Source: Brevibacillus sp. JNUCC-41 (lineage in GTDB: Bacteria > Bacillota > Bacilli > Bacillales > DSM-1321). From it: DNA of 64,000 nucleotides. The notes under the pieces are model-generated. The model had not been told where the DNA came from and did no database searches. It worked only from the letters and a program-made list of their open reading frames with translations. Positions 1-64,000 of the stretch are shown one piece after another (position 1 is the stretch's first letter; every line of letters starts with the position of its first letter). The stretch is taken from the NCBI RefSeq assembly GCF_014844095.1, contig NZ_CP062163.1, forward strand, positions 62,001-126,000, given 5' to 3'. The position numbers and the translations under genes are program-made.

Positions 1-179
1 AACTCTTGAATTGTAATGGGTTCCTTCATTAACTCCCAAATTTGCCCGCCTAGTTCACCTAAATTATAATATTTTCCGTTAGAAACGCTTAACATGACTT
101 TTTCCCCATCCATGTCACTTACTATGTTTCCTGGATTTTGGCTATATAGACTTTTTGTTTCAAGTTGATTAATATTCAT
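1..179 (-). CDS. Lasso peptide RRE protein B1 (PqqD-like), partial
   Basis: This is the N-terminal 59 codons of a PqqD-like RiPP recognition element protein; the rest lies beyond the left edge. Visible are an N-terminal strand with DMDGEKVMLSVSNG, then KYYNLGELGGQIWELM, the pattern of the stand-alone B1 proteins of Gram-positive lasso clusters. B1 binds the leader of the precursor and presents it to the B2 leader peptidase, which should be encoded further left. The ATG at 179 overlaps the end of the kinase gene by 11 bases, so translation is probably coupled. Family assignment is from sequence pattern and context. Confidence 0.85.
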   Translation of the reverse strand, partial: MNINQLETKSLYSQNPGNIVSDMDGEKVMLSVSNGKYYNLGELGGQIWELMKEPITIQE

Positions 180-1110
180 GAACACTTTCCTCCCTTTTTA
201 ATGCATGTAAAATTGTTTCGGATAAGTTCGGAGCCGTGAAACGGTCCGTTGGTCTACGTAGTTGGAAAAACTCGATTTTCTTAATCATTTTGGCTGAAGT
301 GTTGAAATGCCAGTCCATCAATCCAGATCTTTGGATAAAAAAATTGCGATATGTATGATGATATAATTTATAAAATCTTTGAAGAGATGGTATTGGCTTG
401 ATATCTATCTCGGTATCTTCACTCTTGATCAATTCAAAAACACCAGCAAGCGGGAGTTGTTCGGTAATAAACTGATCTTGAACAGGAACAGCGAATTTAT
501 CTTCTCTAACAATGAGTGGCTGATAGTTATTTGAATCCATTTCAAAATGATTTAAGCTCTCCAGCCATAATTTTTGTTGTGGATATGAAGGGGTTACAAT
601 GGGTATATTTTCATTATTTAGAGTTACTGGTATGACATCATCACTCATGAGCTTATAGCCCCTTTTTAAAAAAGCTGAAGCAAGAGTGGATTTCCCAGCA
701 CCAGAATCACCAACAATCGCATATGCCTTTCCATCTATGGCCACCGCACTTCCATGTATAGGAAGGATTTTTCTTTGCATCAAAATGGCACCCATGCATG
801 TTCCGAGGATATAAAGCCGTATCTCATCTTCTTGCGCCTCATCAATTGGACAAAATTCTATTCTATTACCACTTTGGATCAAGAAAATGGCAGTATTGGA
901 AACATGGAACATAATCCAGTCTTTCTTAATTACAAAATCATCTTCTGGAACTGAATGCTCAGACCATAATGCATGGAGATCCGCTTTTTCGATAACAATA
1001 TCCGTTTTATCATCCACTATATTAATAGGAAGCAATTCAGGCAATGCTATATCACTTGAAACGGTTAAACCATACGCTTCATAAACTGTTCTTATTTTGA
1101 TACCGATCAT
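169..1110 (-). CDS. HPr-kinase-like lasso peptide kinase (paeninodin PadeK type)
   Basis: Tailoring kinase of about 313 residues, homologous to the C-terminal domain of HPr kinase/phosphorylase. In paeninodin biosynthesis such a kinase phosphorylates the side chain of the C-terminal Ser of the precursor. Seen here: IHGSAV near residues 118-123, a Walker A loop GDSGAGKST at 134-142, and the SDD acidic motif at 156-158. It lacks the full HprK N-terminal domain organisation and lies between the precursor and B1 genes, which argues against carbon-catabolite HprK. A start at 1110 is preferred over the upstream ATG at 1128 because a GGGGG ribosome site lies about 8 bases before it. The precursor ends in Ser, as this enzyme class needs. 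Confidence 0.88.
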   Translation of the reverse strand: MIGIKIRTVYEAYGLTVSSDIALPELLPINIVDDKTDIVIEKADLHALWSEHSVPEDDFVIKKDWIMFHVSNTAIFLIQSGNRIEFCPIDEAQEDEIRLYILGTCMGAILMQRKILPIHGSAVAIDGKAYAIVGDSGAGKSTLASAFLKRGYKLMSDDVIPVTLNNENIPIVTPSYPQQKLWLESLNHFEMDSNNYQPLIVREDKFAVPVQDQFITEQLPLAGVFELIKSEDTEIDIKPIPSLQRFYKLYHHTYRNFFIQRSGLMDWHFNTSAKMIKKIEFFQLRRPTDRFTAPNLSETILHALKREESVHEY

Positions 1111-1189
1111 ATAAATACCCCCGTACATAAATAACGTCTCTTAATTAGACAGTTCGAATGTTTAATACTTTGTTATTCTTGAAGTCATA

Positions 1190-1214
1190 CCCCTATTAAC
1201 TGGATAAATAGGGG
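1190..1214 (-). promoter_or_regulatory. Stem-loop between precursor and kinase genes
   Basis: Perfect 8-bp stem CCCCTATT/AATAGGGG with a 9-base loop, 38 bases after the precursor stop. No T tract follows it on the minus strand, so it is probably an mRNA 3'-end stabiliser or partial attenuator that keeps precursor transcript more abundant than the downstream kinase and processing genes. The role is inferred. Confidence 0.6.
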
Positions 1215-1251
1215 CTTAGGGGAACCTAACAGACTTTGTAGCGTAAAAAGT

Positions 1252-1383
1252 TTAACTAAAAGTTATATCTCCTTTTGGAGTGTTTGATGGGAAAGCTGCA
1301 TCTGTATATTCCCCTTCAGTTCCAAGCATTGTTTGATTAACATCAAGAACTTCTAATTCTGGTTTTTTCCATTCCTTTTTCAT
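1252..1383 (-). CDS. Lasso peptide precursor A (paeninodin-like)
   Basis: A 43-residue peptide with an AGGAGG ribosome site. The 19-residue leader contains KKPELEVLDV and ends QTM, with Thr at the conserved -2 position. The core is predicted to start with Leu1: LGTEGEYTD forms a nine-residue ring (amide between the Leu1 amine and the Asp9 side chain), followed by a 15-residue tail starting AAFPSN and ending DITFS. Paeninodin (AGPGTSTPD ring, tail starting AFQ, C-terminal Ser) has the same ring size and the same Asp9-Ala10. The tail bulky residues that would plug the ring (Phe12, Phe23) are visible, but which is used is unknown. C-terminal Ser24 is the expected phosphorylation site. Flanked by cyclase and kinase genes in one operon. 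Confidence 0.9.
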   Translation of the reverse strand: MKKEWKKPELEVLDVNQTMLGTEGEYTDAAFPSNTPKGDITFS

Positions 1384-1398
1384 AGTATTCACCTCCTT

Positions 1399-3339
1399 TT
1401 AATTGAATCGTTTTAAAAATCGATACACAATTAAACTCCTCATTAGGAATTTATGGTCAGGATTCGTAGCAAGTTCGGGTTCAGTTCCTTTTATAACCGT
1501 TACTAAGGCATTCTTTATAGCTTGTCCATCCAGGAATTCCAGGGCTTTATCATCTGTGCTCAGCTGCTCAATCTCCTCTATGAATTCACCCCATTTAGGA
1601 AGCATACGGTGAATCCAATCAGCACCTTGCACACCTCTGTACCGTTGGTTTAGCCTTACTTTATCGGGTAAGACATTCACTGTAGCATTTCGAATCAGGG
1701 CACGATCCATCCCATTCTGTACATATTGACTTTCCGGTAGTGATAAACAAAAGCGAATAACACGGATATCATTAGTCGGGTCTCGCTTCCACAACTTATA
1801 TCGTAAGGAGAGTTTTGTGGAAAGCGTATTTCCTGCATTCCATTGAAAGATATCTTCAAAATGCTTTTTTCTTTCATTAAAAATATCAGAATTCGAATAC
1901 CAGCCTGTTTCATCTATGCCAAATTCTTTAAACCTGTCATATACCCCTGTTCCTTCTGCAAATCTTGGATTGATTAATGAAGGAATTTTATATGGCACAC
2001 CTTCCGGAAAGATTCGATCAATGATTGGAAAGCCGATTCTTGCAATGGTTTTCACCTTTCGCAATCTAGATCCGCCAACATTATTCCTATATTGTTCCAA
2101 CTCTTGATATAGTCGAACCCACTTTAGCCTTTTTAATAGAAGGGAGTAATACTCCAAGGGGAATCCCCAGGAAATTGAAAAGTTCCCTCTATCTCCATTA
2201 AGCAAAACACCCATCCCATCCTCATTCGCTTTTTCAAACATCCCTTTCAACCAGAAAGAATTTTCAAAAAACTTATATGGCATCTCCATGATGTCAAGAA
2301 AGTCTTCCATTTCGGAATAGGAGTCTTTCCCCTTAAAGTCACAATAATGATCAATAATGCCGCCAACGTGATCTACCGTCGATTTGATGAAAGGCCGCTC
2401 ATCAGCCAAAAAGTATTTAGGAGTAAAATCTTTAAAATCTTCGGGAGGAATATAACTATATGTATGTAGTGCAGTGCTTTCGCGCTGCAATTTATTCACA
2501 GCAAAGCCGACAACCGCCCCGGAATCCAATCCACCACTCAACTGGGCGCCAACTTTCCGATGTGTCCTTAATCTTGATGTAACAGCTTCCTGGAAGACAC
2601 TTTGAAATGCTTCTATGTAATCTTCATTAGATTTAAGTTTTAACTTATCCCCTTGAGTTAAATAGGAATATCGTTTTAAAGTTACTCTATTATTCTCAAT
2701 TGTTAAGCTATGAGATGGTGGTATCTGTCTTATGGTTATATACGGCGTTAATGAAGAATCTACTGCATCAATCATTCCCGATACGGCCAAATACTCAGCA
2801 AGCCACTGCTCATTCAACTTTTTTTCAATGAAAGGTAATGACAAAAGCGGTTCCATAGTCGTGCAAAAGGCAAATTTCTGATAGTTTTGGTGATAATAAA
2901 GGGTTCTGCTTCCCGAAAAATCCCTTGCTCCAAACAGCTTCTGTTTCTTTTCGTCCCAAATGATAAAAGCAAAATCTCCTATTAAGAACTTGGGGGCCTC
3001 TTCCCCCCACTTATAATAGGATAGTAGAATCAGTTCACTATCCGTCATGCCCTTTTGATCGGATGGCTTAACCTGTAACCTCTGGAATAACTCATCACGA
3101 TTATCAATAATCGCATCAGCAGTAATCGTACAGCGCCTTTCAAAATCATATAACGGGAGCTGCTCACCAACAGATTCCGGAGTAATCCATTGAGCATGAC
3201 AGCCGAGAAAAACCTTTTCTGAATTCCACATTTGGACTGAATCAGCAGGGTACTTTTGTAAAGCCGTCATCAAATTATGGCAATGTTGAAGATTCATAGG
3301 CTCTTCATTAAAATGATAAATACCGGCTATAGCACTCAT
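1399..3339 (-). CDS. Lasso cyclase C (asparagine synthetase-like)
   Basis: A 646-residue homologue of asparagine synthetase B that should adenylate the Asp9 side chain of the core peptide and close the macrolactam. The N-terminal glutaminase-like domain begins MSAIAGIYHF: the catalytic Cys2 of true asparagine synthetases is replaced by Ser, so glutamine cannot be used, as is usual for lasso cyclases. The PP-loop ATP pyrophosphatase signature SGGLDS is intact at residues 268-273. An AGGAGG ribosome site lies 5 bases before the ATG. The precursor gene starts 15 bases after this gene stops, so the order is C-A-K-B1, with C leading the operon. Confidence 0.9.
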   Translation of the reverse strand: MSAIAGIYHFNEEPMNLQHCHNLMTALQKYPADSVQMWNSEKVFLGCHAQWITPESVGEQLPLYDFERRCTITADAIIDNRDELFQRLQVKPSDQKGMTDSELILLSYYKWGEEAPKFLIGDFAFIIWDEKKQKLFGARDFSGSRTLYYHQNYQKFAFCTTMEPLLSLPFIEKKLNEQWLAEYLAVSGMIDAVDSSLTPYITIRQIPPSHSLTIENNRVTLKRYSYLTQGDKLKLKSNEDYIEAFQSVFQEAVTSRLRTHRKVGAQLSGGLDSGAVVGFAVNKLQRESTALHTYSYIPPEDFKDFTPKYFLADERPFIKSTVDHVGGIIDHYCDFKGKDSYSEMEDFLDIMEMPYKFFENSFWLKGMFEKANEDGMGVLLNGDRGNFSISWGFPLEYYSLLLKRLKWVRLYQELEQYRNNVGGSRLRKVKTIARIGFPIIDRIFPEGVPYKIPSLINPRFAEGTGVYDRFKEFGIDETGWYSNSDIFNERKKHFEDIFQWNAGNTLSTKLSLRYKLWKRDPTNDIRVIRFCLSLPESQYVQNGMDRALIRNATVNVLPDKVRLNQRYRGVQGADWIHRMLPKWGEFIEEIEQLSTDDKALEFLDGQAIKNALVTVIKGTEPELATNPDHKFLMRSLIVYRFLKRFN

Positions 3340-3482
3340 GTTTTCCTCCTGATTTGTTTGATTGTTGATTTATCCACTTATATCCATAATTTAAATTCGT
3401 TTAAGTTAGCATCTAGTATGCTTATTTTAACTTCCTTCTACGTTGGTTCATTACCTTGATGAAAATACTTCTATCATCTGAC

Positions 3483-3557
3483 TTAAAAAATTTCACCCCA
3501 ACTAATTTTAAGGGTGTCCATATTTCTTTCATTTGTAATAGAGGCATTTATATTCAT
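3483..3557 (-). CDS. Possible 24-residue leader ORF of the lasso operon
   Basis: A short ORF starts MNINASITNERN and ends SWGEIF. Its ribosome site (GGAGG, 5 bases before ATG) is as good as any in the window. It lies between the predicted lasso promoter and the cyclase gene, 143 bases before the cyclase start. No family is recognised. It may be a regulatory leader peptide, a small accessory protein or chance; its first four residues match those of B1 (MNIN), so it may also be a relic of a duplicated gene start. Confidence 0.35.
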   Translation of the reverse strand: MNINASITNERNMDTLKISWGEIF

Positions 3558-3608
3558 CCTTTCCTCCATATATGAATATATTTCTCTTTCGTACTCCACT
3601 AAGAATTT

Positions 3609-3667
3609 TTCGTTCTTTATAACGAATTAATTAAGTTAAAAATAACATTTATTTTTCTCTGTGTCAA
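3609..3667 (-). promoter_or_regulatory. Promoter and palindrome upstream of the lasso operon
   Basis: On the minus strand a perfect -35 TTGACA (3662-3667) is followed after 17 bases by TATTTT (3639-3644). Directly downstream, at 3609-3626, is the inverted repeat TTCGTT-ATAAAG-AACGAA, placed where a repressor would block initiation or early elongation. This is the best sigma-A-type promoter seen upstream of the cyclase gene. The regulator is unknown. Confidence 0.55.
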
Positions 3668-4699
3668 TTTAAAATACTATCTCTTCACAATGATTGTGAT
3701 TTAGAGAATAAACTGCATAAAATAGCTATTTTAGCTACACGCATTACACTTTCTTTAGTATATAGAAATGCCAGTTAGTGGGAAAGAAGCTATCAAGATG
3801 ATGAAGAAGGAAATTCTCTCAATCTAACATTTGAAAGCATTATTTCCAACAATGATTTAACACCTTTGTGAATAAATAAACGAATTAACTTTTGCTAATT
3901 ATATTTTTGTTTTAGGGGGGTAAAAACGTAAAGAAATAATTTATACAATACGAAGATACATTAACTGGAAGGAAAAATGTTTTTTATTCCAGAGACTGCA
4001 AATAATTAAAAAATATCACAACTATTATAAAAAAATAATTTGGAGATGACGTTGAAGAGGCCAAAGAGACGGCCTATTTTTTGCTCTAATATCTCTTTTC
4101 ACAAAAGATATATTGCCTAATGATGAAGTAAAATTAAGTGTAGAAAGGAAGAGGTGTTCCGTTCAAAATTACCTGATTGACTGATATGAAAGGAAATTTT
4201 TATTCCGGGAAAATAGGAAAAGGAAAAACCTGTTTTACAGTAAGCTAAATATCTTTTCAATTATTTAATCATAAAAAACAATCAAAATTTTTTTACTCCC
4301 AACACATTCATGAAAATTAAGGATTTGCTTACCATTTATAAAAGATTAAGAAATACCAAGGGCTGGATTACTTTTTTGATGGGATAGAATTCCATTTGAA
4401 TTTAAGGAGGCAGAGATAAGTGGTTATAACTACTGTATTTCTAAGGTGTGTAAAATGTACAAAGTTAATGAACAAACAGTGTTTAAAATGGTCAGAAAGT
4501 TATTTTTTTTACTTCAGTTTAGGTTTGATTTTCGTATATAAAGTTAAGGAATAGGGTGTTTTCCCCTACTCCACATATTAATTGTCACACCCAAAGAATA
4601 TATAAATGTTGGAAATAAAAATAGATATCTATGCAACAGAAAGATAACACAAAATACTATACTATTTAAATTAGCTCCCTTTTGTTTTAGATATTTTTT
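3668..4699. other. AT-rich non-coding stretch, no gene recognised
   Basis: About 1 kb without a convincing gene. It holds a terminator-like hairpin (4058-4082) and a 44-codon ORF on the plus strand starting with GTG at 4420 after an AAGGAGG site, ending at 4554; its product is Cys- and Phe-rich and unrecognised, and it may be the remains of a decayed gene. Base composition and scattered stops suggest degraded accessory DNA. Confidence 0.4.
4058..4082 (+). terminator. Terminator-like hairpin
   Basis: AGGCC/GGCCT stem with an 8-base loop followed by A and six T. The stem is short. No intact plus-strand gene precedes it, so it may be a remnant. Confidence 0.4.
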
Positions 4700-5905
4700 C
4701 TATTTAAAAACTTTGTACCTTGTCTTTCTCCAGAACCACAAAAAAGGACGTAATGGAAAATATAAAAAATGAAGGAGTTTAGGCAACTTCAAAGTATTTA
4801 CATCCATAGAACTTGGGAAAAATAATTTAATAATAAATATAAACTTATGCACATTCGACTTTTGTGAAAATAAATAACGATTAAGGAAGAAATATTTCTT
4901 CATATTTGTCAATAACGTATGATGCTTTTGATAATTAGCCAAGTTATCTTTATGCTGTAGTTCATTTAAATTACCCATTTCTATTATGAAAAAGTACGCC
5001 ATTTGTGCTTGCTTTCTTGAAAGTTTCTCAGTTGATAATAAATGCATCTCTTGATTGATTGGACTGTTTAGTAGCTGAGAAGCTAAAATAATTGCTTGTC
5101 CTCCTGAATGATTGTTTTGTAATATATTATTGTTAGTTATTCTTTTTCTTAGAATTTGATCAATATCTACCAACCAACGTAGACGAAACCAAGCATGTCT
5201 AGCACCATGTTCAACTAGGAATAAAAACAAATCATCTACTCCGAGATAGTAGACAGGATAGCTTGTAATTTCACTAATCCTTTTACGTTCCCATAATTCA
5301 TTAAAATTCGGCACCTTCGTAGGATAAGGGTGGATTCTCCAATGGACTTCAATCTCGATCCTCTTTTGAGGGTGAAAATAGCTTACGTGATGATTCATCC
5401 ATTTCCACTTGGCAAAGGGGATTTCCTCTCTTTCATAACCCAAATTCAATAAAAACTCGTCTGCTCTTTTTAAATCGGCTATTTGAATTAGAATATCTAA
5501 ATCCTTGGAAGTTCTCAAGGAAATATCTCCATATAAGTCAGCTGCAATTACAGGACCTTTCAAGAAAAGAAGTCGAACCTGATTTTCTGTAAACACTTTG
5601 CTTACTTGTTCCATCTCTCCGCTTAAGTGTAGCATTTGAAACGTATTTTTTTTATAATCATTGTACAAGGTTTGAATAACATGTGAAGGAACAATTTTTT
5701 CATCAATTTTAATTAACTTTGAATAAATTAATGGATAAACCCGATGATGTCTTGTTAAACTTAGGAATTTCTCCCAATCAATATCTTTAGGTAATTCAAT
5801 ACTTAATTTCTTTATATTATTTTCATCTTCTATTTTCAGGATTTCAAGTAACAAACTTAATTCCTTAGATAATAAATCAAAATCGAGATTGAAATTGTTA
5901 TCCAT
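4700..5905 (-). CDS. PF14907-type nucleotidyltransferase, probable lasso tailoring protein
   Basis: A 401-residue protein with the uncharacterised nucleotidyltransferase pattern: LKGP at residues 115-118, then a nucleotidyltransferase-fold segment DLYGDISLRTSKDLDILI at 123-140, with the acidic DLD pair at 135-137. Members of this family recur in paeninodin and pseudomycoidin-type lasso clusters, where I recall they act with the kinase on the peptide C terminus; I cannot verify the reaction here. The ATG at 5905 is chosen over 5923 because AAGGAGG lies between them, about 8 bases before it. It points the same way as the lasso operon but is 1.36 kb from it, and a terminator at 6016-6071 separates it from the polysaccharide operon. 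Confidence 0.75.
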   Translation of the reverse strand: MDNNFNLDFDLLSKELSLLLEILKIEDENNIKKLSIELPKDIDWEKFLSLTRHHRVYPLIYSKLIKIDEKIVPSHVIQTLYNDYKKNTFQMLHLSGEMEQVSKVFTENQVRLLFLKGPVIAADLYGDISLRTSKDLDILIQIADLKRADEFLLNLGYEREEIPFAKWKWMNHHVSYFHPQKRIEIEVHWRIHPYPTKVPNFNELWERKRISEITSYPVYYLGVDDLFLFLVEHGARHAWFRLRWLVDIDQILRKRITNNNILQNNHSGGQAIILASQLLNSPINQEMHLLSTEKLSRKQAQMAYFFIIEMGNLNELQHKDNLANYQKHHTLLTNMKKYFFLNRYLFSQKSNVHKFIFIIKLFFPSSMDVNTLKLPKLLHFLYFPLRPFLWFWRKTRYKVFK

Positions 5906-6015
5906 TGACTCCTCCTTAGGCATTTTAACTAATTTTGATATTTCCCCTCATCTGAACTCTGCTTGATATTAGTACCTCTACTCCAGGATAAACTTTTGGC
6001 TAAAAATCGCCATTC

Positions 6016-6071
6016 AAAAAAGGCTGTAATCATAACGAGATACTAATAGTATCAGTTATTTCAAAACAGCC
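6016..6071 (-). terminator. Terminator of the polysaccharide operon
   Basis: On the minus strand GGCTGT ... ACAGCC brackets an inner GATACTA/TAGTATC stem (6039-6053) and AATAAC/GTTATG arms, followed by six T. It lies 50 bases after the aminotransferase stop and isolates the eps operon from the downstream nucleotidyltransferase. Confidence 0.85.
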
Positions 6072-6121
6072 ATATGATTTTTAACTTGTTACTCGTTTAT
6101 AATAATGATATTAAAAAGATT

Positions 6122-7285
6122 TTATTTTTTAGAAAGTGTAACTAAAATAGTGTTAATTACTCTTTCCTGTTCTTCAATCGTCATATTTGAACCTGATGGC
6201 AAGCAGATACCGTTTCCAAAGAGATGATCTGAGATACTTAACTGTTCATCATGGGGAAAGTATTTGCACCCTTCAAAAATTGGCTGGAGATGAAGTGGTT
6301 TCCATACAGGCCTTGCTTCAATATTTACATCCGCTAGTGAATTAATTATATCCACTGAAGAAAATCCGAGTTTTTCATTATTTACTGTTAATGTAGTTAA
6401 CCAACGATTAGAAAACGTATCCTCTAGTTCAGGCATAAATTGTAAGCCCTCAATTTGTTCTAGAGCTTGTTCATAACGTTGAAAAACTAACCGTCTAGCA
6501 TTTATACGGTCTTCCAATACCTCTAACTGTGCCCGTCCTATACCTGCAAGAATATTACTCATACGATAATTAAAACCTATCTGACTATGCTGGTAATGCA
6601 TAGCAGAATCACGTGCTTGCGTGGCTAAAAATCTAGCTTTCCGTAACGATTCTTCATCATCTGACACGAGCATCCCACCACCAGATGTAGTAATAATTTT
6701 ATTTCCATTAAATGAATAAACCCCAAATTTACCGAAAGTTCCGCTTTTCTTTCCTTTATATGTTGAACCAATCGATTCAGCTGCATCTTCAATAATAGGC
6801 ACTCTATATTGATTACAAAGTGATACAATTTCATCCATCTTAGCACTCTGGCCATATAAATTCACCACAATAACTGCTTTAGGAAGATTGCCTTGTTGCT
6901 TTGCTCCAACAAGGGCCCTTTCTAATGCTTTTGGGGACATATTCCAAGTGTCTGGCTCAGAATCAATAAAGACTGGTTCTGCCTTCTGATAAACAATCGG
7001 GTTAGCGCTAGCAATAAATGTAAGGGATGAACAGAACACTTTATCGTTCTGTTTTACATCTAACAATTGTAACGCTAAATGGATTGCTGCTGTACCGGAG
7101 CTGAGTGCCGCTGCACCTTTTGTGCCTGCATACTCAGCCAATTCTTTTTCAAAGGCGTCAACATTAGGACCAAGCGGCGCAATCCAGTTGGATTCAAACG
7201 CTTCATTAATATATTTTTGTTCGTTTCCACTCATATGTGGTGATGACAAAAATATTCTTTTCTGCTGTATAGTTGATTGTGTCAT
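6122..7285 (-). CDS. Sugar nucleotide aminotransferase (PglE/EpsN-like)
   Basis: A 387-residue PLP-dependent enzyme of the DegT/DnrJ/EryC1 family. N-terminal SSPHMSGNEQKYINEAFESNWIAP, ALSSGTAAIHLAL (cofactor phosphate binding), EDAAESIGS and the Schiff-base region SFNGNKIITTSGGGM with the Lys in GNK. Together with the upstream dehydratase and acetyltransferase it should convert the 4-keto intermediate of UDP-GlcNAc into UDP-4-amino-4,6-dideoxy-GlcNAc, the precursor of UDP-N,N'-diacetylbacillosamine. It is the last gene of the operon, 17 bases after the acetyltransferase. The sugar assignment comes from the trio of genes, not from this protein alone. Confidence 0.88.
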   Translation of the reverse strand: MTQSTIQQKRIFLSSPHMSGNEQKYINEAFESNWIAPLGPNVDAFEKELAEYAGTKGAAALSSGTAAIHLALQLLDVKQNDKVFCSSLTFIASANPIVYQKAEPVFIDSEPDTWNMSPKALERALVGAKQQGNLPKAVIVVNLYGQSAKMDEIVSLCNQYRVPIIEDAAESIGSTYKGKKSGTFGKFGVYSFNGNKIITTSGGGMLVSDDEESLRKARFLATQARDSAMHYQHSQIGFNYRMSNILAGIGRAQLEVLEDRINARRLVFQRYEQALEQIEGLQFMPELEDTFSNRWLTTLTVNNEKLGFSSVDIINSLADVNIEARPVWKPLHLQPIFEGCKYFPHDEQLSISDHLFGNGICLPSGSNMTIEEQERVINTILVTLSKK

Positions 7286-7302
7286 AATATCACGACCTTT
7301 TA

Positions 7303-7926
7303 TTATTCTATTGATTTAGCAGGTGTCCCTGCTACTTTTTTGAATTCTCCTACATCTCGTATAACAGTTGCTCCTGCACCAACAATACACCAATTACCTA
7401 TACTTATATTTGGAATAATTGTTACACCTGCGCCGATATGACTTCCTTCATCTACTTGAACATTTCCAGTTAATGTAGCATTTGGAGAGAGATGAACAAA
7501 GTTCCCAATTCTGTTCTCATGTTCTACAATCACACCTGTGTTTATTATAGCATGCTGCCCAACCTGAGTATCTGCATTAATAATGGCACCTGGCATTACA
7601 ACCGTTCCTAATCCTATTGAAGCAGTTGGACTTATAATTGCACTACGATGTATAAGAAGTGCGTACCGGTCGTACGGAATTTTTAATGTTTCTACAATTT
7701 TCTTACGAATTTCATTATTACCTATTGCAACAATAAAACTAAAATGGGAGTTACTTATCAATTGATTAACTAAGGAAATAGGACCGTATAAAGTCCCATT
7801 CTGATGTTTAGTATCTATAAATCTATCATCTAAATATGCCCCTATTTCGTATTCCTTTAAAGAAAGTAAGATATCCTCAATTACTTTACTATGGCCACCC
7901 TGCCCAATAATACAGATTTTTTTCAT
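7303..7926 (-). CDS. Sugar O/N-acyltransferase, left-handed beta-helix (PglD/EpsM-like)
   Basis: A 207-residue NeuD/PglD-type transferase: N-terminal Rossmann-like nucleotide-sugar domain ([15 protein letters not shown]), then hexapeptide repeats (for example [21 protein letters not shown] and [17 protein letters not shown]) forming a left-handed beta-helix. The conserved catalytic His is seen in [20 protein letters not shown]. It should acetylate the 4-amino group of the UDP-sugar made by the neighbouring aminotransferase. Its start overlaps the sugar transferase stop by 4 bases, indicating coupling. Confidence 0.87.
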
Positions 7927-8552
7927 AAATGCTTCTCTTGCATTGATTCTTTTTGATATGTACCCCTAAATTTTTCAATGGTAACATGGCCATTCTGACT
8001 AATACCTTCAGACTTAAACACCTTTTGCACTGTCATAAATAGGATTTTCATATCCAACCAAAAAGAGCGATTATCAACATACCAAACATCCAATTTGAAT
8101 TTTTCCTCCCATAAAATAGCATTTCGACCATTTACCTGTGCCCAGCCAGTAATACCAGGACGAACTTCATGCCGTCTAGCTTGCTCAGGTGTATATAACT
8201 CCAAATACTCTATTAATAACGGACGAGGACCGACTAGACTAATATCACCTTTTAATACATTATACAGTTGGGGCAATTCATCCAAACTAAGCTTTCGGAG
8301 TAACTGTCCAAACTTTGTTAAACGCACATGGTCAGGCAGCAATTCACCTTTTTCATCCCGCTCGTCTGTCATAGAGCGAAATTTGTAAACATTAAACGAC
8401 TTTCCATACATTCCAGGACGTTGTTGTTTAAATATTATAGGTGATCCTAATTTACACTTTATAAGCAAACCAGTTATCAAAAAAACGGGTGACAAAAAGA
8501 TAAGCCCTAAAAAAGAGAAAATAAGATCAAATAGTCTTTTCAATATAATCAC
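7923..8552 (-). CDS. Undecaprenyl-phosphate sugar phosphotransferase (PglC/EpsL-like)
   Basis: A 209-residue monotopic bacterial sugar transferase. It has an N-terminal membrane helix ([20 protein letters not shown]), the KFRSM motif, the [19 protein letters not shown] segment with the catalytic Asp-Glu pair, and the VGPRPLL and [13 protein letters not shown] motifs. It should transfer the first phospho-sugar, plausibly diacetylbacillosamine-1-phosphate, to undecaprenyl phosphate on the cytoplasmic membrane face and so start repeat-unit assembly. The annotated start is GTG at 8552; TTG at 8543 is also possible. It overlaps the upstream glycosyltransferase by 26 bases. Confidence 0.9.
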
Positions 8553-9720
8553 TCTTTTTCTTTTTAGAAATTAAATAGTTAAATAAATTTATTTGTTTAT
8601 TTATCACTTTTTCTTCATCAAATAGTTCTTCTACAATTTTCCGGCTCTCGTTTCCAAATTTCACTCTTTTATCTTTATTTAAGAAAAGCTGAATCATCTT
8701 TTCAGACAATTCTTTTGATGATCCTTTATTTACCAAATACCCGTTTCTTTCGTTAAACACTTCTTCCCGACATCCCCTAATATTTGTTGCAATAACCGGT
8801 AACTTCATTGACATTGCTTCAATAATAGATCTTGGTAAGCCTTCACGATAAGATGGAAGAACAAATACATCAGTTATAGCCATTAGATCTGGAATATCTT
8901 TTCTAAATCCTAATTGGATAATCCCTGGGTTATTTAATAACTCTTTCATCTTATGATAACTACTTTGGTCACGTTCACTTTCCAGCAGACTTCCTATTAA
9001 AACCAGTTTAATATTATTATGCATTTTAGAAATACCATTAAAAGCTTCTAATAGTTCAAAAATTCCTTTTTCTTTTACTAACCGTCCTACAAACATAAAC
9101 ACAACATCCTCCTGATCAACATCAAGATTAGATCTAAGTTCACCTACCTTAGATACTGACTTCAGGTTAGGATTAAATTTATTATGGATATCAACACCGT
9201 TACTCAAATGGAGTATGCGATTTTCTTTATGACAGAATTTATCTTTTAAAGCAAGCTCATAATCTTCACTGCTTTGTAAGAGGAGCCAATCTGTCAAAAA
9301 GCGGGCAGCATATTTCTCGATATAATAGAAAAGTTTATATTCTCTAGGTGACATATCTTCATGAAAATAAAAACCGTGAGCTGTATAAATGATATTTTCT
9401 ATACCCGCCAATTTGGCTGCAACCCTACCTATTAAGGCGGCAATTGGTGTATGTACATGGACAATATCATATTTTTCTCTTTTCATTAACTTGAACAGTT
9501 CAAAAACTGATTTGAGATTAGAAACAGGGTTAATTTGGCGATCGATTTTTATATCCACCATCGTCAACCCTTCTGTTCTTAACCTTTCAAATCGTCCGGT
9601 GTCTGTACATGCGTTATGTACCTCATACCCTTCCTCCATTGACTTGAGTATCAATGGCTTTAGTAGAGCGTCAACACTCAAATCAATTGCACAAATTTGT
9701 AGTATTTTTTTATTTTGCAT
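8527..9720 (-). CDS. Glycosyltransferase family 4
   Basis: A 397-residue GT-B glycosyltransferase. The N-terminal acceptor domain shows [23 protein letters not shown] and a YTAHGF motif; the C-terminal domain shows [11 protein letters not shown] and the donor-binding EX7E region within [19 protein letters not shown]. It should add a sugar from a nucleotide donor to the lipid-linked repeat unit in the cytoplasm. The specificity cannot be told from sequence. It follows the dehydrogenase gene by one or two bases and overlaps the sugar transferase gene. Confidence 0.85.
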
Positions 9721-9721
9721 C

Positions 9722-11002
9722 CTATAATCTCCAAAGAGTAATATTATCAGGGCAGGTTTCTCTTTCTAACACACTCTTAATATCAACAACTATTCCTTTA
9801 CCATGCTTAAGTAATTGACTAAATTGTTCCCATCCTTTTTGAATATAATCATCGTGGGCTACAGCAAAAACAACTACATCTGCTGGCTTAAGTTGATTAT
9901 GAGGAATTAATTCAACCCCGTATTCTTTTACTGCTTCACCAAAGTCAGCCATTGCATCTGTGACTTGGACCTCAATTCCAAACTCCTCTAGTTCTCGAAT
10001 AACATCTATTACTTTAGAATTACGAAGATCTGGTACATTTTCCTTAAAGGTAAGACCCAGTACAGTTACTCTCGCCCCTTGTATAGGCATATTTTTATGA
10101 ATCATTTGTTTAACCAAAGAAGTTGCAATGAATTTACCCATTCCATCATTAATACGGCGGCCCGCTAAAATAACTTCGGGGTGATAACCTACGCTTTCTG
10201 CTTTATGAGTTAAATAATATGGGTCAACACCAATACAATGTCCTCCAACTAAACCAGGGGAAAATTTCAGGAAGTTCCATTTCGTTCCGGCAGCCTTTAA
10301 TACTTCATTCGTATCAATATTTAGACGGTCAAATATAATGGATAACTCGTTCATTAGTGAAATGTTAAGATCACGTTGGGTATTTTCAATAACTTTTGCA
10401 GCTTCTGCTACCTTAATAGAACTAGCACGGTAAACACCTGCTTCTACTACAGATCCATACACACTAGCTACAGTTTCTAATACATCTTCATTTTGTCCTG
10501 ATACAACCTTGGTGATAGTTGTGAATTTATGCTCCTTGTCTCCTGGATTAATACGTTCAGGTGAATAACCTACAAAGAAATCCTTCCCTGCTTTTAGGCC
10601 CGATGCTTTCTCCAGTACTGGAACACATTCCTCCTCTGTTGCCCCAGGGTAAACAGTTGACTCATATACAACAATTGTACCTTTTGATAGATTTGCACCT
10701 ACTGTTTCTGAAGCCTTTAGTAATGGCGTTAAATCTGGTTGCTTATTTTCATTAATTGGGGTTGGAACAGCGACAATAATAAAATCACTATCATGCAATC
10801 TAGAACCATCATTGGTAAACTCAATTTCAGCTGCTAAGAGATCATTAGTCTCTACTTCATTTGTATAATCTATTCCATCTATTAAGGTATTAATACGGTG
10901 TTCATTAATATCAAAACCAACAATTCGATGTGTTTTACCAAAAGCTACTGCTACCGGTAATCCTACGTATCCAAGTCCAACTACTGCTATTTTTCTATTC
11001 AT
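9722..11002 (-). CDS. Nucleotide-sugar 6-dehydrogenase (WbpO/TviB/UDP-GlcDH family)
   Basis: A 426-residue UDP-sugar dehydrogenase that oxidises C6 of a UDP-hexose to a uronic acid with two NAD+. Rossmann motif VVGLGYVGLPVAVAFG at the N terminus, the catalytic Cys in GGHCIGVDPYYL, and LGLTFKENVPDLRNS in the C-terminal UDP-binding domain. The family branch resembles UDP-GlcNAc or UDP-GalNAc dehydrogenases (TviB/WbpO) but the substrate is not certain. The ATG at 11002 starts MNRKIAVVG with a GGAG site upstream; the in-frame extension to 11173 would run back into the epimerase gene and is rejected. Confidence 0.85.
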   Translation of the reverse strand: MNRKIAVVGLGYVGLPVAVAFGKTHRIVGFDINEHRINTLIDGIDYTNEVETNDLLAAEIEFTNDGSRLHDSDFIIVAVPTPINENKQPDLTPLLKASETVGANLSKGTIVVYESTVYPGATEEECVPVLEKASGLKAGKDFFVGYSPERINPGDKEHKFTTITKVVSGQNEDVLETVASVYGSVVEAGVYRASSIKVAEAAKVIENTQRDLNISLMNELSIIFDRLNIDTNEVLKAAGTKWNFLKFSPGLVGGHCIGVDPYYLTHKAESVGYHPEVILAGRRINDGMGKFIATSLVKQMIHKNMPIQGARVTVLGLTFKENVPDLRNSKVIDVIRELEEFGIEVQVTDAMADFGEAVKEYGVELIPHNQLKPADVVVFAVAHDDYIQKGWEQFSQLLKHGKGIVVDIKSVLERETCPDNITLWRL

Positions 11003-11009
11003 TTCTATA

Positions 11010-12014
11010 TCACACTCCATAATATTCTCTGTACCAATCAATAAAGTTACTAATTCCATCTTTAATATCCGTTTGAGGTTTAAAATTAATATCACGATAT
11101 AAATCTTCAACATCCGCATATGTTTCCGGAACATCACCGGCTTGAAGTGGTAAAAACTCTTTCTTAGCTTCAATTCCTAATTTTTCTTCGATAGCATTGA
11201 TAAACTCCATCAATGTTACTGGATTGTTATTTCCGATATTATAAACTTTGTATGGAGCGTAACTTGTTCCTGGATCAGGCTTCTTTCCACTCCATTCTAA
11301 ATTTGGTTCTGGCTTTCGTTGAATCAAACGAAAAATACTTTCAACAATATCATCAACATACGTAAAGTCGCGCATCATATTTCCGTTATTAAATACCTTT
11401 ATAGGTTCACCGTTGATAATTGCCTTTGTAAACAAGAACAATGCCATATCTGGTCTACCCCATGGACCATAAACAGTAAAGAACCGAAGTCCAGTAGTAG
11501 GCAAGCCGTATAAGTGACTATATGTATGTGCCATTAATTCATTTGCTTTCTTCGTTGCAGCATACAAACTAATTGGATGATCCACATTATCATGAACTGA
11601 AAATGGAAGGTTCGTATTTGCACCATACACTGAACTTGAGGAGGCATAAATTAGCTGTCCAACTTTGTTGTGGCGACATGCTTCTAAAATGTTAGTAAAA
11701 CCAACTATGTTTGATTCAATGTATGCATGTGGATTCTCTAAGCTATAGCGTACGCCTGCTTGAGCAGCTAAATTCACAACTGCGTCTGGCATATGTTTTT
11801 CAAAAATAGCAGTAATATTCTCGCGATCTTCGAGATTCGTTTTCTCAAAATAAAAATTTTTATTCTCTATCAACGAAAGTCTTGATTTTTTTAAATTCAC
11901 ATCATAGTAGTCATTTAAATTATCAATTCCAATAACCGTAATACCGTTTGTTAATAACTTTTTTGATAAATGCGAGCCTATGAAACCAGCTGCACCCGTA
12001 ACTAATACTTTCAT
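11010..12014 (-). CDS. UDP-glucuronate 4-epimerase-like SDR enzyme
   Basis: A 334-residue extended short-chain dehydrogenase. NAD-binding [11 protein letters not shown] at the N terminus, [15 protein letters not shown], the SSSSVYG and YAATKKANE (YxxxK) catalytic motifs, and [17 protein letters not shown], which is typical of the CapI/LpsL UDP-glucuronic acid 4-epimerases. It should interconvert UDP-glucuronate and UDP-galacturonate, or the amino-uronate made by the next gene. Seven bases separate it from the dehydrogenase, and the two form a uronic acid module. Confidence 0.85.
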
Positions 12015-12031
12015 TATAATTACCCCTTTAT

Positions 12032-13150
12032 TTAAATTTTATATTGACCTTGGAATTTACTTACGATTTTCTTCACTTCGAATTCCTCAATAACCCTTTT
12101 TCTTGCTTGCTTACCTAATAATTTTTTTTCTTCTTCGGTTTTATTTAAAAATTCATTTGTTGCATGCGCAAGTATTTCAGCATTACGAGGAGGAACCACT
12201 ACGCCATAAGGACCGACAATAAATGCCGAATCGCCAACGTCGGTTACAATACACGGAGTTTCACAAGACATAGCTTCACCAATAACATTTGAAAAACCTT
12301 CTCCAGAGGACGATGAAATCAATATATCAGCAGCAGATAGAATTTTCGGTATATCTTCTCTTCTACCAAGTAAAAACACATTTTCTTCAACCTTATTTTG
12401 CTTTAATAATCCTATTAGTTCCTTATTATTTTCATCAATATTTACTCCACATAATAAGAAATTAACATCTGACCTCTTTAACTGAATTAAATGAATTGCC
12501 TTTATTAAATTCGGGTAATCCTTTTGGACATTCCATCTTCCTACATGTACTATAAGCGGTTTATTTTTAGGTAATTTTATTTCTTCCTCAATTAAACTCT
12601 TTGCATTAGGTAGTTTATAAAATGTATCTAATTCAAAACCATTTGGTATTGTTATCATATTAAAAGTACTGTAACCAAATTTGGCATGAATTTCTGCTGC
12701 ATTTATTGAGCAACTGATTACAGAATCTACCTTTTTGGAAAGTAATGCATTTAATTTAGCAATCTTTAATACCAAACTTTTATTCATATTTTTCTCAAGA
12801 TTCGAGTGCCTTATACCCCATATAAGTTTTTGTTTAGTGGAACGATTTTTAATTAAAAAACCAAATAAATCTGCATGATACATCCATGTTTGAATAATCT
12901 GTGCATCTTTCACAAGAGACCTAGCCCTTTTTATAAAAAAAGGATTAATTATACCTCTTTTCATCCCTAGAGTATGTACTGGTATTCCCATCTCTCTTAT
13001 TTTAGGACCGAAAACCCCTTCATCCATCATAGAGATAACTTCGAAATCATACTTAGTATGGTCAGCATTTTTTAATAGCTTGAAAAGCATAGTTTCTGCG
13101 CCACCAACATTTAATCCAACTATAATGTGGATAATTTTCAGCTTAGACAT
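12032..13150 (-). CDS. Glycosyltransferase family 4
   Basis: A 372-residue GT-B enzyme. The N-terminal region [15 protein letters not shown] is a GT4 glycine-rich acceptor-domain motif; the C-terminal domain contains [15 protein letters not shown] and [19 protein letters not shown] with the two Glu of the EX7E motif. It should extend the lipid-linked oligosaccharide. Donor and linkage are unknown. It ends 17 bases before the epimerase start. Confidence 0.85.
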
Positions 13151-13278
13151 ATATTTATCACATCACCTAATGTATTTCTAATTTTAATAAAACATTTCAT
13201 TTTTACCCTTTAGTTTAAAAGTAATGAATTTAGCTAACTATTAATTAATAAGCAAAAACATAAACTATATTTCTAATA

Positions 13279-14244
13279 TTATTTTTTCACTACTGTTTCA
13301 CTTTCTATATCTATCCAGCTACCCATTTTCTTGTCCCACTCTAGCGGAGTTATATTTTGTGAACCACCACCGTGATAAAAAGTTATTTCTCCAAAATAAA
13401 TTTCCCCTTTAATATTGTACAAATCTACCCTACAGTGAGGAAACGGTTTAGATAGTATCTCTGCATATTCAATCATTTTATCTAAGTTTTGAGGTTTGGA
13501 TATCAAGGATTGATCAAAGTGTTCCCTTCCTACTTTCACATCTAAATAATTAAAGTTTGTATCATATACATTTCTTCGAGCATCTGCACTATGAGACCCA
13601 TCAGGATTAGTTGTATCTATATCTACAAATATTAACTTTACTTTTCCTTCAAAGCATAAAAATCGATAATCTATTAGTGAACTATTATCTTCACTTTCTA
13701 ATACTTCTTCAACCATTAATTTAGGTATAATATTTTTATAATTCCACTCTCTTGACTGTAAATAATAGTTCTGTTTCAAAGCATAATTAAAATTCCTTTT
13801 AAATTTCTCTTCATCAAAAAAGGTATTCCTATCATATATTATATTTGTACCTGAACCATGATTGCATTTGATGAAAACTTTATCAGGCAGGTCTTCAAAT
13901 TTAATTTCATCAGCATTATTGTATACCCCATAAATATTGGTCAATATTTGACCTAATCCACACTTTTTTATATACTCTCTAACTCTATATTTATCGGAAC
14001 AAATAGTTAATAATGGATCTCTATTATTAATTTTCAACCACCATAATTTTTCATTAAATAATACAGGATTTTCTAAATTCAATTTTTTACCTGTATTTTC
14101 TTTATATTTCATCTTAGCAAATTTTTCATCACTAATTTTAGATACTGCCCTAACTTTAATTTTATTAGCTGATAAGTATAGTTTTTTTATTGATTTATTT
14201 CTATTAGAAATTCTTCTTAACGTATTTTTGATTTGAAAAATCAT
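13279..14244 (-). CDS. ATP-grasp polysaccharide protein (TupA-like)
   Basis: A 321-residue protein of the TupA-like ATP-grasp group found in capsule and teichuronopeptide loci. Visible features are FNEKLWWLKINNRDPLLTICSDKYRVREY, the nucleotide-binding FIKCNHGSGTNII, and the metal-binding C-terminal segment CRVDLYNIKGEIYFGEITFYHGGG (key D, E). Such proteins are thought to ligate an amino acid or similar group to a sugar carboxylate, which fits with uronic acid genes next door, but the reaction is not established. Confidence 0.75.
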   Translation of the reverse strand: MIFQIKNTLRRISNRNKSIKKLYLSANKIKVRAVSKISDEKFAKMKYKENTGKKLNLENPVLFNEKLWWLKINNRDPLLTICSDKYRVREYIKKCGLGQILTNIYGVYNNADEIKFEDLPDKVFIKCNHGSGTNIIYDRNTFFDEEKFKRNFNYALKQNYYLQSREWNYKNIIPKLMVEEVLESEDNSSLIDYRFLCFEGKVKLIFVDIDTTNPDGSHSADARRNVYDTNFNYLDVKVGREHFDQSLISKPQNLDKMIEYAEILSKPFPHCRVDLYNIKGEIYFGEITFYHGGGSQNITPLEWDKKMGSWIDIESETVVKK

Positions 14245-14589
14245 TTTATAAGACCTCCCTTAAGATAGAAATATCACATGCAACGTCACTTAGCTACTCG
14301 GGATAACTTCTCTCGGATAATGGCTCAGGCACATTTTCTAATAATGAGACCATATCCATGACAGGCTTTATAGAGTGTCAACTAAAGAATATCGCAATCG
14401 GAGACATAACTCTTTGCTTGTTCATCATTAATTCTGCTTAATCTAACATGATTAAATACGATTGTATTGCCCACTACCCTAGTAAATAAACTCACATCAG
14501 TTTTGTGCACTCATATCATTTATCACCGAAAATTTCAAGGTAAAATATTGGTATTTATCACAAAAAAATTATTATCACATTTGCGATAA
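14245..14589. other. Gap inside the eps operon without a gene
   Basis: About 345 bases between the flippase and ATP-grasp genes, unlike the tight spacing elsewhere in the operon. A minus-strand TTGACA is present but without a good -10. A 42-codon minus-strand ORF (starting GTG, product NTIVFNHVRLSRIND in its middle) may be the relic of a lost gene; it is not recognised. This looks like the scar of a deleted glycosyltransferase gene. Confidence 0.4.
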
Positions 14590-15834
14590 TCATTTAACGT
14601 GATATAATTTATTTTTTTTATATATAATATAAAACAATAAACTGCCACTAAGTAAAGCTTGAAACATACGAGAGATTAATAGGGTATATGATGCTCCATT
14701 AATACCATCTGTACTAATGAAATAGTAACTACTAATTATGGTAACAATAGTTACTATTAAATTCATTATGGGTTGTATTTGAATAGCTCTTGCAGCAACA
14801 ATGGACACTGTAAAAAAGGTTGTAAGAAAACCAAATATCAAGGAAGATGAAATTATTATAAAAGAATCATTATAGGGAGTATACTTACTACCATATAAAA
14901 TATTCAGTATTAATTCTCCTTGTAGAACAATTAAAGTGATTATTAACAAAGAAACAGTTATTGAGACTATAGATAATTGCAAGTTAACCTTCAAAAACTT
15001 TTTGATTTTATTTTGTTGGTATGCATTAGCAATTCCTGGGGCAACCAGTAACGATATTGGTGTAATGAGCATATTGCTAGCAATCAATATATAATATAAT
15101 GCTGAAAATATTCCTACCTCTTCTGTCCCTGAAAAATATTCAAGAAAGTATTTTGGGATATTAGTGTTCAAGGAACTAATCAACGAAACTACCCCTAATG
15201 GAAATGCCATCTTCATTAATTGTATCGAGCTGCGATCAAATACAGGAGTAAATCCTCCCAAAGGTTTTAAATGTTTCAAATCATAATTCACTAATCTTAC
15301 TATCATTACAATTAGCAACCCCAAAAGAGAGAAAATAAGGCTTCGAGTATAAAAATAAAGGATACCTACTGCAACTATACTAGAAATCCCTCTATACATT
15401 TGGGATTTTCCTATTATATCAATCTTATTTTTCTTTTGATAAAGCCCCATACAAATATCACTTAAACCTTCAAAATACTTTATAATCCCCAATAATATGA
15501 TTACTAAAATAGTTTCAATATTGTTACTATAAAAAAATGCTATAGGAATTATCAATATGAAAGAAATAGTTAAGTGTATAATTCTCCCACCAAAATATTG
15601 AGCGAAATTATATTCATTATTACTGTCAGTCGCTAAAAAGGTTCTTAATTGAAAGCTAAAAAAAAGTACAATGGGAGCAGTAATAGCTAATCCAAGAGAG
15701 TAGACTCCAAGGTCAGCAGTAGAGCCAAATCTGGCAATTATAGTAATAATAATCCATTGGGACAATGCATAAATTATATTCCCAAACAATGACCATGATA
15801 ATTTAGAAAATATATTGTTTAATTTTTTCCACAT
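14590..15834 (-). CDS. Polysaccharide flippase (Wzx/MATE-like)
   Basis: A 414-residue integral membrane protein with about 12 hydrophobic helices and few charged residues in between, of the PST/MOP exporter type. It opens WSLFGNIIYALSQWIIITII, the usual flippase start. It should move the undecaprenyl-linked repeat unit to the outer membrane face for polymerisation. The matching polymerase is probably the Wzy-like protein at 22.1-23.4 kb. Confidence 0.85.
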   Translation of the reverse strand: MWKKLNNIFSKLSWSLFGNIIYALSQWIIITIIARFGSTADLGVYSLGLAITAPIVLFFSFQLRTFLATDSNNEYNFAQYFGGRIIHLTISFILIIPIAFFYSNNIETILVIILLGIIKYFEGLSDICMGLYQKKNKIDIIGKSQMYRGISSIVAVGILYFYTRSLIFSLLGLLIVMIVRLVNYDLKHLKPLGGFTPVFDRSSIQLMKMAFPLGVVSLISSLNTNIPKYFLEYFSGTEEVGIFSALYYILIASNMLITPISLLVAPGIANAYQQNKIKKFLKVNLQLSIVSITVSLLIITLIVLQGELILNILYGSKYTPYNDSFIIISSSLIFGFLTTFFTVSIVAARAIQIQPIMNLIVTIVTIISSYYFISTDGINGASYTLLISRMFQALLSGSLLFYIIYKKNKLYHVK

Positions 15835-15973
15835 TTTCGTTTTCCTTATATAATAATCCTGTAAATTTTATTTTTAATGACTTATTTAAACAATTTATTT
15901 CATCTTTTTTTTATTAATTAAAAAAGAGGAAAATCAAACCCGTCCTTTACAAGCAATTTTTTTCATTCTCCTC

Positions 15974-17809
15974 TTAATAGATTGCTTCTTTCATAGCTTG
16001 TTGTATTCCTTCTTTAGCATTGGCAATCTCGATTAACTGTTCTTTTAATAGAGCTGTTTGTTTCTCTGGGAGACTATTAATAAACTGCCAAAGAACGTCT
16101 CCTTCAACAATAGCTGCTTTTCCAATATGAATCTTCGGAAAAACTTGCTTTGCATGGACTTCATTTTCATTTAGTAGTTCTTCATACATTTTTTCTCCAG
16201 GTCGTATCCCAGAATATTCAATTCCGATTTCCTCAATTGAGTAACCCGATAATTGAATAAGATTAGTAGCTAAATCTACAATTTTCACAGGTTCCCCCAT
16301 ATCCAAAACAAAGATTTCTCCTCCTCTTGCAAGAGAACCAGCTTGAATAACTAAACGGGATGCTTCAGGGATTGTCATAAAATAACGTGTCATTTCAGGG
16401 TGCGTAACAGTAACAGGACCTCCAGCTAGAATTTGCTTTTTGAATAGAGGGATTACACTTCCTCTGCTTCCAAGAACATTTCCAAATCGGACGGCAACAA
16501 ATTTTGTTGTACTATGTTTATCTAACTGTTGTATGACCATTTCTGCAATCCGCTTTGTTGACCCCATTACATTCGTTGGGTTAACAGCTTTATCGGATGA
16601 GATCATAACAAAAGTGGATACCCCATAAATATCTGCTGCTTCTGCTACGTTTTTAGTTCCCAAAACATTATTTTTTACGGCTTCATGAGGATTATACTCC
16701 ATAAGTGGCACATGTTTATGGGCTGCCGCATGATAGATAACATCGGGTCTTTGGATGTCCATTACTTCAAATATTCTTTCTTGGTCCTGTATATCTGCAA
16801 TAACCGGTATGATTTCTATTTGTTCAGAATACAATCTTTTCAATTCCATATCAATTTGATAAATACTATTTTCACCATGACCGAGCAATACAATTTTTTT
16901 TGGAGAAAATCTGCATATTTGACGACAAATTTCCGAACCAATAGAGCCGCCCGCACCCGTTACTAGAATTGTCATACCAGTAACGTATCCCGAGATACTA
17001 TTCATATCTAATTCAACGGGTTCTCTTCCTAATAAATCTTCCACTTCTACTTCTTTAAATTGATTAACCGCTACTTTGCCCAACATAATATCTTCAAGCA
17101 TCGGCATGATTTGCGTTTTTGCATTCGTTTTCACACATTCATCAAAAATGACCTTCAATTCCTTTTTACTTAATGAAGGTATCGCAATGACGATATTATC
17201 TATATGATATTTCCCCACCATTTCGGGGATATGTTTTGAGTTACCCACAACGGGAATTCCTAATATGTCTAGCTTATCTTTTTTCGGATCATCATCAATG
17301 AATGCTACTGGTTTAAGTTCCGTATCATGATTGTTAAGAAGTTGACGAACAACCATGGTTCCAGCGGATCCAGCTCCGATGACCAATGTATTCCTCGTTT
17401 CCTTTCGATTATTTATCAAACGGTCACGCAGCATTCTCCAAGAAAATCGCGACCCGCCAATAAGGAGGACATGCATCATCCAGGTCAGTGCCATGACCCT
17501 TACATAAACATCTTGAAAAACCATTAACTGAATGGCGATAACAGTGATAACCGATAAGCTTACGGCTTTAACAATGGACAGTAACTCTCTTATACTTGCA
17601 TACTCCCAGGCCTTCTTATACAGTTTATAAATAGAAGCAAAAAAATGATGGCTGATTAATAGGGAGACTGATGTGACTAACAGTGTTGGTAATTTAAATA
17701 TTTCCAAATAGGGATACAAGAATAAATAACTTACATAAATGGCCGATAATACTATTAATGAGTCTAATAGGGCCAGAAGTGTTAATCGTTTTCGGTAGGC
17801 CAACCACAT
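15974..17809 (-). CDS. UDP-GlcNAc 4,6-dehydratase (PglF/EpsC-like)
   Basis: A 611-residue membrane-bound dehydratase. Four N-terminal membrane helices are followed by a first Rossmann-like domain (VIGAGSAGTMVVRQL) and the catalytic SDR domain (ILVTGAGGSIGSEICRQI). The active site reads SSDKAVNPTNVMGSTKR: the usual Tyr of the YxxxK pair is Met, as in PglF/WbpM-type enzymes. It should convert UDP-GlcNAc to the UDP-4-keto-6-deoxy sugar used by the aminotransferase at the operon end. No overlap with neighbours; 255 bases upstream lack a gene. Confidence 0.9.
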   Translation of the reverse strand: MWLAYRKRLTLLALLDSLIVLSAIYVSYLFLYPYLEIFKLPTLLVTSVSLLISHHFFASIYKLYKKAWEYASIRELLSIVKAVSLSVITVIAIQLMVFQDVYVRVMALTWMMHVLLIGGSRFSWRMLRDRLINNRKETRNTLVIGAGSAGTMVVRQLLNNHDTELKPVAFIDDDPKKDKLDILGIPVVGNSKHIPEMVGKYHIDNIVIAIPSLSKKELKVIFDECVKTNAKTQIMPMLEDIMLGKVAVNQFKEVEVEDLLGREPVELDMNSISGYVTGMTILVTGAGGSIGSEICRQICRFSPKKIVLLGHGENSIYQIDMELKRLYSEQIEIIPVIADIQDQERIFEVMDIQRPDVIYHAAAHKHVPLMEYNPHEAVKNNVLGTKNVAEAADIYGVSTFVMISSDKAVNPTNVMGSTKRIAEMVIQQLDKHSTTKFVAVRFGNVLGSRGSVIPLFKKQILAGGPVTVTHPEMTRYFMTIPEASRLVIQAGSLARGGEIFVLDMGEPVKIVDLATNLIQLSGYSIEEIGIEYSGIRPGEKMYEELLNENEVHAKQVFPKIHIGKAAIVEGDVLWQFINSLPEKQTALLKEQLIEIANAKEGIQQAMKEAIY

Positions 17810-18065
17810 TTCCCCCTTTAATATTGTTTGATTTACTCTCTATTAAAAACAGTTCATTTATGAATGTATTCTATTTCACATGCTTTTCATTGTTTATTTA
17901 AGAATGAATGATACTGTTTATGTTTCTGTATCTTTTGACTATTTTAAAAATACCTTTATGATTTAAGGCGTTAAATTATTGGTCGTTCAGAAACAATAAA
18001 CCCTAAAACTTTATAAGAAGGCAAAATTTTTTTAATATTAAATCGCTTCCTAATTATCGATCATT

Positions 18066-18830
18066 TTAAAAGATTCCAAAAATTTTTCTTTTAAATGGCA
18101 CTGGTTTTTCAACTGCAGGACTTTGGTTCTTTAATAGCTGTTCGGCATTTTCTTTAAAATAAAATGTACGTTGTATTCCATATGACTTAGTGATTGTTTC
18201 ATAGGCATGTTGTAACGTGAACCCTCTAGAGCCAATATTATGGGCATCTGTTGCAATAAAATGGGCTAAATTATGTTCGATTATCTTTTTTGAAAATGAT
18301 TGGATACTTTTACCGAAGTTCCCGATTATACTGCCAGAGGTAAGTTGAGTTAGCGCGCCCTCCTGAACCAATTCAAATAATAGTTTATGATTTTCTATCA
18401 ATTCCTTATTTCTCTCCGGATGTACGATAATCGGTGTTATTCCTTTAAGCAGCAGTTCGTAAATCACTTCTTGTGTATATATAGGAACCCTTCCCGACGG
18501 GAGCTCTAACAGTAAATATGTACCGTTATCATCTAAGGTTAGGATTTCTTTTTTTTCAAGTGAATTAAATATGTCCCGATGAATTCTTACTTCTTGTCCG
18601 AGATGAATGGTAAGAGAAATATTGTTTCGTTGTAAACTCTCATTAAACCGCACTGCACGGTCAATGATGCTACTCTTAACATTTACATATTTCTCATTTA
18701 AGTGATGTGGCGTGGCGTATATATGAGTGATTCCTGCTTCTACCGCTTTTCTTACCATATTCATACTTTCATTCATGTCCACGGAACCATCATCAACTCC
18801 TGGGAGAATGTGACAATGTATGTCGATCAA
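18066..18830 (-). CDS. PHP-domain protein-tyrosine phosphatase (CapC/CpsB/YwqE-like)
   Basis: A 254-residue manganese-dependent phosphatase of the PHP family, which dephosphorylates the tyrosine cluster of the cognate BY-kinase. Motifs: IDIHCHILPGVDDGS (metal-binding His5 and His7), TPHH around residue 41, VHPERN, and FIATDAHNIGSR with the Asp-His pair. It starts with TTG at 18830 after AAAGGAAG; no in-frame ATG gives the conserved start. With the kinase and modulator upstream it forms the control module that sets polymer chain length and export. Confidence 0.88.
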   Translation of the reverse strand: MIDIHCHILPGVDDGSVDMNESMNMVRKAVEAGITHIYATPHHLNEKYVNVKSSIIDRAVRFNESLQRNNISLTIHLGQEVRIHRDIFNSLEKKEILTLDDNGTYLLLELPSGRVPIYTQEVIYELLLKGITPIIVHPERNKELIENHKLLFELVQEGALTQLTSGSIIGNFGKSIQSFSKKIIEHNLAHFIATDAHNIGSRGFTLQHAYETITKSYGIQRTFYFKENAEQLLKNQSPAVEKPVPFKRKIFGIF

Positions 18831-18967
18831 ATTCCATACACTTCCTTTTAAAATAAATAGGTAAAAAAGTCCCGATGTATAAAATAGGAATTATTACCCT
18901 GATTAATAGTAGCATATAAAACTGCCATCAAACAGGGTGTTATTTTGTCGAAAATTGTTTTATTTCG

Positions 18968-19645
18968 TTAAGATTGATAATAATAATAATTGCTGTTATC
19001 CGTTTCAACGCCATTCAAAACGACTCCAAGCAAGGATGTATTAGCTTTCACTAAAAGCTCCTTTGCTTTTACGGCACTTTGTTTGTTTGTCTTGCCGCTC
19101 GCCACTACCATGATCACGCCATCACATTTATTGGCTACAATTTGGGAATCCGGTACTACTAGAACGGGCGGTGTATCAAAAATGATATAATCATACATTT
19201 CTTTTAATTCATCAATCGCTATTTCTATCGCTTTGGAATTTAATAATTCCGAAGGGTTAGGCGGTATTGGTCCACTCGTCAGAATTTCAAGATGAGGCAC
19301 ATTCGTCTTCATGAGTGCTTTTTCTATGCTCATTTTCTTCGTTAGCACACTCGTAAGCCCCTCTATATTACTAAGACTAAAGGCATAATGAACCGATGGT
19401 TTCCTTAAGTCTGCATCCACAAGCAAAACCTTTTTCTCCTCCTGTGCCAAAACAATCGCGAGGTTAGCAGCTGTCGTCGATTTCCCATCATTTGGCTCCG
19501 ATGAGGTTACCACAATGGTTTGTATGTCTTTATCCACTGAGGAAAATTGAATATTCGTTCTAATTAATCGATATTGTTCAGTGATAGGTGATTTGGGGTT
19601 AGTCTGTGCAATCAAATTCACCTGTTTTTTATCTTTACTCCTCAA
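18968..19645 (-). CDS. Capsular BY-type tyrosine kinase (CapB/EpsB-like)
   Basis: A 225-residue cytoplasmic kinase of the MinD/ParA-like fold. Walker A SSEPNDGKSTTAANLA near residue 47, Walker A' LLVDADLRKP, and Walker B DYIIFDTPP. The C terminus ends NSNYYYYQS, the tyrosine cluster that is autophosphorylated. It needs the membrane modulator encoded just upstream for activity. The start is TTG at 19645 with AAGGAAG upstream; there is no in-frame ATG between that site and the conserved region. Confidence 0.9.
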   Translation of the reverse strand: MRSKDKKQVNLIAQTNPKSPITEQYRLIRTNIQFSSVDKDIQTIVVTSSEPNDGKSTTAANLAIVLAQEEKKVLLVDADLRKPSVHYAFSLSNIEGLTSVLTKKMSIEKALMKTNVPHLEILTSGPIPPNPSELLNSKAIEIAIDELKEMYDYIIFDTPPVLVVPDSQIVANKCDGVIMVVASGKTNKQSAVKAKELLVKANTSLLGVVLNGVETDNSNYYYYQS

Positions 19646-19680
19646 AAATCCCGCTTCCTTTCATACTGCTTTTATACGGA

Positions 19681-20370
19681 TTATCCTTTATTATGTACTT
19701 GTGTAATCTTTTGAATCGATCCAAGGATGGGTAATTCTAGGAGTCTCTCAATATCATCCTCGTCCTTAATCGTATTGTCCATATACTCCAGTAGGAATGC
19801 CAAGCCTATTCCAGCCATCAATCCAACTACGACCGCAATTGCAATATTCAAGACAGGATTAGGTTTTACAGGTGTAGGATTCTCCTTAATTTCTGCCTTA
19901 GCCAGTACGCTAACATTGTCGACGTTCATGATATCCTTGATTTCCTTTTGGAACGTTTCAGAAATCGTGTTTGCAATTTCTACAGCCTGTGACGGATTAC
20001 TGTCTTGAACCGTTAATGAGAAGACTTGTGAATTTTCTTGGCTGTTAATCGTGATTTTTTCACTTATTTGTTCAACGCTTTGGTCTAATTCAAGCTTATC
20101 AATGACCTTCTCCAAAATGGCAGGGCTTTTTATGATAACGCTGTATGTATTGATCATGTCGATATTAGATCGTATTTGAGTCGAGTCCAATTGGTTCTCC
20201 GATTGCTTCTGGTTAACCAGGATCTGTGTCGAAGATTGATAAACGGGTGTTAATAAGAAATAAGAAATCGTTCCACTAATCAAAGCGGCAATTAATGTCA
20301 GCAGCATGATTAGCTTCCAACGTTTCTTTAATGTTTTAAAAATATCTGTAATACTAATAGTTTCTTCCAT
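19681..20370 (-). CDS. Polysaccharide co-polymerase / kinase modulator (Wzz-like, CapA/EpsA)
   Basis: A 229-residue membrane protein with two transmembrane helices (about 18-40 and 170-195) that flank an extracytoplasmic Wzz domain, with the proline-rich NPTPVKPNP motif just before the second helix. The cytoplasmic C-terminal tail activates the BY-kinase. It sets chain length together with kinase and phosphatase. AGGAGG lies 5 bases before the ATG. First gene of the operon; an extended -10 promoter lies upstream. Confidence 0.9.
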   Translation of the reverse strand: MEETISITDIFKTLKKRWKLIMLLTLIAALISGTISYFLLTPVYQSSTQILVNQKQSENQLDSTQIRSNIDMINTYSVIIKSPAILEKVIDKLELDQSVEQISEKITINSQENSQVFSLTVQDSNPSQAVEIANTISETFQKEIKDIMNVDNVSVLAKAEIKENPTPVKPNPVLNIAIAVVVGLMAGIGLAFLLEYMDNTIKDEDDIERLLELPILGSIQKITQVHNKG

Positions 20371-20405
20371 TTCATCCTCCTGATATGTTAAAAATGACCT
20401 ATTGC

Positions 20406-20414
20406 ATTATACCA
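20406..20414 (-). promoter_or_regulatory. Probable eps operon promoter (extended -10)
   Basis: On the minus strand TGGTATAAT, a perfect -10 with the TGn extension, lies 36 bases before the first eps start codon. No good -35 is seen, which fits with an extended -10 promoter needing activation or relief of repression. A 12-bp perfect palindrome TTCTTATAAGAA at 20639-20650 further upstream could be an operator. I found no clear GTTCTYT SinR boxes. Confidence 0.5.
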
Positions 20415-20842
20415 TAATATTACCTATATATATGTATTTCCAAGGAAATTTACTTGAATTTTACAACGAAAGAATTATTTTCTAATGCAAGAGTAATTTT
20501 ACAAAAAATAGAATGGCAATACAAAGGAAATAATTACTAAATTTGAAATATAGCATTAAACATATATATTTAACCCTTTTTCCAGAATATTCGGGACTTA
20601 AATTTCAATAAACTTAATTATACACCAAATCCCAATCTTTCTTATAAGAATTATCTATTTTAAATTTTTTTCTTAAAAATAGCCTAACTAAATGCCTACC
20701 CATATAGGAAAATTCGTTTATATATATAATTGTGTCAAGTATTTTAGTGCCTAGTTATCATTAAAAATGAAAGGAAAATGTGTAAACTGAAAGTGATAGT
20801 TTAAATCAGTATTTTTCATATTAATGGTTAGGTGTGGTCAAA

Positions 20843-21160
20843 ATGATAGGTAACCGAGTTAAGTCGCTTAGGGAAGAAAGGAAAATGTCAATTAGTGAAC
20901 TCTCCGCAAAATCCGGTGTTGCCAAATCCTATATAAGCTCACTGGAAAGAAACCTTCAAACAAACCCTACCATTTTAGTTTTGGAAAAGATCGCTAGAAT
21001 CCTTTGTATTAAAGTGGATGCTCTGTTGAATGATCAAGCAGACAAGAGCATGGATGAAGAGTGGATGGAAATTATGCAGGATGTTATGGGGTCTGGCATA
21101 TCGAAAGAGGAAATGCGCGAATTTATCGAGGTTAGGAAATGTAATGTTCGTGAAATATAA
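20843..21160 (+). CDS. SinR/SlrR-like transcriptional repressor
   Basis: A 105-residue XRE-family regulator. Residues 1-65 form the HTH domain, starting MIGNRVKSLREERKMSISEL with SGVAKSYISSLERN as recognition region, very close to B. subtilis SinR. The C terminus (EEWMEIMQDVMGSGISKEEMREFIEV) matches the SinR/SinI helical hook used for tetramerisation and antirepressor binding. It is divergent from the eps operon, the position slrR has in B. subtilis, so it probably controls this operon. The start at 20843 (after AGGTG) is preferred over GTG 20834. No sinI-like gene is beside it. Confidence 0.88.
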   Translation: MIGNRVKSLREERKMSISELSAKSGVAKSYISSLERNLQTNPTILVLEKIARILCIKVDALLNDQADKSMDEEWMEIMQDVMGSGISKEEMREFIEVRKCNVREI

Positions 21161-21232
21161 ATGTTTATGAATCGCTCTCTTTTTGGTTCTATAACATCGA
21201 AAATCATACTTAACATTCACTATTTAAACTAT

Positions 21233-21420
21233 TTCAAGAGAGGGAATATTAGGTATAACCAATTTTTCCCTCAGTACATCTTTTTTTGACTTTTAATAAT
21301 ATCATATACCTCATTCGCATAGGCTATTTGATGATAAGACCTTGATTTCGATGTTATCATCTATTAAAATACCAAGCAATCTCATAGCCTCTTCATTTAG
21401 TCAGTCTCTTCGACACTTTT
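21233..21420 (-). pseudogene. 3' remnant of an unidentified gene
   Basis: The minus strand reads, with at least two frame changes, EEAMRLLGILIDDNIEIKVLS, then HQIAYANEVYDIIKS, then KKDVLREKLVIPNIPSLEIV followed by a stop. The pieces run on as one protein-like C terminus, so this is probably a decayed gene end. It loosely recalls the tail of sugar-associated dehydrogenases but I cannot name it. Confidence 0.35.
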
Positions 21421-22109
21421 AAACAAAAGTGAATTTATTCCTTTTAATAAAATTCTCAGAAGCCTTTTATATTATCCAAATAATTTAAATATAAATTATT
21501 CTCCGTTTTACCATTAGCCACCGGATTTGGAGGAGTGATTCTTACAGTCAACATTAGAATAGGGTAACGAAAACTTAACCTTTTTATTTTTCACTATTTC
21601 TATTTGTTTTTCTCCTTTTTAATCACCCTTTCATGCAGCAATAAAGTTGATTATTTCAATTTACCACACGTCATTAACTTCCTAATATTTTCGAAAAAAT
21701 TCCAGCATTTCTGCTGGATACTTAAAAGGTGTTGAATTATTGTTAAAAGTACCGTCTATCTCATGAATATGTTAGGTTAAACAAAAAAACTATCAAGTAT
21801 ATAGAAATCCTTAAATTAAATCATCAAGCTGAATTTAGTTTAACACCTCTCGGTTTAGTTCTATTGTTGGAGAATCGTTTTTTTCTTTTCTAATCATTTC
21901 CACTCCATTACGATCATTGGGTAATAACAAAAATTGTTTTGTTTTTATAAGGATTAACAGGTTAGTATGTTCGGAGGTTTGACTTCAAGTCCTCTCCCCG
22001 AACCCTCTCGAATAAGTTACCTTCTACTTTGTACTCAGTTCTTTCAGCCATTATCCTGTCCCGCTGGAGAGCAAATAAAATACGAAGCGAATTATTTAAT
22101 ATTACTTCC
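21421..22109. other. Non-coding stretch between SinR-like gene and Wzy
   Basis: About 690 bases, AT-rich, no convincing gene. Near 21970-22005 there is an imperfect inverted repeat (TTCGGAGG to CCTCTCCCCGAA) enclosing TTGACTTCAAG; its role is unknown. Probably decayed DNA between two parts of the glycan locus. Confidence 0.4.
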
Positions 22110-23363
22110 TTAAATATTAAAATTCTTTTTCTGGATATGTTTTGAGTAACATAAAAGGAGAATCACTAACAACCAAGTGCTTCGGGAATATGTATGCGGT
22201 GTAGTTATAACCGAAACTAATAAGCCGAATAGTGAACTGTTCATACCAATAAGAATGTATTTGGTTGTGTTACCTACATGTTTGATAAGTCTAAGGCTAA
22301 TACTAAATGTATATATCAATAACCCGATTAAACCAACAAAGCCGAACACCCCGGATTCTGCAAAAACAAGAAGATATAAGTTGTGTACATTTGTATGATA
22401 TTGGCTTTCAAATGGATAGCTACCAAGTCCCATACCTATAATACCGTACTTAGTAACTATAAGTTCTAATGCTTCTTTCATTAGTGATACTTTAAGACTA
22501 AAACTACCTGCCCCCTCTAAATCATCTGTAGCTAAAACTCTTTTTGAAAAAATTTCAGGTGGATTGACAAAAATGTATATAACTATAGCAACAGAAAAAA
22601 ACATAATAAAAATATTTCTTATACTTAATATTTTTTTCACAATAAATATTTCCCCATTTTTAAATCGTATAGGTTTAGTAATGAATAATGATTTTATCAT
22701 AAAATAATATATAAAAGTTGCTAATGCGTATGCCATACCTCCAAATGAAGCTGTTAAAAATAAATTAATAATAAGCATAGCTAATAAAAAAAAGGACAAA
22801 AAAGTTTTTCTTTTTATGTCAATATAAAAAAGCAAGATTGGTAGACAGCACACGAGGTATTTTGCTAATGAGTTTGCATTACCTTGGACTGAAATAAGTC
22901 TTCCATTGCCTGCGAAAAACTCAGAGCTATTCGGTAAAAGACCTAATTGGGCAAGAACTCCAATGCTCAAAATAGCCATCAATGCATAAATGAAAATGTC
23001 TAAAATTTGAAACAAATTTTTATCTGTATTTTTTGAATATATAAGAATGTGTGAGATTACTATTATTTGAATTATAATTGCAAACAAATACTGAATCATT
23101 ATTAATGTACTACCAAAGAATGATGTTGCATTAAAGGCAGATATTGAACCACCTAAAACAAATAAAATTAGTAGAAAGTATTCTTTCGAACTTAAAATTT
23201 TATTGTAACCCTCAAATTGAATTGCTGTAGCAACGATTATAAGTCCAAAACAACTAATTAATATTATGTCATACATTGAAACGTTAATTCCAAGAGGCAA
23301 AAAAGTTGTAAATGGGGAAAAAAACACCCCTAATAGAAATATTAAATAAATTAGCTTATTCAT
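22110..23363 (-). CDS. O-antigen polymerase/ligase family membrane protein (Wzy-like)
   Basis: A 417-residue polytopic protein with about ten to twelve hydrophobic helices. The Wzy_C signature is seen as YPFESQYHTNVHNLYLLVFAE followed by SGVFGFVGLIGLL, containing the conserved His and Glu before the next helix. It should join lipid-linked repeat units on the outer membrane face. The eps operon has a flippase but no polymerase, so this gene, 1.7 kb upstream on the same strand, is the likely partner. It is divergent from the beta-helix gene. Confidence 0.8.
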   Translation of the reverse strand: MNKLIYLIFLLGVFFSPFTTFLPLGINVSMYDIILISCFGLIIVATAIQFEGYNKILSSKEYFLLILFVLGGSISAFNATSFFGSTLIMIQYLFAIIIQIIVISHILIYSKNTDKNLFQILDIFIYALMAILSIGVLAQLGLLPNSSEFFAGNGRLISVQGNANSLAKYLVCCLPILLFYIDIKRKTFLSFFLLAMLIINLFLTASFGGMAYALATFIYYFMIKSLFITKPIRFKNGEIFIVKKILSIRNIFIMFFSVAIVIYIFVNPPEIFSKRVLATDDLEGAGSFSLKVSLMKEALELIVTKYGIIGMGLGSYPFESQYHTNVHNLYLLVFAESGVFGFVGLIGLLIYTFSISLRLIKHVGNTTKYILIGMNSSLFGLLVSVITTPHTYSRSTWLLVILLLCYSKHIQKKNFNI

Positions 23364-23499
23364 GAAGCACCACCTTTTAGTAATCAGCTATTATTCTATA
23401 TGAACACTATTGGAAGTACAATCTAAATTCCAAAAATATATACTTAAAAGAGAGGGACTACATGGTATTATCAAAAGAGATATACATAATAGTAGGAGG

Positions 23500-24453
23500 A
23501 TGATCATTATAATAAAAAACCGTAAATTAATTAATATTTTCATTACCCTAGTTTTAATAGGAGGCGTGTTAGTAGTATTAACAAATCACCAATCCAAACA
23601 AGTTCAGACGGGTCGAGACAACAATATAACTGTGAATGTTAAATCCTTTAATGCAACTGCTGATGATAGAATTGATGATACCCATCAAATACAAAAGGCT
23701 ATTGATCATGTAGACACAAAAGGTGGGGGGACTGTTTCATTTTCTCAAGGAGTTTATTTAATTGATTCATTAAAGTCTATAAATTTACGAGATAAAATTA
23801 CATTGAAATTTGAAGAAGGAACTACATTAAAGACTCTTCCAAACAATGCTGAAAGTTATGAAATATTAAGGATTCATAATGTGAAAAATGTGTCTATTTT
23901 AGGGGACGTGACCCTTTTAGGAGAAAGGGAGGAACACAAAGGAAAAACTGGAGAATGGGGAATTGGGATAAGTATCAGGGGATCGGAGAATGTTTATATT
24001 AAAAATAATACAATTCAAAATTTTTGGGGAGATGGTATATATATTGGAAGTACAGAACAACAAAATTACAGCAAAAATATTACCATAGAGAAACCTATCA
24101 TAAAAAATAACAGAAGACAGGGTATTTCAGTTATTTCGGCGATAAATTTAAAAATAATTGATCCTGTAATAACGAATACGAATGGAACTCCGCCAGCAAG
24201 TGGGATTGATTTTGAACCCAACCATCCTTCAGAGTTTCTGCAAGGTATAAAAATTATTAATCCTACTACCGAAAAAAACGAAGGTTATGGAATATTATTT
24301 GCTCTAAGTGGTTTTGCAGGTAGTAACCATCCTGTAAGCATAGAGATTCACAAAACAAAACAAATAAGAGATAATATCGGTACTTTCATACCTGGACACT
24401 TAAAAGGACATATAAAAATGAATGAAGAATATGTTCTAAAAAACCCAAAGTAG
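23500..24453 (+). CDS. Membrane-anchored parallel beta-helix protein (pectate-lyase-like)
   Basis: About 317 residues: an N-terminal membrane anchor or signal (INIFITLVLIGGVLVVLT), then a pectin-lyase-fold start VKSFNATADDRIDDTHQIQKAIDHV as in glycoside hydrolase 28 and phage tailspikes, then beta-helix rungs (NVKNVSILGDVTLLG, NVYIKNNTIQNFWGDGIYIG). A surface polysaccharide lyase or hydrolase is likely. Start uncertain: the ATG at 23500 directly abuts GGAGG; an ATT codon six bases further, or TTG at 23410, are alternatives. Divergent from wzy. Confidence 0.65.
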   Translation: MIIIIKNRKLINIFITLVLIGGVLVVLTNHQSKQVQTGRDNNITVNVKSFNATADDRIDDTHQIQKAIDHVDTKGGGTVSFSQGVYLIDSLKSINLRDKITLKFEEGTTLKTLPNNAESYEILRIHNVKNVSILGDVTLLGEREEHKGKTGEWGIGISIRGSENVYIKNNTIQNFWGDGIYIGSTEQQNYSKNITIEKPIIKNNRRQGISVISAINLKIIDPVITNTNGTPPASGIDFEPNHPSEFLQGIKIINPTTEKNEGYGILFALSGFAGSNHPVSIEIHKTKQIRDNIGTFIPGHLKGHIKMNEEYVLKNPK

Positions 24454-25297
24454 TAAGAAACTGTAATGTAAAATGAATACGATGAAAAGCCTTGTCCAAG
24501 CAGTTAATATTACAATATCCACTTATAAAACTTTAAGGGGAGCCCCATTAAGTAACGAAAATATGTTAACTAGTCAATAAGTTAATTGCTTAAATTAGTA
24601 AACACTGAACAGTGCAATATAAAACTGACAATCTGAAAAACAAACCTTTATAGTTTAAGTAATTAATGAATTGACTTCGGCATTGTGCTGGAGTCATTTT
24701 ATTTATGCTCACTCAAGATGCGTATTATGAACACCTTGATCTACTTCCCTTTCCCCGTCATTCTGTGTAGAAAACCTTCCCCTAATGATCAAACAAATTC
24801 CCCTAACATTTTTAAGCTACCTTTCGATTTTCCTGTCAATCATTCTTCAAAAAATTCATGTTTTATAAAGATTTGTTTAAGGTTCTTGTCCTGCTTTCAG
24901 CATGAAGTCTGGAGGATAAGAAACCAATAATGGAAACATGTTGTCATGTGAATTATTCTCTTTTAATTTTTAAAATTCATTTAAAAATATTCACTGTGGC
25001 TTTTCATCCGTTCATATATTGAAATTTGATAAACGAAGTTCCTTTTAGAATATCCCGAATAAGCGACTCTTTTTACAGTGTCATTATAATTTAATTCTTT
25101 TTAAAAATAGGAGCTATTATTAAATAATAGAGATTGTTATTGGCTTAAATAGAAGGCATACAATTGCTAGTAAATCACGGAGAAAGTTTGATGAAAATCG
25201 GTATTGAAATATTGAGCATTTAATTAACAATAACTGTGTTACTTGTTGAGACAAGATAAGAACAACAACATATATTGTTATATAAGGAGTTGTATAT
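24454..25297. other. Intergenic stretch between the two beta-helix genes
   Basis: About 840 AT-rich bases. A terminator-like hairpin lies at 24672-24703. Apparent ORFs here have no ribosome sites and no recognisable product. No gene supported. Confidence 0.4.
24672..24703 (+). terminator. Terminator-like hairpin
   Basis: TGACT/AGTCA outer stem and GCA/TGC inner stem with small bulges, then TTTTATTT. Lies about 220 bases after the first beta-helix gene, so its link to that gene is uncertain. Confidence 0.4.
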
Positions 25298-25333
25298 ATG
25301 AATAAAAAAAAGGTTGAAAAGAAAAATGAATAA
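25298..25333 (+). CDS. 11-codon ORF overlapping the beta-helix gene start
   Basis: Starts with ATG 8 bases after AAGGAG, reads MNKKKVEKKNE and stops inside ATGAATAAC, where the long frame can begin. It may serve translational coupling, or be the true 5' end of the beta-helix gene separated by one base in the A8 tract (phase variation or sequence error). Confidence 0.35.
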   Translation: MNKKKVEKKNE

Positions 25334-27350
25334 CATCGACTGGGTAAGCATTAAAGATTTTCCGATAATTTCCCCTGAAATAGACGATAGCTCAAGGATA
25401 CAACGAGCTACCGATACAGGGTATACAGTATTTTTTCCAGATGGTGAATATATTTGTAGAAACGTAATTCCTAGAAATAATATGCATTGGTTCGGTTTAG
25501 GAAACGCTGTTTTAAAATTACCAAGAGGAACAACAGAAGGAAGCATTTTGTATTATGGAAATTTAAATCATCAAACAATAGACATTGATGATTCTCTCCC
25601 TGCTTTAAAAGGTATTAGAATCGAAGGCATACAATTTGATGCTAATAGAAATGATAGTGCTTCAACTCGACTGATTACATTAGTCAACGTATATGATGTA
25701 AATATTAAGTACTGTAAATTTTATATAGCTAATACTGGTATTCTATTATCATCTACAACTAGTCATGCTTCCTATGAGAGAAACCACAATATAAATATTG
25801 ATACTTGTGAGTTTACACAAAGTGATATTACTGTTCCGTTAGGCTTTGCAATTAATATGCAAGCTGCTATTCATGGGGGAAATATACACATGTGTAAATT
25901 TATAAATTTAAAGGTTCGTAGTGCGATTAGGATGTATGAAAGCACTATTGTAAATGACCATATATATAGTTCTTCTAGTTGGAACTTTGATAAAAATAGA
26001 TTTATTAATATAATAGATCCCATACCAGGAAAGACAGGGACTAGCAATGACGCCAATGGAATGTATTTACGCGGTATTTTCTTGAACGTTACAAATAATG
26101 AGTTTTGGGGTGTTGAAGGAAATAATATTGAAATGCAAAATACACAACTTTCAACATTTACACGTAATCCTTTTAACGATGAGAGGTTTAATACTGTCTC
26201 AGGAAATAAATTCGTCATCCTTGATGAACATTTATTCCAAGGTGAAGCCGTTGTGCATTTTAGAAATTCTCATACAATTGCAAGTAATAATCAATTCTTT
26301 ATCGATTGTACAAGTGGTCAAAAAGGGTATTTTCCATGTATAACTGCTAAATGGGGTCAGCGTGTTCAAATAATGGGAAATAACTTTAAAACCATAAACA
26401 CACGCGAGGTTGTCGAAATCTATGGAGCAGTAGGAACCTATGGTCTTGATTATGAAGACGTTATTATTTCTAACAATATATTTGATCCGAACATTGTTAA
26501 ATCGTATGGTTCTGTAAAAATAACATCAGTCGGATCATCAGTTATAAAAAGTGTTTTAATAGAAGGAAATTCATTTAAAGGGTTTAATGCGGTTGAATTC
26601 TGTAATGCATTTTTGAATTCAAGTTATGGTCAAATCGAAAAAATAGTTTTTAAAGGAAACTCTGTAGAAGGAAAACCATTCACGTTCAAAAATGGATCAC
26701 CTAAAAAAATTGAATCAGATATGTTTGGAACATATACTTTTTATGTCAATGCATCCACTGGAGATGACAATAATGCCCGACTAACCGAAATCGGATATCC
26801 CGCAAAAACGCTATCTCGTGTATTGACAATGCTGCCTAAAAACTGTGAAAGTGCATCTATAATAATCAAGATTGCCGATGGGATATATAATAACGTTACT
26901 TCCGTCGGTTTGTCAGAGTTTCAAATGAATGGAACGTTGACGATAACAGGGAATGTAACCACTCCAAATAATGTTATCATTCCCCGTATATACTTTTGGA
27001 ATTCGTTTATCCAACAATTAATAATAGAAGGCGTAAAAACAAACCATGGAACAACGGATGGTTTATCTTTCAAATATTTTACCGGATTTGCCAATGTTCG
27101 CGACTCCTTACTACATGCTAAAGATGCATTGACAGCTTTAGCATCTGATAGAATCATTGTTGAAAATTGCGATCTTAACAATATAAGGTACGGAATATCA
27201 GCTCAAAGATTAACTACAATCTATAGTTCTTCAAACACTGGGTTAAGTAGAATAAATAATTTAAGAGCTCAATCAGGAGGTACAATAATTATGAACGGTA
27301 CACAACCGTCAGGAACAGAATTAATGGATACTGGTGGACAGATACGCTAA
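25326..27350 (+). CDS. Tailspike-like parallel beta-helix protein without signal peptide
   Basis: About 674 residues. The N-terminal half (DWVSIKDFPIISPEIDDSSRIQRATD, VFFPDGEYICRNVI) is a pectin-lyase-fold head as in phage tailspikes; many NxF/NIN rungs follow. From about residue 475 a second unit starts with FYVNASTGDDNNARLTEIGYPAKTL, resembling DUF1565-type repeats. No signal peptide is visible. Start is uncertain: a well-placed ATG at 25298 (after AAGGAG) begins an 11-codon frame that runs through eight A and ends at 25333, overlapping the ATG at 25326. One base fewer in the A run would fuse them. Probable substrate is a surface polysaccharide. Confidence 0.7.
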   Translation: MNNIDWVSIKDFPIISPEIDDSSRIQRATDTGYTVFFPDGEYICRNVIPRNNMHWFGLGNAVLKLPRGTTEGSILYYGNLNHQTIDIDDSLPALKGIRIEGIQFDANRNDSASTRLITLVNVYDVNIKYCKFYIANTGILLSSTTSHASYERNHNINIDTCEFTQSDITVPLGFAINMQAAIHGGNIHMCKFINLKVRSAIRMYESTIVNDHIYSSSSWNFDKNRFINIIDPIPGKTGTSNDANGMYLRGIFLNVTNNEFWGVEGNNIEMQNTQLSTFTRNPFNDERFNTVSGNKFVILDEHLFQGEAVVHFRNSHTIASNNQFFIDCTSGQKGYFPCITAKWGQRVQIMGNNFKTINTREVVEIYGAVGTYGLDYEDVIISNNIFDPNIVKSYGSVKITSVGSSVIKSVLIEGNSFKGFNAVEFCNAFLNSSYGQIEKIVFKGNSVEGKPFTFKNGSPKKIESDMFGTYTFYVNASTGDDNNARLTEIGYPAKTLSRVLTMLPKNCESASIIIKIADGIYNNVTSVGLSEFQMNGTLTITGNVTTPNNVIIPRIYFWNSFIQQLIIEGVKTNHGTTDGLSFKYFTGFANVRDSLLHAKDALTALASDRIIVENCDLNNIRYGISAQRLTTIYSSSNTGLSRINNLRAQSGGTIIMNGTQPSGTELMDTGGQIR

Positions 27351-27484
27351 ATAACATATGAGAAACCCAAAAATTTATTTAAGTAACACAATTCAGAATT
27401 GCCATTAAGAAACTGTTCACAACTCTCCCCTTTACTTACATCAAATTTCACTACACAAGAATCAATCTCAGTAGAATTTTTTTT

Positions 27485-27591
27485 ACCCCATGTAAAGTAT
27501 GTAATGTTTTTATTTGTTTTAAATAATTTTATTGTATTCCCGTTTCCTTCTCTCTTTTTCATTGTATGATAAAAAACAAGGAGTTTTAGGA
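27485..27591 (+). repeat. Upstream segment shared with 29850-29958
   Basis: ACCCCATGTAAAGTATGTAATG and the following 90 bases up to the start codon recur almost unchanged before the intact zinc-finger gene. This marks the left end of a duplicated block. Confidence 0.7.
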
Positions 27592-27783
27592 ATGATTATT
27601 CTGCAGTATATTGGAAAAGTTTTATCAATCATACAAAAGGATATGCAGGAAACTCATATTAAAATACCATGTTTGTGCAGGTTCAGGTGCTTACTATATT
27701 TAGACAGATAGTCTTACCGTAAAGCAAAGAGATTAATAAGTAAAGTTGTGTATAATAGGAGGCTTGAAGAGAATGAAATTTAA
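27592..27783 (+). pseudogene. Broken copy of the small zinc-finger gene at 29959
   Basis: Aligns along its full length with the intact 63-codon gene at 29959-30150. It begins MIILQYIGKVLS like the intact copy, but an extra base near codon 24 and later stop codons destroy the frame; the cysteine motif is readable only after shifting frame. The AAGGAG ribosome site and the downstream terminator hairpin are kept. Confidence 0.85.
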
Positions 27784-27821
27784 AGTATTTCGTGTAGGAC
27801 GATATATGTAATCAAAGAAGC

Positions 27822-27850
27822 AGTATTGGCTATTGCTTCTTTTTTTTGTT
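27822..27850 (+). terminator. Terminator of the broken zinc-finger copy
   Basis: AAGAAGCAGTA/TATTGCTTCTT hairpin with TTGGC loop region and eight T. This is the uninterrupted form of the hairpin that is split at 30190 and 33918. Confidence 0.7.
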
Positions 27851-27906
27851 CTAAAACGGTGCCGTTTGCCCCTCACCTTAATTTGATAGTTTATTATCAA
27901 GGGGGA

Positions 27907-28000
27907 TAAACTAATATTTGCCCACATTGGATTAGCTGTACCTGATTATGATGCAGCAATATTTCATGAGCAAACCGACCGATTCAACTTGTCTGCTTAA
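27907..28000 (+). pseudogene. 5' fragment of the VOC-family gene
   Basis: The bases reading CACATTGGATTAGCTGTACC and on match the start of the intact VOC gene at 34004 (HIGLAVPDLDAA). The start codon is lost, and homology ends after about 30 codons. It sits right after the terminator of the broken zinc-finger copy, preserving the ancestral gene order. Confidence 0.75.
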
Positions 28001-28104
28001 TCTATGGATTAAATTGTAAAGTAATTGTTTCAATTGACTCATACACGAAGAAAGTGCTTTTATTTATAATGATCAAAAAAAACAAGCCGAGAGGTGTGTT
28101 CAAT

Positions 28105-28212
28105 ATGGTAGGTGAAAATGAAGGGAATTTGTTTAAAGGACTTTTGTTTGGTACACCTTTGAGCATACCCGTTATGGATTTCTTTTTGGGGATGGGTAAA
28201 ATTGATCATTAA
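28105..28212 (+). CDS. Small hydrophobic protein, 35 residues
   Basis: MVGENEGNLFKGLLFGTPLS then a hydrophobic stretch IPVMDFFLGMG. An AGAGGTG site lies 8 bases before the ATG and a strong terminator follows 12 bases after the stop, which supports a real gene. It resembles the many short Bacillus membrane proteins with one helix; function unknown. Confidence 0.5.
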   Translation: MVGENEGNLFKGLLFGTPLSIPVMDFFLGMGKIDH

Positions 28213-28224
28213 TAGTTTATTTTG

Positions 28225-28250
28225 GAGCCCTAGGGCTCTTTTATTTTGTT
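28225..28250 (+). terminator. Terminator after the 35-codon ORF
   Basis: GAGCCCTAGGGCTC perfect palindrome followed by TTTTATTTTG. Confidence 0.75.
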
Positions 28251-28270
28251 GTAGTCAATATTACTTAGAT

Positions 28271-28286
28271 TTAAGTGATCACTTAA
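28271..28286. promoter_or_regulatory. 16-bp perfect palindrome upstream of the MFS gene
   Basis: TTAAGTGATCACTTAA is a perfect inverted repeat located about 50 bases before the Fur box and 75 bases before the MFS start. Its size suits a dimeric repressor of TetR or MarR type; the protein is unknown. Confidence 0.45.
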
Positions 28287-28321
28287 TTTTTATAGATTGT
28301 TCTTTATAACTTTAGTAAAAT

Positions 28322-28340
28322 GAGAATGATAATTACTATC
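28322..28340. promoter_or_regulatory. Fur box
   Basis: GAGAATGATAATTACTATC matches the 19-bp Fur consensus GATAATGATAATCATTATC at 16 positions. It lies 20 bases before the MFS start codon, where iron-loaded Fur would block transcription. Confidence 0.75.
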
Positions 28341-28360
28341 AATTAAGGAGAATAACTATT

Positions 28361-29539
28361 ATGGGTGTACCTTTGTTAAAAGAAGAGCTTCCGGTTGTTA
28401 ATAAAATCTGGTCGCGTGATTTTATTATGATTTTCTTGGCTAACTTTTTTGTTTTTTTATCCTTTCAGATGACTTCCCCGACCCTTCCGCTTTTTGTAAA
28501 AGAGCTTGGCAGAAATGAACGGTATATTGGGTTAGTTGCTGGCATGTTTTTATTTTCTGCCCTGATTGTCCGCCCTTTTGCTGGACAGGCCTTGGAAACA
28601 AAAGGAAGACGTTTTGTTTTCTTGTTCGGTCTAGCCCTTTTGGCTGTAGCGATTGGTTCATTTGGGTTTATGGTGAGTATTTTCCTTGTATGCGCCATAA
28701 GGATTGTACAAGGGATTGGCTGGGGATATGCGACCACCGCATCAGGTACGATTGCCTCCGATCTCATCCCAGCAAGGCGTCGGGGTGAGGGTATGGGATA
28801 CTTCACTTTATCGGGGAATTTGGCGATGGCTTTTGGTCCTTCATTCGGCCTTTTCTTAGCGGATGTTTTAACCTTTCAACATTTGTTTTTATTTTGCGGG
28901 GTATTAAGCCTGGCAGCTTGGATCATGGCTTCAACAATTACGTATAAAAAAGTAGATCATGCTACTGCTCCAGCTAAAACTAATAGGTTTGACATTTATG
29001 AAAAAAGCGCTGTTGCTCCGTCCGTTCTTGTTTTTTTCATTACGGTGACTTTTGGCGGGACTGCTACCTTCTTACCGCTTTATACAATCGAAAAAGATCT
29101 GACAGGTATTCAAGGATACTTTTTTCTTTACGCTTTAGCTCTTATTTTCACACGTATGTTTGCTGGAAAGATCTATGATCAAAAAGGACATCAAGCTGTC
29201 TTCATTCCGTCCACTCTTTTTATCGTAGTGGCGATGCTATTGCTAGCCTGGATGCCAAGTAACATGATTCTGTACATGGCAGCTATTTTTTATGGCATTG
29301 GATTCGGTGCTGTCCAACCGGCTCTTCAAGCGTGGTCTCTTGAACACGCTGCACTAAATAGAAAAGGCATGGCCAATGCCACTTTCTATTCCTTTTTTGA
29401 TCTTGGAATCGGTTTCGGTGCCATCCTCTTCGGACAAATTGGCTATCTTTTCGGATACATAAGCATTTACATAATGGCAGCAGTCTCTGTGGGGATTTCA
29501 ATATTGGCTTACTTATGGATTTTTAGAAAAATGAAGTAA
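28361..29539 (+). CDS. Fur-controlled MFS transporter, probable siderophore exporter
   Basis: A 392-residue major facilitator with 12 hydrophobic helices. The loop 2-3 region GRRFVFLFG and the family motif RIVQGIGWGYATTASGTIASDLIPARRRGEGMGYF in helix 4-5 place it in the drug:H+ antiporter 1 family near YwoG-like proteins. AAGGAG lies before the ATG. The adjacent Fur box indicates induction under iron limitation, so export of a siderophore such as bacillibactin or a xenosiderophore is a better guess than drug efflux. No siderophore synthesis gene is in the window. It ends with its own terminator. Confidence 0.8.
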   Translation: MGVPLLKEELPVVNKIWSRDFIMIFLANFFVFLSFQMTSPTLPLFVKELGRNERYIGLVAGMFLFSALIVRPFAGQALETKGRRFVFLFGLALLAVAIGSFGFMVSIFLVCAIRIVQGIGWGYATTASGTIASDLIPARRRGEGMGYFTLSGNLAMAFGPSFGLFLADVLTFQHLFLFCGVLSLAAWIMASTITYKKVDHATAPAKTNRFDIYEKSAVAPSVLVFFITVTFGGTATFLPLYTIEKDLTGIQGYFFLYALALIFTRMFAGKIYDQKGHQAVFIPSTLFIVVAMLLLAWMPSNMILYMAAIFYGIGFGAVQPALQAWSLEHAALNRKGMANATFYSFFDLGIGFGAILFGQIGYLFGYISIYIMAAVSVGISILAYLWIFRKMK

Positions 29540-29550
29540 TTATAAATTAA

Positions 29551-29579
29551 AGAACATCGTTGTGGATGTTCTTTTTTTT
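29551..29579 (+). terminator. Terminator of the MFS gene
   Basis: AGAACATC/GATGTTCT stem, GTTGTG loop, then seven T, 12 bases after the stop codon. Confidence 0.9.
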
Positions 29580-29615
29580 GAAAGGCTCTTTTATATTAAA
29601 ACGAAACGATTTAAG

Positions 29616-29742
29616 GTTGATTGGAGCGGAAGTGCGGGACTCCTGCGGGAGCAGTGGGACAGGTGAGACCCAACAGGCGTTTACGCCATGGAGGCTCACC
29701 GCCCGCCCCGCGGAAAGCGAGCATCTGGAGGGGAAATCAACC
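29616..29742 (+). repeat. GC-rich interspersed repeat, type 1, copy a
   Basis: About 127 bases that begin TTGATTGGAGCGGAAG, contain GACTCCTGCGGGA, GGTGAGACC, GGAGGCTCACC, CCGCGGAAAGCGAGC and end GGAAATCAA. The outer ends pair (TTGATT/AATCAA, with GGAG/CTCC inside), so it can fold as one long hairpin. Two more copies lie at 36678-36796 (reverse) and 38306-38433. Much richer in G+C than its surroundings. Confidence 0.8.
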
Positions 29743-29849
29743 ACACCACATTACTTGGTAAATGGCAACAAAGCATTCGAAAAAAGCCTATTGAAAACAG
29801 AAGTGATTTTGTATAACAGTTTATCGCATTTGCATCAGCACATTTTTTA

Positions 29850-29958
29850 ACCCCATGTAAAGTATGTAATGGTTTTATTAGTTTTAAGTAATGTTATTGT
29901 ATTCCCTGTTTCCTTCTCTCTTTTTCGTTGTATGATAGAAAAAAAAGGAGTTTTGGGA
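29850..29958 (+). repeat. Second copy of the duplicated upstream segment
   Basis: Matches 27485-27591 closely, including CCTTCTCTCTTTTTC and the AAGGAGTTTT ribosome site. With the following gene it forms the duplicated block. Confidence 0.7.
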
Positions 29959-30150
29959 ATGATTATTCTGCAGTATTTTGGAAAAGTTTTTTCATTCATG
30001 CATAAGGATATACCGGAAACTCATGTTAAGTGCCATGTTTGTGCAGGTACAGGTGCTTACGATATTTATACAGATTGTCTTACCTGTAATGCAAAGGGAT
30101 TGATTAGTAAAGTTGAGTATAATAGGAGGCTTGAAGAGGGTGAGATTTAA
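29959..30150 (+). CDS. Small DnaJ-type zinc-finger protein
   Basis: 63 residues. Four Cys at 25, 28, 40 and 43 (CHVCAGTG and CLTCNAKG) make one zinc site of the DnaJ central-domain type (CxxCxGxG twice). No J domain. AAGGAG lies 8 bases before the ATG at 29959; the longer in-frame extension lacks a ribosome site. Probably a small zinc-binding chaperone-like or regulatory protein; function unknown. A broken copy lies at 27592. Confidence 0.75.
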   Translation: MIILQYFGKVFSFMHKDIPETHVKCHVCAGTGAYDIYTDCLTCNAKGLISKVEYNRRLEEGEI

Positions 30151-30180
30151 AGAATTTCATGAGGTCGATATATGTAAACC

Positions 30181-30212
30181 AGAAGCAATATTGGCTATTG
30201 CTTCTTTTTTTT
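30181..30212 (+). terminator. Terminator of the zinc-finger gene
   Basis: AGAAGCAATA/TATTGCTTCT stem with TTGGC loop, then eight T. Its right half, from ATTGGC on, recurs at 33918. Confidence 0.85.
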
Positions 30213-30235
30213 GTCCAAAAACGTGGTTTGCCCCT
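30190..30235 (+). repeat. Left direct repeat of the 3.7-kb insertion
   Basis: ATTGGCTATTGCTTC, T8, GTC, AAAAACGTGGTTTGCCCCT. Repeats at 33918-33964 with few differences. In the uninterrupted relic (27832-27878) this segment occurs once. Confidence 0.75.
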
Positions 30236-30287
30236 AACAAAGGAATTTTTCTCTAATTAGAATGCATGATTTAAATCATCACACATT

Positions 30288-30310
30288 CAAAAGACCACCA
30301 ATTGGTGGCC
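30288..30310 (-). terminator. Terminator of the TagF-like gene
   Basis: On the minus strand GGCCACC-AATT-GGTGGTC followed by TTTTG, about 45 bases after the stop codon. Confidence 0.75.
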
Positions 30311-30352
30311 TTATACCCTTTTTGTCTCAGGTTGACGTTCCATTCAGAACAA

Positions 30353-32371
30353 TCAAGAAGCAGAAGATTGCTTTTCAGAAATAGTAAATTCACTCTCTTC
30401 CTCTAAAGGGTTATGTTCATTTTGGAAAATTATGTTTTGAATGTAGTCATAGGTATTTTTAGTATTGTGACCACTTGTGCACTCCATTAGTTTTGAAAAC
30501 TTTGCAGTATAGAAAGGAGATTGTGGGTTATTGTAACTGTAAACAATTTCGGAGTGCAAATCCTTGAATTTCTCCACTATGCCGCCAAAAGCAATCTCTT
30601 TCTGGAGAATGTTAGGCGCGCCATATTCCACTTCTGCTAAAGCCTTGTCTTCCCAATAGAAGATTATATTACTTCCACCTGCAAACGCATAAAAAGTAAT
30701 GGAAGAATAATCGGATATGACAACCTTACTGCTCAATAGAGCATCCTTTATGTCCCCTATATAAAACGATTCTTCGTATTTTTCATATATATCCGGGAAC
30801 TGTTCTTGAAGTATGATTCTTGATTTAGGATGGAGAATGACATTAATTTTTTTATCCTTGTAGAACTTCTCTTTGCGAATCAATTCCAAGAATGAGAAAT
30901 ACCGGTCTAAATAGCTTCCAACTTCAATGCTTCCTGTGAGATCCCATGGTCGCCATGTAAGCATAAATGTAATTTGATTTTTTTCACTTTGTTGTTCCTT
31001 AACATATAAATCAATATTAGGAAGTCCTGTTACCATCAGTTCTTTTTCCGTATAACCTGTATTTTTAAGGAACAAGTTTTTCTCAAAATTTGAATTTACG
31101 AGCATGTAATCTGGTGCAATCGGCACTTTACGGTTAAAGTAACCACGTTCGAAAATATTGGTCGCCATACATGGTCCATGCTGCAACATTATTTTTTTAT
31201 CAGTTGAAAGAACCTTTTTCTTAATTAAGTAATCGTTATCGTACAATCGGCGTTGTATATGTCCCACAAGATCGGAAGATTGAAAACTTCTAGCTAAAAA
31301 GATGTGATAGAAAGCAAGAAAGCTATTTTTCTCAACAAGGGCTCTGCCGTATTGTTGCTTAAGATTTTGGTATTCGGGATGGCCTTTTTCCAATATATAA
31401 ACGCAGGAATCCCCCATCTTGAATGCATATTTAAACAGTTCAAAGGCAGATTCCGAAGCCCCTGCACTGAACTTTTCAAAATAGATATCGTATTTTTTTT
31501 TGTTTAGTGAAAAAAGGCTAATCAAATAAGCAAATCTTTCTTTTATTATAATGTTTTTGGCCATTATACTTGTCAATACAATAACGTATTGACCCGTTAT
31601 AGACTTTCGGATAAAAAGTTCACTATTCATCTGCCCCAAACGATAGGAACGGGTGTTATACAGATAATGATTTTTATCGTATATGTGCTTAGAGTCTGAT
31701 TTAAAATTATACCAATAATTATGATCAGCGTGACTGAGTTTGATAAAAATAGGCGTATTAATCTCGCTAGTGTTTACATAATGTTGATAAATTTCCTTCA
31801 TTGGCACGAAAGACCAGTAAGTATGAATGAGTATGGATATCTTCCCTGTCTTCATTGCAAATTTCTCTCTTATTTTAACTGGAAAGAGAAAATGCACTTT
31901 AAAATTTATGCTTTTATCGTAACCGAACGATAAATAGGCTTCTTTGAACGAATAATTTCTGAAACGCATGACCCCAACAAATAGGAAGCGAAAGAATAAA
32001 AGGAATACTAAACCTTTGAAAAACGGGGCTTTCTCTATTTTATCCAGCGTTTTGTCTATCTGCAGATTTTTTTGACGTGTTTTCACGAAGGAAAGTTTGC
32101 AGTTTGTGTCTACGAAGAAAATGATTCTTTCATCCTCTAATTTCCCCTCTTTATTAACAGATCCTTTCGTTAAAGTGATTGTTTGTAAGACTGTCATTGG
32201 TTCATATTCTGAGAGAGTAACCGTATTGTTCGTTTCTTGACTATACACGAAATACTTCATATTGTATTTCCTTTTTTTACTAATACTCTTTGTGCCATTG
32301 AAAAGGCAATAGCCATTCGATAAAATAGGATTTCCATTTTCAAGATGACCATAAATTGTTTCTTGTTTCAA
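30353..32371 (-). CDS. CDP-glycerol glycerophosphotransferase family protein (TagF/TagB-like)
   Basis: A 672-residue protein with a C-terminal glycerophosphotransferase domain (PF04464 type): MLQHGPCMATNIFERGYF, VTGLPNIDLYV, LTWRPWDLTGS, NVILHPKSR, and the signature VISDYSSITFYAFAGGSNIIFY. It should add glycerol-phosphate or a similar unit from a CDP-activated donor to a teichoic-acid-like or surface glycan at the membrane. The N-terminal 330 residues are not recognised. Start is TTG at 32371, six bases after GGGGGG. Divergent from the phosphodiester glycosidase gene, with which it shares a 256-base upstream region. It lies inside a direct-repeat-flanked insertion. Confidence 0.82.
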   Translation of the reverse strand: MKQETIYGHLENGNPILSNGYCLFNGTKSISKKRKYNMKYFVYSQETNNTVTLSEYEPMTVLQTITLTKGSVNKEGKLEDERIIFFVDTNCKLSFVKTRQKNLQIDKTLDKIEKAPFFKGLVFLLFFRFLFVGVMRFRNYSFKEAYLSFGYDKSINFKVHFLFPVKIREKFAMKTGKISILIHTYWSFVPMKEIYQHYVNTSEINTPIFIKLSHADHNYWYNFKSDSKHIYDKNHYLYNTRSYRLGQMNSELFIRKSITGQYVIVLTSIMAKNIIIKERFAYLISLFSLNKKKYDIYFEKFSAGASESAFELFKYAFKMGDSCVYILEKGHPEYQNLKQQYGRALVEKNSFLAFYHIFLARSFQSSDLVGHIQRRLYDNDYLIKKKVLSTDKKIMLQHGPCMATNIFERGYFNRKVPIAPDYMLVNSNFEKNLFLKNTGYTEKELMVTGLPNIDLYVKEQQSEKNQITFMLTWRPWDLTGSIEVGSYLDRYFSFLELIRKEKFYKDKKINVILHPKSRIILQEQFPDIYEKYEESFYIGDIKDALLSSKVVISDYSSITFYAFAGGSNIIFYWEDKALAEVEYGAPNILQKEIAFGGIVEKFKDLHSEIVYSYNNPQSPFYTAKFSKLMECTSGHNTKNTYDYIQNIIFQNEHNPLEEESEFTISEKQSSAS

Positions 32372-32627
32372 TTCTTTCCCCCCATGTTTTCCGGACCTTG
32401 TAATCCTGCAACATTTTTAACAGTACCTTAGTCACACCCTATATTTTAAAAAAAAGACAATATACCTATGATATTATAAATAGTTAAACACTTCAATGTA
32501 ATTATTATTTTAAAAAACTTTTACCCTTGAGAAAAAGTGCTAGTTCGTCTAAAGTATCCGTAGGGTAACTTTCCCTTATTTAGCCGAATTGTTCGGCACA
32601 CTAAAGAAACAAAGCAGCGAGGGGATT

Positions 32628-33473
32628 ATGGCGACTATGAGGAAGATTATTGTAATCTTATTTTTTTCATTTTTATTATATGGATGTGAAACAACGGACA
32701 AGGACATTCAGCCTGATACTGAAAGAAACGTCAAACAGGAAAACTCTGATTTGGCCAATGAGTTACATTTAAATTCGAATGGATTTTATGAATATCATTC
32801 AAATACTTTAAACATACAAATCCAACCTGTTATTAAATCAGAACTGAAATATTGGGTTTCAACCATAAAAGTAAAGAATGTATCACAAGTTAAATCTGAA
32901 TTTGCAGGCGGTAGTTTTAGTAGTAAAAAAGAGGAAACATCCGAAATAGCAAAAAAAAGCAAAGCTGTGTTTGCAGTTAATGGCGGAGGTATTCAGTTTA
33001 AATCCAGGAGCGCTGTCATTCGAGATGGAAAAGTATTCAGAACGGGTTTTGCACCACTAGAAATCAGAAAAAATGGCACACTCTTTATTGGTGATGGAAG
33101 AAGAACGACAGAAGACATGCTTGAACAAGGAGCATTACATATCTTTGATTTTGGGCCGGAGTTATTGATTAATGGAAAGGTTCCTTCTTTTAAGAACCAA
33201 GATTGGTTTACAACAGTCCGTGCGCCAAGAACTGCGATAGGACAAAGGAAACCATATGAATATATCATTATAACGGTGGATGGTCGTTCGCCTGAATCCA
33301 ATGGCATGACGTTTGCAGAGCTTGTAAAGGTATTTCAATCCAAAGGGGTAACGTGGGCTTACAATCTAGATGGAGGTGGCAGCACTACCTTATATTACTT
33401 GGATAACATTTTAAATCACCCTTCAGATGGAGAAGAAAGACAAATTTCAGACATATTATATTTTACTGAGTAG
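32628..33473 (+). CDS. Lipoprotein phosphodiester glycosidase (NAGPA family)
   Basis: A 281-residue secreted lipoprotein: signal sequence with lipobox LLYGC, then a NAGPA domain (PF09992 type) with FAVNGGGIQF, VIRDGKVFRTG, APRTAIGQRK, VDGRSPESNGMTFAEL and the hallmark YNLDGGGSTTLYY. Family members cleave sugar-phosphate diester bonds such as those of wall polymers or GlcNAc-1-phosphodiesters. Beside a TagF-like polymerase, a role in trimming or remodelling the same phosphate-containing polymer is plausible. Start 32628 is just after GAGGGG; 32637 is the alternative. Followed by a terminator. Confidence 0.82.
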   Translation: MATMRKIIVILFFSFLLYGCETTDKDIQPDTERNVKQENSDLANELHLNSNGFYEYHSNTLNIQIQPVIKSELKYWVSTIKVKNVSQVKSEFAGGSFSSKKEETSEIAKKSKAVFAVNGGGIQFKSRSAVIRDGKVFRTGFAPLEIRKNGTLFIGDGRRTTEDMLEQGALHIFDFGPELLINGKVPSFKNQDWFTTVRAPRTAIGQRKPYEYIIITVDGRSPESNGMTFAELVKVFQSKGVTWAYNLDGGGSTTLYYLDNILNHPSDGEERQISDILYFTE

Positions 33474-33516
33474 CATTTGCTACAAAAGAATTTTTAATTT
33501 ATACAATCAATAATAA

Positions 33517-33545
33517 AGCCCCTCTCCATTTAGAGAAGGGCTTTT
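33517..33545 (+). terminator. Terminator of the NAGPA-family gene
   Basis: AGCCCCTCTC/GAGAAGGGCT with one mismatch, loop CATTTA, then TTTT. Confidence 0.8.
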
Positions 33546-33556
33546 GCTATGGATGA

Positions 33557-33733
33557 GATATCACAACTATATTAACTGTAAAGAATTTGGCAAATTATTT
33601 AAATGTTCGTGAAAAAACTGCTGAAGAAGAATACATGGGACGTCCCAATTTTCCTTTAATTCGTTTAAAACGGGCCAAGAGGGTTTTGAAGGCTGACTTT
33701 TTAGACTGGTTACAATCAATAATACAAGCATAA
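33557..33733 (+). pseudogene. Excisionase-type HTH relic
   Basis: An open frame without start codon reads LTVKNLANYLNVREKTAEEEY, then IRLKRAKRVLKADFLDWLQS. This is the winged-helix pattern of the excisionase/MerR-like small DNA-binding family (LTVxELAxYLxVSxxT ... RxxKxDLxxWL), but the middle is degraded and no ribosome site is present. It lies near the right end of the direct-repeat-flanked insertion, where an excisionase of a former mobile element could be expected. Confidence 0.55.
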
Positions 33734-33917
33734 GTCGTTTGGAAATTGTATGCTAATAAAAAGTTTAAAAAAAGCTGGGGTGATACGTAATCACAGCACC
33801 TTATTTGTATTTTTTTGTTAAATCTGTTGGTCTGCAAAGCCAAACTTCCCGATCTATGACTATTACCATCCGCTTGTTCCTGCAACATCACCCTCATTAA
33901 AATCATTTATTTATACC

Positions 33918-33964
33918 ATTGGCTATTGCTTCTTTTTTTTGTCAAAAAACATGCTGTTTGCCCC
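33918..33964 (+). repeat. Right direct repeat of the 3.7-kb insertion
   Basis: ATTGGCTATTGCTTC, T8, GTC, AAAAAACATGCTGTTTGCCCC. Matches 30190-30235. Here only the right arm of the terminator stem is present; the left arm AGAAGCAATA stays at 30181. Confidence 0.75.
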
Positions 33965-34003
33965 ACAACTTAAAATGGTATTTTATTATCAGGGGGGATA
34001 CAT

Positions 34004-34477
34004 ATGACGGCAATTACTCATATTGGACTGGCTGTACCTGATTTGGATGCTGCGATTAAGTGGTATGAGCAGGTGTTGGGTTTTAGATTATTGGCTGGTC
34101 CCTATTCGTTTGATGCAAGTGCGGAGGACGAACATAATATGACGAATGACCTTCTTGGTGATGATGTTAAAAAGATGCGTAATGCACATTTGATGGCGGA
34201 TAATGGAGTGGGGATTGAGCTTTTTGAGTTTGAGGAGCCGAGGATGCCTAAAGGTGAGAGTCGCGGTCATGAGGGCTTTTTTCATATTTGCTTGATAGCG
34301 GATGATATTGAAAGGCTGGCTGATGTTATTGCTGCTTCTGGCGGAAGAAGGCGAAGCGATATATGGAATACTTGGGAGAATAAGCCCTATTATTTAATAT
34401 ATTGTGAAGATCTTTTCGGCAATATCATTGAACTTTACAGCCGAAGCACGGAATTGATGTACGGAAATAGAGATTGA
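34004..34477 (+). CDS. VOC-family protein (glyoxalase/epimerase-like)
   Basis: A 157-residue vicinal-oxygen-chelate protein with two beta-alpha-beta-beta-beta modules. First module: THIGLAVPDLDAAIKWYEQVLGF with the metal-binding His6 and GIELFEFEEP; second: HEGFFHICLIADDIERLADVI and FGNIIELYSRS with the last Glu ligand. Four metal-ligand positions seem present, so it may be an active lyase, epimerase or dioxygenase; the substrate is unknown. GGGGGG lies 6 bases before the ATG. A truncated copy is at 27907. Confidence 0.82.
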   Translation: MTAITHIGLAVPDLDAAIKWYEQVLGFRLLAGPYSFDASAEDEHNMTNDLLGDDVKKMRNAHLMADNGVGIELFEFEEPRMPKGESRGHEGFFHICLIADDIERLADVIAASGGRRRSDIWNTWENKPYYLIYCEDLFGNIIELYSRSTELMYGNRD

Positions 34478-34486
34478 AATAAGAGC

Positions 34487-34524
34487 AGCCCCCAATTTGA
34501 GTATTGGGGGCTTTTCCTGTTTTT
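34487..34524 (+). terminator. Terminator of the VOC gene
   Basis: AGCCCCCAAT/ATTGGGGGCT perfect 10-bp stem, loop TTGAGT, then TTTCCTGTTTTTT. It also lies just after the convergent subtilase gene and could act on it weakly. Confidence 0.85.
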
Positions 34525-34526
34525 TA

Positions 34527-36410
34527 TCACTTTTTAACGGTTACTTTTCTTGATTCGCTTACGTTTTTCGCTTTGTCTTTGGCATAGGTATAAAGGTTCT
34601 GCCCGGCTTTTTGTTTGGGGATTTTAACCGAGAATGTGCCTTTGGAAGTTGCTGTGGCAGAGCCAATCACTTTTCTTGATGCTTTGATGGATACCGTGGA
34701 GTTGGCTTCTGCTTTACCTGTTACTTTTGTCGTTTTTGTCGTTACTGTGTTGACCGTCGGTTTACTTGGTGCTGTTTTGTCTGCGACGGTCACGGTTTTG
34801 ATCGAGCTAACATTTCCTGCTTTATCGGTTGCTGTTACGGATAGGACTTTTCCGGCTTTTTGTTTTTTTGACATCGTAACGGTGAAATTCCCTGCGCTGT
34901 TGGAATTTGCTTTGCCTAGAACCGTTTTGCCGGTTTTGACGGTGACGGAAGAGCCCGCCTCCGCTTTACCGGTTACTTTGACGGTATTGTCACCTACCGT
35001 ATTTACGGACGGTCTTGCAGGAGCCGTTTTATCTGTCACTTTAAATGAAACGGGTATACTTTTATTTCCCGATTGATCGATTAGCCTCGTAGAGATGGTC
35101 GTGCCGGCTGTTTGTTTTGCAATAGTCGCCGTAAAGGTTTTTTCGCCATTGATTTTCACTGTGGCGAGTTGTTTGTTAGCGGTATAAATGGAGACGGTCC
35201 CCGTTTTAAAATCAGTCGGGATTTTCCCGTTGATCTTCGTGTCCTTATCGGATATCGCGGTCACGGCCGGTTTGGTCAGCGTCTTCATCTCGAGTGCTTT
35301 TTTGGCATTGACCCGCCCGTTTCCATAGTATATGTCTTTCCCTTTTGCACCTAGGTCAACAGCTGAATCATAGAGGCGGTATTCGACCTCCGTTTTGTTA
35401 AGTTTAGGATCATTGGACCAAATCAGTGCCGCTACACCTGCCACCATCGGCGTGGCCATCGATGTTCCGCTCATCCAGCCGTATCTACCATAAGGCAAGG
35501 TTGAAAGGATATCATCTCCAGGGGCCGCGATATCGACTGTTGAATGGTAGTTGGAATAACTGGGACGCCTGTCCCTTGAGTCAGTGGCAGCGACGGAAAT
35601 GACGTGGCTGAATGCGGCTGGGTACACACGCTGCACATTTTTCCCCATATCCCCTTCATTCCCGGCAGCCGCGACGATCAGTACGCCTTTTTTATAGGCT
35701 TCCTGGACGGCCTTATTAAAGGCCTCCGAATAACTGGTGTCTCCTAAACTCATATTGATGATGTTAGCCTTTTGCTGAACGGCATAATGTATCGCCTCAA
35801 TGATATCAGCTGTATTGGCATACTCTCCATCAAAAACGTTGATCGGCATTAGTTTAACATTCGGAGCAACACCCGTTCCGCCTATGCCGTTGTACGCAGA
35901 ACCGGCAATGATACCTGCGATATGCGTTCCATGCGCCCCTTTTGGTACGATATGCTTCCGATTTTTTATCGTATCATAGGCATTGACGATCTTCCCTTTT
36001 AAATCTTCGTGATTGCGATCCATGCCGTCGTCAATGATGGCCACGATCAATTCCTTCGACCCCATGGTTTTGGTCCACGCTGCACTCGTACCAAGCTTTT
36101 TATGATGCCATTGGTCTATGTAAGCTGGATCGTTCGGACTTTCCATTTTCTTGAAAATGTAGTTTGGTTCTGCATATTCCACATTCTTCTGTTCTTCAAG
36201 TTCCTCGATCACGTTGTCTGTCGTTTCCCCTTTAGGAACCTCCACCTTTTCGATCAACTCGTTGATCGGCTCATCGTTCGTCTCTTTATATTTGACGATG
36301 ACACCATCAGATTGCGGGATCTCTTCTGCAGAAGCAGAATCTGGCTGGTAGATTGGCAGAATCATAAACAGTAATAATGCCGACAGTAAAACCTGAATAA
36401 GTTTGCGCAT
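34527..36410 (-). CDS. Secreted subtilisin-family serine protease with C-terminal Ig-like repeats
   Basis: 627 residues. Signal peptide 1-28 ending SASA, an inhibitor-like prodomain to about 90, and an S8 peptidase domain about 95-375 with the triad in IIDDG (Asp127), AHGTHIAG (His160) and GTSMATP (Ser317); the oxyanion Asn is in AAAGNEG (251). The C-terminal 250 residues hold three Ig-like units of about 80 residues (repeating KPTVNTV, KVTGKAEA, SVTVK, GKFTV, KAGNVSS), the last of which ends in KVTVKK without LPXTG, so it is likely secreted or loosely wall-bound. It is an extracellular scavenging protease. Monocistronic. Confidence 0.92.
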   Translation of the reverse strand: MRKLIQVLLSALLLFMILPIYQPDSASAEEIPQSDGVIVKYKETNDEPINELIEKVEVPKGETTDNVIEELEEQKNVEYAEPNYIFKKMESPNDPAYIDQWHHKKLGTSAAWTKTMGSKELIVAIIDDGMDRNHEDLKGKIVNAYDTIKNRKHIVPKGAHGTHIAGIIAGSAYNGIGGTGVAPNVKLMPINVFDGEYANTADIIEAIHYAVQQKANIINMSLGDTSYSEAFNKAVQEAYKKGVLIVAAAGNEGDMGKNVQRVYPAAFSHVISVAATDSRDRRPSYSNYHSTVDIAAPGDDILSTLPYGRYGWMSGTSMATPMVAGVAALIWSNDPKLNKTEVEYRLYDSAVDLGAKGKDIYYGNGRVNAKKALEMKTLTKPAVTAISDKDTKINGKIPTDFKTGTVSIYTANKQLATVKINGEKTFTATIAKQTAGTTISTRLIDQSGNKSIPVSFKVTDKTAPARPSVNTVGDNTVKVTGKAEAGSSVTVKTGKTVLGKANSNSAGNFTVTMSKKQKAGKVLSVTATDKAGNVSSIKTVTVADKTAPSKPTVNTVTTKTTKVTGKAEANSTVSIKASRKVIGSATATSKGTFSVKIPKQKAGQNLYTYAKDKAKNVSESRKVTVKK

Positions 36411-36552
36411 ACAATCACTCCAAAAATATGATTAAGAATAGCTATCGATGAGGTTATATCATGAACCAATTCTACTATTTATTCCTAACTAGATTGTATA
36501 CCGTCTGATTTGGATTTACTAACCTTTTTATCTAGTTAAAATAGCTTATTTA

Positions 36553-36582
36553 AAAAACAAAAAACCGCTATAAAGCGGTTTC
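36553..36582 (-). terminator. Terminator-like hairpin upstream of the subtilase
   Basis: Minus strand AAACCGCT-TTAT-AGCGGTTT followed by a T-rich tract. It would stop transcription coming from the repeat region. Confidence 0.75.
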
Positions 36583-36677
36583 AGTTTGTCGACAAAATGG
36601 GGTTCTATCTAATTTTAAAACAAAGGGGTTGACTGTAGACAAACTTGATAATAATTGATTACTTTAAAATTTGCACT

Positions 36678-36796
36678 TTGATTTCCACTCCAGGCACTCA
36701 CTTTCCGCGGGCGTCCGGGAGCCCCTCGGCGCTTCCTGTGGGGTTCCCCTGGAATCACTTTTCCCGCAGGAGTCTCGTCCCTTCCGTTCCCAACAA
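36678..36796 (-). repeat. GC-rich interspersed repeat, type 1, copy b
   Basis: Reverse-oriented copy: read on the minus strand it holds GGGACGAGACTCCTGCGGGA, AGGAAGCGCCGAGG, and GCCCGCGGAAAGTGAGTGCC, ending GGAAATCAAA, like copies a and c. Confidence 0.8.
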
Positions 36797-36840
36797 CTTC
36801 GTTTGAAAAATTCAGATAAAAAAATAAAGGTAGTTCGGAA

Positions 36841-37048
36841 TATTCTAATTCTAAACCATGATTTTCAAACAAGACTACATTATTCTTCATGTTTTTTTCC
36901 GTATTCCTTATTGGATGGAAGAAATTTGCGACACTCCTGCCGAATTACTGGCTAGCCGAGACCCCGGAGGCGCTTGCGCCGAGGAGGCTTGGCAGACAGT
37001 CGGCGGAAAGGGAGCGGATTTCTGAAATCTACTGGAACCTTTTTTTTA
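36841..37048 (+). repeat. Interspersed repeat, type 2, copy a
   Basis: About 200 bases from TATTCTAATTCTAAACCATG through TTCTTCATG, TTGGATGGAAGAAATTTGCG, ACTCCTGCCGAATTACTGGC, GGAGGCGCTTGCGCCGAGG to TCTACTGGAACCTTT. It includes the palindrome GGCGC-TT-GCGCC. Two more copies at 37110-37320 and 38072-38270. Confidence 0.8.
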
Positions 37049-37109
37049 AAAAAACTGCAAGCAAACTCGTTTTTCCTCGAATATATCTCCAGTAAGTCTG
37101 GGAGTTTAG

Positions 37110-37320
37110 AATAGTCCAATCCTAAACAATGATTTTAAACAAGACTAGATTATTCTTCATGTTTTCTTACTGTAATCCTTGTTGGATGAAAGAAATTTGC
37201 GACACTCCTGCCGAATTACTGGCTAGCCGAAACCTCGGAGGCGCTTGCGCCGAGGAGGCTTGGCAGGAGGTAGGCGGAAAGGGAGCGATTTCTGAAATCT
37301 ACTGGAACCTTTTTTTAAAG
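37110..37320 (+). repeat. Interspersed repeat, type 2, copy b
   Basis: Same orientation as copy a and directly following it, separated by a 60-base linker starting CTGCAAGCAAACTCGTTTTT that also precedes copy c at 38009. The unit plus linker therefore forms a tandem array. Confidence 0.8.
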
Positions 37321-37355
37321 GCTTTGTAAAAGAATGGTGTTGATTTTTGAACAAA

Positions 37356-37380
37356 TAAAAAAGACCACCCAAAAGTGGCC
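37356..37380 (-). terminator. Terminator of the lipoprotein gene
   Basis: Minus strand GGCCAC-TTTTGG-GTGGTC with a G-U pair, then TTTTTTA, 20 bases after the stop. Confidence 0.75.
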
Positions 37381-37398
37381 TTCTAAAGTTCAACTAAA

Positions 37399-37866
37399 TT
37401 ACTTATCCTTATTGTGCAGTTCAAATGACTCTTCAGAATCATCCCATTTTACATTTACCTTTATAACTTCGCCTTCACCTATTATTGTTCCACCTTCTGA
37501 ACCTCCACCCGTTCTAAATACCTTTTCGCGAGGTGGTTCAGGGAATTGTTCTTTTGTACTTGCGCTTTGACTGGTTGTTTCAAAACTGTATTCGAGGTTT
37601 TTCATGGAAGATAACTCTTCTAAAGATCCTTTGTATTTTAATACAAGTTCATAGCTATCTTTACTAGAATGACCTGTTTGTTTGCGTTCATTTTCCCTCC
37701 ATATTTCGGTTGCTTCATAAGAATATTCAGCTTCCCAATGTTCGCTATTTCCTATAAATTGATAATTATGTTCGGTCCTCGTTTCTGATTGTGTTTCCTT
37801 ACTGTTGGTAAATGAACAAGCTGTTAAAACCATCATTATAAATAATACAGTGAAAACTTTCTTCAA
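37399..37866 (-). CDS. Small lipoprotein of unknown function
   Basis: 155 residues. N-terminal signal with lipobox LTAC (Cys17), then a hydrophilic, Glu-rich domain with ten or so Trp/Tyr residues (NSEHWEAEYSYEATEIW) and a Gly-rich loop FRTGGGSEGGTIIGEGE. It is anchored on the outer membrane face. The start is TTG at 37866, 7 bases after AGGAGG. It lies between copies of the type 2 repeat. No family is recognised beyond small Bacillus lipoproteins. Confidence 0.75.
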   Translation of the reverse strand: MKKVFTVLFIMMVLTACSFTNSKETQSETRTEHNYQFIGNSEHWEAEYSYEATEIWRENERKQTGHSSKDSYELVLKYKGSLEELSSMKNLEYSFETTSQSASTKEQFPEPPREKVFRTGGGSEGGTIIGEGEVIKVNVKWDDSEESFELHNKDK

Positions 37867-38071
37867 CCTAACTCCTCCTCAATGGATAAATGAATTTCAA
37901 TTTTACCATTTATAGGTTTATTTTTGGTGTAATTTGGAAAAGTTTTTTTAAGTAACTTGCCCTTTAGTTCGAAAATCAACAAGATCCTTTAACAGAGCGT
38001 TTTAAAAAAAACTTGCAAGCAAACTCGTTTTTCCTCGAATATATCTCCAGTCTGTCTAGGAGTTCCGATGA

Positions 38072-38270
38072 TTAGTCTAATCCTAAACCATGATTTTGAA
38101 ACTAGACTAAATTATTCTTCATGTTTTTTTACTGTAATCCTTATTGGATGGAAGAAATTTGCGACACTCCTGCCGAATTACTGGCTAGCCGAGACCCCGG
38201 AGGCGCTTGCGCCAGGAGGCATGGCAGACAGTCGGGTGAAACGGAGATTTCTAGAAATAGCTGGAACATT
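38072..38270 (+). repeat. Interspersed repeat, type 2, copy c
   Basis: From AGTCTAATCCTAAACCATG to AGCTGGAACATTTT, with the same internal blocks as copies a and b. The preceding linker (38009-38052) is shared with the one between copies a and b. Confidence 0.8.
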
Positions 38271-38305
38271 TTCCGTAAAAATAGGTTCTATCTATTCTTA
38301 AACAA

Positions 38306-38433
38306 AGTTGATTGGAACGGAAGGCACGAGACTCCTGCGGGAAATGCGAGTCCAGGGGAGACCCCGCAGGCGCGAAGCGTTGAGGAGGCTCCCGGACCGC
38401 CCGCGGAAAGCGAGTGCCTGGAGTGGAAATCAA
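38306..38433 (+). repeat. GC-rich interspersed repeat, type 1, copy c
   Basis: Starts TTGATTGGAACGGAAGGC and ends GTGCCTGGAGTGGAAATCAA; contains GACTCCTGCGGGA and GGAGGCTCCCGG. The ends pair over more than 10 bases. Confidence 0.8.
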
Positions 38434-38450
38434 CGGTCGCTTTCTCCAAA

Positions 38451-38495
38451 CAAAAAACTGCAGGCAAACTCGCTTTTCATCGAGTTTGTCTGCAG
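38451..38495 (-). terminator. Terminator of the first liv cassette
   Basis: Minus strand CTGCAGACAAACTCG-ATGAAAAG-CGAGTTTGCCTGCAG, a 15-bp stem with one mismatch, then TTTTTTG. Its arms resemble the linker found in the type 2 repeat array. Confidence 0.9.
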
Positions 38496-38517
38496 TTCGG
38501 AACCGCTATAACACGGT

Positions 38518-39225
38518 TTAATGTCCGCCTAAATAGGCATTCTTGATTTCTTCGCTTGCGGTCAGTTCCTCTGATTTGCCTGATAGGACGATTCGGCCGG
38601 TTTCTACTACATAGGCTCTGTCCGCGATGGATAGTGCTAAGTTGGCATTTTGTTCGACCAGCAGGATCGTTGTACCTGTTTTGTTGATTTCTTCGATGAT
38701 GTTAAAGATTTGCTTCACCAATAATGGTGCAAGTCCCATCGATGGCTCGTCCAATAACAGGAGCCGGGGCTTGGCCATGAGGGCCCTGCCCATTGCGAGC
38801 ATTTGCTGTTCCCCGCCGGAAAGGGTTCCGGATTGCTGTTTCAGGCGCTCTAGCAAACGCGGGAATAATTCATAGACTTTCTCCATATCCTGCTTGATGC
38901 CTGCCTTATCTTTACGTAAATACGCACCAAGCTGAAGGTTTTCTTCAACCGACATGTTAGCGAAGACTCGCCTGCCTTCAGGGACATGGGAGATGCCCAT
39001 TTTCACGATGGATTGTGCTGCCTTTCCGCCGATGGATTGCCCTTCGTAAATGATCTTCCCTTGTTTTGGTTTTAATAGGCCGGAAATGCTTTTCAGCATC
39101 GTGCTTTTCCCGGCTCCGTTCGCCCCGATAAGAGTCACGATTTCACCTTCGTTAATAGAAAGCGAGACTCCTTTCAAGGCTTGAATGTTTCCGTAATAGA
39201 CGTTGATGTCCTCGATTTTTAACAT
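38518..39225 (-). CDS. livF: Branched-chain amino acid ABC transporter ATPase LivF (cassette 1)
   Basis: 235 residues, standard LivF length. Walker A GANGAGKST, signature LSGGEQQMLAMGRAL, Walker B LLLLDEP, and the family start MLKIEDINVYYGNIQALKGVS. One of two ATPases that power uptake through LivH-LivM. Its start codon shares one base with the LivG stop (39225). Last gene of cassette 1; a terminator follows. Closely similar to the protein at 44592. Confidence 0.95.
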   Translation of the reverse strand: MLKIEDINVYYGNIQALKGVSLSINEGEIVTLIGANGAGKSTMLKSISGLLKPKQGKIIYEGQSIGGKAAQSIVKMGISHVPEGRRVFANMSVEENLQLGAYLRKDKAGIKQDMEKVYELFPRLLERLKQQSGTLSGGEQQMLAMGRALMAKPRLLLLDEPSMGLAPLLVKQIFNIIEEINKTGTTILLVEQNANLALSIADRAYVVETGRIVLSGKSEELTASEEIKNAYLGGH

Positions 39226-40007
39226 TATGAAACCTCCTCGCCCAGATAGGCCTCGATGACTTTTGGATTGTTACGGATTTCCTCTGGCTTTCCTTGAGCG
39301 ATCAGTTGTCCGTGATCGAGTACGTATATGCGTTCGCAAACACCCATGACGAGCGGCATATCATGTTCTATCAATAATACGGTCAAATCAAATTTCTCAC
39401 GAATGAGGGCAATCAGGTTCATGAGTTCGTGCGTTTCCTGGGGATTCATCCCCGCAGCCGGTTCATCCAGTAAAAGCAGTTTCGGGTTGGCTGCAAGTGC
39501 GCGGGCGATTTCCAAACGTCTTTGTTTACCATATGGCAGGTTCTTCGCCTTTTCATCCTTATATTGATCAAGGTTGAATATCTTCAGGAACTCAATCGCC
39601 TTTTCATCCATTTCTTTTTCGCCTTTAAAATGGATCGGCATGCGGAAAATCGAACTTAAAATGCCATGCTTCGAAAGCGAATGATAGGCCACTTTAACAT
39701 TATCGATCACGGATAGTTCACTGAATAAGCGAATGTTCTGGAATGTCCGGCTGATCCCTTTTTGCGTGATTTTATATGGAGGCAGTTTTCTTAAGTTCTC
39801 ACCTTCCAAAGAAATGGTGCCCTCTGTAGGGACATAAACTCCTGTCAGCAAATTAAAGAAAGTTGTTTTTCCAGCGCCGTTCGGCCCGATCAAGCCAATT
39901 AATTCTCCTGGATATAACTCGACGTTAACATCAGAAACGGCTTTAAGCCCGCCGAACTGGATGCCAACTGAATCGACTTTAAGCAGCGGTGTTTTTATTT
40001 TTTTCAT
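39225..40007 (-). CDS. livG: Branched-chain amino acid ABC transporter ATPase LivG (cassette 1)
   Basis: 260 residues. Walker A GPNGAGKTTFFNLLTG, signature LPYGKQRRLEIARAL (the LivG variant of LSGGQ), Walker B LLLLDEPAAGMNP, and the C-terminal LivG extension ending IRNNPKVIEAYLGEEVS. The gene overlaps the livM 3' end by 29 bases. It pairs with LivF. Confidence 0.95.
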   Translation of the reverse strand: MKKIKTPLLKVDSVGIQFGGLKAVSDVNVELYPGELIGLIGPNGAGKTTFFNLLTGVYVPTEGTISLEGENLRKLPPYKITQKGISRTFQNIRLFSELSVIDNVKVAYHSLSKHGILSSIFRMPIHFKGEKEMDEKAIEFLKIFNLDQYKDEKAKNLPYGKQRRLEIARALAANPKLLLLDEPAAGMNPQETHELMNLIALIREKFDLTVLLIEHDMPLVMGVCERIYVLDHGQLIAQGKPEEIRNNPKVIEAYLGEEVS

Positions 40008-40944
40008 GGCTGCTTCCTCCTTTACGTTTGAACATGGATGTTATTTCTTTTGTCCCCATTAAACCTTGTGGACGATAGAGCATCATCACGATAAGCACAA
40101 GGCTGTAAATGATCATTCGCGTTTCCGGATAATCCTGCAGGAAAGTCGTGACTACCGTCAGTAATATCGCGGCCAATACGGCACCGGAAAGGCTTCCAAG
40201 ACCGCCAAGTACCACTAGGATCAAAATATCGAATGATTTCAGGAATCCAAAGTTCGATGGCTGAATGATATAGAAGTTATGAGCGTAAAGCCCTCCAGCA
40301 ATACCGGCAAAAAAAGCTCCGATTGCAAACGCGACAACTTTGTAATACGTCGTGTTGATTCCCATCGAATCGGCAGCCGTCTCGTCCTCGCGGATCGATA
40401 TGCAGGCCCTGCCGTGGGTCGAGCTAGTAAAGTTTCGGATGACGATGATCGTAATGATGACGGAAGCGAATACCCACGGCCAAGTGGTCAAATGGGAAAC
40501 CTGCATGCCGCTCGCCCCGCCGACATAATCGATATTCAAAAGCATGATCCGGACGATTTCCCCAAAACCGAGGGTCGCAATCGCCAGGTAGTCACCTTTT
40601 AAGCGTAAGCTTGGAATTCCGATGATCAAGCCGGCCAACGCTGACGCCAAACCTCCGACTATCAATGCCGCATAAAACGGCATTTCCAGCTTCATCGTCA
40701 TAACGGCTGAAGCATAGGCACCGACTGCCAGGAATCCGGCATGTCCGATGGAGAACTGCCCGGTTATCCCGATGATCAAGTGCAGGCTAGCTGCCAGAAT
40801 GATATTGATCCCGATGAACATGAGCGTATTTTGATAAAAAGGATTTAGCGATCCGCCGCCGATTAACACTTGAACTACGGCGAAAAAGATCAATGATAGT
40901 GAAATCGAGAGCCAAAAACCTTTTGCTCGCTTAATTGTAGTCAT
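39979..40944 (-). CDS. livM: Branched-chain amino acid permease LivM (cassette 1)
   Basis: 321 residues, about eight to ten membrane helices. Typical LivM motifs: LHLIIGITGQFSIGHAGFLAVGAYASA, the loop GIPSLRLKGDYLAIATLGFGEI, and SREWxxIREDE-type segment GRACISIREDETAADSMGIN that contacts the ATPase. Forms the pore with LivH. 13 bases separate it from livH. Confidence 0.94.
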   Translation of the reverse strand: MTTIKRAKGFWLSISLSLIFFAVVQVLIGGGSLNPFYQNTLMFIGINIILAASLHLIIGITGQFSIGHAGFLAVGAYASAVMTMKLEMPFYAALIVGGLASALAGLIIGIPSLRLKGDYLAIATLGFGEIVRIMLLNIDYVGGASGMQVSHLTTWPWVFASVIITIIVIRNFTSSTHGRACISIREDETAADSMGINTTYYKVVAFAIGAFFAGIAGGLYAHNFYIIQPSNFGFLKSFDILILVVLGGLGSLSGAVLAAILLTVVTTFLQDYPETRMIIYSLVLIVMMLYRPQGLMGTKEITSMFKRKGGSSHEKNKNTAA

Positions 40945-40957
40945 TGCTTTGTCTCCC

Positions 40958-41836
40958 CTATACTTTTTCTTTTTTGTTTTTACCGAATAAGCCTTGTGGC
41001 ATGAAAATCAAGATAAGAATCAGTACGACGAAGGCTACAGCATCACGCCATAATGAGTAACCGGCGGCACTGACCAAAGCTTCGATGACACCTAGCAATA
41101 AGCCACCGACCATCGCGCCCGGTATAATCCCGATCCCTCCAAGTACGGCGGCAACGAAAGCTTTCAATCCCGGAAGCACACCCATGAGCGGCTCAATCTT
41201 AATATAGTAAATACCGAAAATGACGCCTGCTGCCCCCGCTAATGCGGAACCGATTGCAAAGGTGGCAGAAATCGTATTATTTACATTTATCCCCATCAGC
41301 TTAGCTGCATCCGCGTCGAAGGAAACGGCACGCATCGCTTTTCCAATTTTTGATTTATGAACGATGATTTGAAGGATGATCATTAGAACTACGGCCACTC
41401 CAAAAATCAAAACCGATTGACTATTGATGGAAACTCCCAAAATATCGAACTTTTCTGTCGGCAATACATCATTCGGGTAAGCTTCCGGCTGTGCACCGCG
41501 GACGTAGATGAATCCGTATTCGATCAAAAGGGAAACACCGATGGCCGTGATAAGTGCCGCAATCCGTGTTGCGTTACGCAATGGCTTGTACGCGATACGC
41601 TCGATCAAAACCCCAAACAGCGCACAGACCGTCATCGAGATTAATAAGGCGGGAATGAATGACAGATCCAGAACCGTTATCGAGTAAAACCCAACGAATG
41701 AGCCGACCATGAATACATCGCCATGTGCGAAGTTTATCAATTTAACAATCCCGTAAACCATCGTATATCCGAGAGCGATAAGGGCATAAATACTTCCTAG
41801 TGAAACCCCGTTTATTAACTGTTGTATCAATTCCAT
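40958..41836 (-). CDS. livH: Branched-chain amino acid permease LivH (cassette 1)
   Basis: 292 residues, eight or so helices. Start MELIQQLINGVSLGSIYALIALGYTMVYGI and the INFAHGDVFMVG motif are diagnostic of LivH. The coupling loop with GKAMRAVSFDADAAKLMGIN is present. An intergenic hairpin separates it from livJ upstream. Confidence 0.94.
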   Translation of the reverse strand: MELIQQLINGVSLGSIYALIALGYTMVYGIVKLINFAHGDVFMVGSFVGFYSITVLDLSFIPALLISMTVCALFGVLIERIAYKPLRNATRIAALITAIGVSLLIEYGFIYVRGAQPEAYPNDVLPTEKFDILGVSINSQSVLIFGVAVVLMIILQIIVHKSKIGKAMRAVSFDADAAKLMGINVNNTISATFAIGSALAGAAGVIFGIYYIKIEPLMGVLPGLKAFVAAVLGGIGIIPGAMVGGLLLGVIEALVSAAGYSLWRDAVAFVVLILILIFMPQGLFGKNKKEKV

Positions 41837-41940
41837 GTTCGACTCTCCTTGAAAATCTAATTTTATGAATGATTAGTCCAGACTCTTTTCATTCCGTAAT
41901 GGGGAAGTTCAGCGACCTGGTTTGCTTTGAAAATGAGAAT

Positions 41941-41975
41941 TCGCCAGCACCTTCTTATTGACGAAGGGCCGGCGA
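41941..41975 (-). promoter_or_regulatory. Stem-loop between livJ and livH (cassette 1)
   Basis: TCGCC-GCAC-CTTC / GAAG-GGCC-GGCGA hairpin with two small mismatches and a loop of about 8 bases, no T tract. Such a structure after a binding-protein gene usually protects or attenuates, giving more LivJ than permease. Cassette 2 has a different hairpin in the same place. Confidence 0.65.
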
Positions 41976-41998
41976 AATGATGGAGTTTTCCTCCGAAA

Positions 41999-43177
41999 TT
42001 AAGGATTGATTTTTGTGTTGAATATTTGTTTTCCCTCTTTAAATTCAAGGATCGTAGCAGATTTGATTGGATTATGTTTTTCATCCAATGTGAATGTACC
42101 TGTTACAAGCTCAAGGTCCGCCGTTTTTTCCAGCGCTTCTTTGATTTTTTCTGAATCCGCTGAACCAGCACGTTTAATCGCGTCTGCAAGGAAGTATCCT
42201 GTGTCATATCCTAGAGCGTTAAATGCATCCGGGGATTTATCTTTGTACTTCGCTTTGAACGCTGACACAAAATTCTGAATTTTCTCATCAGGGTCACCTG
42301 AAGAATAATGGTTCGTGATGAATGTGTTATTTAGAGCTTTTGCACCGGCAATTTCAACTAGCTTAGGAGAATCCCAGCCGTCGCCGCCCATGAATGGAAC
42401 GTCAAGTCCAGTTTCGCGTGCCTGCTTCACGATCAGGCCAGCTTCCTCATAGTAACCAGGAAGGAAAATGAAGTCAGGTTTTGCCGATTTCAAACGAGTC
42501 AATGTAGAACGGAAATCAGTATCCTTCGCAATGTAAGCTTCCTCAGCCACGATCTTTCCGCCATTTTTTTCGAATTGTTCTTTAAAAGCTGCTGCTAACC
42601 CTTTTGAATAATCACTTGCGCTGTCAATATAGATGGCTGCACTTTTCGCTTTGATTTCTTTAGTTGCGAAATTCGCAGCTACCGTCCCTTGGAACGGATC
42701 GATGAAGCTTGTCCGGAAAATGTAATCGTTCAATTTATCCTTGCTGAAAGTGATTTCAGGGCTTGTACCAGATGGTGAGATGACCGGCACTTTATTATCT
42801 TGGGCAATCTGCACTTGGGCAATCGAGTTCGTGCTTGTCGCTGCACCGACGATCGCTGCAACCTTATCTTGTGATGTCAGCTTGATCGCTCCGCTTGTCG
42901 CTTCAGACGCTTCAGATTTATTATCGACTTTTATAAGTTTGATTTTTTTACCGTCAATGCCTTCTTTATTGATTTCTGCAGTCGCAAGCTCCAGGCCTTC
43001 TGCAATCGATTGTCCATATGAGGCTACGCCGCCAGATAATTCAAGGTTGACACCGATCTTGATCGTATCTCCATCCCCGCTTGTTTTTTCTGATGAACCA
43101 GAGCCGGAACAACCAGCCAGCACTCCTGCAGCAAGTGTAAGTGAAAGGAATGCACCTGCTAACTTTTTCTTTTTCAT
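41999..43177 (-). CDS. livJ: Branched-chain amino acid binding lipoprotein LivJ (cassette 1)
   Basis: 392 residues. Lipoprotein signal with lipobox LAGC (Cys23), then a Ser/Gly linker and a periplasmic-binding-protein type I domain (IKIGVNLELSGGVASYGQS, VPVISPSGTSPEIT, FIDPFQGTVAANF, DSASDYSKGLAAAFK, GYYEEAGLI). It captures the amino acid outside the cell and delivers it to LivHM. The start at 43177, after GGGGGG, is preferred to 43192 because it opens MKKKKLAG. The pocket segment SPSGTS differs from TPTATN in cassette 2, hinting at a different preference. Confidence 0.93.
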   Translation of the reverse strand: MKKKKLAGAFLSLTLAAGVLAGCSGSGSSEKTSGDGDTIKIGVNLELSGGVASYGQSIAEGLELATAEINKEGIDGKKIKLIKVDNKSEASEATSGAIKLTSQDKVAAIVGAATSTNSIAQVQIAQDNKVPVISPSGTSPEITFSKDKLNDYIFRTSFIDPFQGTVAANFATKEIKAKSAAIYIDSASDYSKGLAAAFKEQFEKNGGKIVAEEAYIAKDTDFRSTLTRLKSAKPDFIFLPGYYEEAGLIVKQARETGLDVPFMGGDGWDSPKLVEIAGAKALNNTFITNHYSSGDPDEKIQNFVSAFKAKYKDKSPDAFNALGYDTGYFLADAIKRAGSADSEKIKEALEKTADLELVTGTFTLDEKHNPIKSATILEFKEGKQIFNTKINP

Positions 43178-43275
43178 AAATAATCCCCCCATTTTGTAAT
43201 CAAGCTCTGATGCATGAATATTTATTCAAGATGCCTCAGAAAAAATTGATTAGATGAAATGTTTCAAATTAAATT

Positions 43276-43319
43276 AATATTTCGAAAAATAGTTTACCGC
43301 ATAATTTTCATTCCGTCTA
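43276..43319 (-). promoter_or_regulatory. livJ1 promoter with CodY-like box
   Basis: Minus strand TAGACG (43314-43319), 17-base spacer, TAAACT (43291-43296), then directly ATTTTTCGAAATATT (43276-43290), matching the CodY consensus AATTTTCWGAAAATT at 11 of 15. The same arrangement occurs before livJ2. Repression by CodY when branched-chain amino acids and GTP are plentiful would fit with the transporter. Confidence 0.5.
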
Positions 43320-43939
43320 TACAATAATTGTGAGAAGATTTCGCTAAATAGGATATTTTTCACAGGTAGAACTATATCATTTTTATCTTTATATATTTTA
43401 AATATTGCGAAATATGCAATATAATCAGAAAAGACTGATAATTTAATTATAGTGGTATTGTAAACTCTTTAATTATTGCTCAAAAAAATTTATTCATTTT
43501 CTTATTTTCTTCATCCTATTAATTACATTTTTACCAAAATACAAGTATATTGGTAGGGAATTAAACCCAGTTTTTTCGTTGTTTTTTAGTCTTAATTCCT
43601 ATATCAAAATTGAATAATACTATTCTGGATGTATAAAATCATGCATGAATATCCCCTGCTTTCATTCCCATGCATATTATGCATATCAATCAAAAAAACC
43701 GCCAAATGGCGTTTACGATAACAAAAATGGTTTTAGAGAGTTGTTCTTTCTCAGTTAACACAGTCTATAATAAACTAAGGTTGTCAGAATTTTTAAAATA
43801 ACGGAACATTCATTGTTCCGTTAAAGGTCCAGTTTAATTGACCAAGGGATTGGCATGACACCTTAATTAATTAGTTAGCTATCTACAACACGACGCAAAT
43901 GAATTTTGACCAAAGGGATTGAATTGGAGGGAATAGAAA
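43320..43939. other. Region between livJ1 and the DinB gene
   Basis: About 620 AT-rich bases without a gene. It holds a weak minus-strand hairpin (43692-43714) and the inverted repeat at 43799-43823. Confidence 0.5.
43799..43823. promoter_or_regulatory. Inverted repeat upstream of the DinB-family gene
   Basis: TAACGGAACA-TTCAT-TGTTCCGTTA, a perfect 10-bp inverted repeat 117 bases before the gene. It could be an operator for a dimeric regulator or, read on the minus strand where TTTTAAAA follows, a terminator. Confidence 0.5.
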
Positions 43940-44431
43940 ATGGATGTAAAGACACTTTTGTTGCAGCAATGGGCAAGCTGCTTAGATGAAGAAGACTGGT
44001 TTCCACCACTTGAAAAAGTGCTAGAAGACATCACTTTTGAACAGGCGATTTGGAAACCAGCTGATGGGGCAATGAATTCCATTTGGGAATTAGTTTGTCA
44101 TTTACTTTTCTTTGAAAAGAGATATCTAATGCGATTTCTTGGTGAAACAGCGAATGAACCACAGGCAGAAAATAATGACTCTACATTTCGATTACCAACT
44201 GAGACGTTAGAAAATTGGAAGGAAACAAAACAAGAATACTTTTATGTTCATCGTGAACTTGGAAAAATACTAGAAAAATCAGAACATGAAGATTTGTATA
44301 GACAGATTCCAGGAGATAATCCATTAGTGCTTGAACTGAAGAGTCTAGCAATGCACGACGCATATCATATTGGGCAAATTGTATTCCTTAGTAAAATGCA
44401 AGGAGCTTGGCCAGAGAAACGCAGCTTTTAA
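43940..44431 (+). CDS. DinB/YfiT-family putative metal-dependent protein
   Basis: 163 residues in a four-helix bundle with the metal-binding His triad at His54 (LVCHLLFFEKRYL), His139 and His143 (AMHDAYHIGQI). Family members include bacillithiol S-transferases and metal-dependent hydrolases; which applies is unknown. TTGGAGGG lies about 10 bases before the ATG. Monocistronic, facing the end of liv cassette 2, and positioned exactly between the two paralogous cassettes. Confidence 0.85.
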   Translation: MDVKTLLLQQWASCLDEEDWFPPLEKVLEDITFEQAIWKPADGAMNSIWELVCHLLFFEKRYLMRFLGETANEPQAENNDSTFRLPTETLENWKETKQEYFYVHRELGKILEKSEHEDLYRQIPGDNPLVLELKSLAMHDAYHIGQIVFLSKMQGAWPEKRSF

Positions 44432-44470
44432 AAAAGCTTTCATTATAGTAGGCTTTAATGGAATAAGAAC

Positions 44471-44503
44471 GGGAACGTCCAAATCGGACGTTCCCGGTAT
44501 TTT
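44471..44503. terminator. Bidirectional terminator between dinB-like gene and livF2
   Basis: GGGAACGTCC-AAATC-GGACGTTCCC, a perfect 10-bp stem, then GGTATTTTACC on the plus strand and GTTCTTATTCC on the minus strand, between two convergent genes. Confidence 0.75.
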
Positions 44504-44591
44504 ACCTAAAAAACGACAATTACTGCTTAACAAAGCCTAAAATTTAAATACAACTCCTTTGGTCTACAATCTCAAACGGCCAAACGGCGGT

Positions 44592-45299
44592 TCAATGTCC
44601 TCCTAAATAGGCTATTTTTATTTCTTCACTTGAAGTGAGTTCATCGGCATTGCCCGAGAGGACGATCCGCCCCGTTTCAACGACATAAGCCCGATCTGCA
44701 ATGGATAGAGCAAGGTTGGCGTTTTGCTCGACCAAAAGGATCGTTGTGCCGGACTCACTGATTTCCTGGATGATGTTGAATATTTGCTTCACCAGAAGCG
44801 GTGCAAGGCCCATCGAAGGTTCATCGAGCAATAATAAACGTGGTTTCGCCATTAAAGCCCGGCCCATTGCAAGCATCTGCTGTTCTCCGCCTGAAAGCGT
44901 GCCAGCCTGCTGTTTGATTCTCTCCAGCAGTCTCGGAAATAACTCATAGACCTTTTTCATGTCTTTAAGAATGTTCTCTTTGTCTTTCCGCAAATAGGCC
45001 CCAAGCTCCAGGTTTTCGGCAACCGTCATGTTAGCAAAGACACGGCGCCCTTCAGGTACATGGGATATGCCCATTTTCACGATGGACTGGGCAGCTTTTC
45101 CTCCAATCGGACTGCCTTCGAACAGAACTCTTCCTTGCTTTGGTTTTAACAGGCCGGATATCGTTTTGAGCAGCGTGCTTTTTCCCGCCCCGTTCGCCCC
45201 GATCAAAGTCACGATCTCCCCCTCGTTTATCTCCATGGAAACCCCTTTCAACGCTTGGATATTGCCATAATAAACATTGATGTCCTCTATTTTCAGCAT
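44592..45299 (-). CDS. livF: Branched-chain amino acid ABC transporter ATPase LivF (cassette 2)
   Basis: 235 residues with the same length and motifs as the cassette 1 protein: GANGAGKSTLLKTISGL, LSGGEQQMLAMGRAL, LLLLDEPSMGLAP. By eye they differ at about one position in eight. The last gene of cassette 2; shares one base with livG. Confidence 0.95.
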   Translation of the reverse strand: MLKIEDINVYYGNIQALKGVSMEINEGEIVTLIGANGAGKSTLLKTISGLLKPKQGRVLFEGSPIGGKAAQSIVKMGISHVPEGRRVFANMTVAENLELGAYLRKDKENILKDMKKVYELFPRLLERIKQQAGTLSGGEQQMLAMGRALMAKPRLLLLDEPSMGLAPLLVKQIFNIIQEISESGTTILLVEQNANLALSIADRAYVVETGRIVLSGNADELTSSEEIKIAYLGGH

Positions 45300-46078
45300 C
45301 AGGAAACCTCCTCCCCTAAATATGCCTCGATAACCTTTGGATCGTTGCGGATTTCTTCCGGCTTTCCGTGAGCGATAAGCTGTCCATGATCAAGGACATA
45401 AATCCGTTCGCATACCCCCATGACCAATGACATATCATGTTCGATGAGCAAAACGGTAAGATTGAATTCCTTCCGGATAAAAGCAATGAGGTTCATCAAT
45501 TCTTTCGTTTCATGCGGATTCATCCCGGCTGCGGGTTCATCCAGTAAAAGAAGTTTCGGATTGGCGGCAAGAGCACGGGCAATTTCCAGCCGCCTTTGCT
45601 GTCCGTATGGAAGATTCTTCGCTTTTTCATCCTTAAAATGGTCAAGGTTGAATATCCTCAAGAATTCCAGCGCCTTTTCATTCATTTCCTTTTCCCCGGA
45701 AAAATGTCCAGGCACCCGGAATATGGAGCCTGCAATTCCATGCTTGGCAAGCGAGTGGTAAGCAACCTTCACGTTATCGATCACGGATAACTCACTGAAG
45801 AGGCGAATATTTTGAAAGGTCCTCGAAATCCCTTTCCGGGTAATTTTATATGGCGGCTGCTTATTTAGATTTTCCCCGTTCAAGGCAATCGTCCCTTCTG
45901 TAGGGACATACACACCTGTCAATAAATTGAAGAAGGTCGTTTTCCCAGCTCCATTCGGTCCGATCAAGCCTACTAGTTCCCCTGGAAATAATTCGACGTT
46001 CACATCGGACACCGCTTTCAATCCGCCAAAACGGATACCCACAGAATCTACTTTAAGCAACGGTATTGTGGCTTCCAT
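45299..46078 (-). CDS. livG: Branched-chain amino acid ABC transporter ATPase LivG (cassette 2)
   Basis: 259 residues. Walker A GPNGAGKTTFFNLLTG, LPYGQQRRLEIARAL signature and Walker B LLLLDEPAAGMNP. It opens MEATIPLLKVDSVGIRFGG where cassette 1 has MKKIKTPLLKVDSVGIQFGG. Overlaps livM by 26 bases. Confidence 0.95.
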   Translation of the reverse strand: MEATIPLLKVDSVGIRFGGLKAVSDVNVELFPGELVGLIGPNGAGKTTFFNLLTGVYVPTEGTIALNGENLNKQPPYKITRKGISRTFQNIRLFSELSVIDNVKVAYHSLAKHGIAGSIFRVPGHFSGEKEMNEKALEFLRIFNLDHFKDEKAKNLPYGQQRRLEIARALAANPKLLLLDEPAAGMNPHETKELMNLIAFIRKEFNLTVLLIEHDMSLVMGVCERIYVLDHGQLIAHGKPEEIRNDPKVIEAYLGEEVS

Positions 46079-47030
46079 CCTTTTTGCCCCCTTTCGTTTT
46101 TTTATGTTTGAACAATGATGTGATTTCTCTTGTTCCCATTAAACCCTGCGGGCGGAAAATCATCATCAGGATCAGGACAAGACTGTAGATGATCATCCTC
46201 GTTTCCGGATAATCCTGAAGGAATGTCGTCACGATCGTCAATAGAATTGCGGCCAACACAGAGCCTGAAAGACTTCCAAGACCCCCAAGTACGACGAAAA
46301 TCAGTATATCGAAGGATTTCAGGAAACCGAAATTCGATGGCTGGATAATATAAAAATTATGGGCATACAGCGACCCGGCAATTCCGGCAAAAAAAGCTCC
46401 GATGACGAAAGCCGCCACTTTATAATAGGTCGTATTGATTCCCATCGCATCAGCTGCCGTTTCGTCTTCCCTTACGGATATGCATGCACGCCCGTGAGTC
46501 GAATTGGTGAAATTCCTGATCACTAAGACGGTGATCATGACACAAGCAAAAACCCATGGCCAAGTGGTCAGGTGGGATACCTGCATCCCGCTTGCCCCGC
46601 CTACATAGTCAATATTCAAAAGGACGATCCTGACAATTTCCCCAAATCCAAGCGTAGCTATCGCCAGGTAATCCCCCTTCAGACGCAAGCTGGGTATCCC
46701 GATCACCATACCCGCAACAGCAGCGATGACGCCCCCAGCCAATACGGCTATTATGAAAGGAAGTTCCAGCTTCATTGTCATGACTGCGGAGGCGTAGGCC
46801 CCAACCGCTAAAAAACCTGCATGCCCGATCGAAAACTGCCCGGTTATTCCAATGATTAAATGAAGGCTTGTCGCCAGCATGATATTGATGCCGATGAACA
46901 TGAGCGTGTTGATATAAAATGGATTGAGGATACCGTTTGAAATGGTGTACTGCATGATGCCGAAAAAAATAAGTGCGAGCACGATCGAGAGCCAAAAACC
47001 CTTTGAATTCTTTAAAGTAGTCATCGCCAT
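46053..47030 (-). CDS. livM: Branched-chain amino acid permease LivM (cassette 2)
   Basis: 325 residues. Same LHLIIGITGQFSIGHAGF and GIPSLRLKGDYLAIATLGFGE motifs as cassette 1; the C-terminal tail is Lys-rich (KHKKTKGGKKDG). Seven bases separate it from livH. Confidence 0.94.
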   Translation of the reverse strand: MAMTTLKNSKGFWLSIVLALIFFGIMQYTISNGILNPFYINTLMFIGINIMLATSLHLIIGITGQFSIGHAGFLAVGAYASAVMTMKLELPFIIAVLAGGVIAAVAGMVIGIPSLRLKGDYLAIATLGFGEIVRIVLLNIDYVGGASGMQVSHLTTWPWVFACVMITVLVIRNFTNSTHGRACISVREDETAADAMGINTTYYKVAAFVIGAFFAGIAGSLYAHNFYIIQPSNFGFLKSFDILIFVVLGGLGSLSGSVLAAILLTIVTTFLQDYPETRMIIYSLVLILMMIFRPQGLMGTREITSLFKHKKTKGGKKDGSHNTVA

Positions 47031-47037
47031 GTCTCCC

Positions 47038-47916
47038 CTATACTTTTTCTCTTTTATTTTTACCGAACAGTCCCTGCGGCAAGAAAATCAAAATCAAGAT
47101 AAGTACGACGAAAGCCACACCATCGCGCCATAATGAGTAACCGGCTGCACTGACCAAAGCTTCGATCACTCCAAGCAGCAGACCGCCGACCATCGCTCCC
47201 GGAATGATGCCGATGCCGCCCAAGACGGCTGCAACAAATGCTTTAAGGCCAGGAAGGACACCCATCAACGGTTCGATTTTAATATAGTAGATTCCAAAAA
47301 TGACACCGGCCGCCCCTGCAAGGGCCGAACCTATGGCGAACGTAGCTGAAATCGTATTATTCACATTGATTCCCATCAGCTTTGCCGCTTCGGAATCGAA
47401 TGAAACGGCCCGCATCGCTTTGCCGATTTTGGTTTTATGGACAACGAATTGTAGGATGATCATTAATATGATGGAAACAGATAAGATCAATATCGATTGA
47501 CTGCTGATGGAAACTCCCAATATATCGAGTTTATCCATCGGAAGGACATTATTTGGATAGGCTTCCGGCTGGGCGCCCCGGATGTAAATCAGCCCATTTT
47601 CAATAAGAAGGGAAACACCGATGGCCGTTATCAAGGCCGCAATCCGTGTTGCATTACGAAGGGGTTTATAAGCAATGCGTTCAATTAAAACGCCAAAGAT
47701 GGCACATGTGACCATCGAAATCAATAAAGCCGGGATGAAGGATAAGTCCATTACGGTAATGGCGTAAAACCCTACAAATGAACCGACCATGAATACGTCT
47801 CCATGGGCGAAGTTTATGAGCTTGACGATTCCATATACCATCGTATAACCAAGCGCGATCAAAGCATAAATGCTTCCGAGTGAAATGCCATTTACCAATT
47901 GCTGAATCAGTTCCAT
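47038..47916 (-). CDS. livH: Branched-chain amino acid permease LivH (cassette 2)
   Basis: 292 residues, identical in length to its paralogue. MELIQQLVNGISLGSIYALIALGYT, INFAHGDVFMVG and GKAMRAVSFDSEAAKLMGIN are present. The first helices and pore loops are nearly identical to cassette 1; the central region VSISSQSILILSVSIILMIILQF is the most diverged. Confidence 0.94.
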   Translation of the reverse strand: MELIQQLVNGISLGSIYALIALGYTMVYGIVKLINFAHGDVFMVGSFVGFYAITVMDLSFIPALLISMVTCAIFGVLIERIAYKPLRNATRIAALITAIGVSLLIENGLIYIRGAQPEAYPNNVLPMDKLDILGVSISSQSILILSVSIILMIILQFVVHKTKIGKAMRAVSFDSEAAKLMGINVNNTISATFAIGSALAGAAGVIFGIYYIKIEPLMGVLPGLKAFVAAVLGGIGIIPGAMVGGLLLGVIEALVSAAGYSLWRDGVAFVVLILILIFLPQGLFGKNKREKV

Positions 47917-47958
47917 ATTGCACTCTCCCCGTTAAGGCGTTTTTTAAGTGAATATAGA

Positions 47959-47980
47959 ATAGGGGGAACTTGCCCCCTAT
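47959..47980 (-). promoter_or_regulatory. Stem-loop between livJ and livH (cassette 2)
   Basis: ATAGGGGG-CAAGTT-CCCCCTAT perfect 8-bp stem on the minus strand, no long T tract. Equivalent in position to the cassette 1 hairpin but with unrelated sequence, which points to selection for a structure here. Confidence 0.7.
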
Positions 47981-47992
47981 CCACGTAAGGTA

Positions 47993-49180
47993 TTATGGAT
48001 TGATTTTTGTCTTGAACGTTTGTTTGCCATCTACATATTCCAGGATGGTCGCCGATTTGATTGGATCATGATTTTCATCAAGGTTCAGTGTTCCGGAAAC
48101 TAGTTGAAGATCTTTGACATCTTCCAATGCCTGTCTGATTTTTTCGGGAGAAGCATCTCCAGATCTCTTGATGGCATCGGCCAGGTAGTACCCAGTGTCA
48201 TAGCCAAGTGCGGCAAAGGCATCCGGTGTTTTATCGTATTCCTTTTGGAAGGCTGCAACGAAATCCTGGATTTTGGCATCTTCATCTTCCGGGGAATAGT
48301 GATTCGTGATATAGGTATTTTTTAAAGCATCCGCTCCGGCAATTTCAACGACCTTCGGGGAATCCCAGCCGTCCCCGCCCATGAATGGAAGGTCTATGCC
48401 GTCTTCACGTGCCTGTTTTAAAATCAATCCGACTTCTTCATAATAACCAGGAAGGAAAACGAACTCCGGTTTTGCGGATTTGATACGTGTCAATGTAGAG
48501 CGGAAATCAGTATCTTTCGTTACATAAGCTTCTTCCGCCACGATTTTACCGCCCTTGGCAGTGAACGCTTCTTTAAAAGCCGCGGCCAGTCCTTTAGAAT
48601 AATCACTTGCGCTATCCACATAGATCGCGGCCGTCTTTGCCCCTATTTCGTCAGATGCGAAATTGGCTGCCACCGTACCTTGGAATGGATCGATAAAGCA
48701 AGTTCTGAACACATAATCATTTAATTTTCCAGCTTTGTTGGTAATGTCGGGATTTGTTGCAGTTGGTGTGAGTAGAGGAACTTTATTATCTTGTGCGACT
48801 TGAACCTGTGCCAATGTATTCGTGCTTGTCGCAGATCCGACTACAGCCACAACCTTGTCCTGGCTGACTAATTTGATTGAACCGCTTGTAGCTTCTGCTG
48901 CATCTGATTTATTATCAACCTTAACGATTTCCAGTTTCTTACCATTTATGCCCTCTTTATTAATCTCTTCGATGGCCAGTTTCAAACCATCTGCAGCCGA
49001 TTGGCCGAATGATGCCGTACCTCCAGACAATTCAAGGTTGGCCCCAATTTTAATTGTGTCACCGGATTTTGATGACCCCCCGCCTGAACTGCTAGTTTTC
49101 GAGTCGCCACTACAACCTGCCAGCGCCCCTGCAACCAATGAAAGTGATAGAAACACTCCTGCTAGCTTTTTCTTCTTCAT
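47993..49180 (-). CDS. livJ: Branched-chain amino acid binding lipoprotein LivJ (cassette 2)
   Basis: 395 residues. Lipobox LAGC (Cys22 region), a Ser/Gly-rich linker, then a type I periplasmic-binding domain with IKIGANLELSGGTASFGQS, VPLLTPTATNPDIT, FIDPFQGTVAANF and DSASDYSKGLAAAFK. The pocket segment TPTATN is closer to classical LIV-binding proteins (AATNPEL) than the SPSGTS of cassette 1. AAGGGGG lies before the ATG. Confidence 0.93.
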   Translation of the reverse strand: MKKKKLAGVFLSLSLVAGALAGCSGDSKTSSSGGGSSKSGDTIKIGANLELSGGTASFGQSAADGLKLAIEEINKEGINGKKLEIVKVDNKSDAAEATSGSIKLVSQDKVVAVVGSATSTNTLAQVQVAQDNKVPLLTPTATNPDITNKAGKLNDYVFRTCFIDPFQGTVAANFASDEIGAKTAAIYVDSASDYSKGLAAAFKEAFTAKGGKIVAEEAYVTKDTDFRSTLTRIKSAKPEFVFLPGYYEEVGLILKQAREDGIDLPFMGGDGWDSPKVVEIAGADALKNTYITNHYSPEDEDAKIQDFVAAFQKEYDKTPDAFAALGYDTGYYLADAIKRSGDASPEKIRQALEDVKDLQLVSGTLNLDENHDPIKSATILEYVDGKQTFKTKINP

Positions 49181-49236
49181 TTGAAACCCCCTTGTTTTGT
49201 GTGTTCTTTTAAATAAAAAGAATATCTGAATAAAAA

Positions 49237-49280
49237 CAATATTCTGAAAATAGTGTATCTCATTCTTTCGACCCCGTCTA
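49237..49280 (-). promoter_or_regulatory. livJ2 promoter with CodY box
   Basis: Minus strand TAGACG (49275-49280), 18-base spacer, TACACT (49251-49256), followed by TATTTTCAGAATATT (49237-49251), which matches the CodY consensus AATTTTCWGAAAATT at 13 of 15 positions. Position over the start region suits repression. Confidence 0.65.
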
Positions 49281-49331
49281 TAAGATATGGATAAAAAAGT
49301 TATTAAAAGAAATATCTACTATTCGACAAAA

Positions 49332-49361
49332 AAACTGACCCTTTATAGAGTCAGTTTTTTT
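49332..49361. terminator. Terminator of tcdA
   Basis: AAACTGAC/GTCAGTTT stem with a 10-base loop; T tracts on both strands (TTTTTTTT on plus, TTTTTTTG on minus), so it can work both ways. It lies just after the tcdA stop. Confidence 0.88.
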
Positions 49362-49363
49362 TG

Positions 49364-50125
49364 TCAATCATTTACACGGCGAACTTCAATGTCTTTCAAT
49401 ATATCATTGATCACCCAGCTTGCTGCAATTAAACCCGCAACGGATGGTACGAAAGCATTCGAAGACGGTGGCATTTGGGCTTTACGGATTTTTGCCTCAT
49501 CATTGCCGACTTCTTTTCGGATATCCTCACGAATGACAATAGGGCTCTCGTCGGAGAAAACAACGGAAATTCCCTTTGTTATGCCCTCTTTACGCAATCT
49601 AGTACGAATGACCTTGGCAAGCGGATCGGTATGCGTTTTGGAGATATCGGCAATTTGAAAACGCGTCGGGTCCATCTTATTAGCGGCCCCCATGCTTGAA
49701 ATCACCTTGATATTCCGTTTCAGGCATTCCTTCATCACATGGATCTTATAAATGACCGTATCCGATGCATCAATGACATAGTCCAGGCCATAACTGAAGA
49801 ATTCTTCAAACGTCTCTTCTGTATAGAACATTTTAAGAGCGATCACTTCGCAGTCGGGATTGATATCTTGAATGCGATTTTTCATCAATTCCGCTTTCGG
49901 TTGACCGACTGTTGATAATAGAGCATGGATCTGCCTGTTTACATTCGTGATGTCGACATCGTCTTTATCCACAAGAATAATACGGCCTACCCCGGTACGT
50001 GCTAATGCTTCGGCTGAAAATGAACCAACGCCTCCAACACCCAGGACAGCAACGGTCGTGTTTTTCAGAATATCGATTCCTTCCTTGCCAATTGCCAATT
50101 CATTTCGTGAAAACTGATGCAGCAT
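49364..50125 (-). CDS. tcdA: tRNA threonylcarbamoyladenosine dehydratase TcdA (YrvM)
   Basis: 253 residues, an E1-like ThiF/MoeB-family enzyme that uses ATP to cyclise t6A37 to ct6A in ANN-decoding tRNAs. Start MLHQFSRNELAIGKEGIDIL, nucleotide-binding VAVLGVGGVGSFSAEALARTGVG, VDKDDVDITNVNRQ, and the DYVIDASD motif. In B. subtilis it lies next to aspS and the 6S RNA gene, as nearly here, where the M20 peptidase and NERD genes have come between. Confidence 0.93.
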   Translation of the reverse strand: MLHQFSRNELAIGKEGIDILKNTTVAVLGVGGVGSFSAEALARTGVGRIILVDKDDVDITNVNRQIHALLSTVGQPKAELMKNRIQDINPDCEVIALKMFYTEETFEEFFSYGLDYVIDASDTVIYKIHVMKECLKRNIKVISSMGAANKMDPTRFQIADISKTHTDPLAKVIRTRLRKEGITKGISVVFSDESPIVIREDIRKEVGNDEAKIRKAQMPPSSNAFVPSVAGLIAASWVINDILKDIEVRRVND

Positions 50126-50236
50126 ATATATTCAACTCCAATAAATTCTGTTCTTATTTAGCTTCCCAATTAACAATATATCATAAACATCATTAATGAC
50201 AAGCGAAATATGAGCAGTCTAATCGGAATTGGTGCA

Positions 50237-51385
50237 CTAGGTCATTTTTGATAATTTTTGAATGACGGTTGCCAATAGGAGAGTCCTTTCCGTCAGGCTT
50301 GGAATTTCCAAATACTCCTCTTCACTATGTGCATTACCTCCAATTGGCCCGAGCCCATCCACTGTCGCAATTCCCAAATCAGACGTGATGGAAGCATCCG
50401 AACCTCCACCCGTGGCCGTATCCGTGATCTCGATGCCGATTTCCTTCCCAGCCTGACGAATCGTCTCTAAAAGCAAGTTCGTTTTCTCATTCTTTTCCAT
50501 GGGAGACCGGTCCATTTTCCCGCTTAATGTCGTTTTCGTTCCTGGAATATAGGTTTCAGCACAGATTTTTTTCAGTTGCTGTAGAATGATGCCTTCCTGT
50601 TTTTTTTCTGAAATCCGCACATCCACAAAAGCAGCCGCATGGGAAGCGATCGTATTGACAGCGGAACCTCCTTCAATCATGCCAACATTGACGCTGATTC
50701 CTTTCTGTTGATCATTCAATCGGTGTAAGGCGATGATCTTATGGGCCAATTCTTCGATCGCACTTCGTCCCTTTTCCGGTTCGATTCCTGAATGGGCAGC
50801 CACCCCGACGATATCCACTTTAAACTGACCGCAGCCCCTTCTTGCCGTGACAAGAGAACCATCCGTCCTAGCCGGTTCAAGAATTAACGCGAACTTCTTA
50901 TTGGCCGCTTTTTCGGATATGAGTGAAGCGGACGACGGAGATCCGATCTCCTCATCACTATTAAGAATGATTTGGATATGCTTATAGCCTGTCTGCCCCG
51001 TCTTTTTCAAGCAAAGGATCGCATAAAAAAGCTCAACCAAACTGGACTTCATATCCGCTACACCGGGACCGTATGCCCGACTTCCTTTCACTTTAAAAGG
51101 ACGTTTTTGCACTGTGCCTTCCGGAAAAACCGTATCCATATGGGCGACGACCAGAATATGCGGTTGATGCGCATCACGATGCTGGATGACCAGCTGATTG
51201 CCATGATTCTGTTGCTCAACGATATTCACAATAAAATCCAGACTTTCAAATTTCGCTTTTAAAATCGAACCAATTTCATCAATACCCTTTTTCGTATGAG
51301 AACCACTATCTATATTCACTAGCCGCTCCACGAATTGAAGCATTTCCATCCTCTTTGCATACAATAAATCTTTCAAAGCCCTCAC
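50237..51385 (-). CDS. M20-family metallopeptidase (carboxypeptidase G2/ArgE-like)
   Basis: 382 residues. Two-zinc catalytic domain motifs: VVAHMDTVFPEG (His, Asp), GPGVADMKSSL (bridging Asp), SDEEIGS (catalytic Glu and metal Glu), EPARTDGSLVTARRG, and C-terminal GGNAHSEEEYLEI (last His). A lid domain for dimerisation lies at about 185-300. It resembles glutamate carboxypeptidase (CPG2) and should remove a C-terminal or N-linked amino acid from small substrates. Cytoplasmic; no signal peptide. Not part of an evident operon. Confidence 0.87.
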   Translation of the reverse strand: MRALKDLLYAKRMEMLQFVERLVNIDSGSHTKKGIDEIGSILKAKFESLDFIVNIVEQQNHGNQLVIQHRDAHQPHILVVAHMDTVFPEGTVQKRPFKVKGSRAYGPGVADMKSSLVELFYAILCLKKTGQTGYKHIQIILNSDEEIGSPSSASLISEKAANKKFALILEPARTDGSLVTARRGCGQFKVDIVGVAAHSGIEPEKGRSAIEELAHKIIALHRLNDQQKGISVNVGMIEGGSAVNTIASHAAAFVDVRISEKKQEGIILQQLKKICAETYIPGTKTTLSGKMDRSPMEKNEKTNLLLETIRQAGKEIGIEITDTATGGGSDASITSDLGIATVDGLGPIGGNAHSEEEYLEIPSLTERTLLLATVIQKLSKMT

Positions 51386-51515
51386 TACTTTCTATCCTTG
51401 GCTGACTATCGCTCAACCTTACTATAATTTACGAATCTATATTGTGGAATGTTACTTAAATGGGGGAATTTAAGTTTATTCGATGGTTTTTGGGATTTTT
51501 TCTTTAGTTTGGGGT

Positions 51516-51696
51516 TTTTACTCGTGAGTTCGCGTCATTTACTCGTGAGTTTACGCTGTTTACTCGTGAATTTGCTTCATTTACTCGTGAATTTACGCTG
51601 TTTACTCGCGAATTCGCGTCATTTACTCGTGAGTTTGCACTATTTACTCGTGAATTTACGCTGTTTACTCGTGAATTTCCGCCATTTACTCGTGAA
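51516..51696. repeat. Array 1 of 21-bp repeats (9 units)
   Basis: The core ACTCGTGA starts at 51520, 51541, 51562, 51583, 51604, 51625, 51646, 51667 and 51688: nine units with an exact 21-base period and no spacers. Each unit is TTTACTCGTGARTT followed by a variable YRCRYY segment; ACTC-GT-GAGT inside is an imperfect palindrome. The last unit holds the stop codon of the NERD gene. 21 bases are two helical turns, so all cores face one side of the DNA. Confidence 0.9.
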
Positions 51697-52657
51697 TTAA
51701 TCCATCAAGTTTATACACTCTATTTTTAAATTGCCCCGAATAAGGCAATTCCAGTGCAGATAGTATCCGTTGCATGATATCAATTGAATCGATTTGTAAA
51801 AAGAGCCGTGCTTGTTTATTTGTAATATTGGGTTTTATGAGGAGAGCAAAATCACGAAGAGTTTGAATGTGAGCATCTTTCGCGGCGTAAGAACATTGAC
51901 TGCATGACCATTTGCCCCAGTGATATTGCATATGGGGAGCAGAGCATTCAGGACATTGAACGCTTTTGAGCAGATCTTGCTCATCAATTTGATACAATTC
52001 GAGTATATCAGGATTATGCGGAGTGTTTTTATGCAGAATCGTGTTCGAAAGTCTATTCCTCTGCCTTTGGGTTAATAGCTCAGAAGGATACTTTTCTTCA
52101 AGAGTGTGAATTTTGGTTAACAGAGTTTCTTTTCCCGTGATTTTTTTGAAAATGGGGGTAAAACCTGGGGTAGTCCTGATGATGGTATTCGAGTTTGCAT
52201 TGGCAATGAGCGTTTCAATCGGCAACGAGGGGAAATTGTTAGAAGTAAGCCAATCATTTAATCGGGATTTTTGCACGTCAACCTGGATTAGCGGATCAAG
52301 ATATGCCTGTTCCTGTCCATCTTTTGTCCGAATCAATTGGGGATAGGTGCGGTCAAAATAGAGCGTACCCGCAAAATTTTTCACTTCGATGATGATACAG
52401 TAATTCCGGGTGAATATTAGGAAATCCATTTGAAAATAACGGCTCCCATCGCAGCTTAATCTCAAATCATGAAATACACAATATTCTTTCGGAAGATTCT
52501 TCAGCTCTTTTCCGATACTCCGCTCCCCGTTATATCCTGTACGGATTTTCTGGAAATCGTTCCTGATTCTTTCCTGTTTTGGATGATTGGCTGAGAGCCT
52601 CCTGCTTAATGCCTCCAGTTTGAGCATTTTCATAGGCATTTCACACGGTTTTAGCAT
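51686..52657 (-). CDS. NERD-domain protein with zinc ribbon
   Basis: 323 residues. A nuclease-related (NERD) domain at about 38-150: GYNGE (41-45), QMDFLIF with Asp78, EVKNFAG with Glu91 and Lys93, matching a PD-(D/E)xK nuclease-like core. A zinc ribbon follows, with CPEC at 235-238 and CSQC at 252-255. A C-terminal helical part ends in VYKLDGLIHE, whose last codons come from the repeat array. A DNA-binding or DNA-cleaving role is likely; the true function of stand-alone NERD proteins is not established. Bracketed on both sides by 21-bp repeat arrays. Confidence 0.85.
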   Translation of the reverse strand: MLKPCEMPMKMLKLEALSRRLSANHPKQERIRNDFQKIRTGYNGERSIGKELKNLPKEYCVFHDLRLSCDGSRYFQMDFLIFTRNYCIIIEVKNFAGTLYFDRTYPQLIRTKDGQEQAYLDPLIQVDVQKSRLNDWLTSNNFPSLPIETLIANANSNTIIRTTPGFTPIFKKITGKETLLTKIHTLEEKYPSELLTQRQRNRLSNTILHKNTPHNPDILELYQIDEQDLLKSVQCPECSAPHMQYHWGKWSCSQCSYAAKDAHIQTLRDFALLIKPNITNKQARLFLQIDSIDIMQRILSALELPYSGQFKNRVYKLDGLIHE

Positions 52658-52734
52658 CCATACATCAACTCCTTCTCCTTTAGCTTCTTTGTAAATGCCC
52701 TTTTTTCCTGCTAGGAAATGAAATCAGTCGTTTT

Positions 52735-52974
52735 ACCGTGAGTTTGCACTATTTACTCGTGAGTTTACGCTGTTTACTCGTGAGTTTGCACCATTTACTC
52801 GTGAATTGCTGTTTACTCAGTGAGTTTGCGCCTTTTACTCGTGAGTTTACGCTGTTTACTCGTGAATTTGCACCATTTACTCGTGAATTGCTGTTTACTC
52901 GTGAGTTTACGCCATTTACTCGTGAGTTTGCACCATTTACTCGTGAATTCTCGCCTTTTACTCGTGAGTTAACT
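52735..52974. repeat. Array 2 of 21-bp repeats (12 units)
   Basis: Core starts at about 52735 (degenerate), 52755, 52776, 52797, 52815, 52837, 52858, 52879, 52897, 52918, 52939 and 52960. Mostly a 21-base period; two units are 18 bases (a three-base deletion giving GAATTGCTG), one has an extra base. Same orientation and consensus as array 1, on the other side of the NERD gene, directly before the 6S RNA terminator. Confidence 0.9.
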
Positions 52975-52986
52975 ATTTTGGCGCAC

Positions 52987-53016
52987 AAAAAAACCCATGT
53001 TGTTTAACATGAGTTG
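52987..53016 (-). terminator. Terminator of 6S RNA
   Basis: Minus strand ACTCATGTT-AAAC-AACATGGG-TTTTTTT, directly after the 3' end of the 6S RNA. Confidence 0.88.
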
Positions 53017-53026
53017 CTTTGTAAGG

Positions 53027-53219
53027 TGTAAGAGTCCCAATTGTGCCGTTTACGCCTTTGTTTTGAACCCGCTCTCCGCAGGTGGGTGCTCGGTTCCTCG
53101 CGTTTGTAAGTCCTCTTCGAGGGAGGCTTTTACGCGGCCAGGAAACTAGTGCTCCCGGTAACTATAAGTGTTCGGTCAAAACTTATAGGTTAAAGAACGA
53201 ACACATCAGGACTCTTACT
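53027..53219 (-). ncRNA. ssrS: 6S RNA (bsrA/6S-1 type)
   Basis: About 190 bases. The ends pair as GTAAGAGTCC (5') with GGGACTCTTAC (3'). After the 5' stem comes TGATGTGTTCG and TAAGTTTTGACCGAACA, closely matching B. subtilis 6S-1. The central part has the GGAGCACTAG and CCTGGCC stem, a GC-rich hairpin (CCTCGAAGAGG) and the open bulge that mimics a promoter. 6S RNA binds sigma-A RNA polymerase and dampens transcription in stationary phase. Its position next to aspS is that of bsrA in B. subtilis. Confidence 0.9.
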
Positions 53220-53229
53220 TATTGAAGAT

Positions 53230-53259
53230 ATCATATCATAATGCTTAACAATGTTTCAA
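53230..53259 (-). promoter_or_regulatory. 6S RNA promoter
   Basis: Minus strand TTGAAA (53254-53259), 18-base spacer, TATGAT (53230-53235) with a TGA extension before it; the predicted start, 7-11 bases later, matches the 5' end of the RNA. Confidence 0.65.
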
Positions 53260-53301
53260 GAAAAAACACCTAGGTATTTTTTCATATTTTTTCCAAATGA
53301 A

Positions 53302-55071
53302 TTATTTTTTAAGTGCAGCAAGTCTTAGGTTAAGTTCGGCCAATTGCTTGTCACTTACAGTACTTGGTGCGTCAACGAGCAGGTCGCTTGCGCTTGCTGT
53401 TTTCGGGAACGCGATGGTGTCGCGAAGGTTCGTGCGGCCTGCAAGCAGCATGACCATGCGGTCCAGTCCAAGGGCAATCCCGCCGTGTGGCGGCGTTCCA
53501 TATTCGAATGCATCCATTAGGAAGCCGAATTGTGCGTTTGCTTCTTCTTCTGAGAATCCAAGTACTTTGAACATTTTTTCCTGAACGTCGCGTTCGAATA
53601 TCCGCAGTGATCCACCGCCAAGTTCGTAGCCGTTCAAGACAAGGTCATATGCTTGTGCACGGACGCTTGCTGGGTCTGATTCCAGTTTGTCCATGTCTTC
53701 ACGGAATGGCATTGTGAATGGATGGTGTGCTGCATAGTAGCGTCCTTCTTCTTCGTCATATTCAAATAATGGCCAGTCCGTCACCCATAGGAAGTTGAAT
53801 TTGCTTTGATCGATCAAGCCTCTTTCTTTTCCAAGCTTGTTGCGGAGTGCTCCAAGTGCATCGGCGACTATGCCTTTCTTATCTGCGACGAATAAGATTA
53901 AATCGCCCACTTCAGCTTCCAATGCAGATACTAATTGCTCTTGATCTTCTGCGAAGAATTTGGCGATTGGCCCTTTTACGCCGTCTTCTTCAACTTTCAG
54001 CCATGCAAGGCCTTTTGCACCGTAAATCGCTGCGAATTCAGCCAATGCATCAATATCTTTACGGGAATAATCCGCATTTCCGTCCTTAACGACGATCGCC
54101 TTAACTTGTCCTCCGTTTGCAACAGCACCGGTGAACACTTTGAAGTCACTGTCTTTGACGATTTCGGAAACATCTTTAAGTTCCATTCCGAAACGTGTAT
54201 CCGGTTTGTCGGAACCGTAACGGCTCATCGCTTCATTGTACGTCATTCTAGGGAATGGCAGTGTTACGTCCAATCCTTTTACGTCTTTCATCACTTTAGC
54301 CATCATGTTTTCAGCGGTGTTGATGATATCTTCTTGGCTCATGAAGCTTGTTTCAATATCGATTTGCGTGAATTCGGGCTGTCTGTCAGCACGTAAGTCT
54401 TCATCACGGAAGCAGCGGGCAATTTGATAATAGCGTTCGAAACCGGATACCATCAATAGCTGCTTGAAGATTTGCGGTGACTGCGGAAGTGCATAGAACT
54501 CACCTTCGTGTACACGGCTAGGCACTAAATAATCACGTGCTCCTTCAGGTGTGCTTTTCGTTAAGATAGGTGTTTCGATATCAAGGAAGCCTTCACCGTC
54601 CAAGTAATCACGGATCGCTTTTGTTGTTTGGTTGCGCATTTTCAGAGTTTCGAACATCGCTGGACGACGCAGGTCCAAATAACGATATTTCAAGCGGATG
54701 TCTTCTGATACATCGGTTCTTTCATCAATGATGAATGGAGGGGTCTTTGCTTCGTTTAAAATTGTAACGTTTTCAGCTTGAACTTCGACGGTCCCTGTTG
54801 TTACGTTCGGATTGAAGTTGGCTTCATCACGTTTGATGACTGTTCCTTGGATATCAAGGACGTATTCATTACGGATCTTTTCGGCTGTGGCCAGTGCGTC
54901 TGCCGAGATGTCCGGATTGAAAACGACTTGGACAACTCCGCTTCTGTCACGTAGGTCGATAAAAATGACCCCGCCCAAATCCCGACGTTTTTGTACCCAT
55001 CCTTTTAATGTTACTTTTTCACCAATAGTTGCTTCTGTCACTTCACCATTGAAGTATGTTCTGCCAAACAT
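53302..55071 (-). CDS. aspS: Aspartyl-tRNA synthetase
   Basis: 589 residues, the normal length of bacterial AspRS with GAD insertion. N-terminal OB fold ([27 protein letters not shown]), class II motif 2 [27 protein letters not shown] domain about 290-400, and motif 3 [15 protein letters not shown]. Charges tRNA-Asp (possibly also tRNA-Asn in organisms that use transamidation). 12 bases downstream of hisS and probably cotranscribed, so under the same T-box. Confidence 0.96.
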
Positions 55072-55083
55072 GGTATTTCCCCC

Positions 55084-56355
55084 TTAAGCCTGTAGCTTTT
55101 TGAATTGTTCAACGAATGTAGCAAGATCCATTTGGACTTGTTCACCGGTTTCCATGAACTTCACATTGATTTTATTATTTGCCAATTCATCATCCCCAAG
55201 TGTCGCCACATATCTTGCTTCAAGGCGGTCGGCTGATTTGAATTGTGCTTTCACTTTACGGTCTTGATAGTCTTTTTCAACGGTAAAACCGGCATTCCGC
55301 AATTGGTGAGCAAGTTTGACGGTATAATCCTTGGCTGTTTCCCCTAATGAAACAAGATAGCAGTCAATTCCCTTTTTGATCGGAAGCTCGATGCTTTCTG
55401 CTTGGAGGGCAGCAATCAGGCGTTCAATGCTAAGTGCAAAGCCGATTCCTGGTGTTTCCGGTCCGCCAAGTTCTTCAGCCAGCCCGTTATAACGGCCGCC
55501 TCCGCAAAGGGTAGTGATGGCGCCAAAGCCTTCTGCATCACTCATGATTTCAAATGCGGTATGATTATAGTAATCCAAGCCCCGCACTAGGGTCGGATCT
55601 TCGACGAATTCGATTTCCAAATCGGTTAAGTGCTGTTTCACCTTTTCGAAATAAATACGGGATTCATCATTTAAATATTCAATGATGGAAGGAGCCGTGT
55701 TCATCAATTCGTGATCGTGATCCTTTTTGCAATCCAGGATGCGCAAAGGATTTTTTTCGAGACGGTTTTGACAATCGCCGCAAAACTCGCCGATGCGTGG
55801 TTCGAAATGTTTGATCAACGCATTGCGATGCGCTGTCCGGCTTTCCTTATCACCAAGGCTGTTGATCACAAGTTTCAGCTTTTTCAAACCAAGTTCCTTG
55901 TAAAGGTTCATCGCAAGTGACAGAACCTCTGCATCGATTCCGGGATCCTTGCTTCCTAAAGCTTCAATGCCGAATTGAACGAACTGGCGGAACCGGCCTG
56001 CTTGCGGACGTTCGTAACGGAACATCGGCCCGATATAATAAAGCTTGACCGGTTGATTGGCCCACCCGAACATTTTGTTCTCGATATATGACCGTACAAC
56101 CGATGCAGTGCCTTCCGGACGAAGGGTTAAATTCCTTTCACCGCGATCTTGAAATGAATACATTTCTTTTTGGACGATATCGGTTGTATCCCCTACACCA
56201 CGTAAAAATAATTCCGTGTGCTCAAAAATCGGTGTGCGGATTTCTTTATATTGGTAACGGTGACAAATCTCACGCGCTGTGTTCTCGATATACTGCCAAA
56301 TTTCCGTTTGGCCAGGCAATAAATCCTGGGTACCTCTAGGTATCTGAATAGACAT
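55084..56355 (-). CDS. hisS: Histidyl-tRNA synthetase
   Basis: 423 residues. Start [17 protein letters not shown]; class II motif 2 [15 protein letters not shown], the HisA signature [15 protein letters not shown], motif 3 GGGRYNGL and [11 protein letters not shown], then the C-terminal anticodon-binding domain. The ATG at 56355 is preceded by GGAGG; the in-frame extension to 56523 runs through the T-box terminator and is not translated. First gene of the hisS-aspS operon. Confidence 0.96.
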
Positions 56356-56420
56356 GTGTGTTTCCTCCTTTAAAGCAAGACGCCATTTCTGATACGGCGC
56401 TATACTGATTTTTTCCAAAC

Positions 56421-56690
56421 AAAAAACTCCCGCCCCTTGTAACTTATCCGTTACAAGGGACGAGAGTTTGGATATCCCGTGGTGCCACCCTAGTTGAAGC
56501 ACAAAAAAAGTGCCTCCGCTCAAGAACAGTTAACGCCTGTTTTACGTCCATCTCCTATTAAGTAAATCCGTTCGGAGTGAAGCCTACGGAGGGTTCTTTC
56601 ATTAAGTCATCATGTGGAATGCTTTCAGCCTCGGCATTTCCTCTCTTTTCATGTGTTTCTTAATTACTCTTCTCCATCATTGGTTATTGC
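56421..56690 (-). promoter_or_regulatory. T-box riboswitch of hisS-aspS
   Basis: Minus strand contains the invariant T-box GGGTGGCACCACGGG (56476-56490), followed by the terminator ACTCTCGTCCCTTGTAAC-GGATAA-GTTACAAGGGGCGGGAGTTTTTTG (about 56420-56466). Stem I upstream carries AATGCCGAGGC and a CAC triplet at 56614-56616 that fits a His specifier codon. Uncharged tRNA-His should bind and favour the antiterminator, raising hisS-aspS expression. Confidence 0.92.
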
Positions 56691-56767
56691 AGTAATAAGT
56701 CTGATATTTTATAATCATACGGACGTTAACATCAAATGTCAAGGCAGACTGAGGATTTTGTCGCATT

Positions 56768-56941
56768 TTATTGGTTCATACGTTTTTTCAAATTTTTGAT
56801 CGTCCGGACATTGACCCCGAATTCGGATGCCAATTCAACAAGGTTTGCGCTTTGTTCCTTTTGAATGAAATCGTGAAAATCGACACCCAGTACTTGATTG
56901 CCTCCGCTTAAGCTCGTTTGATCTTTTTCGCTGAATTTCAT
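56768..56941 (-). CDS. Small helix-turn-helix protein (YrzK-like position)
   Basis: 57 residues. Starts MKFSEKDQTSLSGGNQVLGV; the C-terminal half LVELASEFGVNVRTIKNLKKRMNQ is a clear helix-turn-helix with recognition helix VRTIKNLKKR. GGAGGG lies 8 bases before the ATG at 56941, so the upstream extension to 57001 is rejected. In B. subtilis a small gene (yrzK) sits in the same place between hisS and yrvJ. Function unknown; DNA binding likely. Confidence 0.78.
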   Translation of the reverse strand: MKFSEKDQTSLSGGNQVLGVDFHDFIQKEQSANLVELASEFGVNVRTIKNLKKRMNQ

Positions 56942-57069
56942 GTGGTTCCCTCCTAGAGTTATATAAGCTCTATTCTTTCCTAAAAAAAATGTTTTTTGCA
57001 CAGGGAAAGAGGGAAATTTTCATTGAACGAGAATACATACATATAGACATTAAAGGGAGAGACAAGTTT

Positions 57070-58839
57070 ATGAAGAAGAAATCGGGTTTATTCGGCCTGA
57101 CACTGATGCTGATATTCTCAGCGATTTTCCCCATCAATCACGCTTTTGGAAAAGATGAAGGGGAAAATATCGTAACGACCCAAGTGGTCAATGTCCGTGA
57201 AGGTGCTGGCCTCAGTTTCCCTATCGTAAAAAAACTGGAAAAAGGGGAATCGTATCCCATTCTGAATGAGGATGGCGACTGGATCGAAATCCGGATCGGC
57301 GTCGGCAAAACGGGATGGGTTGCCAATTGGTTAGTGGAGAAACAAACGGGGTCTGAAACCAATCAGGTCAAAAAAGAATCCGGACAAGGCGTGATAACAG
57401 GCAGCTCCGTCCGTGTCCGCACAGGTCCCGGCACTACATTTCAAACGGTTGGGTCCTTGAGTAAAGGAACGGCTGTTGACATCATTGAAAAAAATGAAAA
57501 TTGGATAAAAGTCGAAATGGCTGATATCGAAGGCTGGGTCTCATCTGACTACTTGAAGCTTCCCGCCGCACCAGGAAATGCAGTGAAGAAAGATTCAACT
57601 AAGGAAAAGGAAACGAATCCATCCGTAAAAACCGGTGTAACTTTGGTGGATCGGCTCAATGTCCGTTCGGAACCATCGACAAGCAGTGCCTCGCTTGGAA
57701 AGCTGAATAAAAATACGTCAGTGACCGTTTACGGGGTTGAAAATGAATGGGCTGAAATTGATTTCCAAGGAGTCCGCGGTTGGGTAGCTGAATCTTACAT
57801 ACAAGTAAGCGAAGATAAAGCTGATATGAAAAATGATACGGCAGGCGCCACCGCAAGGGTGACCGCTACGGGTTTAAATGTCAGGAAAGAAGCCTCTCTC
57901 TCAAGCAAGGTCATCGGTTCGGTGAACAAGGATGAGATTTACGCCGTGCTGCAATCAAAGGGAAATATGACACAAATAAAGCTCTCTGGTTCAAAAAAGG
58001 GCTGGGTCGTGAGTTGGTACCTGGAAAAAGAGAGTACTGAAGAAACGGGGAAGGAAAAAAAGGTTGATGTAAAAGGAAACAAGATTACCATCATTCATGA
58101 TGGTACGATCCTTAGAAGCGAGCCTGATGGCAACTCAGAGATTGTAAAGCAGGCAAATGCAGGTGAAACTTTCTCCGCATCGGGTATGGAAGGCGACTGG
58201 TATTCCATTAAACTTAAGAGCGGAAAAACAGCTTATGTGGCTGGATGGATCGTGACGATCGAAGGGAATCCCGAGCAGATCCAACGGCCTGGCGTTGAGA
58301 AATACTTAAAGGATAAAACCATTGTGATCGATCCCGGCCATGGCGGCAGGGATAGCGGTACAATTGGCGTCGGTGGAACACTTGAGAAAAACCTGACGAC
58401 TCGAACGGCAGAATTGCTGCGTGACAAACTTCAGGCTGCAGGAGCTAAAGTGATCCTGACCAGAAGCGGAAATACCTATGTTCCACTCCCTTCCCGGGTC
58501 AGCACTTCACATATACATAACGCGGATGCTTTCATCAGCCTCCATTATGATAGCACCAAGGACCAGATCACCAGCGGGATAACAACATACTACTATCATG
58601 ACTATCAGCGTGCATTGGCGGCTACCCTGGCCAATTCACTCGGTTCTACCATGCAGGTGCCCAATCGTGGATCACATTACGGGGATTTCCATGTTATCCG
58701 TGAAAATAAACGGGTGGCTACACTCATTGAACTAGGTTATTTAAGTAATCCAGTGGAAGAATTGACGTTAACATCGAATGAATATCAAGAAAAAGTCACA
58801 TCGGCCATCTATAATGGATTGGCACGGTATTTTAAATAA
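57070..58839 (+). CDS. N-acetylmuramoyl-L-alanine amidase with five SH3b domains (YrvJ-like)
   Basis: 589 residues. Signal peptide of about 27 residues (LFGLTLMLIFSAIFPINHAFG), five bacterial SH3 domains, each with an NVRxGxG-type core (VVNVREGAG, VRVRTGPG, RLNVRSEPS, GLNVRKEAS, TILRSEPDG) at intervals of 70-80 residues, then an Amidase_3 domain from about 415: TIVIDPGHGGRDSG (zinc His), the Glu in GGTLEKNLTTR, FISLHYDS (zinc His) and IELGYLSNP (catalytic Glu). It cleaves peptidoglycan between MurNAc and L-Ala in the wall. Lies on the plus strand between minus-strand neighbours, with its own terminator. Confidence 0.92.
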   Translation: MKKKSGLFGLTLMLIFSAIFPINHAFGKDEGENIVTTQVVNVREGAGLSFPIVKKLEKGESYPILNEDGDWIEIRIGVGKTGWVANWLVEKQTGSETNQVKKESGQGVITGSSVRVRTGPGTTFQTVGSLSKGTAVDIIEKNENWIKVEMADIEGWVSSDYLKLPAAPGNAVKKDSTKEKETNPSVKTGVTLVDRLNVRSEPSTSSASLGKLNKNTSVTVYGVENEWAEIDFQGVRGWVAESYIQVSEDKADMKNDTAGATARVTATGLNVRKEASLSSKVIGSVNKDEIYAVLQSKGNMTQIKLSGSKKGWVVSWYLEKESTEETGKEKKVDVKGNKITIIHDGTILRSEPDGNSEIVKQANAGETFSASGMEGDWYSIKLKSGKTAYVAGWIVTIEGNPEQIQRPGVEKYLKDKTIVIDPGHGGRDSGTIGVGGTLEKNLTTRTAELLRDKLQAAGAKVILTRSGNTYVPLPSRVSTSHIHNADAFISLHYDSTKDQITSGITTYYYHDYQRALAATLANSLGSTMQVPNRGSHYGDFHVIRENKRVATLIELGYLSNPVEELTLTSNEYQEKVTSAIYNGLARYFK

Positions 58840-58846
58840 AGAGAAG

Positions 58847-58880
58847 AAAAGCCAGCTTCGCATCGAAGCTGGCTTTTCTG
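58847..58880 (+). terminator. Terminator of the amidase gene
   Basis: AAAAGCCAGCTTCG-CAT-CGAAGCTGGCTTTT, a perfect 14-bp stem 8 bases after the stop; symmetric enough to work both ways. Confidence 0.9.
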
Positions 58881-58882
58881 TT

Positions 58883-58908
58883 ACAAAAAAAACCTGCCGC
58901 AGCAGGTT
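58883..58908 (-). terminator. Terminator of relA-dtd
   Basis: Minus strand AACCTGC-TGCG-GCAGGTT followed by TTTTTTG; overlaps the dtd stop codon. Confidence 0.85.
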
Positions 58909-59350
58909 ATTTTTTGCTTTCAAGTATTAATGTAACGGGACCGTCATTTGTAAGCTGAACATCCATCATGGCACCGAATTGACCTGTTTCCGTATGGACG
59001 CCTTTCTTGCGGAGTTCGTCGTTAAATGCTTCATATAATTCATTCGCCTCTTCAGGACGGGCGGCGTCCATGAAGTTGGGGCGACGGCCTTTGCGGCAAT
59101 CGCCGTATAAGGTGAATTGTGAAACTGATAAAATCGAACCTCCCACATCCAATAGTGAATGGTTCATCTTTTCATTTTCATCTTCAAATATTCTTAGATT
59201 GACAATCTTATCGGCCAAATAGGCGGCGTCATCGATGGTATCCCCATGGGTGATACCAACCAACAGGACGAGCCCGCTGTCGATTTGCCCGATTATTTGG
59301 TCTGCGACAACGACTTTTGCCGCTTTGGAACGTTGTAAAACAACACGCAT
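58907..59350 (-). CDS. dtd: D-aminoacyl-tRNA deacylase
   Basis: 147 residues, standard length. [13 protein letters not shown] start, the [17 protein letters not shown] motif with the catalytic Thr/Ser region, and the Gly-cisPro motif [10 protein letters not shown]. Removes D-amino acids wrongly attached to tRNA. 15 bases downstream of relA, same operon as in B. subtilis. Confidence 0.96.
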
Positions 59351-59365
59351 GGCAATAAAAACTCC

Positions 59366-61564
59366 TTAGTTCATTATCCTTCTGACGGAATAAACATCTG
59401 AAATTTGTTTTATGCGGTCGACGACCTTTTGTAAATGGGCAATGTTATGAATATAAATCGACATGTGAATGGTCGCTACCTTATTCCTGTCGGATTTACC
59501 CGAGACCGCTGAAATGTTGGTCTTGGTTTCATTGACGGCTTGCAGCACTTCGTTTAATAAGCCGCGACGGTCATAGCCGCTGATTTCAATTTCTACGATG
59601 TATTCCTTGCGTTCGTTAATCGTACTTTCCCATTCGACCGGTACGAGGCGATGATCAGCATCTCCGCTATCCAGGTTCGGGCAATCTTGTCTATGAACTG
59701 AAACTCCACGGCCTTTGGTTATATAACCAACGATTTCGTCCCCTGGAACTGGGTTGCAACAGCGTGATAAACGGATAAGCAGGTTATCAATCCCCGGTAC
59801 CTGTACGCCTGAGTCACGTTTTTTAGATGTATTGGAGAAGGTTTTCAGATCGGCTACCGCTTCAGAAATATCTGCTTCTTGCTCGACCATTTTCTGCTTA
59901 CGCCATTTTTCGGTAAGGCGATTAGCAACCTGAAGGGCTGTTATTCCGTTATATCCGACTGCTGCATACATATCCTCTTCATTCAGGAAGTTGAATTTAT
60001 CCGCAACACGCCTGATATTCTCGGAAGCCAGGATTTCCTTCAGGTCGAACTCCATATCCTTGATTTCCTTTTCAACAAGCTCTTTGCCTTTTTCGATATT
60101 TTCTTCTCGGCGCTGCTTCTTGAAAAATTGGCGGATTTTATTTTTCGCTTGAGATGTTTGCGTTAGCTTAAGCCAATCCTGACTTGGGCCATATGAATGC
60201 TTCGATGTTAAGATTTCTATGATGTCGCCAGTTTTCAGTTTATAATCCAGCGGTACCATTTTCCCGTTCACTTTGGCACCAATCGTTTTATTTCCGATTT
60301 CCGAGTGAATCCGGTAAGCGAAATCAATCGGGTTGGATCCTGATGGCAATTCGATGACATCGCCTTTTGGAGTGAAAATGAATACCATATCGGAAAAAAG
60401 ATCTATTTTAAGGGATTCCATGAATTCCTCGGCATTAGTCGCATCATCCTGGAATTCAAGAATTTCCCGGAACCATGTCAATTTTTCTTCCAATGAAGGC
60501 TGTTCACCGACATCTTTTCCCTCTTTATAAGCCCAGTGCGCAGCAACCCCGAACTCGGCAATGCGATGCATATCGGAAGTACGGATCTGCACTTCCAGCG
60601 GATCGCCTTTCGGTCCGATCACCGTCGTATGAAGCGATTGATACATATTCGGCTTCGGCATCGCGATATAGTCTTTGAATCGGCCAGGCATCGGCTTCCA
60701 GCATGTATGGATGATCCCTAAAACGGCATAGCAATCTTTTATGCTATTGACGACGATACGAACTGCAAGCAAATCATAAATTTCGCTGAACTGCTTATTC
60801 TGCAAAGCCATTTTGCGATAAATGCTGTATATATGTTTCGGCCTGCCGGATAGGTCAGCCTTAATGTTGACTTCCTCAACGTTTTTACGCACTTCATCAA
60901 TGACTTCTTCCAGATAGTTTTCACGTTCTGCACGCTTTTTCTTCATCAGGTTGACGATTCGGTAATACTGCTGAGGATTCAAATACCTTAGAGCAGTATC
61001 TTCCAGTTCCCATTTAATCGTGCTGATACCAAGACGATGGGCAAGCGGTGCGAAGATTTCCAACGTCTCGTTCGATATCCTTCTCTGCTTTTCCTGAGGC
61101 AGATGCTTCAATGTCCGCATATTATGCAGTCTGTCCGCAAGCTTGATCAAGATGACCCGTATATCCTGGGCCATCGCCACGAACATTTTCCGATGGTTTT
61201 CCGCCTGTTGCTCCTGCTGTGATTTGTATTTGATTTTCCCTAACTTGGTCACACCATCCACAAGCATGGCGACTTCAGGACTGAAATTTTCTTCAATGTC
61301 CTTCAAAGTGATCTCCGTGTCTTCAACAACATCATGTAAAAAACCTGCCGCAATGGTTGCAGGGTCCATTTCAAGATCAGCCAGAATGCCCGCCACTTGA
61401 ATCGGATGAATAATATACGGCTCTCCCGATTTACGGAATTGTTCTCGGTGAGCATACTCTGCATACTTAAACGCTCTATGGATAAATTCAGCTTCTTCCG
61501 GCTGAAGATATAAGCTGGCCCGTTCCACAACCTGCTCGGCAGTCAATATTTGATCATTAGCCAT
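59366..61564 (-). CDS. relA: Bifunctional (p)ppGpp synthetase/hydrolase RelA (Rel)
   Basis: 732 residues. HD hydrolase domain ([24 protein letters not shown]), synthetase domain with [29 protein letters not shown] domain ([24 protein letters not shown]), zinc-finger/CC region with [20 protein letters not shown], and a C-terminal ACT/RRM domain. Both HD and synthetase motifs are intact, so it should make and degrade the alarmone. Monocistronic promoter region upstream or coupled to dtd. Confidence 0.96.
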
Positions 61565-61840
61565 TTAATCACCTTAACCCCACTTTAACTGCCACCGGAT
61601 ATGATCCGGATTGAGTATGATTGGTAGCACTTCCCTTTATTCTGCAAAACGTGACAATTTTTGCGAAAAAAAATAAATCCGCTTAAACGGATAAAGTGCA
61701 AATAAACTTATTAGCAGAAAAACTCTTTATTATTACTATTATCGAAAAAAAAGGCAAGGATGTAAAGAGTTAAACGTGTATTTTATTAAGAATAGGGCAT
61801 TTTTTCACTGGAAATTCGACAAAATCCAGCTAAAATGAGT
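61565..61840. other. relA upstream region
   Basis: About 275 bases with two small hairpins: CCGGAT-ATG-ATCCGG at 61595-61609 close to the relA start, and the terminator-like hairpin at 61666-61692. No gene. Confidence 0.5.
61666..61692 (-). terminator. Terminator or attenuator in the relA leader
   Basis: Minus strand ATCCG-TTTAAG-CGGAT then TTATTTTTTTT. It lies between the apt terminator and relA, so it either backs up the apt terminator or attenuates relA transcription if a promoter lies upstream of it. Confidence 0.55.
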
Positions 61841-61876
61841 AAAAAGAGAAAAAGAGCACCCTGTTAAGAGTGCTCT
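61841..61876 (-). terminator. Terminator of recJ-apt
   Basis: Minus strand AGAGCAC-TCTTAACAGG-GTGCTCT followed by TTTTCTCTTTTT, just after the apt stop. Confidence 0.88.
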
Positions 61877-61882
61877 CGTTTA

Positions 61883-62395
61883 TTAAAAGCTCATTAATGT
61901 CAAGACATCATAGCCGTCTAATTTATCTTTACCATCCAAGTCTGTCAATTCAATAAGGAATGCAATCCCGGCTACAATTCCGCCAAGCTGTTCAACCAAT
62001 TTGATCGTCGCTTCGATTGTTCCCCCGGTAGCAAGCAAATCATCCGTGATCAGGATACGCTGTCCCGGTTTAATGGCATCTTTATGGATTGTCAATACAT
62101 CCTTGCCATATTCTAACCCATATTCGACTTTTATCGTTTCACGTGGAAGTTTTCCTTCTTTTCTCACTGGCGCAAAGCCCACTTCCAATGAGTATGCGAC
62201 TGGACATCCGATAATGAATCCGCGTGCTTCCGGCCCGACCACCAAGTCGATATTTTTATCGCGGGCGTACTCGACGATTTGGTCTGTTGCATATTTATAA
62301 GCTGCGCCGTTATCCATTAATGTTGTAATATCTTTGAAGACAATACCCGGTTTTGGCCAGTCTTGCACAATTGTTACATATTGCTTTAAATCCAT
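61883..62395 (-). CDS. apt: Adenine phosphoribosyltransferase
   Basis: 170 residues, standard length. Start [24 protein letters not shown], and the PRPP-binding motif [19 protein letters not shown]. Makes AMP from adenine and PRPP. Overlaps the recJ stop by 10 bases, so the two are coupled. Confidence 0.97.
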
Positions 62396-64000
62396 TGCTT
62401 TGTTTCCTCCTCAAGGTCTGTTGCCTCATGAACTAAATAATGATTGAACCAATCGAATAATTGCTGATAGGAAGAATAAACAAGCTCTTGTTCAAGCTCA
62501 AATTGCTCTTTCTTTCTTGTATACGATTCAGATTCACTGAGATCGCGTTTTTTCGCATTGGTTGTAAGCATAATTAACCCATTCTCTATTGTAACAAAAT
62601 CAAGCTCAAAAAACACCTTAGAAATAAAATCCACTGTATCTCTTGACCAGCCGCGATATTTAGCCAGGTCATCACCGTATCTTTTCACATCGAGCGGACC
62701 TTTTTTGGCAAGGAAGGCATAGAACCATTTAAAATGATCCCTTGTTGGCATCGTACTTAAGAAATGGTCCTGTTCATGGGAAAAGTGAGCGTAGATACGC
62801 GAAGGGTTCTTATTGGCAATCACCCGTTTCAAATATTCCCTGGACGGCGGCATGTCCATGAATGCCAAATGACCTTCGAAGCAGTCGAGCTGCTCTGCAT
62901 CCAGTTCATTCTTGATATGAACGAGATCTGGATGGTTTTGCAAAAATGGGTATCTGCGATAAATATCTTCCGAGAAAATGACGATCTTCCGGTTTTGTAC
63001 AGGAATGTCGGCAAGCCACTTCTCTGCCTGTCCCTTGCCGCGGTAATCGAATAACTGCCAATGGTTCACCGAGACATCCTGGACAAAGATCTGGGGCTTT
63101 TTCATATTATTCCACTCATTGATGGAAAGCTCACCAATAACCGAGACTTCAGCGTGGGGAGCTATTTCATCGACAAAATGACCGAGACCGAAGCCCACAC
63201 CGTCAAGTTTGTGATTTTCACCATCTTCCAGCTGTACCTTCAAGTGATTTTGGTTGGCACCAATTTTGCGGACACTAGAAAGCTGGACGGAATCTATCAA
63301 AATCTTCGGCTTAGGATTCGTAACCCCGAATGGCGCCAGCAAGCTCATTTCCTGAATCGTTTGAATGGAAACTTCAGCTAAAGTCGTTGCCCCGTCCAAG
63401 TTTGTGATGGGTGTGAAGTCCTCTTCGTTCAGTTGTTCCTTCGCAATCAAGTTCATGCGGTCCCTGAGCTCCTGAACATCTTCTATTTTCAAGGTCATTC
63501 CAGCAGCCATCGGATGTCCACCGAAATGAGGCAGCATTTCACGGCAGGCGGAAAGACTTTGAAATAAATCGAAACCGGCGATGCTCCGAGCAGAACCTTT
63601 AGCTAATCCCTTTTCCCGGTCATAGCTCAATACAATCGTCGGCCGGTAAAAGCGTTCAACAAGTTTAGAGGCCACAATTCCCACAACTCCGGCGTTCCAG
63701 CCCTCCCTGCCGATGATGAGCACTCCATTGGACTCCGGCCGGTAGTTTTCCTCGACTTCAGCAATCGCTTCTTCCGCCATTGCCGCAACCATTTCCTGTC
63801 GCTCTTTATTGATATCATTGATTTCATTGGCAAGTTCCGTCGCTTCTTCCAGACTTTGTGACATCAATAAATCGACAGCGGGATCGGCATCTCCAAGGCG
63901 CCCGACAGCATTGATCCGCGGTGCCATCGCAAAGCCGATCGATTCTTCATTCAATGCTTCCTGCTGAACATTCGCCACTTTCATTAAGGCAACAAGTCCC
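62386..64000 (-). CDS. recJ: Single-stranded-DNA-specific exonuclease RecJ, partial
   Basis: The 3' part of recJ, about 538 residues; the gene runs off the right edge and the frame is open there ([16 protein letters not shown]). DHHA1 motif region [13 protein letters not shown] and [13 protein letters not shown], then the OB fold and the Firmicutes C-terminal extension. RecJ is a 5'-3' exonuclease in recombination and mismatch repair. The N-terminal DHH domain is outside the window. Confidence 0.95.

Follow-up and report, generated by a model that had tools for sequence, protein, structure and literature searches.

Between a cyclase gene and a kinase gene of this chromosome lies an open reading frame of only 43 codons, and the locus raises the question of whether this is a lasso peptide precursor and whether the leucine with which its core would begin sets it apart from its relatives. 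The window analysed here is a stretch of 64,000 nucleotides, its first letter being base 62001 of a single contig of 5,490,698 bases; feature coordinates are window positions, with negative numbers lying to its left. The gene, here called A, occupies 1252 to 1383 on the minus strand (43 codons plus stop), between the cyclase gene (3339 to 1399) and the kinase gene (1110 to 169), with a ribosome site, AAAGGAGGTGA, immediately 5' of its ATG. The first 19 codons (1327 to 1383, minus strand) specify the leader peptide MKKEWKKPELEVLDVNQTM, in which WxxPxL forms the RRE-binding motif and position -2 is Thr, and the following 24 (1255 to 1326, minus strand) the core peptide LGTEGEYTDAAFPSNTPKGDITFS, which ends in Ser24 and for which alignment predicts a ring between Leu1 and Asp9.

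When scanned without its first Met, the peptide scored 59.8 bits (cut-off 27; E = 1.5e-16) with the NCBIfam model NF033524 (‘paeninodin family lasso peptide’); a Pfam scan of it gave zero matches at E <= 0.001. Within the genus, 19 of 36 genomes (this one included) carry a precursor of the NF033524 family, compared with none of 14 control genomes. Thr-2, Asp9 and the C-terminal Ser are all present in A and are invariant across all ten aligned precursors, and the five closest Leu1 precursors in that alignment are 74-93% identical to A over leader and core. Judged on these sequence comparisons gene A is confirmed as genuine, far above chance expectation, and since its NF033524 match exceeds the cut-off it is to be classed with an already named kind, the NCBIfam paeninodin family. 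The preliminary description, which had placed a 43-codon lasso precursor gene between cyclase and kinase genes and had drawn attention to Thr-2, Asp9 and the terminal Ser, therefore stands on these points; its remark that routine annotation would pass over so short a gene is open to doubt, given that NCBI has a curated model for it.

The order on the minus strand is s41 (a small ORF discussed below), C, A, K, B1, B2 and D. By family models, C (1399 to 3339, minus strand) encodes an asparagine-synthetase-like lasso cyclase of 646 residues, with an SGGLDS motif at residues 268-273 that is identical in all 73 aligned sequences (own included; rows kept by length). Its matches to Asn_synthase and GATase_7 exceed their cut-offs, and its NF033535 score of 390 bits falls under the cut-off of 525, which we take to reflect the breadth of the family because all other lasso genes are present. 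K (169 to 1110, minus strand) was recognised by Pfam and alignment as an HPr-kinase-like precursor kinase of 313 residues; its Hpr_kinase_C score of 33.2 bits is 0.1 bit short of the cut-off (33.3), and His119, Lys140, Asp157 and Asp158 are kept in 76-77 of 77 aligned sequences (own included; rows kept by length). A His-Lys-Asp-Asp motif of such kinases is described in the available text of PMC9266682. B1, identified by family models as a PqqD-like RRE of 96 residues on the minus strand, leaves the window at position 1, running from 179 to -111 (6889 of L002); the part within the window scores 88.2 bits with NF033536 (cut-off 80), and the protein minus its first two codons 68.1 bits with PqqD (cut-off 23.4). 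The absence of a B2 peptidase to the left of the window had been named beforehand as an outcome that would count against the lasso assignment, and a transglutaminase-like B2 was found there on the minus strand at -627 to -145 (L002 6373-6855; E = 3.2e-19). Its catalytic residues, Cys85 and His120, are present in all 62 aligned sequences (own included; rows kept by length). An ABC exporter, D, follows B2 outside the window (-2630 to -816, minus strand). The operon is complete: the full C-A-K-B1-B2-D set is present in this genome with its conserved motifs intact. Two features of the paeninodin family are found here, namely a split B1 (RRE) and B2 (Cys/His) with an asparagine-synthetase-like cyclase, and a C-terminal Ser with an HPr-like kinase carrying His-Lys-Asp-Asp. 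The genes A, C, B1 and B2 listed in the preliminary description are thus all present, but that list left out K and D, as well as a gene close by for a nucleotidyltransferase-like protein. This last gene, N (4700 to 5923, minus strand), matches NTP_transf_5 (PF14907) at 189.6 bits against 31.2, is the sole match to this family in the whole genome at E <= 0.001 and is possibly the counterpart of PsmN. With s41 in between, N is 1.4 kb upstream of C, and it may therefore be outside the operon.

In named genomes 101 relatives were found, and the best 80 of these 101 were analysed. C, K, B1, B2 and D were all found beside A in 64 of these 80 stretches, with C in 76, K in 78 and N in 55; at least one of the five was absent in 16, some of which are contig ends and seven of which are Cohnella stretches with B1 and B2 unmatched. 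Among the same best 80 of 101, the leader motif begins with W in 78, Thr stands at -2, 13 residues past the start of the motif, in all 79 that have the motif, and the C-terminal residue is Ser in 79 of 80, which fits the kinase step. An acid is found at core position 9 in 63 of the 80 and is absent there in 17, so that ring size is not constant across the family. In 16 of the best 80 the acid is at position 10 with none at 9, two of them having another at 7 (loci L042-L047, L049, L050, L053, L055-L057, L062, L068, L072 and L088). Such cores may either form ten-residue rings or be cut one residue later; a search of an open-access paper collection for ten-residue lasso rings, with exact terms, matched no paper. 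A draft genome of Peribacillus frigoritolerans (G007; L029 8001-8126/L020; L155) contains a core identical to that of the window behind a leader without the WxxP tryptophan, and sequencing errors are likely in this draft because C, B2 and D also match in several frames.

On this evidence A is very probably the precursor of a paeninodin-type phosphorylated lasso peptide, with a 24-residue core and a Leu1-Asp9 ring. For the point of cleavage, the available text of PMC13381572 numbers the residues of the Pba leader W-15, P-12 and L-10. Transferred to the L043 precursor of the same strain, Paenibacillus alginolyticus DSM 5050, this numbering suggests a cut after Met19 with Leu at +1, and the same rule applied to A gives Leu1 and Asp9. 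A cut one position further on, past Leu20, would instead yield a core of 23 residues closed as a Gly1-Asp8 ring (computed mass 2386.060 Da); Gly follows Leu in A and in 16 of the 24 Leu1 relatives among the best 80 of 101, and lasso peptides commonly start with Gly and commonly have rings of eight residues. This would, however, shift the Thr to -3, against the 13-residue spacing fixed in 79 of 79 relatives, and against the penultimate Thr which, in the available text of PMC10368454, is described for lasso precursors before an Ile(-2) case. In addition, the residue after Leu is other than Gly in 8 of the 24 Leu1 relatives, and cores of the AGPG and GGPG types place the Asp at 9, not 8, in the alignment. 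The later cut was rejected on the Thr spacing, the non-Gly residues and the AGPG/GGPG alignment, and we regard it as very unlikely. It might also be supposed that the cluster is decayed and non-functional, since its proteins depart from near-constant residues at a few places, for example Asn551 of C (Arg in 68 of 73) and Ser53 of B2 (Thr in 60 of 62). Each of the six operon genes nevertheless has an open frame, C, K, B1, B2 and D are as long as their intact relatives, and the five closest aligned Leu1 precursors remain 74-93% identical in both parts of the peptide; with open genes, intact lengths and conserved precursors, decay was rejected as exceedingly improbable. That the product is instead a linear phosphorylated peptide (an LPP-type RiPP) and no lasso has next to no probability and was rejected, for although LPP clusters share a kinase, an NTP transferase, an RRE and an exporter, and the discovery clusters lie in capsule loci in the account available from PMC13381572, as the operon here adjoins an apparent polysaccharide locus, both a cyclase and B2 are present here, the leader of A has WxxP and lacks the LPP precursor motif YxxPxVLxHQxIxFET (same source), the genome holds no SipW-like signal peptidase over the cut-off (one match, 22.9 against 51.85 bits, at base 3,039,331), and the lone PqqD-like match in the genome besides B1 is distant (base 3,583,604) and barely over its cut-off (25.4 against 23.4 bits).

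With the Leu1-Asp9 lasso as the preferred product, its first residue can be set beside those of its relatives. Position 1 among the best 80 of the 101 relatives is Ala in 36, Leu in 24, Gly in 10, Lys in three and Gln in two, with Met, Arg, Thr, Tyr and Glu once each. Leu is thus the second commonest first residue (24 of 80), in a sample that leans to Leu because six of the ten rows of the query alignment, the first row among them, were Leu1 precursors. A less biased model search found a Leu1 precursor of the LGxxGxYTD or LGxxGxFTD type in at least eight of the 19 genus members with a family match (G000, G007, G015, G018, G021, G022, G028 and G033), a lower bound that leaves L025 (G032) outside it. 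Beyond this family, a Leu1-Asp8 ring has been demonstrated for citrulassin N, according to the available text of PMC12971885. The supposedly rare Leu1 is common within this bacterial group, and the suggestion that it made A a noteworthy new member overstated the novelty; the assignment to the paeninodin group with a predicted Leu1-Asp9 ring is well supported, and it is the claim of novelty from Leu1 that falls away. Paeninodin clusters are reported, in the portions available of the respective papers, from 37 of 51 Peribacillus frigoritolerans genomes (PMC11678259), from the olive-grove strain UJA_MA_369 (PMC11602404) and from Neobacillus (PMC11705953). No paper in an open-access collection matched the exact fragments of the core of A that were tried. 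As a precursor, A is one more sequence in a well-sampled family; its value lies in being a clear counter-example to the rarity of Leu1, and one with exact masses.

From the genes, their order, the conserved motifs and the family match we infer every chemical step, the threading and any activity of the product. The precursor gene sits in a Peribacillus chromosome, and B1 would bind the leader of its product through W5-x-x-P8-x-L10; the available text of PMC5067487 describes B1 handing the leader to B2. Kinase K probably phosphorylates the C-terminal Ser at the precursor stage, the action described for such a kinase in the available part of PMC9266682, which also describes the PsmN-dependent hexose of pseudomycoidin. 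B2 would then cleave after Met19 with Thr at -2 as guide, this Thr being the penultimate leader residue of earlier lasso precursors, to which Ile(-2) is a newer exception (PMC10368454, in the text available). The ATP-dependent cyclase C would link the amine of Leu1 to the side chain of Asp9 around the tail, and the resulting lasso of 24 residues would have a computed mass of 2499.144 Da, plus 79.966 per phosphate. The NTP_transf_5 protein N may attach a hexose to the phosphate, after the pseudomycoidin proposal, and the ABC protein D would export the product.

The spacer between A and K contains a hairpin, CCCCTATT/AATAGGGG (1186 to 1214, minus strand), without a T-run, which is possibly an mRNA stabiliser of the precursor transcript. 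The folding of this spacer was no better than that of shuffled sequences (z -0.61; 49 of 200 shuffles as good), and both promoter-like sites (25 against 29.6, sd 5.9) and terminator-like sites (7 against 4.4, sd 2.4) were near shuffle level. The operon directly adjoins an apparent long polysaccharide locus (6122 to 20370, minus strand) with genes for an aminotransferase, an acetyltransferase, a sugar transferase, glycosyltransferases, nucleotide-sugar enzymes, a tyrosine kinase and chain-length proteins, these names being read from the translations.

The upstream edge of the operon, directly before C, is marked by s41 (3422 to 3547, minus strand), a conserved ORF of 41 codons with no named family: zero Pfam or NCBIfam matches were obtained for it. 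It was matched in 28 of 36 genomes of the genus (E <= 0.01) and, at the level of the order and with a composite query, in 53 of 299 (E <= 0.001). Pairwise differences between 32 ungapped copies fall on the three codon positions as 3794/2744/7613, a pattern which points to coding, although in the same raw count residue-altering codon changes outnumber silent ones (6117 against 4315). An Rfam search of positions 1-7500 gave two matches only, both far below gathering scores; the 123 conserved bases that precede the cyclase gene therefore represent no known RNA. Elsewhere in the order, two genomes have the s41 sequence as the N-terminus of a protein of 257-271 residues with no Pfam family over cut-off (L176 1716-2489, minus strand; L177 2371-3186, plus strand). 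The genes for these longer proteins directly follow a ParA-like (AAA_31) ATPase gene and, in L176, a Wzz gene as well. This setting hints at a polysaccharide-related role of the small s41 protein.

Among the 19 genus members with a lasso precursor, 12 have A at a distance of 2.0-2.4 kb from s41, and in one of these 12 (G022) s41 is interrupted by two stops; in the remaining seven (G004, G009, G010, G012, G024, G032 and G033) s41 either stands apart or was not found. Six of the 12 (G006, G015, G019, G020, G021 and G034; loci L142, L143, L148, L149, L152 and L153) have a second s41 after D, and in all six C-terminal pieces of D stand behind it, which suggests that these exporter fragments are left over from a previous lasso operon. 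The present chromosome, G007, G018 and G028 each showed one s41 and no D pieces, and in G016 a D piece occurs although s41 is not duplicated. When the present chromosome was compared with one lasso-free genome, G023, which has no family match, the two aligned through s41 (3573 to 3418) and again from -2848, so that about 6.3 kb holding just C-A-K-B1-B2-D stands where G023 has 55 bases; for G015 two such genomes were compared (G005 and G023). Between G020, with an AGPG-type core, and G000, the polysaccharide proteins on the outer side are 95-97% identical and the operons are unlike. By 40-residue blocks, identity falls along C from an initial 80-90% to 32-68% over the second half; the first two blocks of K stand at 32%, and D ranges over 72-98%.

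We read these arrangements as units of s41 plus operon that would have arrived beside older ones, which then decayed. The three two-copy genomes that were aligned (G015, G020 and G021) have 2.7-3.8 kb between the second s41 and the conserved flank, and the bracket is therefore no clean insertion; s41 may merely mark the edge of a variable region, because the polysaccharide side itself varies. Among the best 80 of the 101 lasso loci s41 was matched at E < 1e-5 in four, all from genomes of the genus (G006, G007, G022 and G028), and the link between s41 and lasso operons is accordingly one seen in this genus only. Tentatively, and as a reading we would not hold to be probable, the lasso operon may be an exchangeable allele slot bordering a variable polysaccharide locus, in which units of s41 plus operon, of Leu1 or Ala/Gly1 type, replace older ones and leave a second s41 and an exporter tail, the product being a surface-linked molecule for signalling or competition, specific to the strain and selected together with the polysaccharide type. 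The turnover in this reading is supported by the genome comparison; the function is a guess. The s41-adjacent arrangement could explain the turnover of lasso types between close relatives and in that respect would matter more than A itself.

Paeninodin itself, from Paenibacillus dendritiformis C454, begins with Ala1, whereas A has Leu1, a GxYTDAAFP ring and loop, 24 residues and an NTP_transf_5 gene nearby. The two share the NF033524 family, a WxxP or YxxP leader, Thr-2 and a ring closed on position 9 (predicted for A), together with a C-terminal Ser with its kinase and the split B1/B2 described in the available texts of PMC9266682 and PMC5067487. The Pba cluster of Paenibacillus alginolyticus DSM 5050 (L043) has in common with the present one a WxxPxL leader, a kinase, an NTP transferase and an exporter (PMC13381572, as far as available) and, by the present reading of L043, Leu1; it differs in its core, LDPKNGNHLD..., with the acid at 10 and none at 9. 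Pseudomycoidin, from Bacillus pseudomycoides, is alike by gene content, with a kinase and psmN, annotated as a nucleotidyltransferase, in the available account of PMC9266682. Citrulassin N shares Leu1 as the ring residue, in a Leu1-Asp8 ring (PMC12971885, in the part available), and differs in coming from Streptomyces, in its 8-residue ring, in its citrulline and in belonging to another family.
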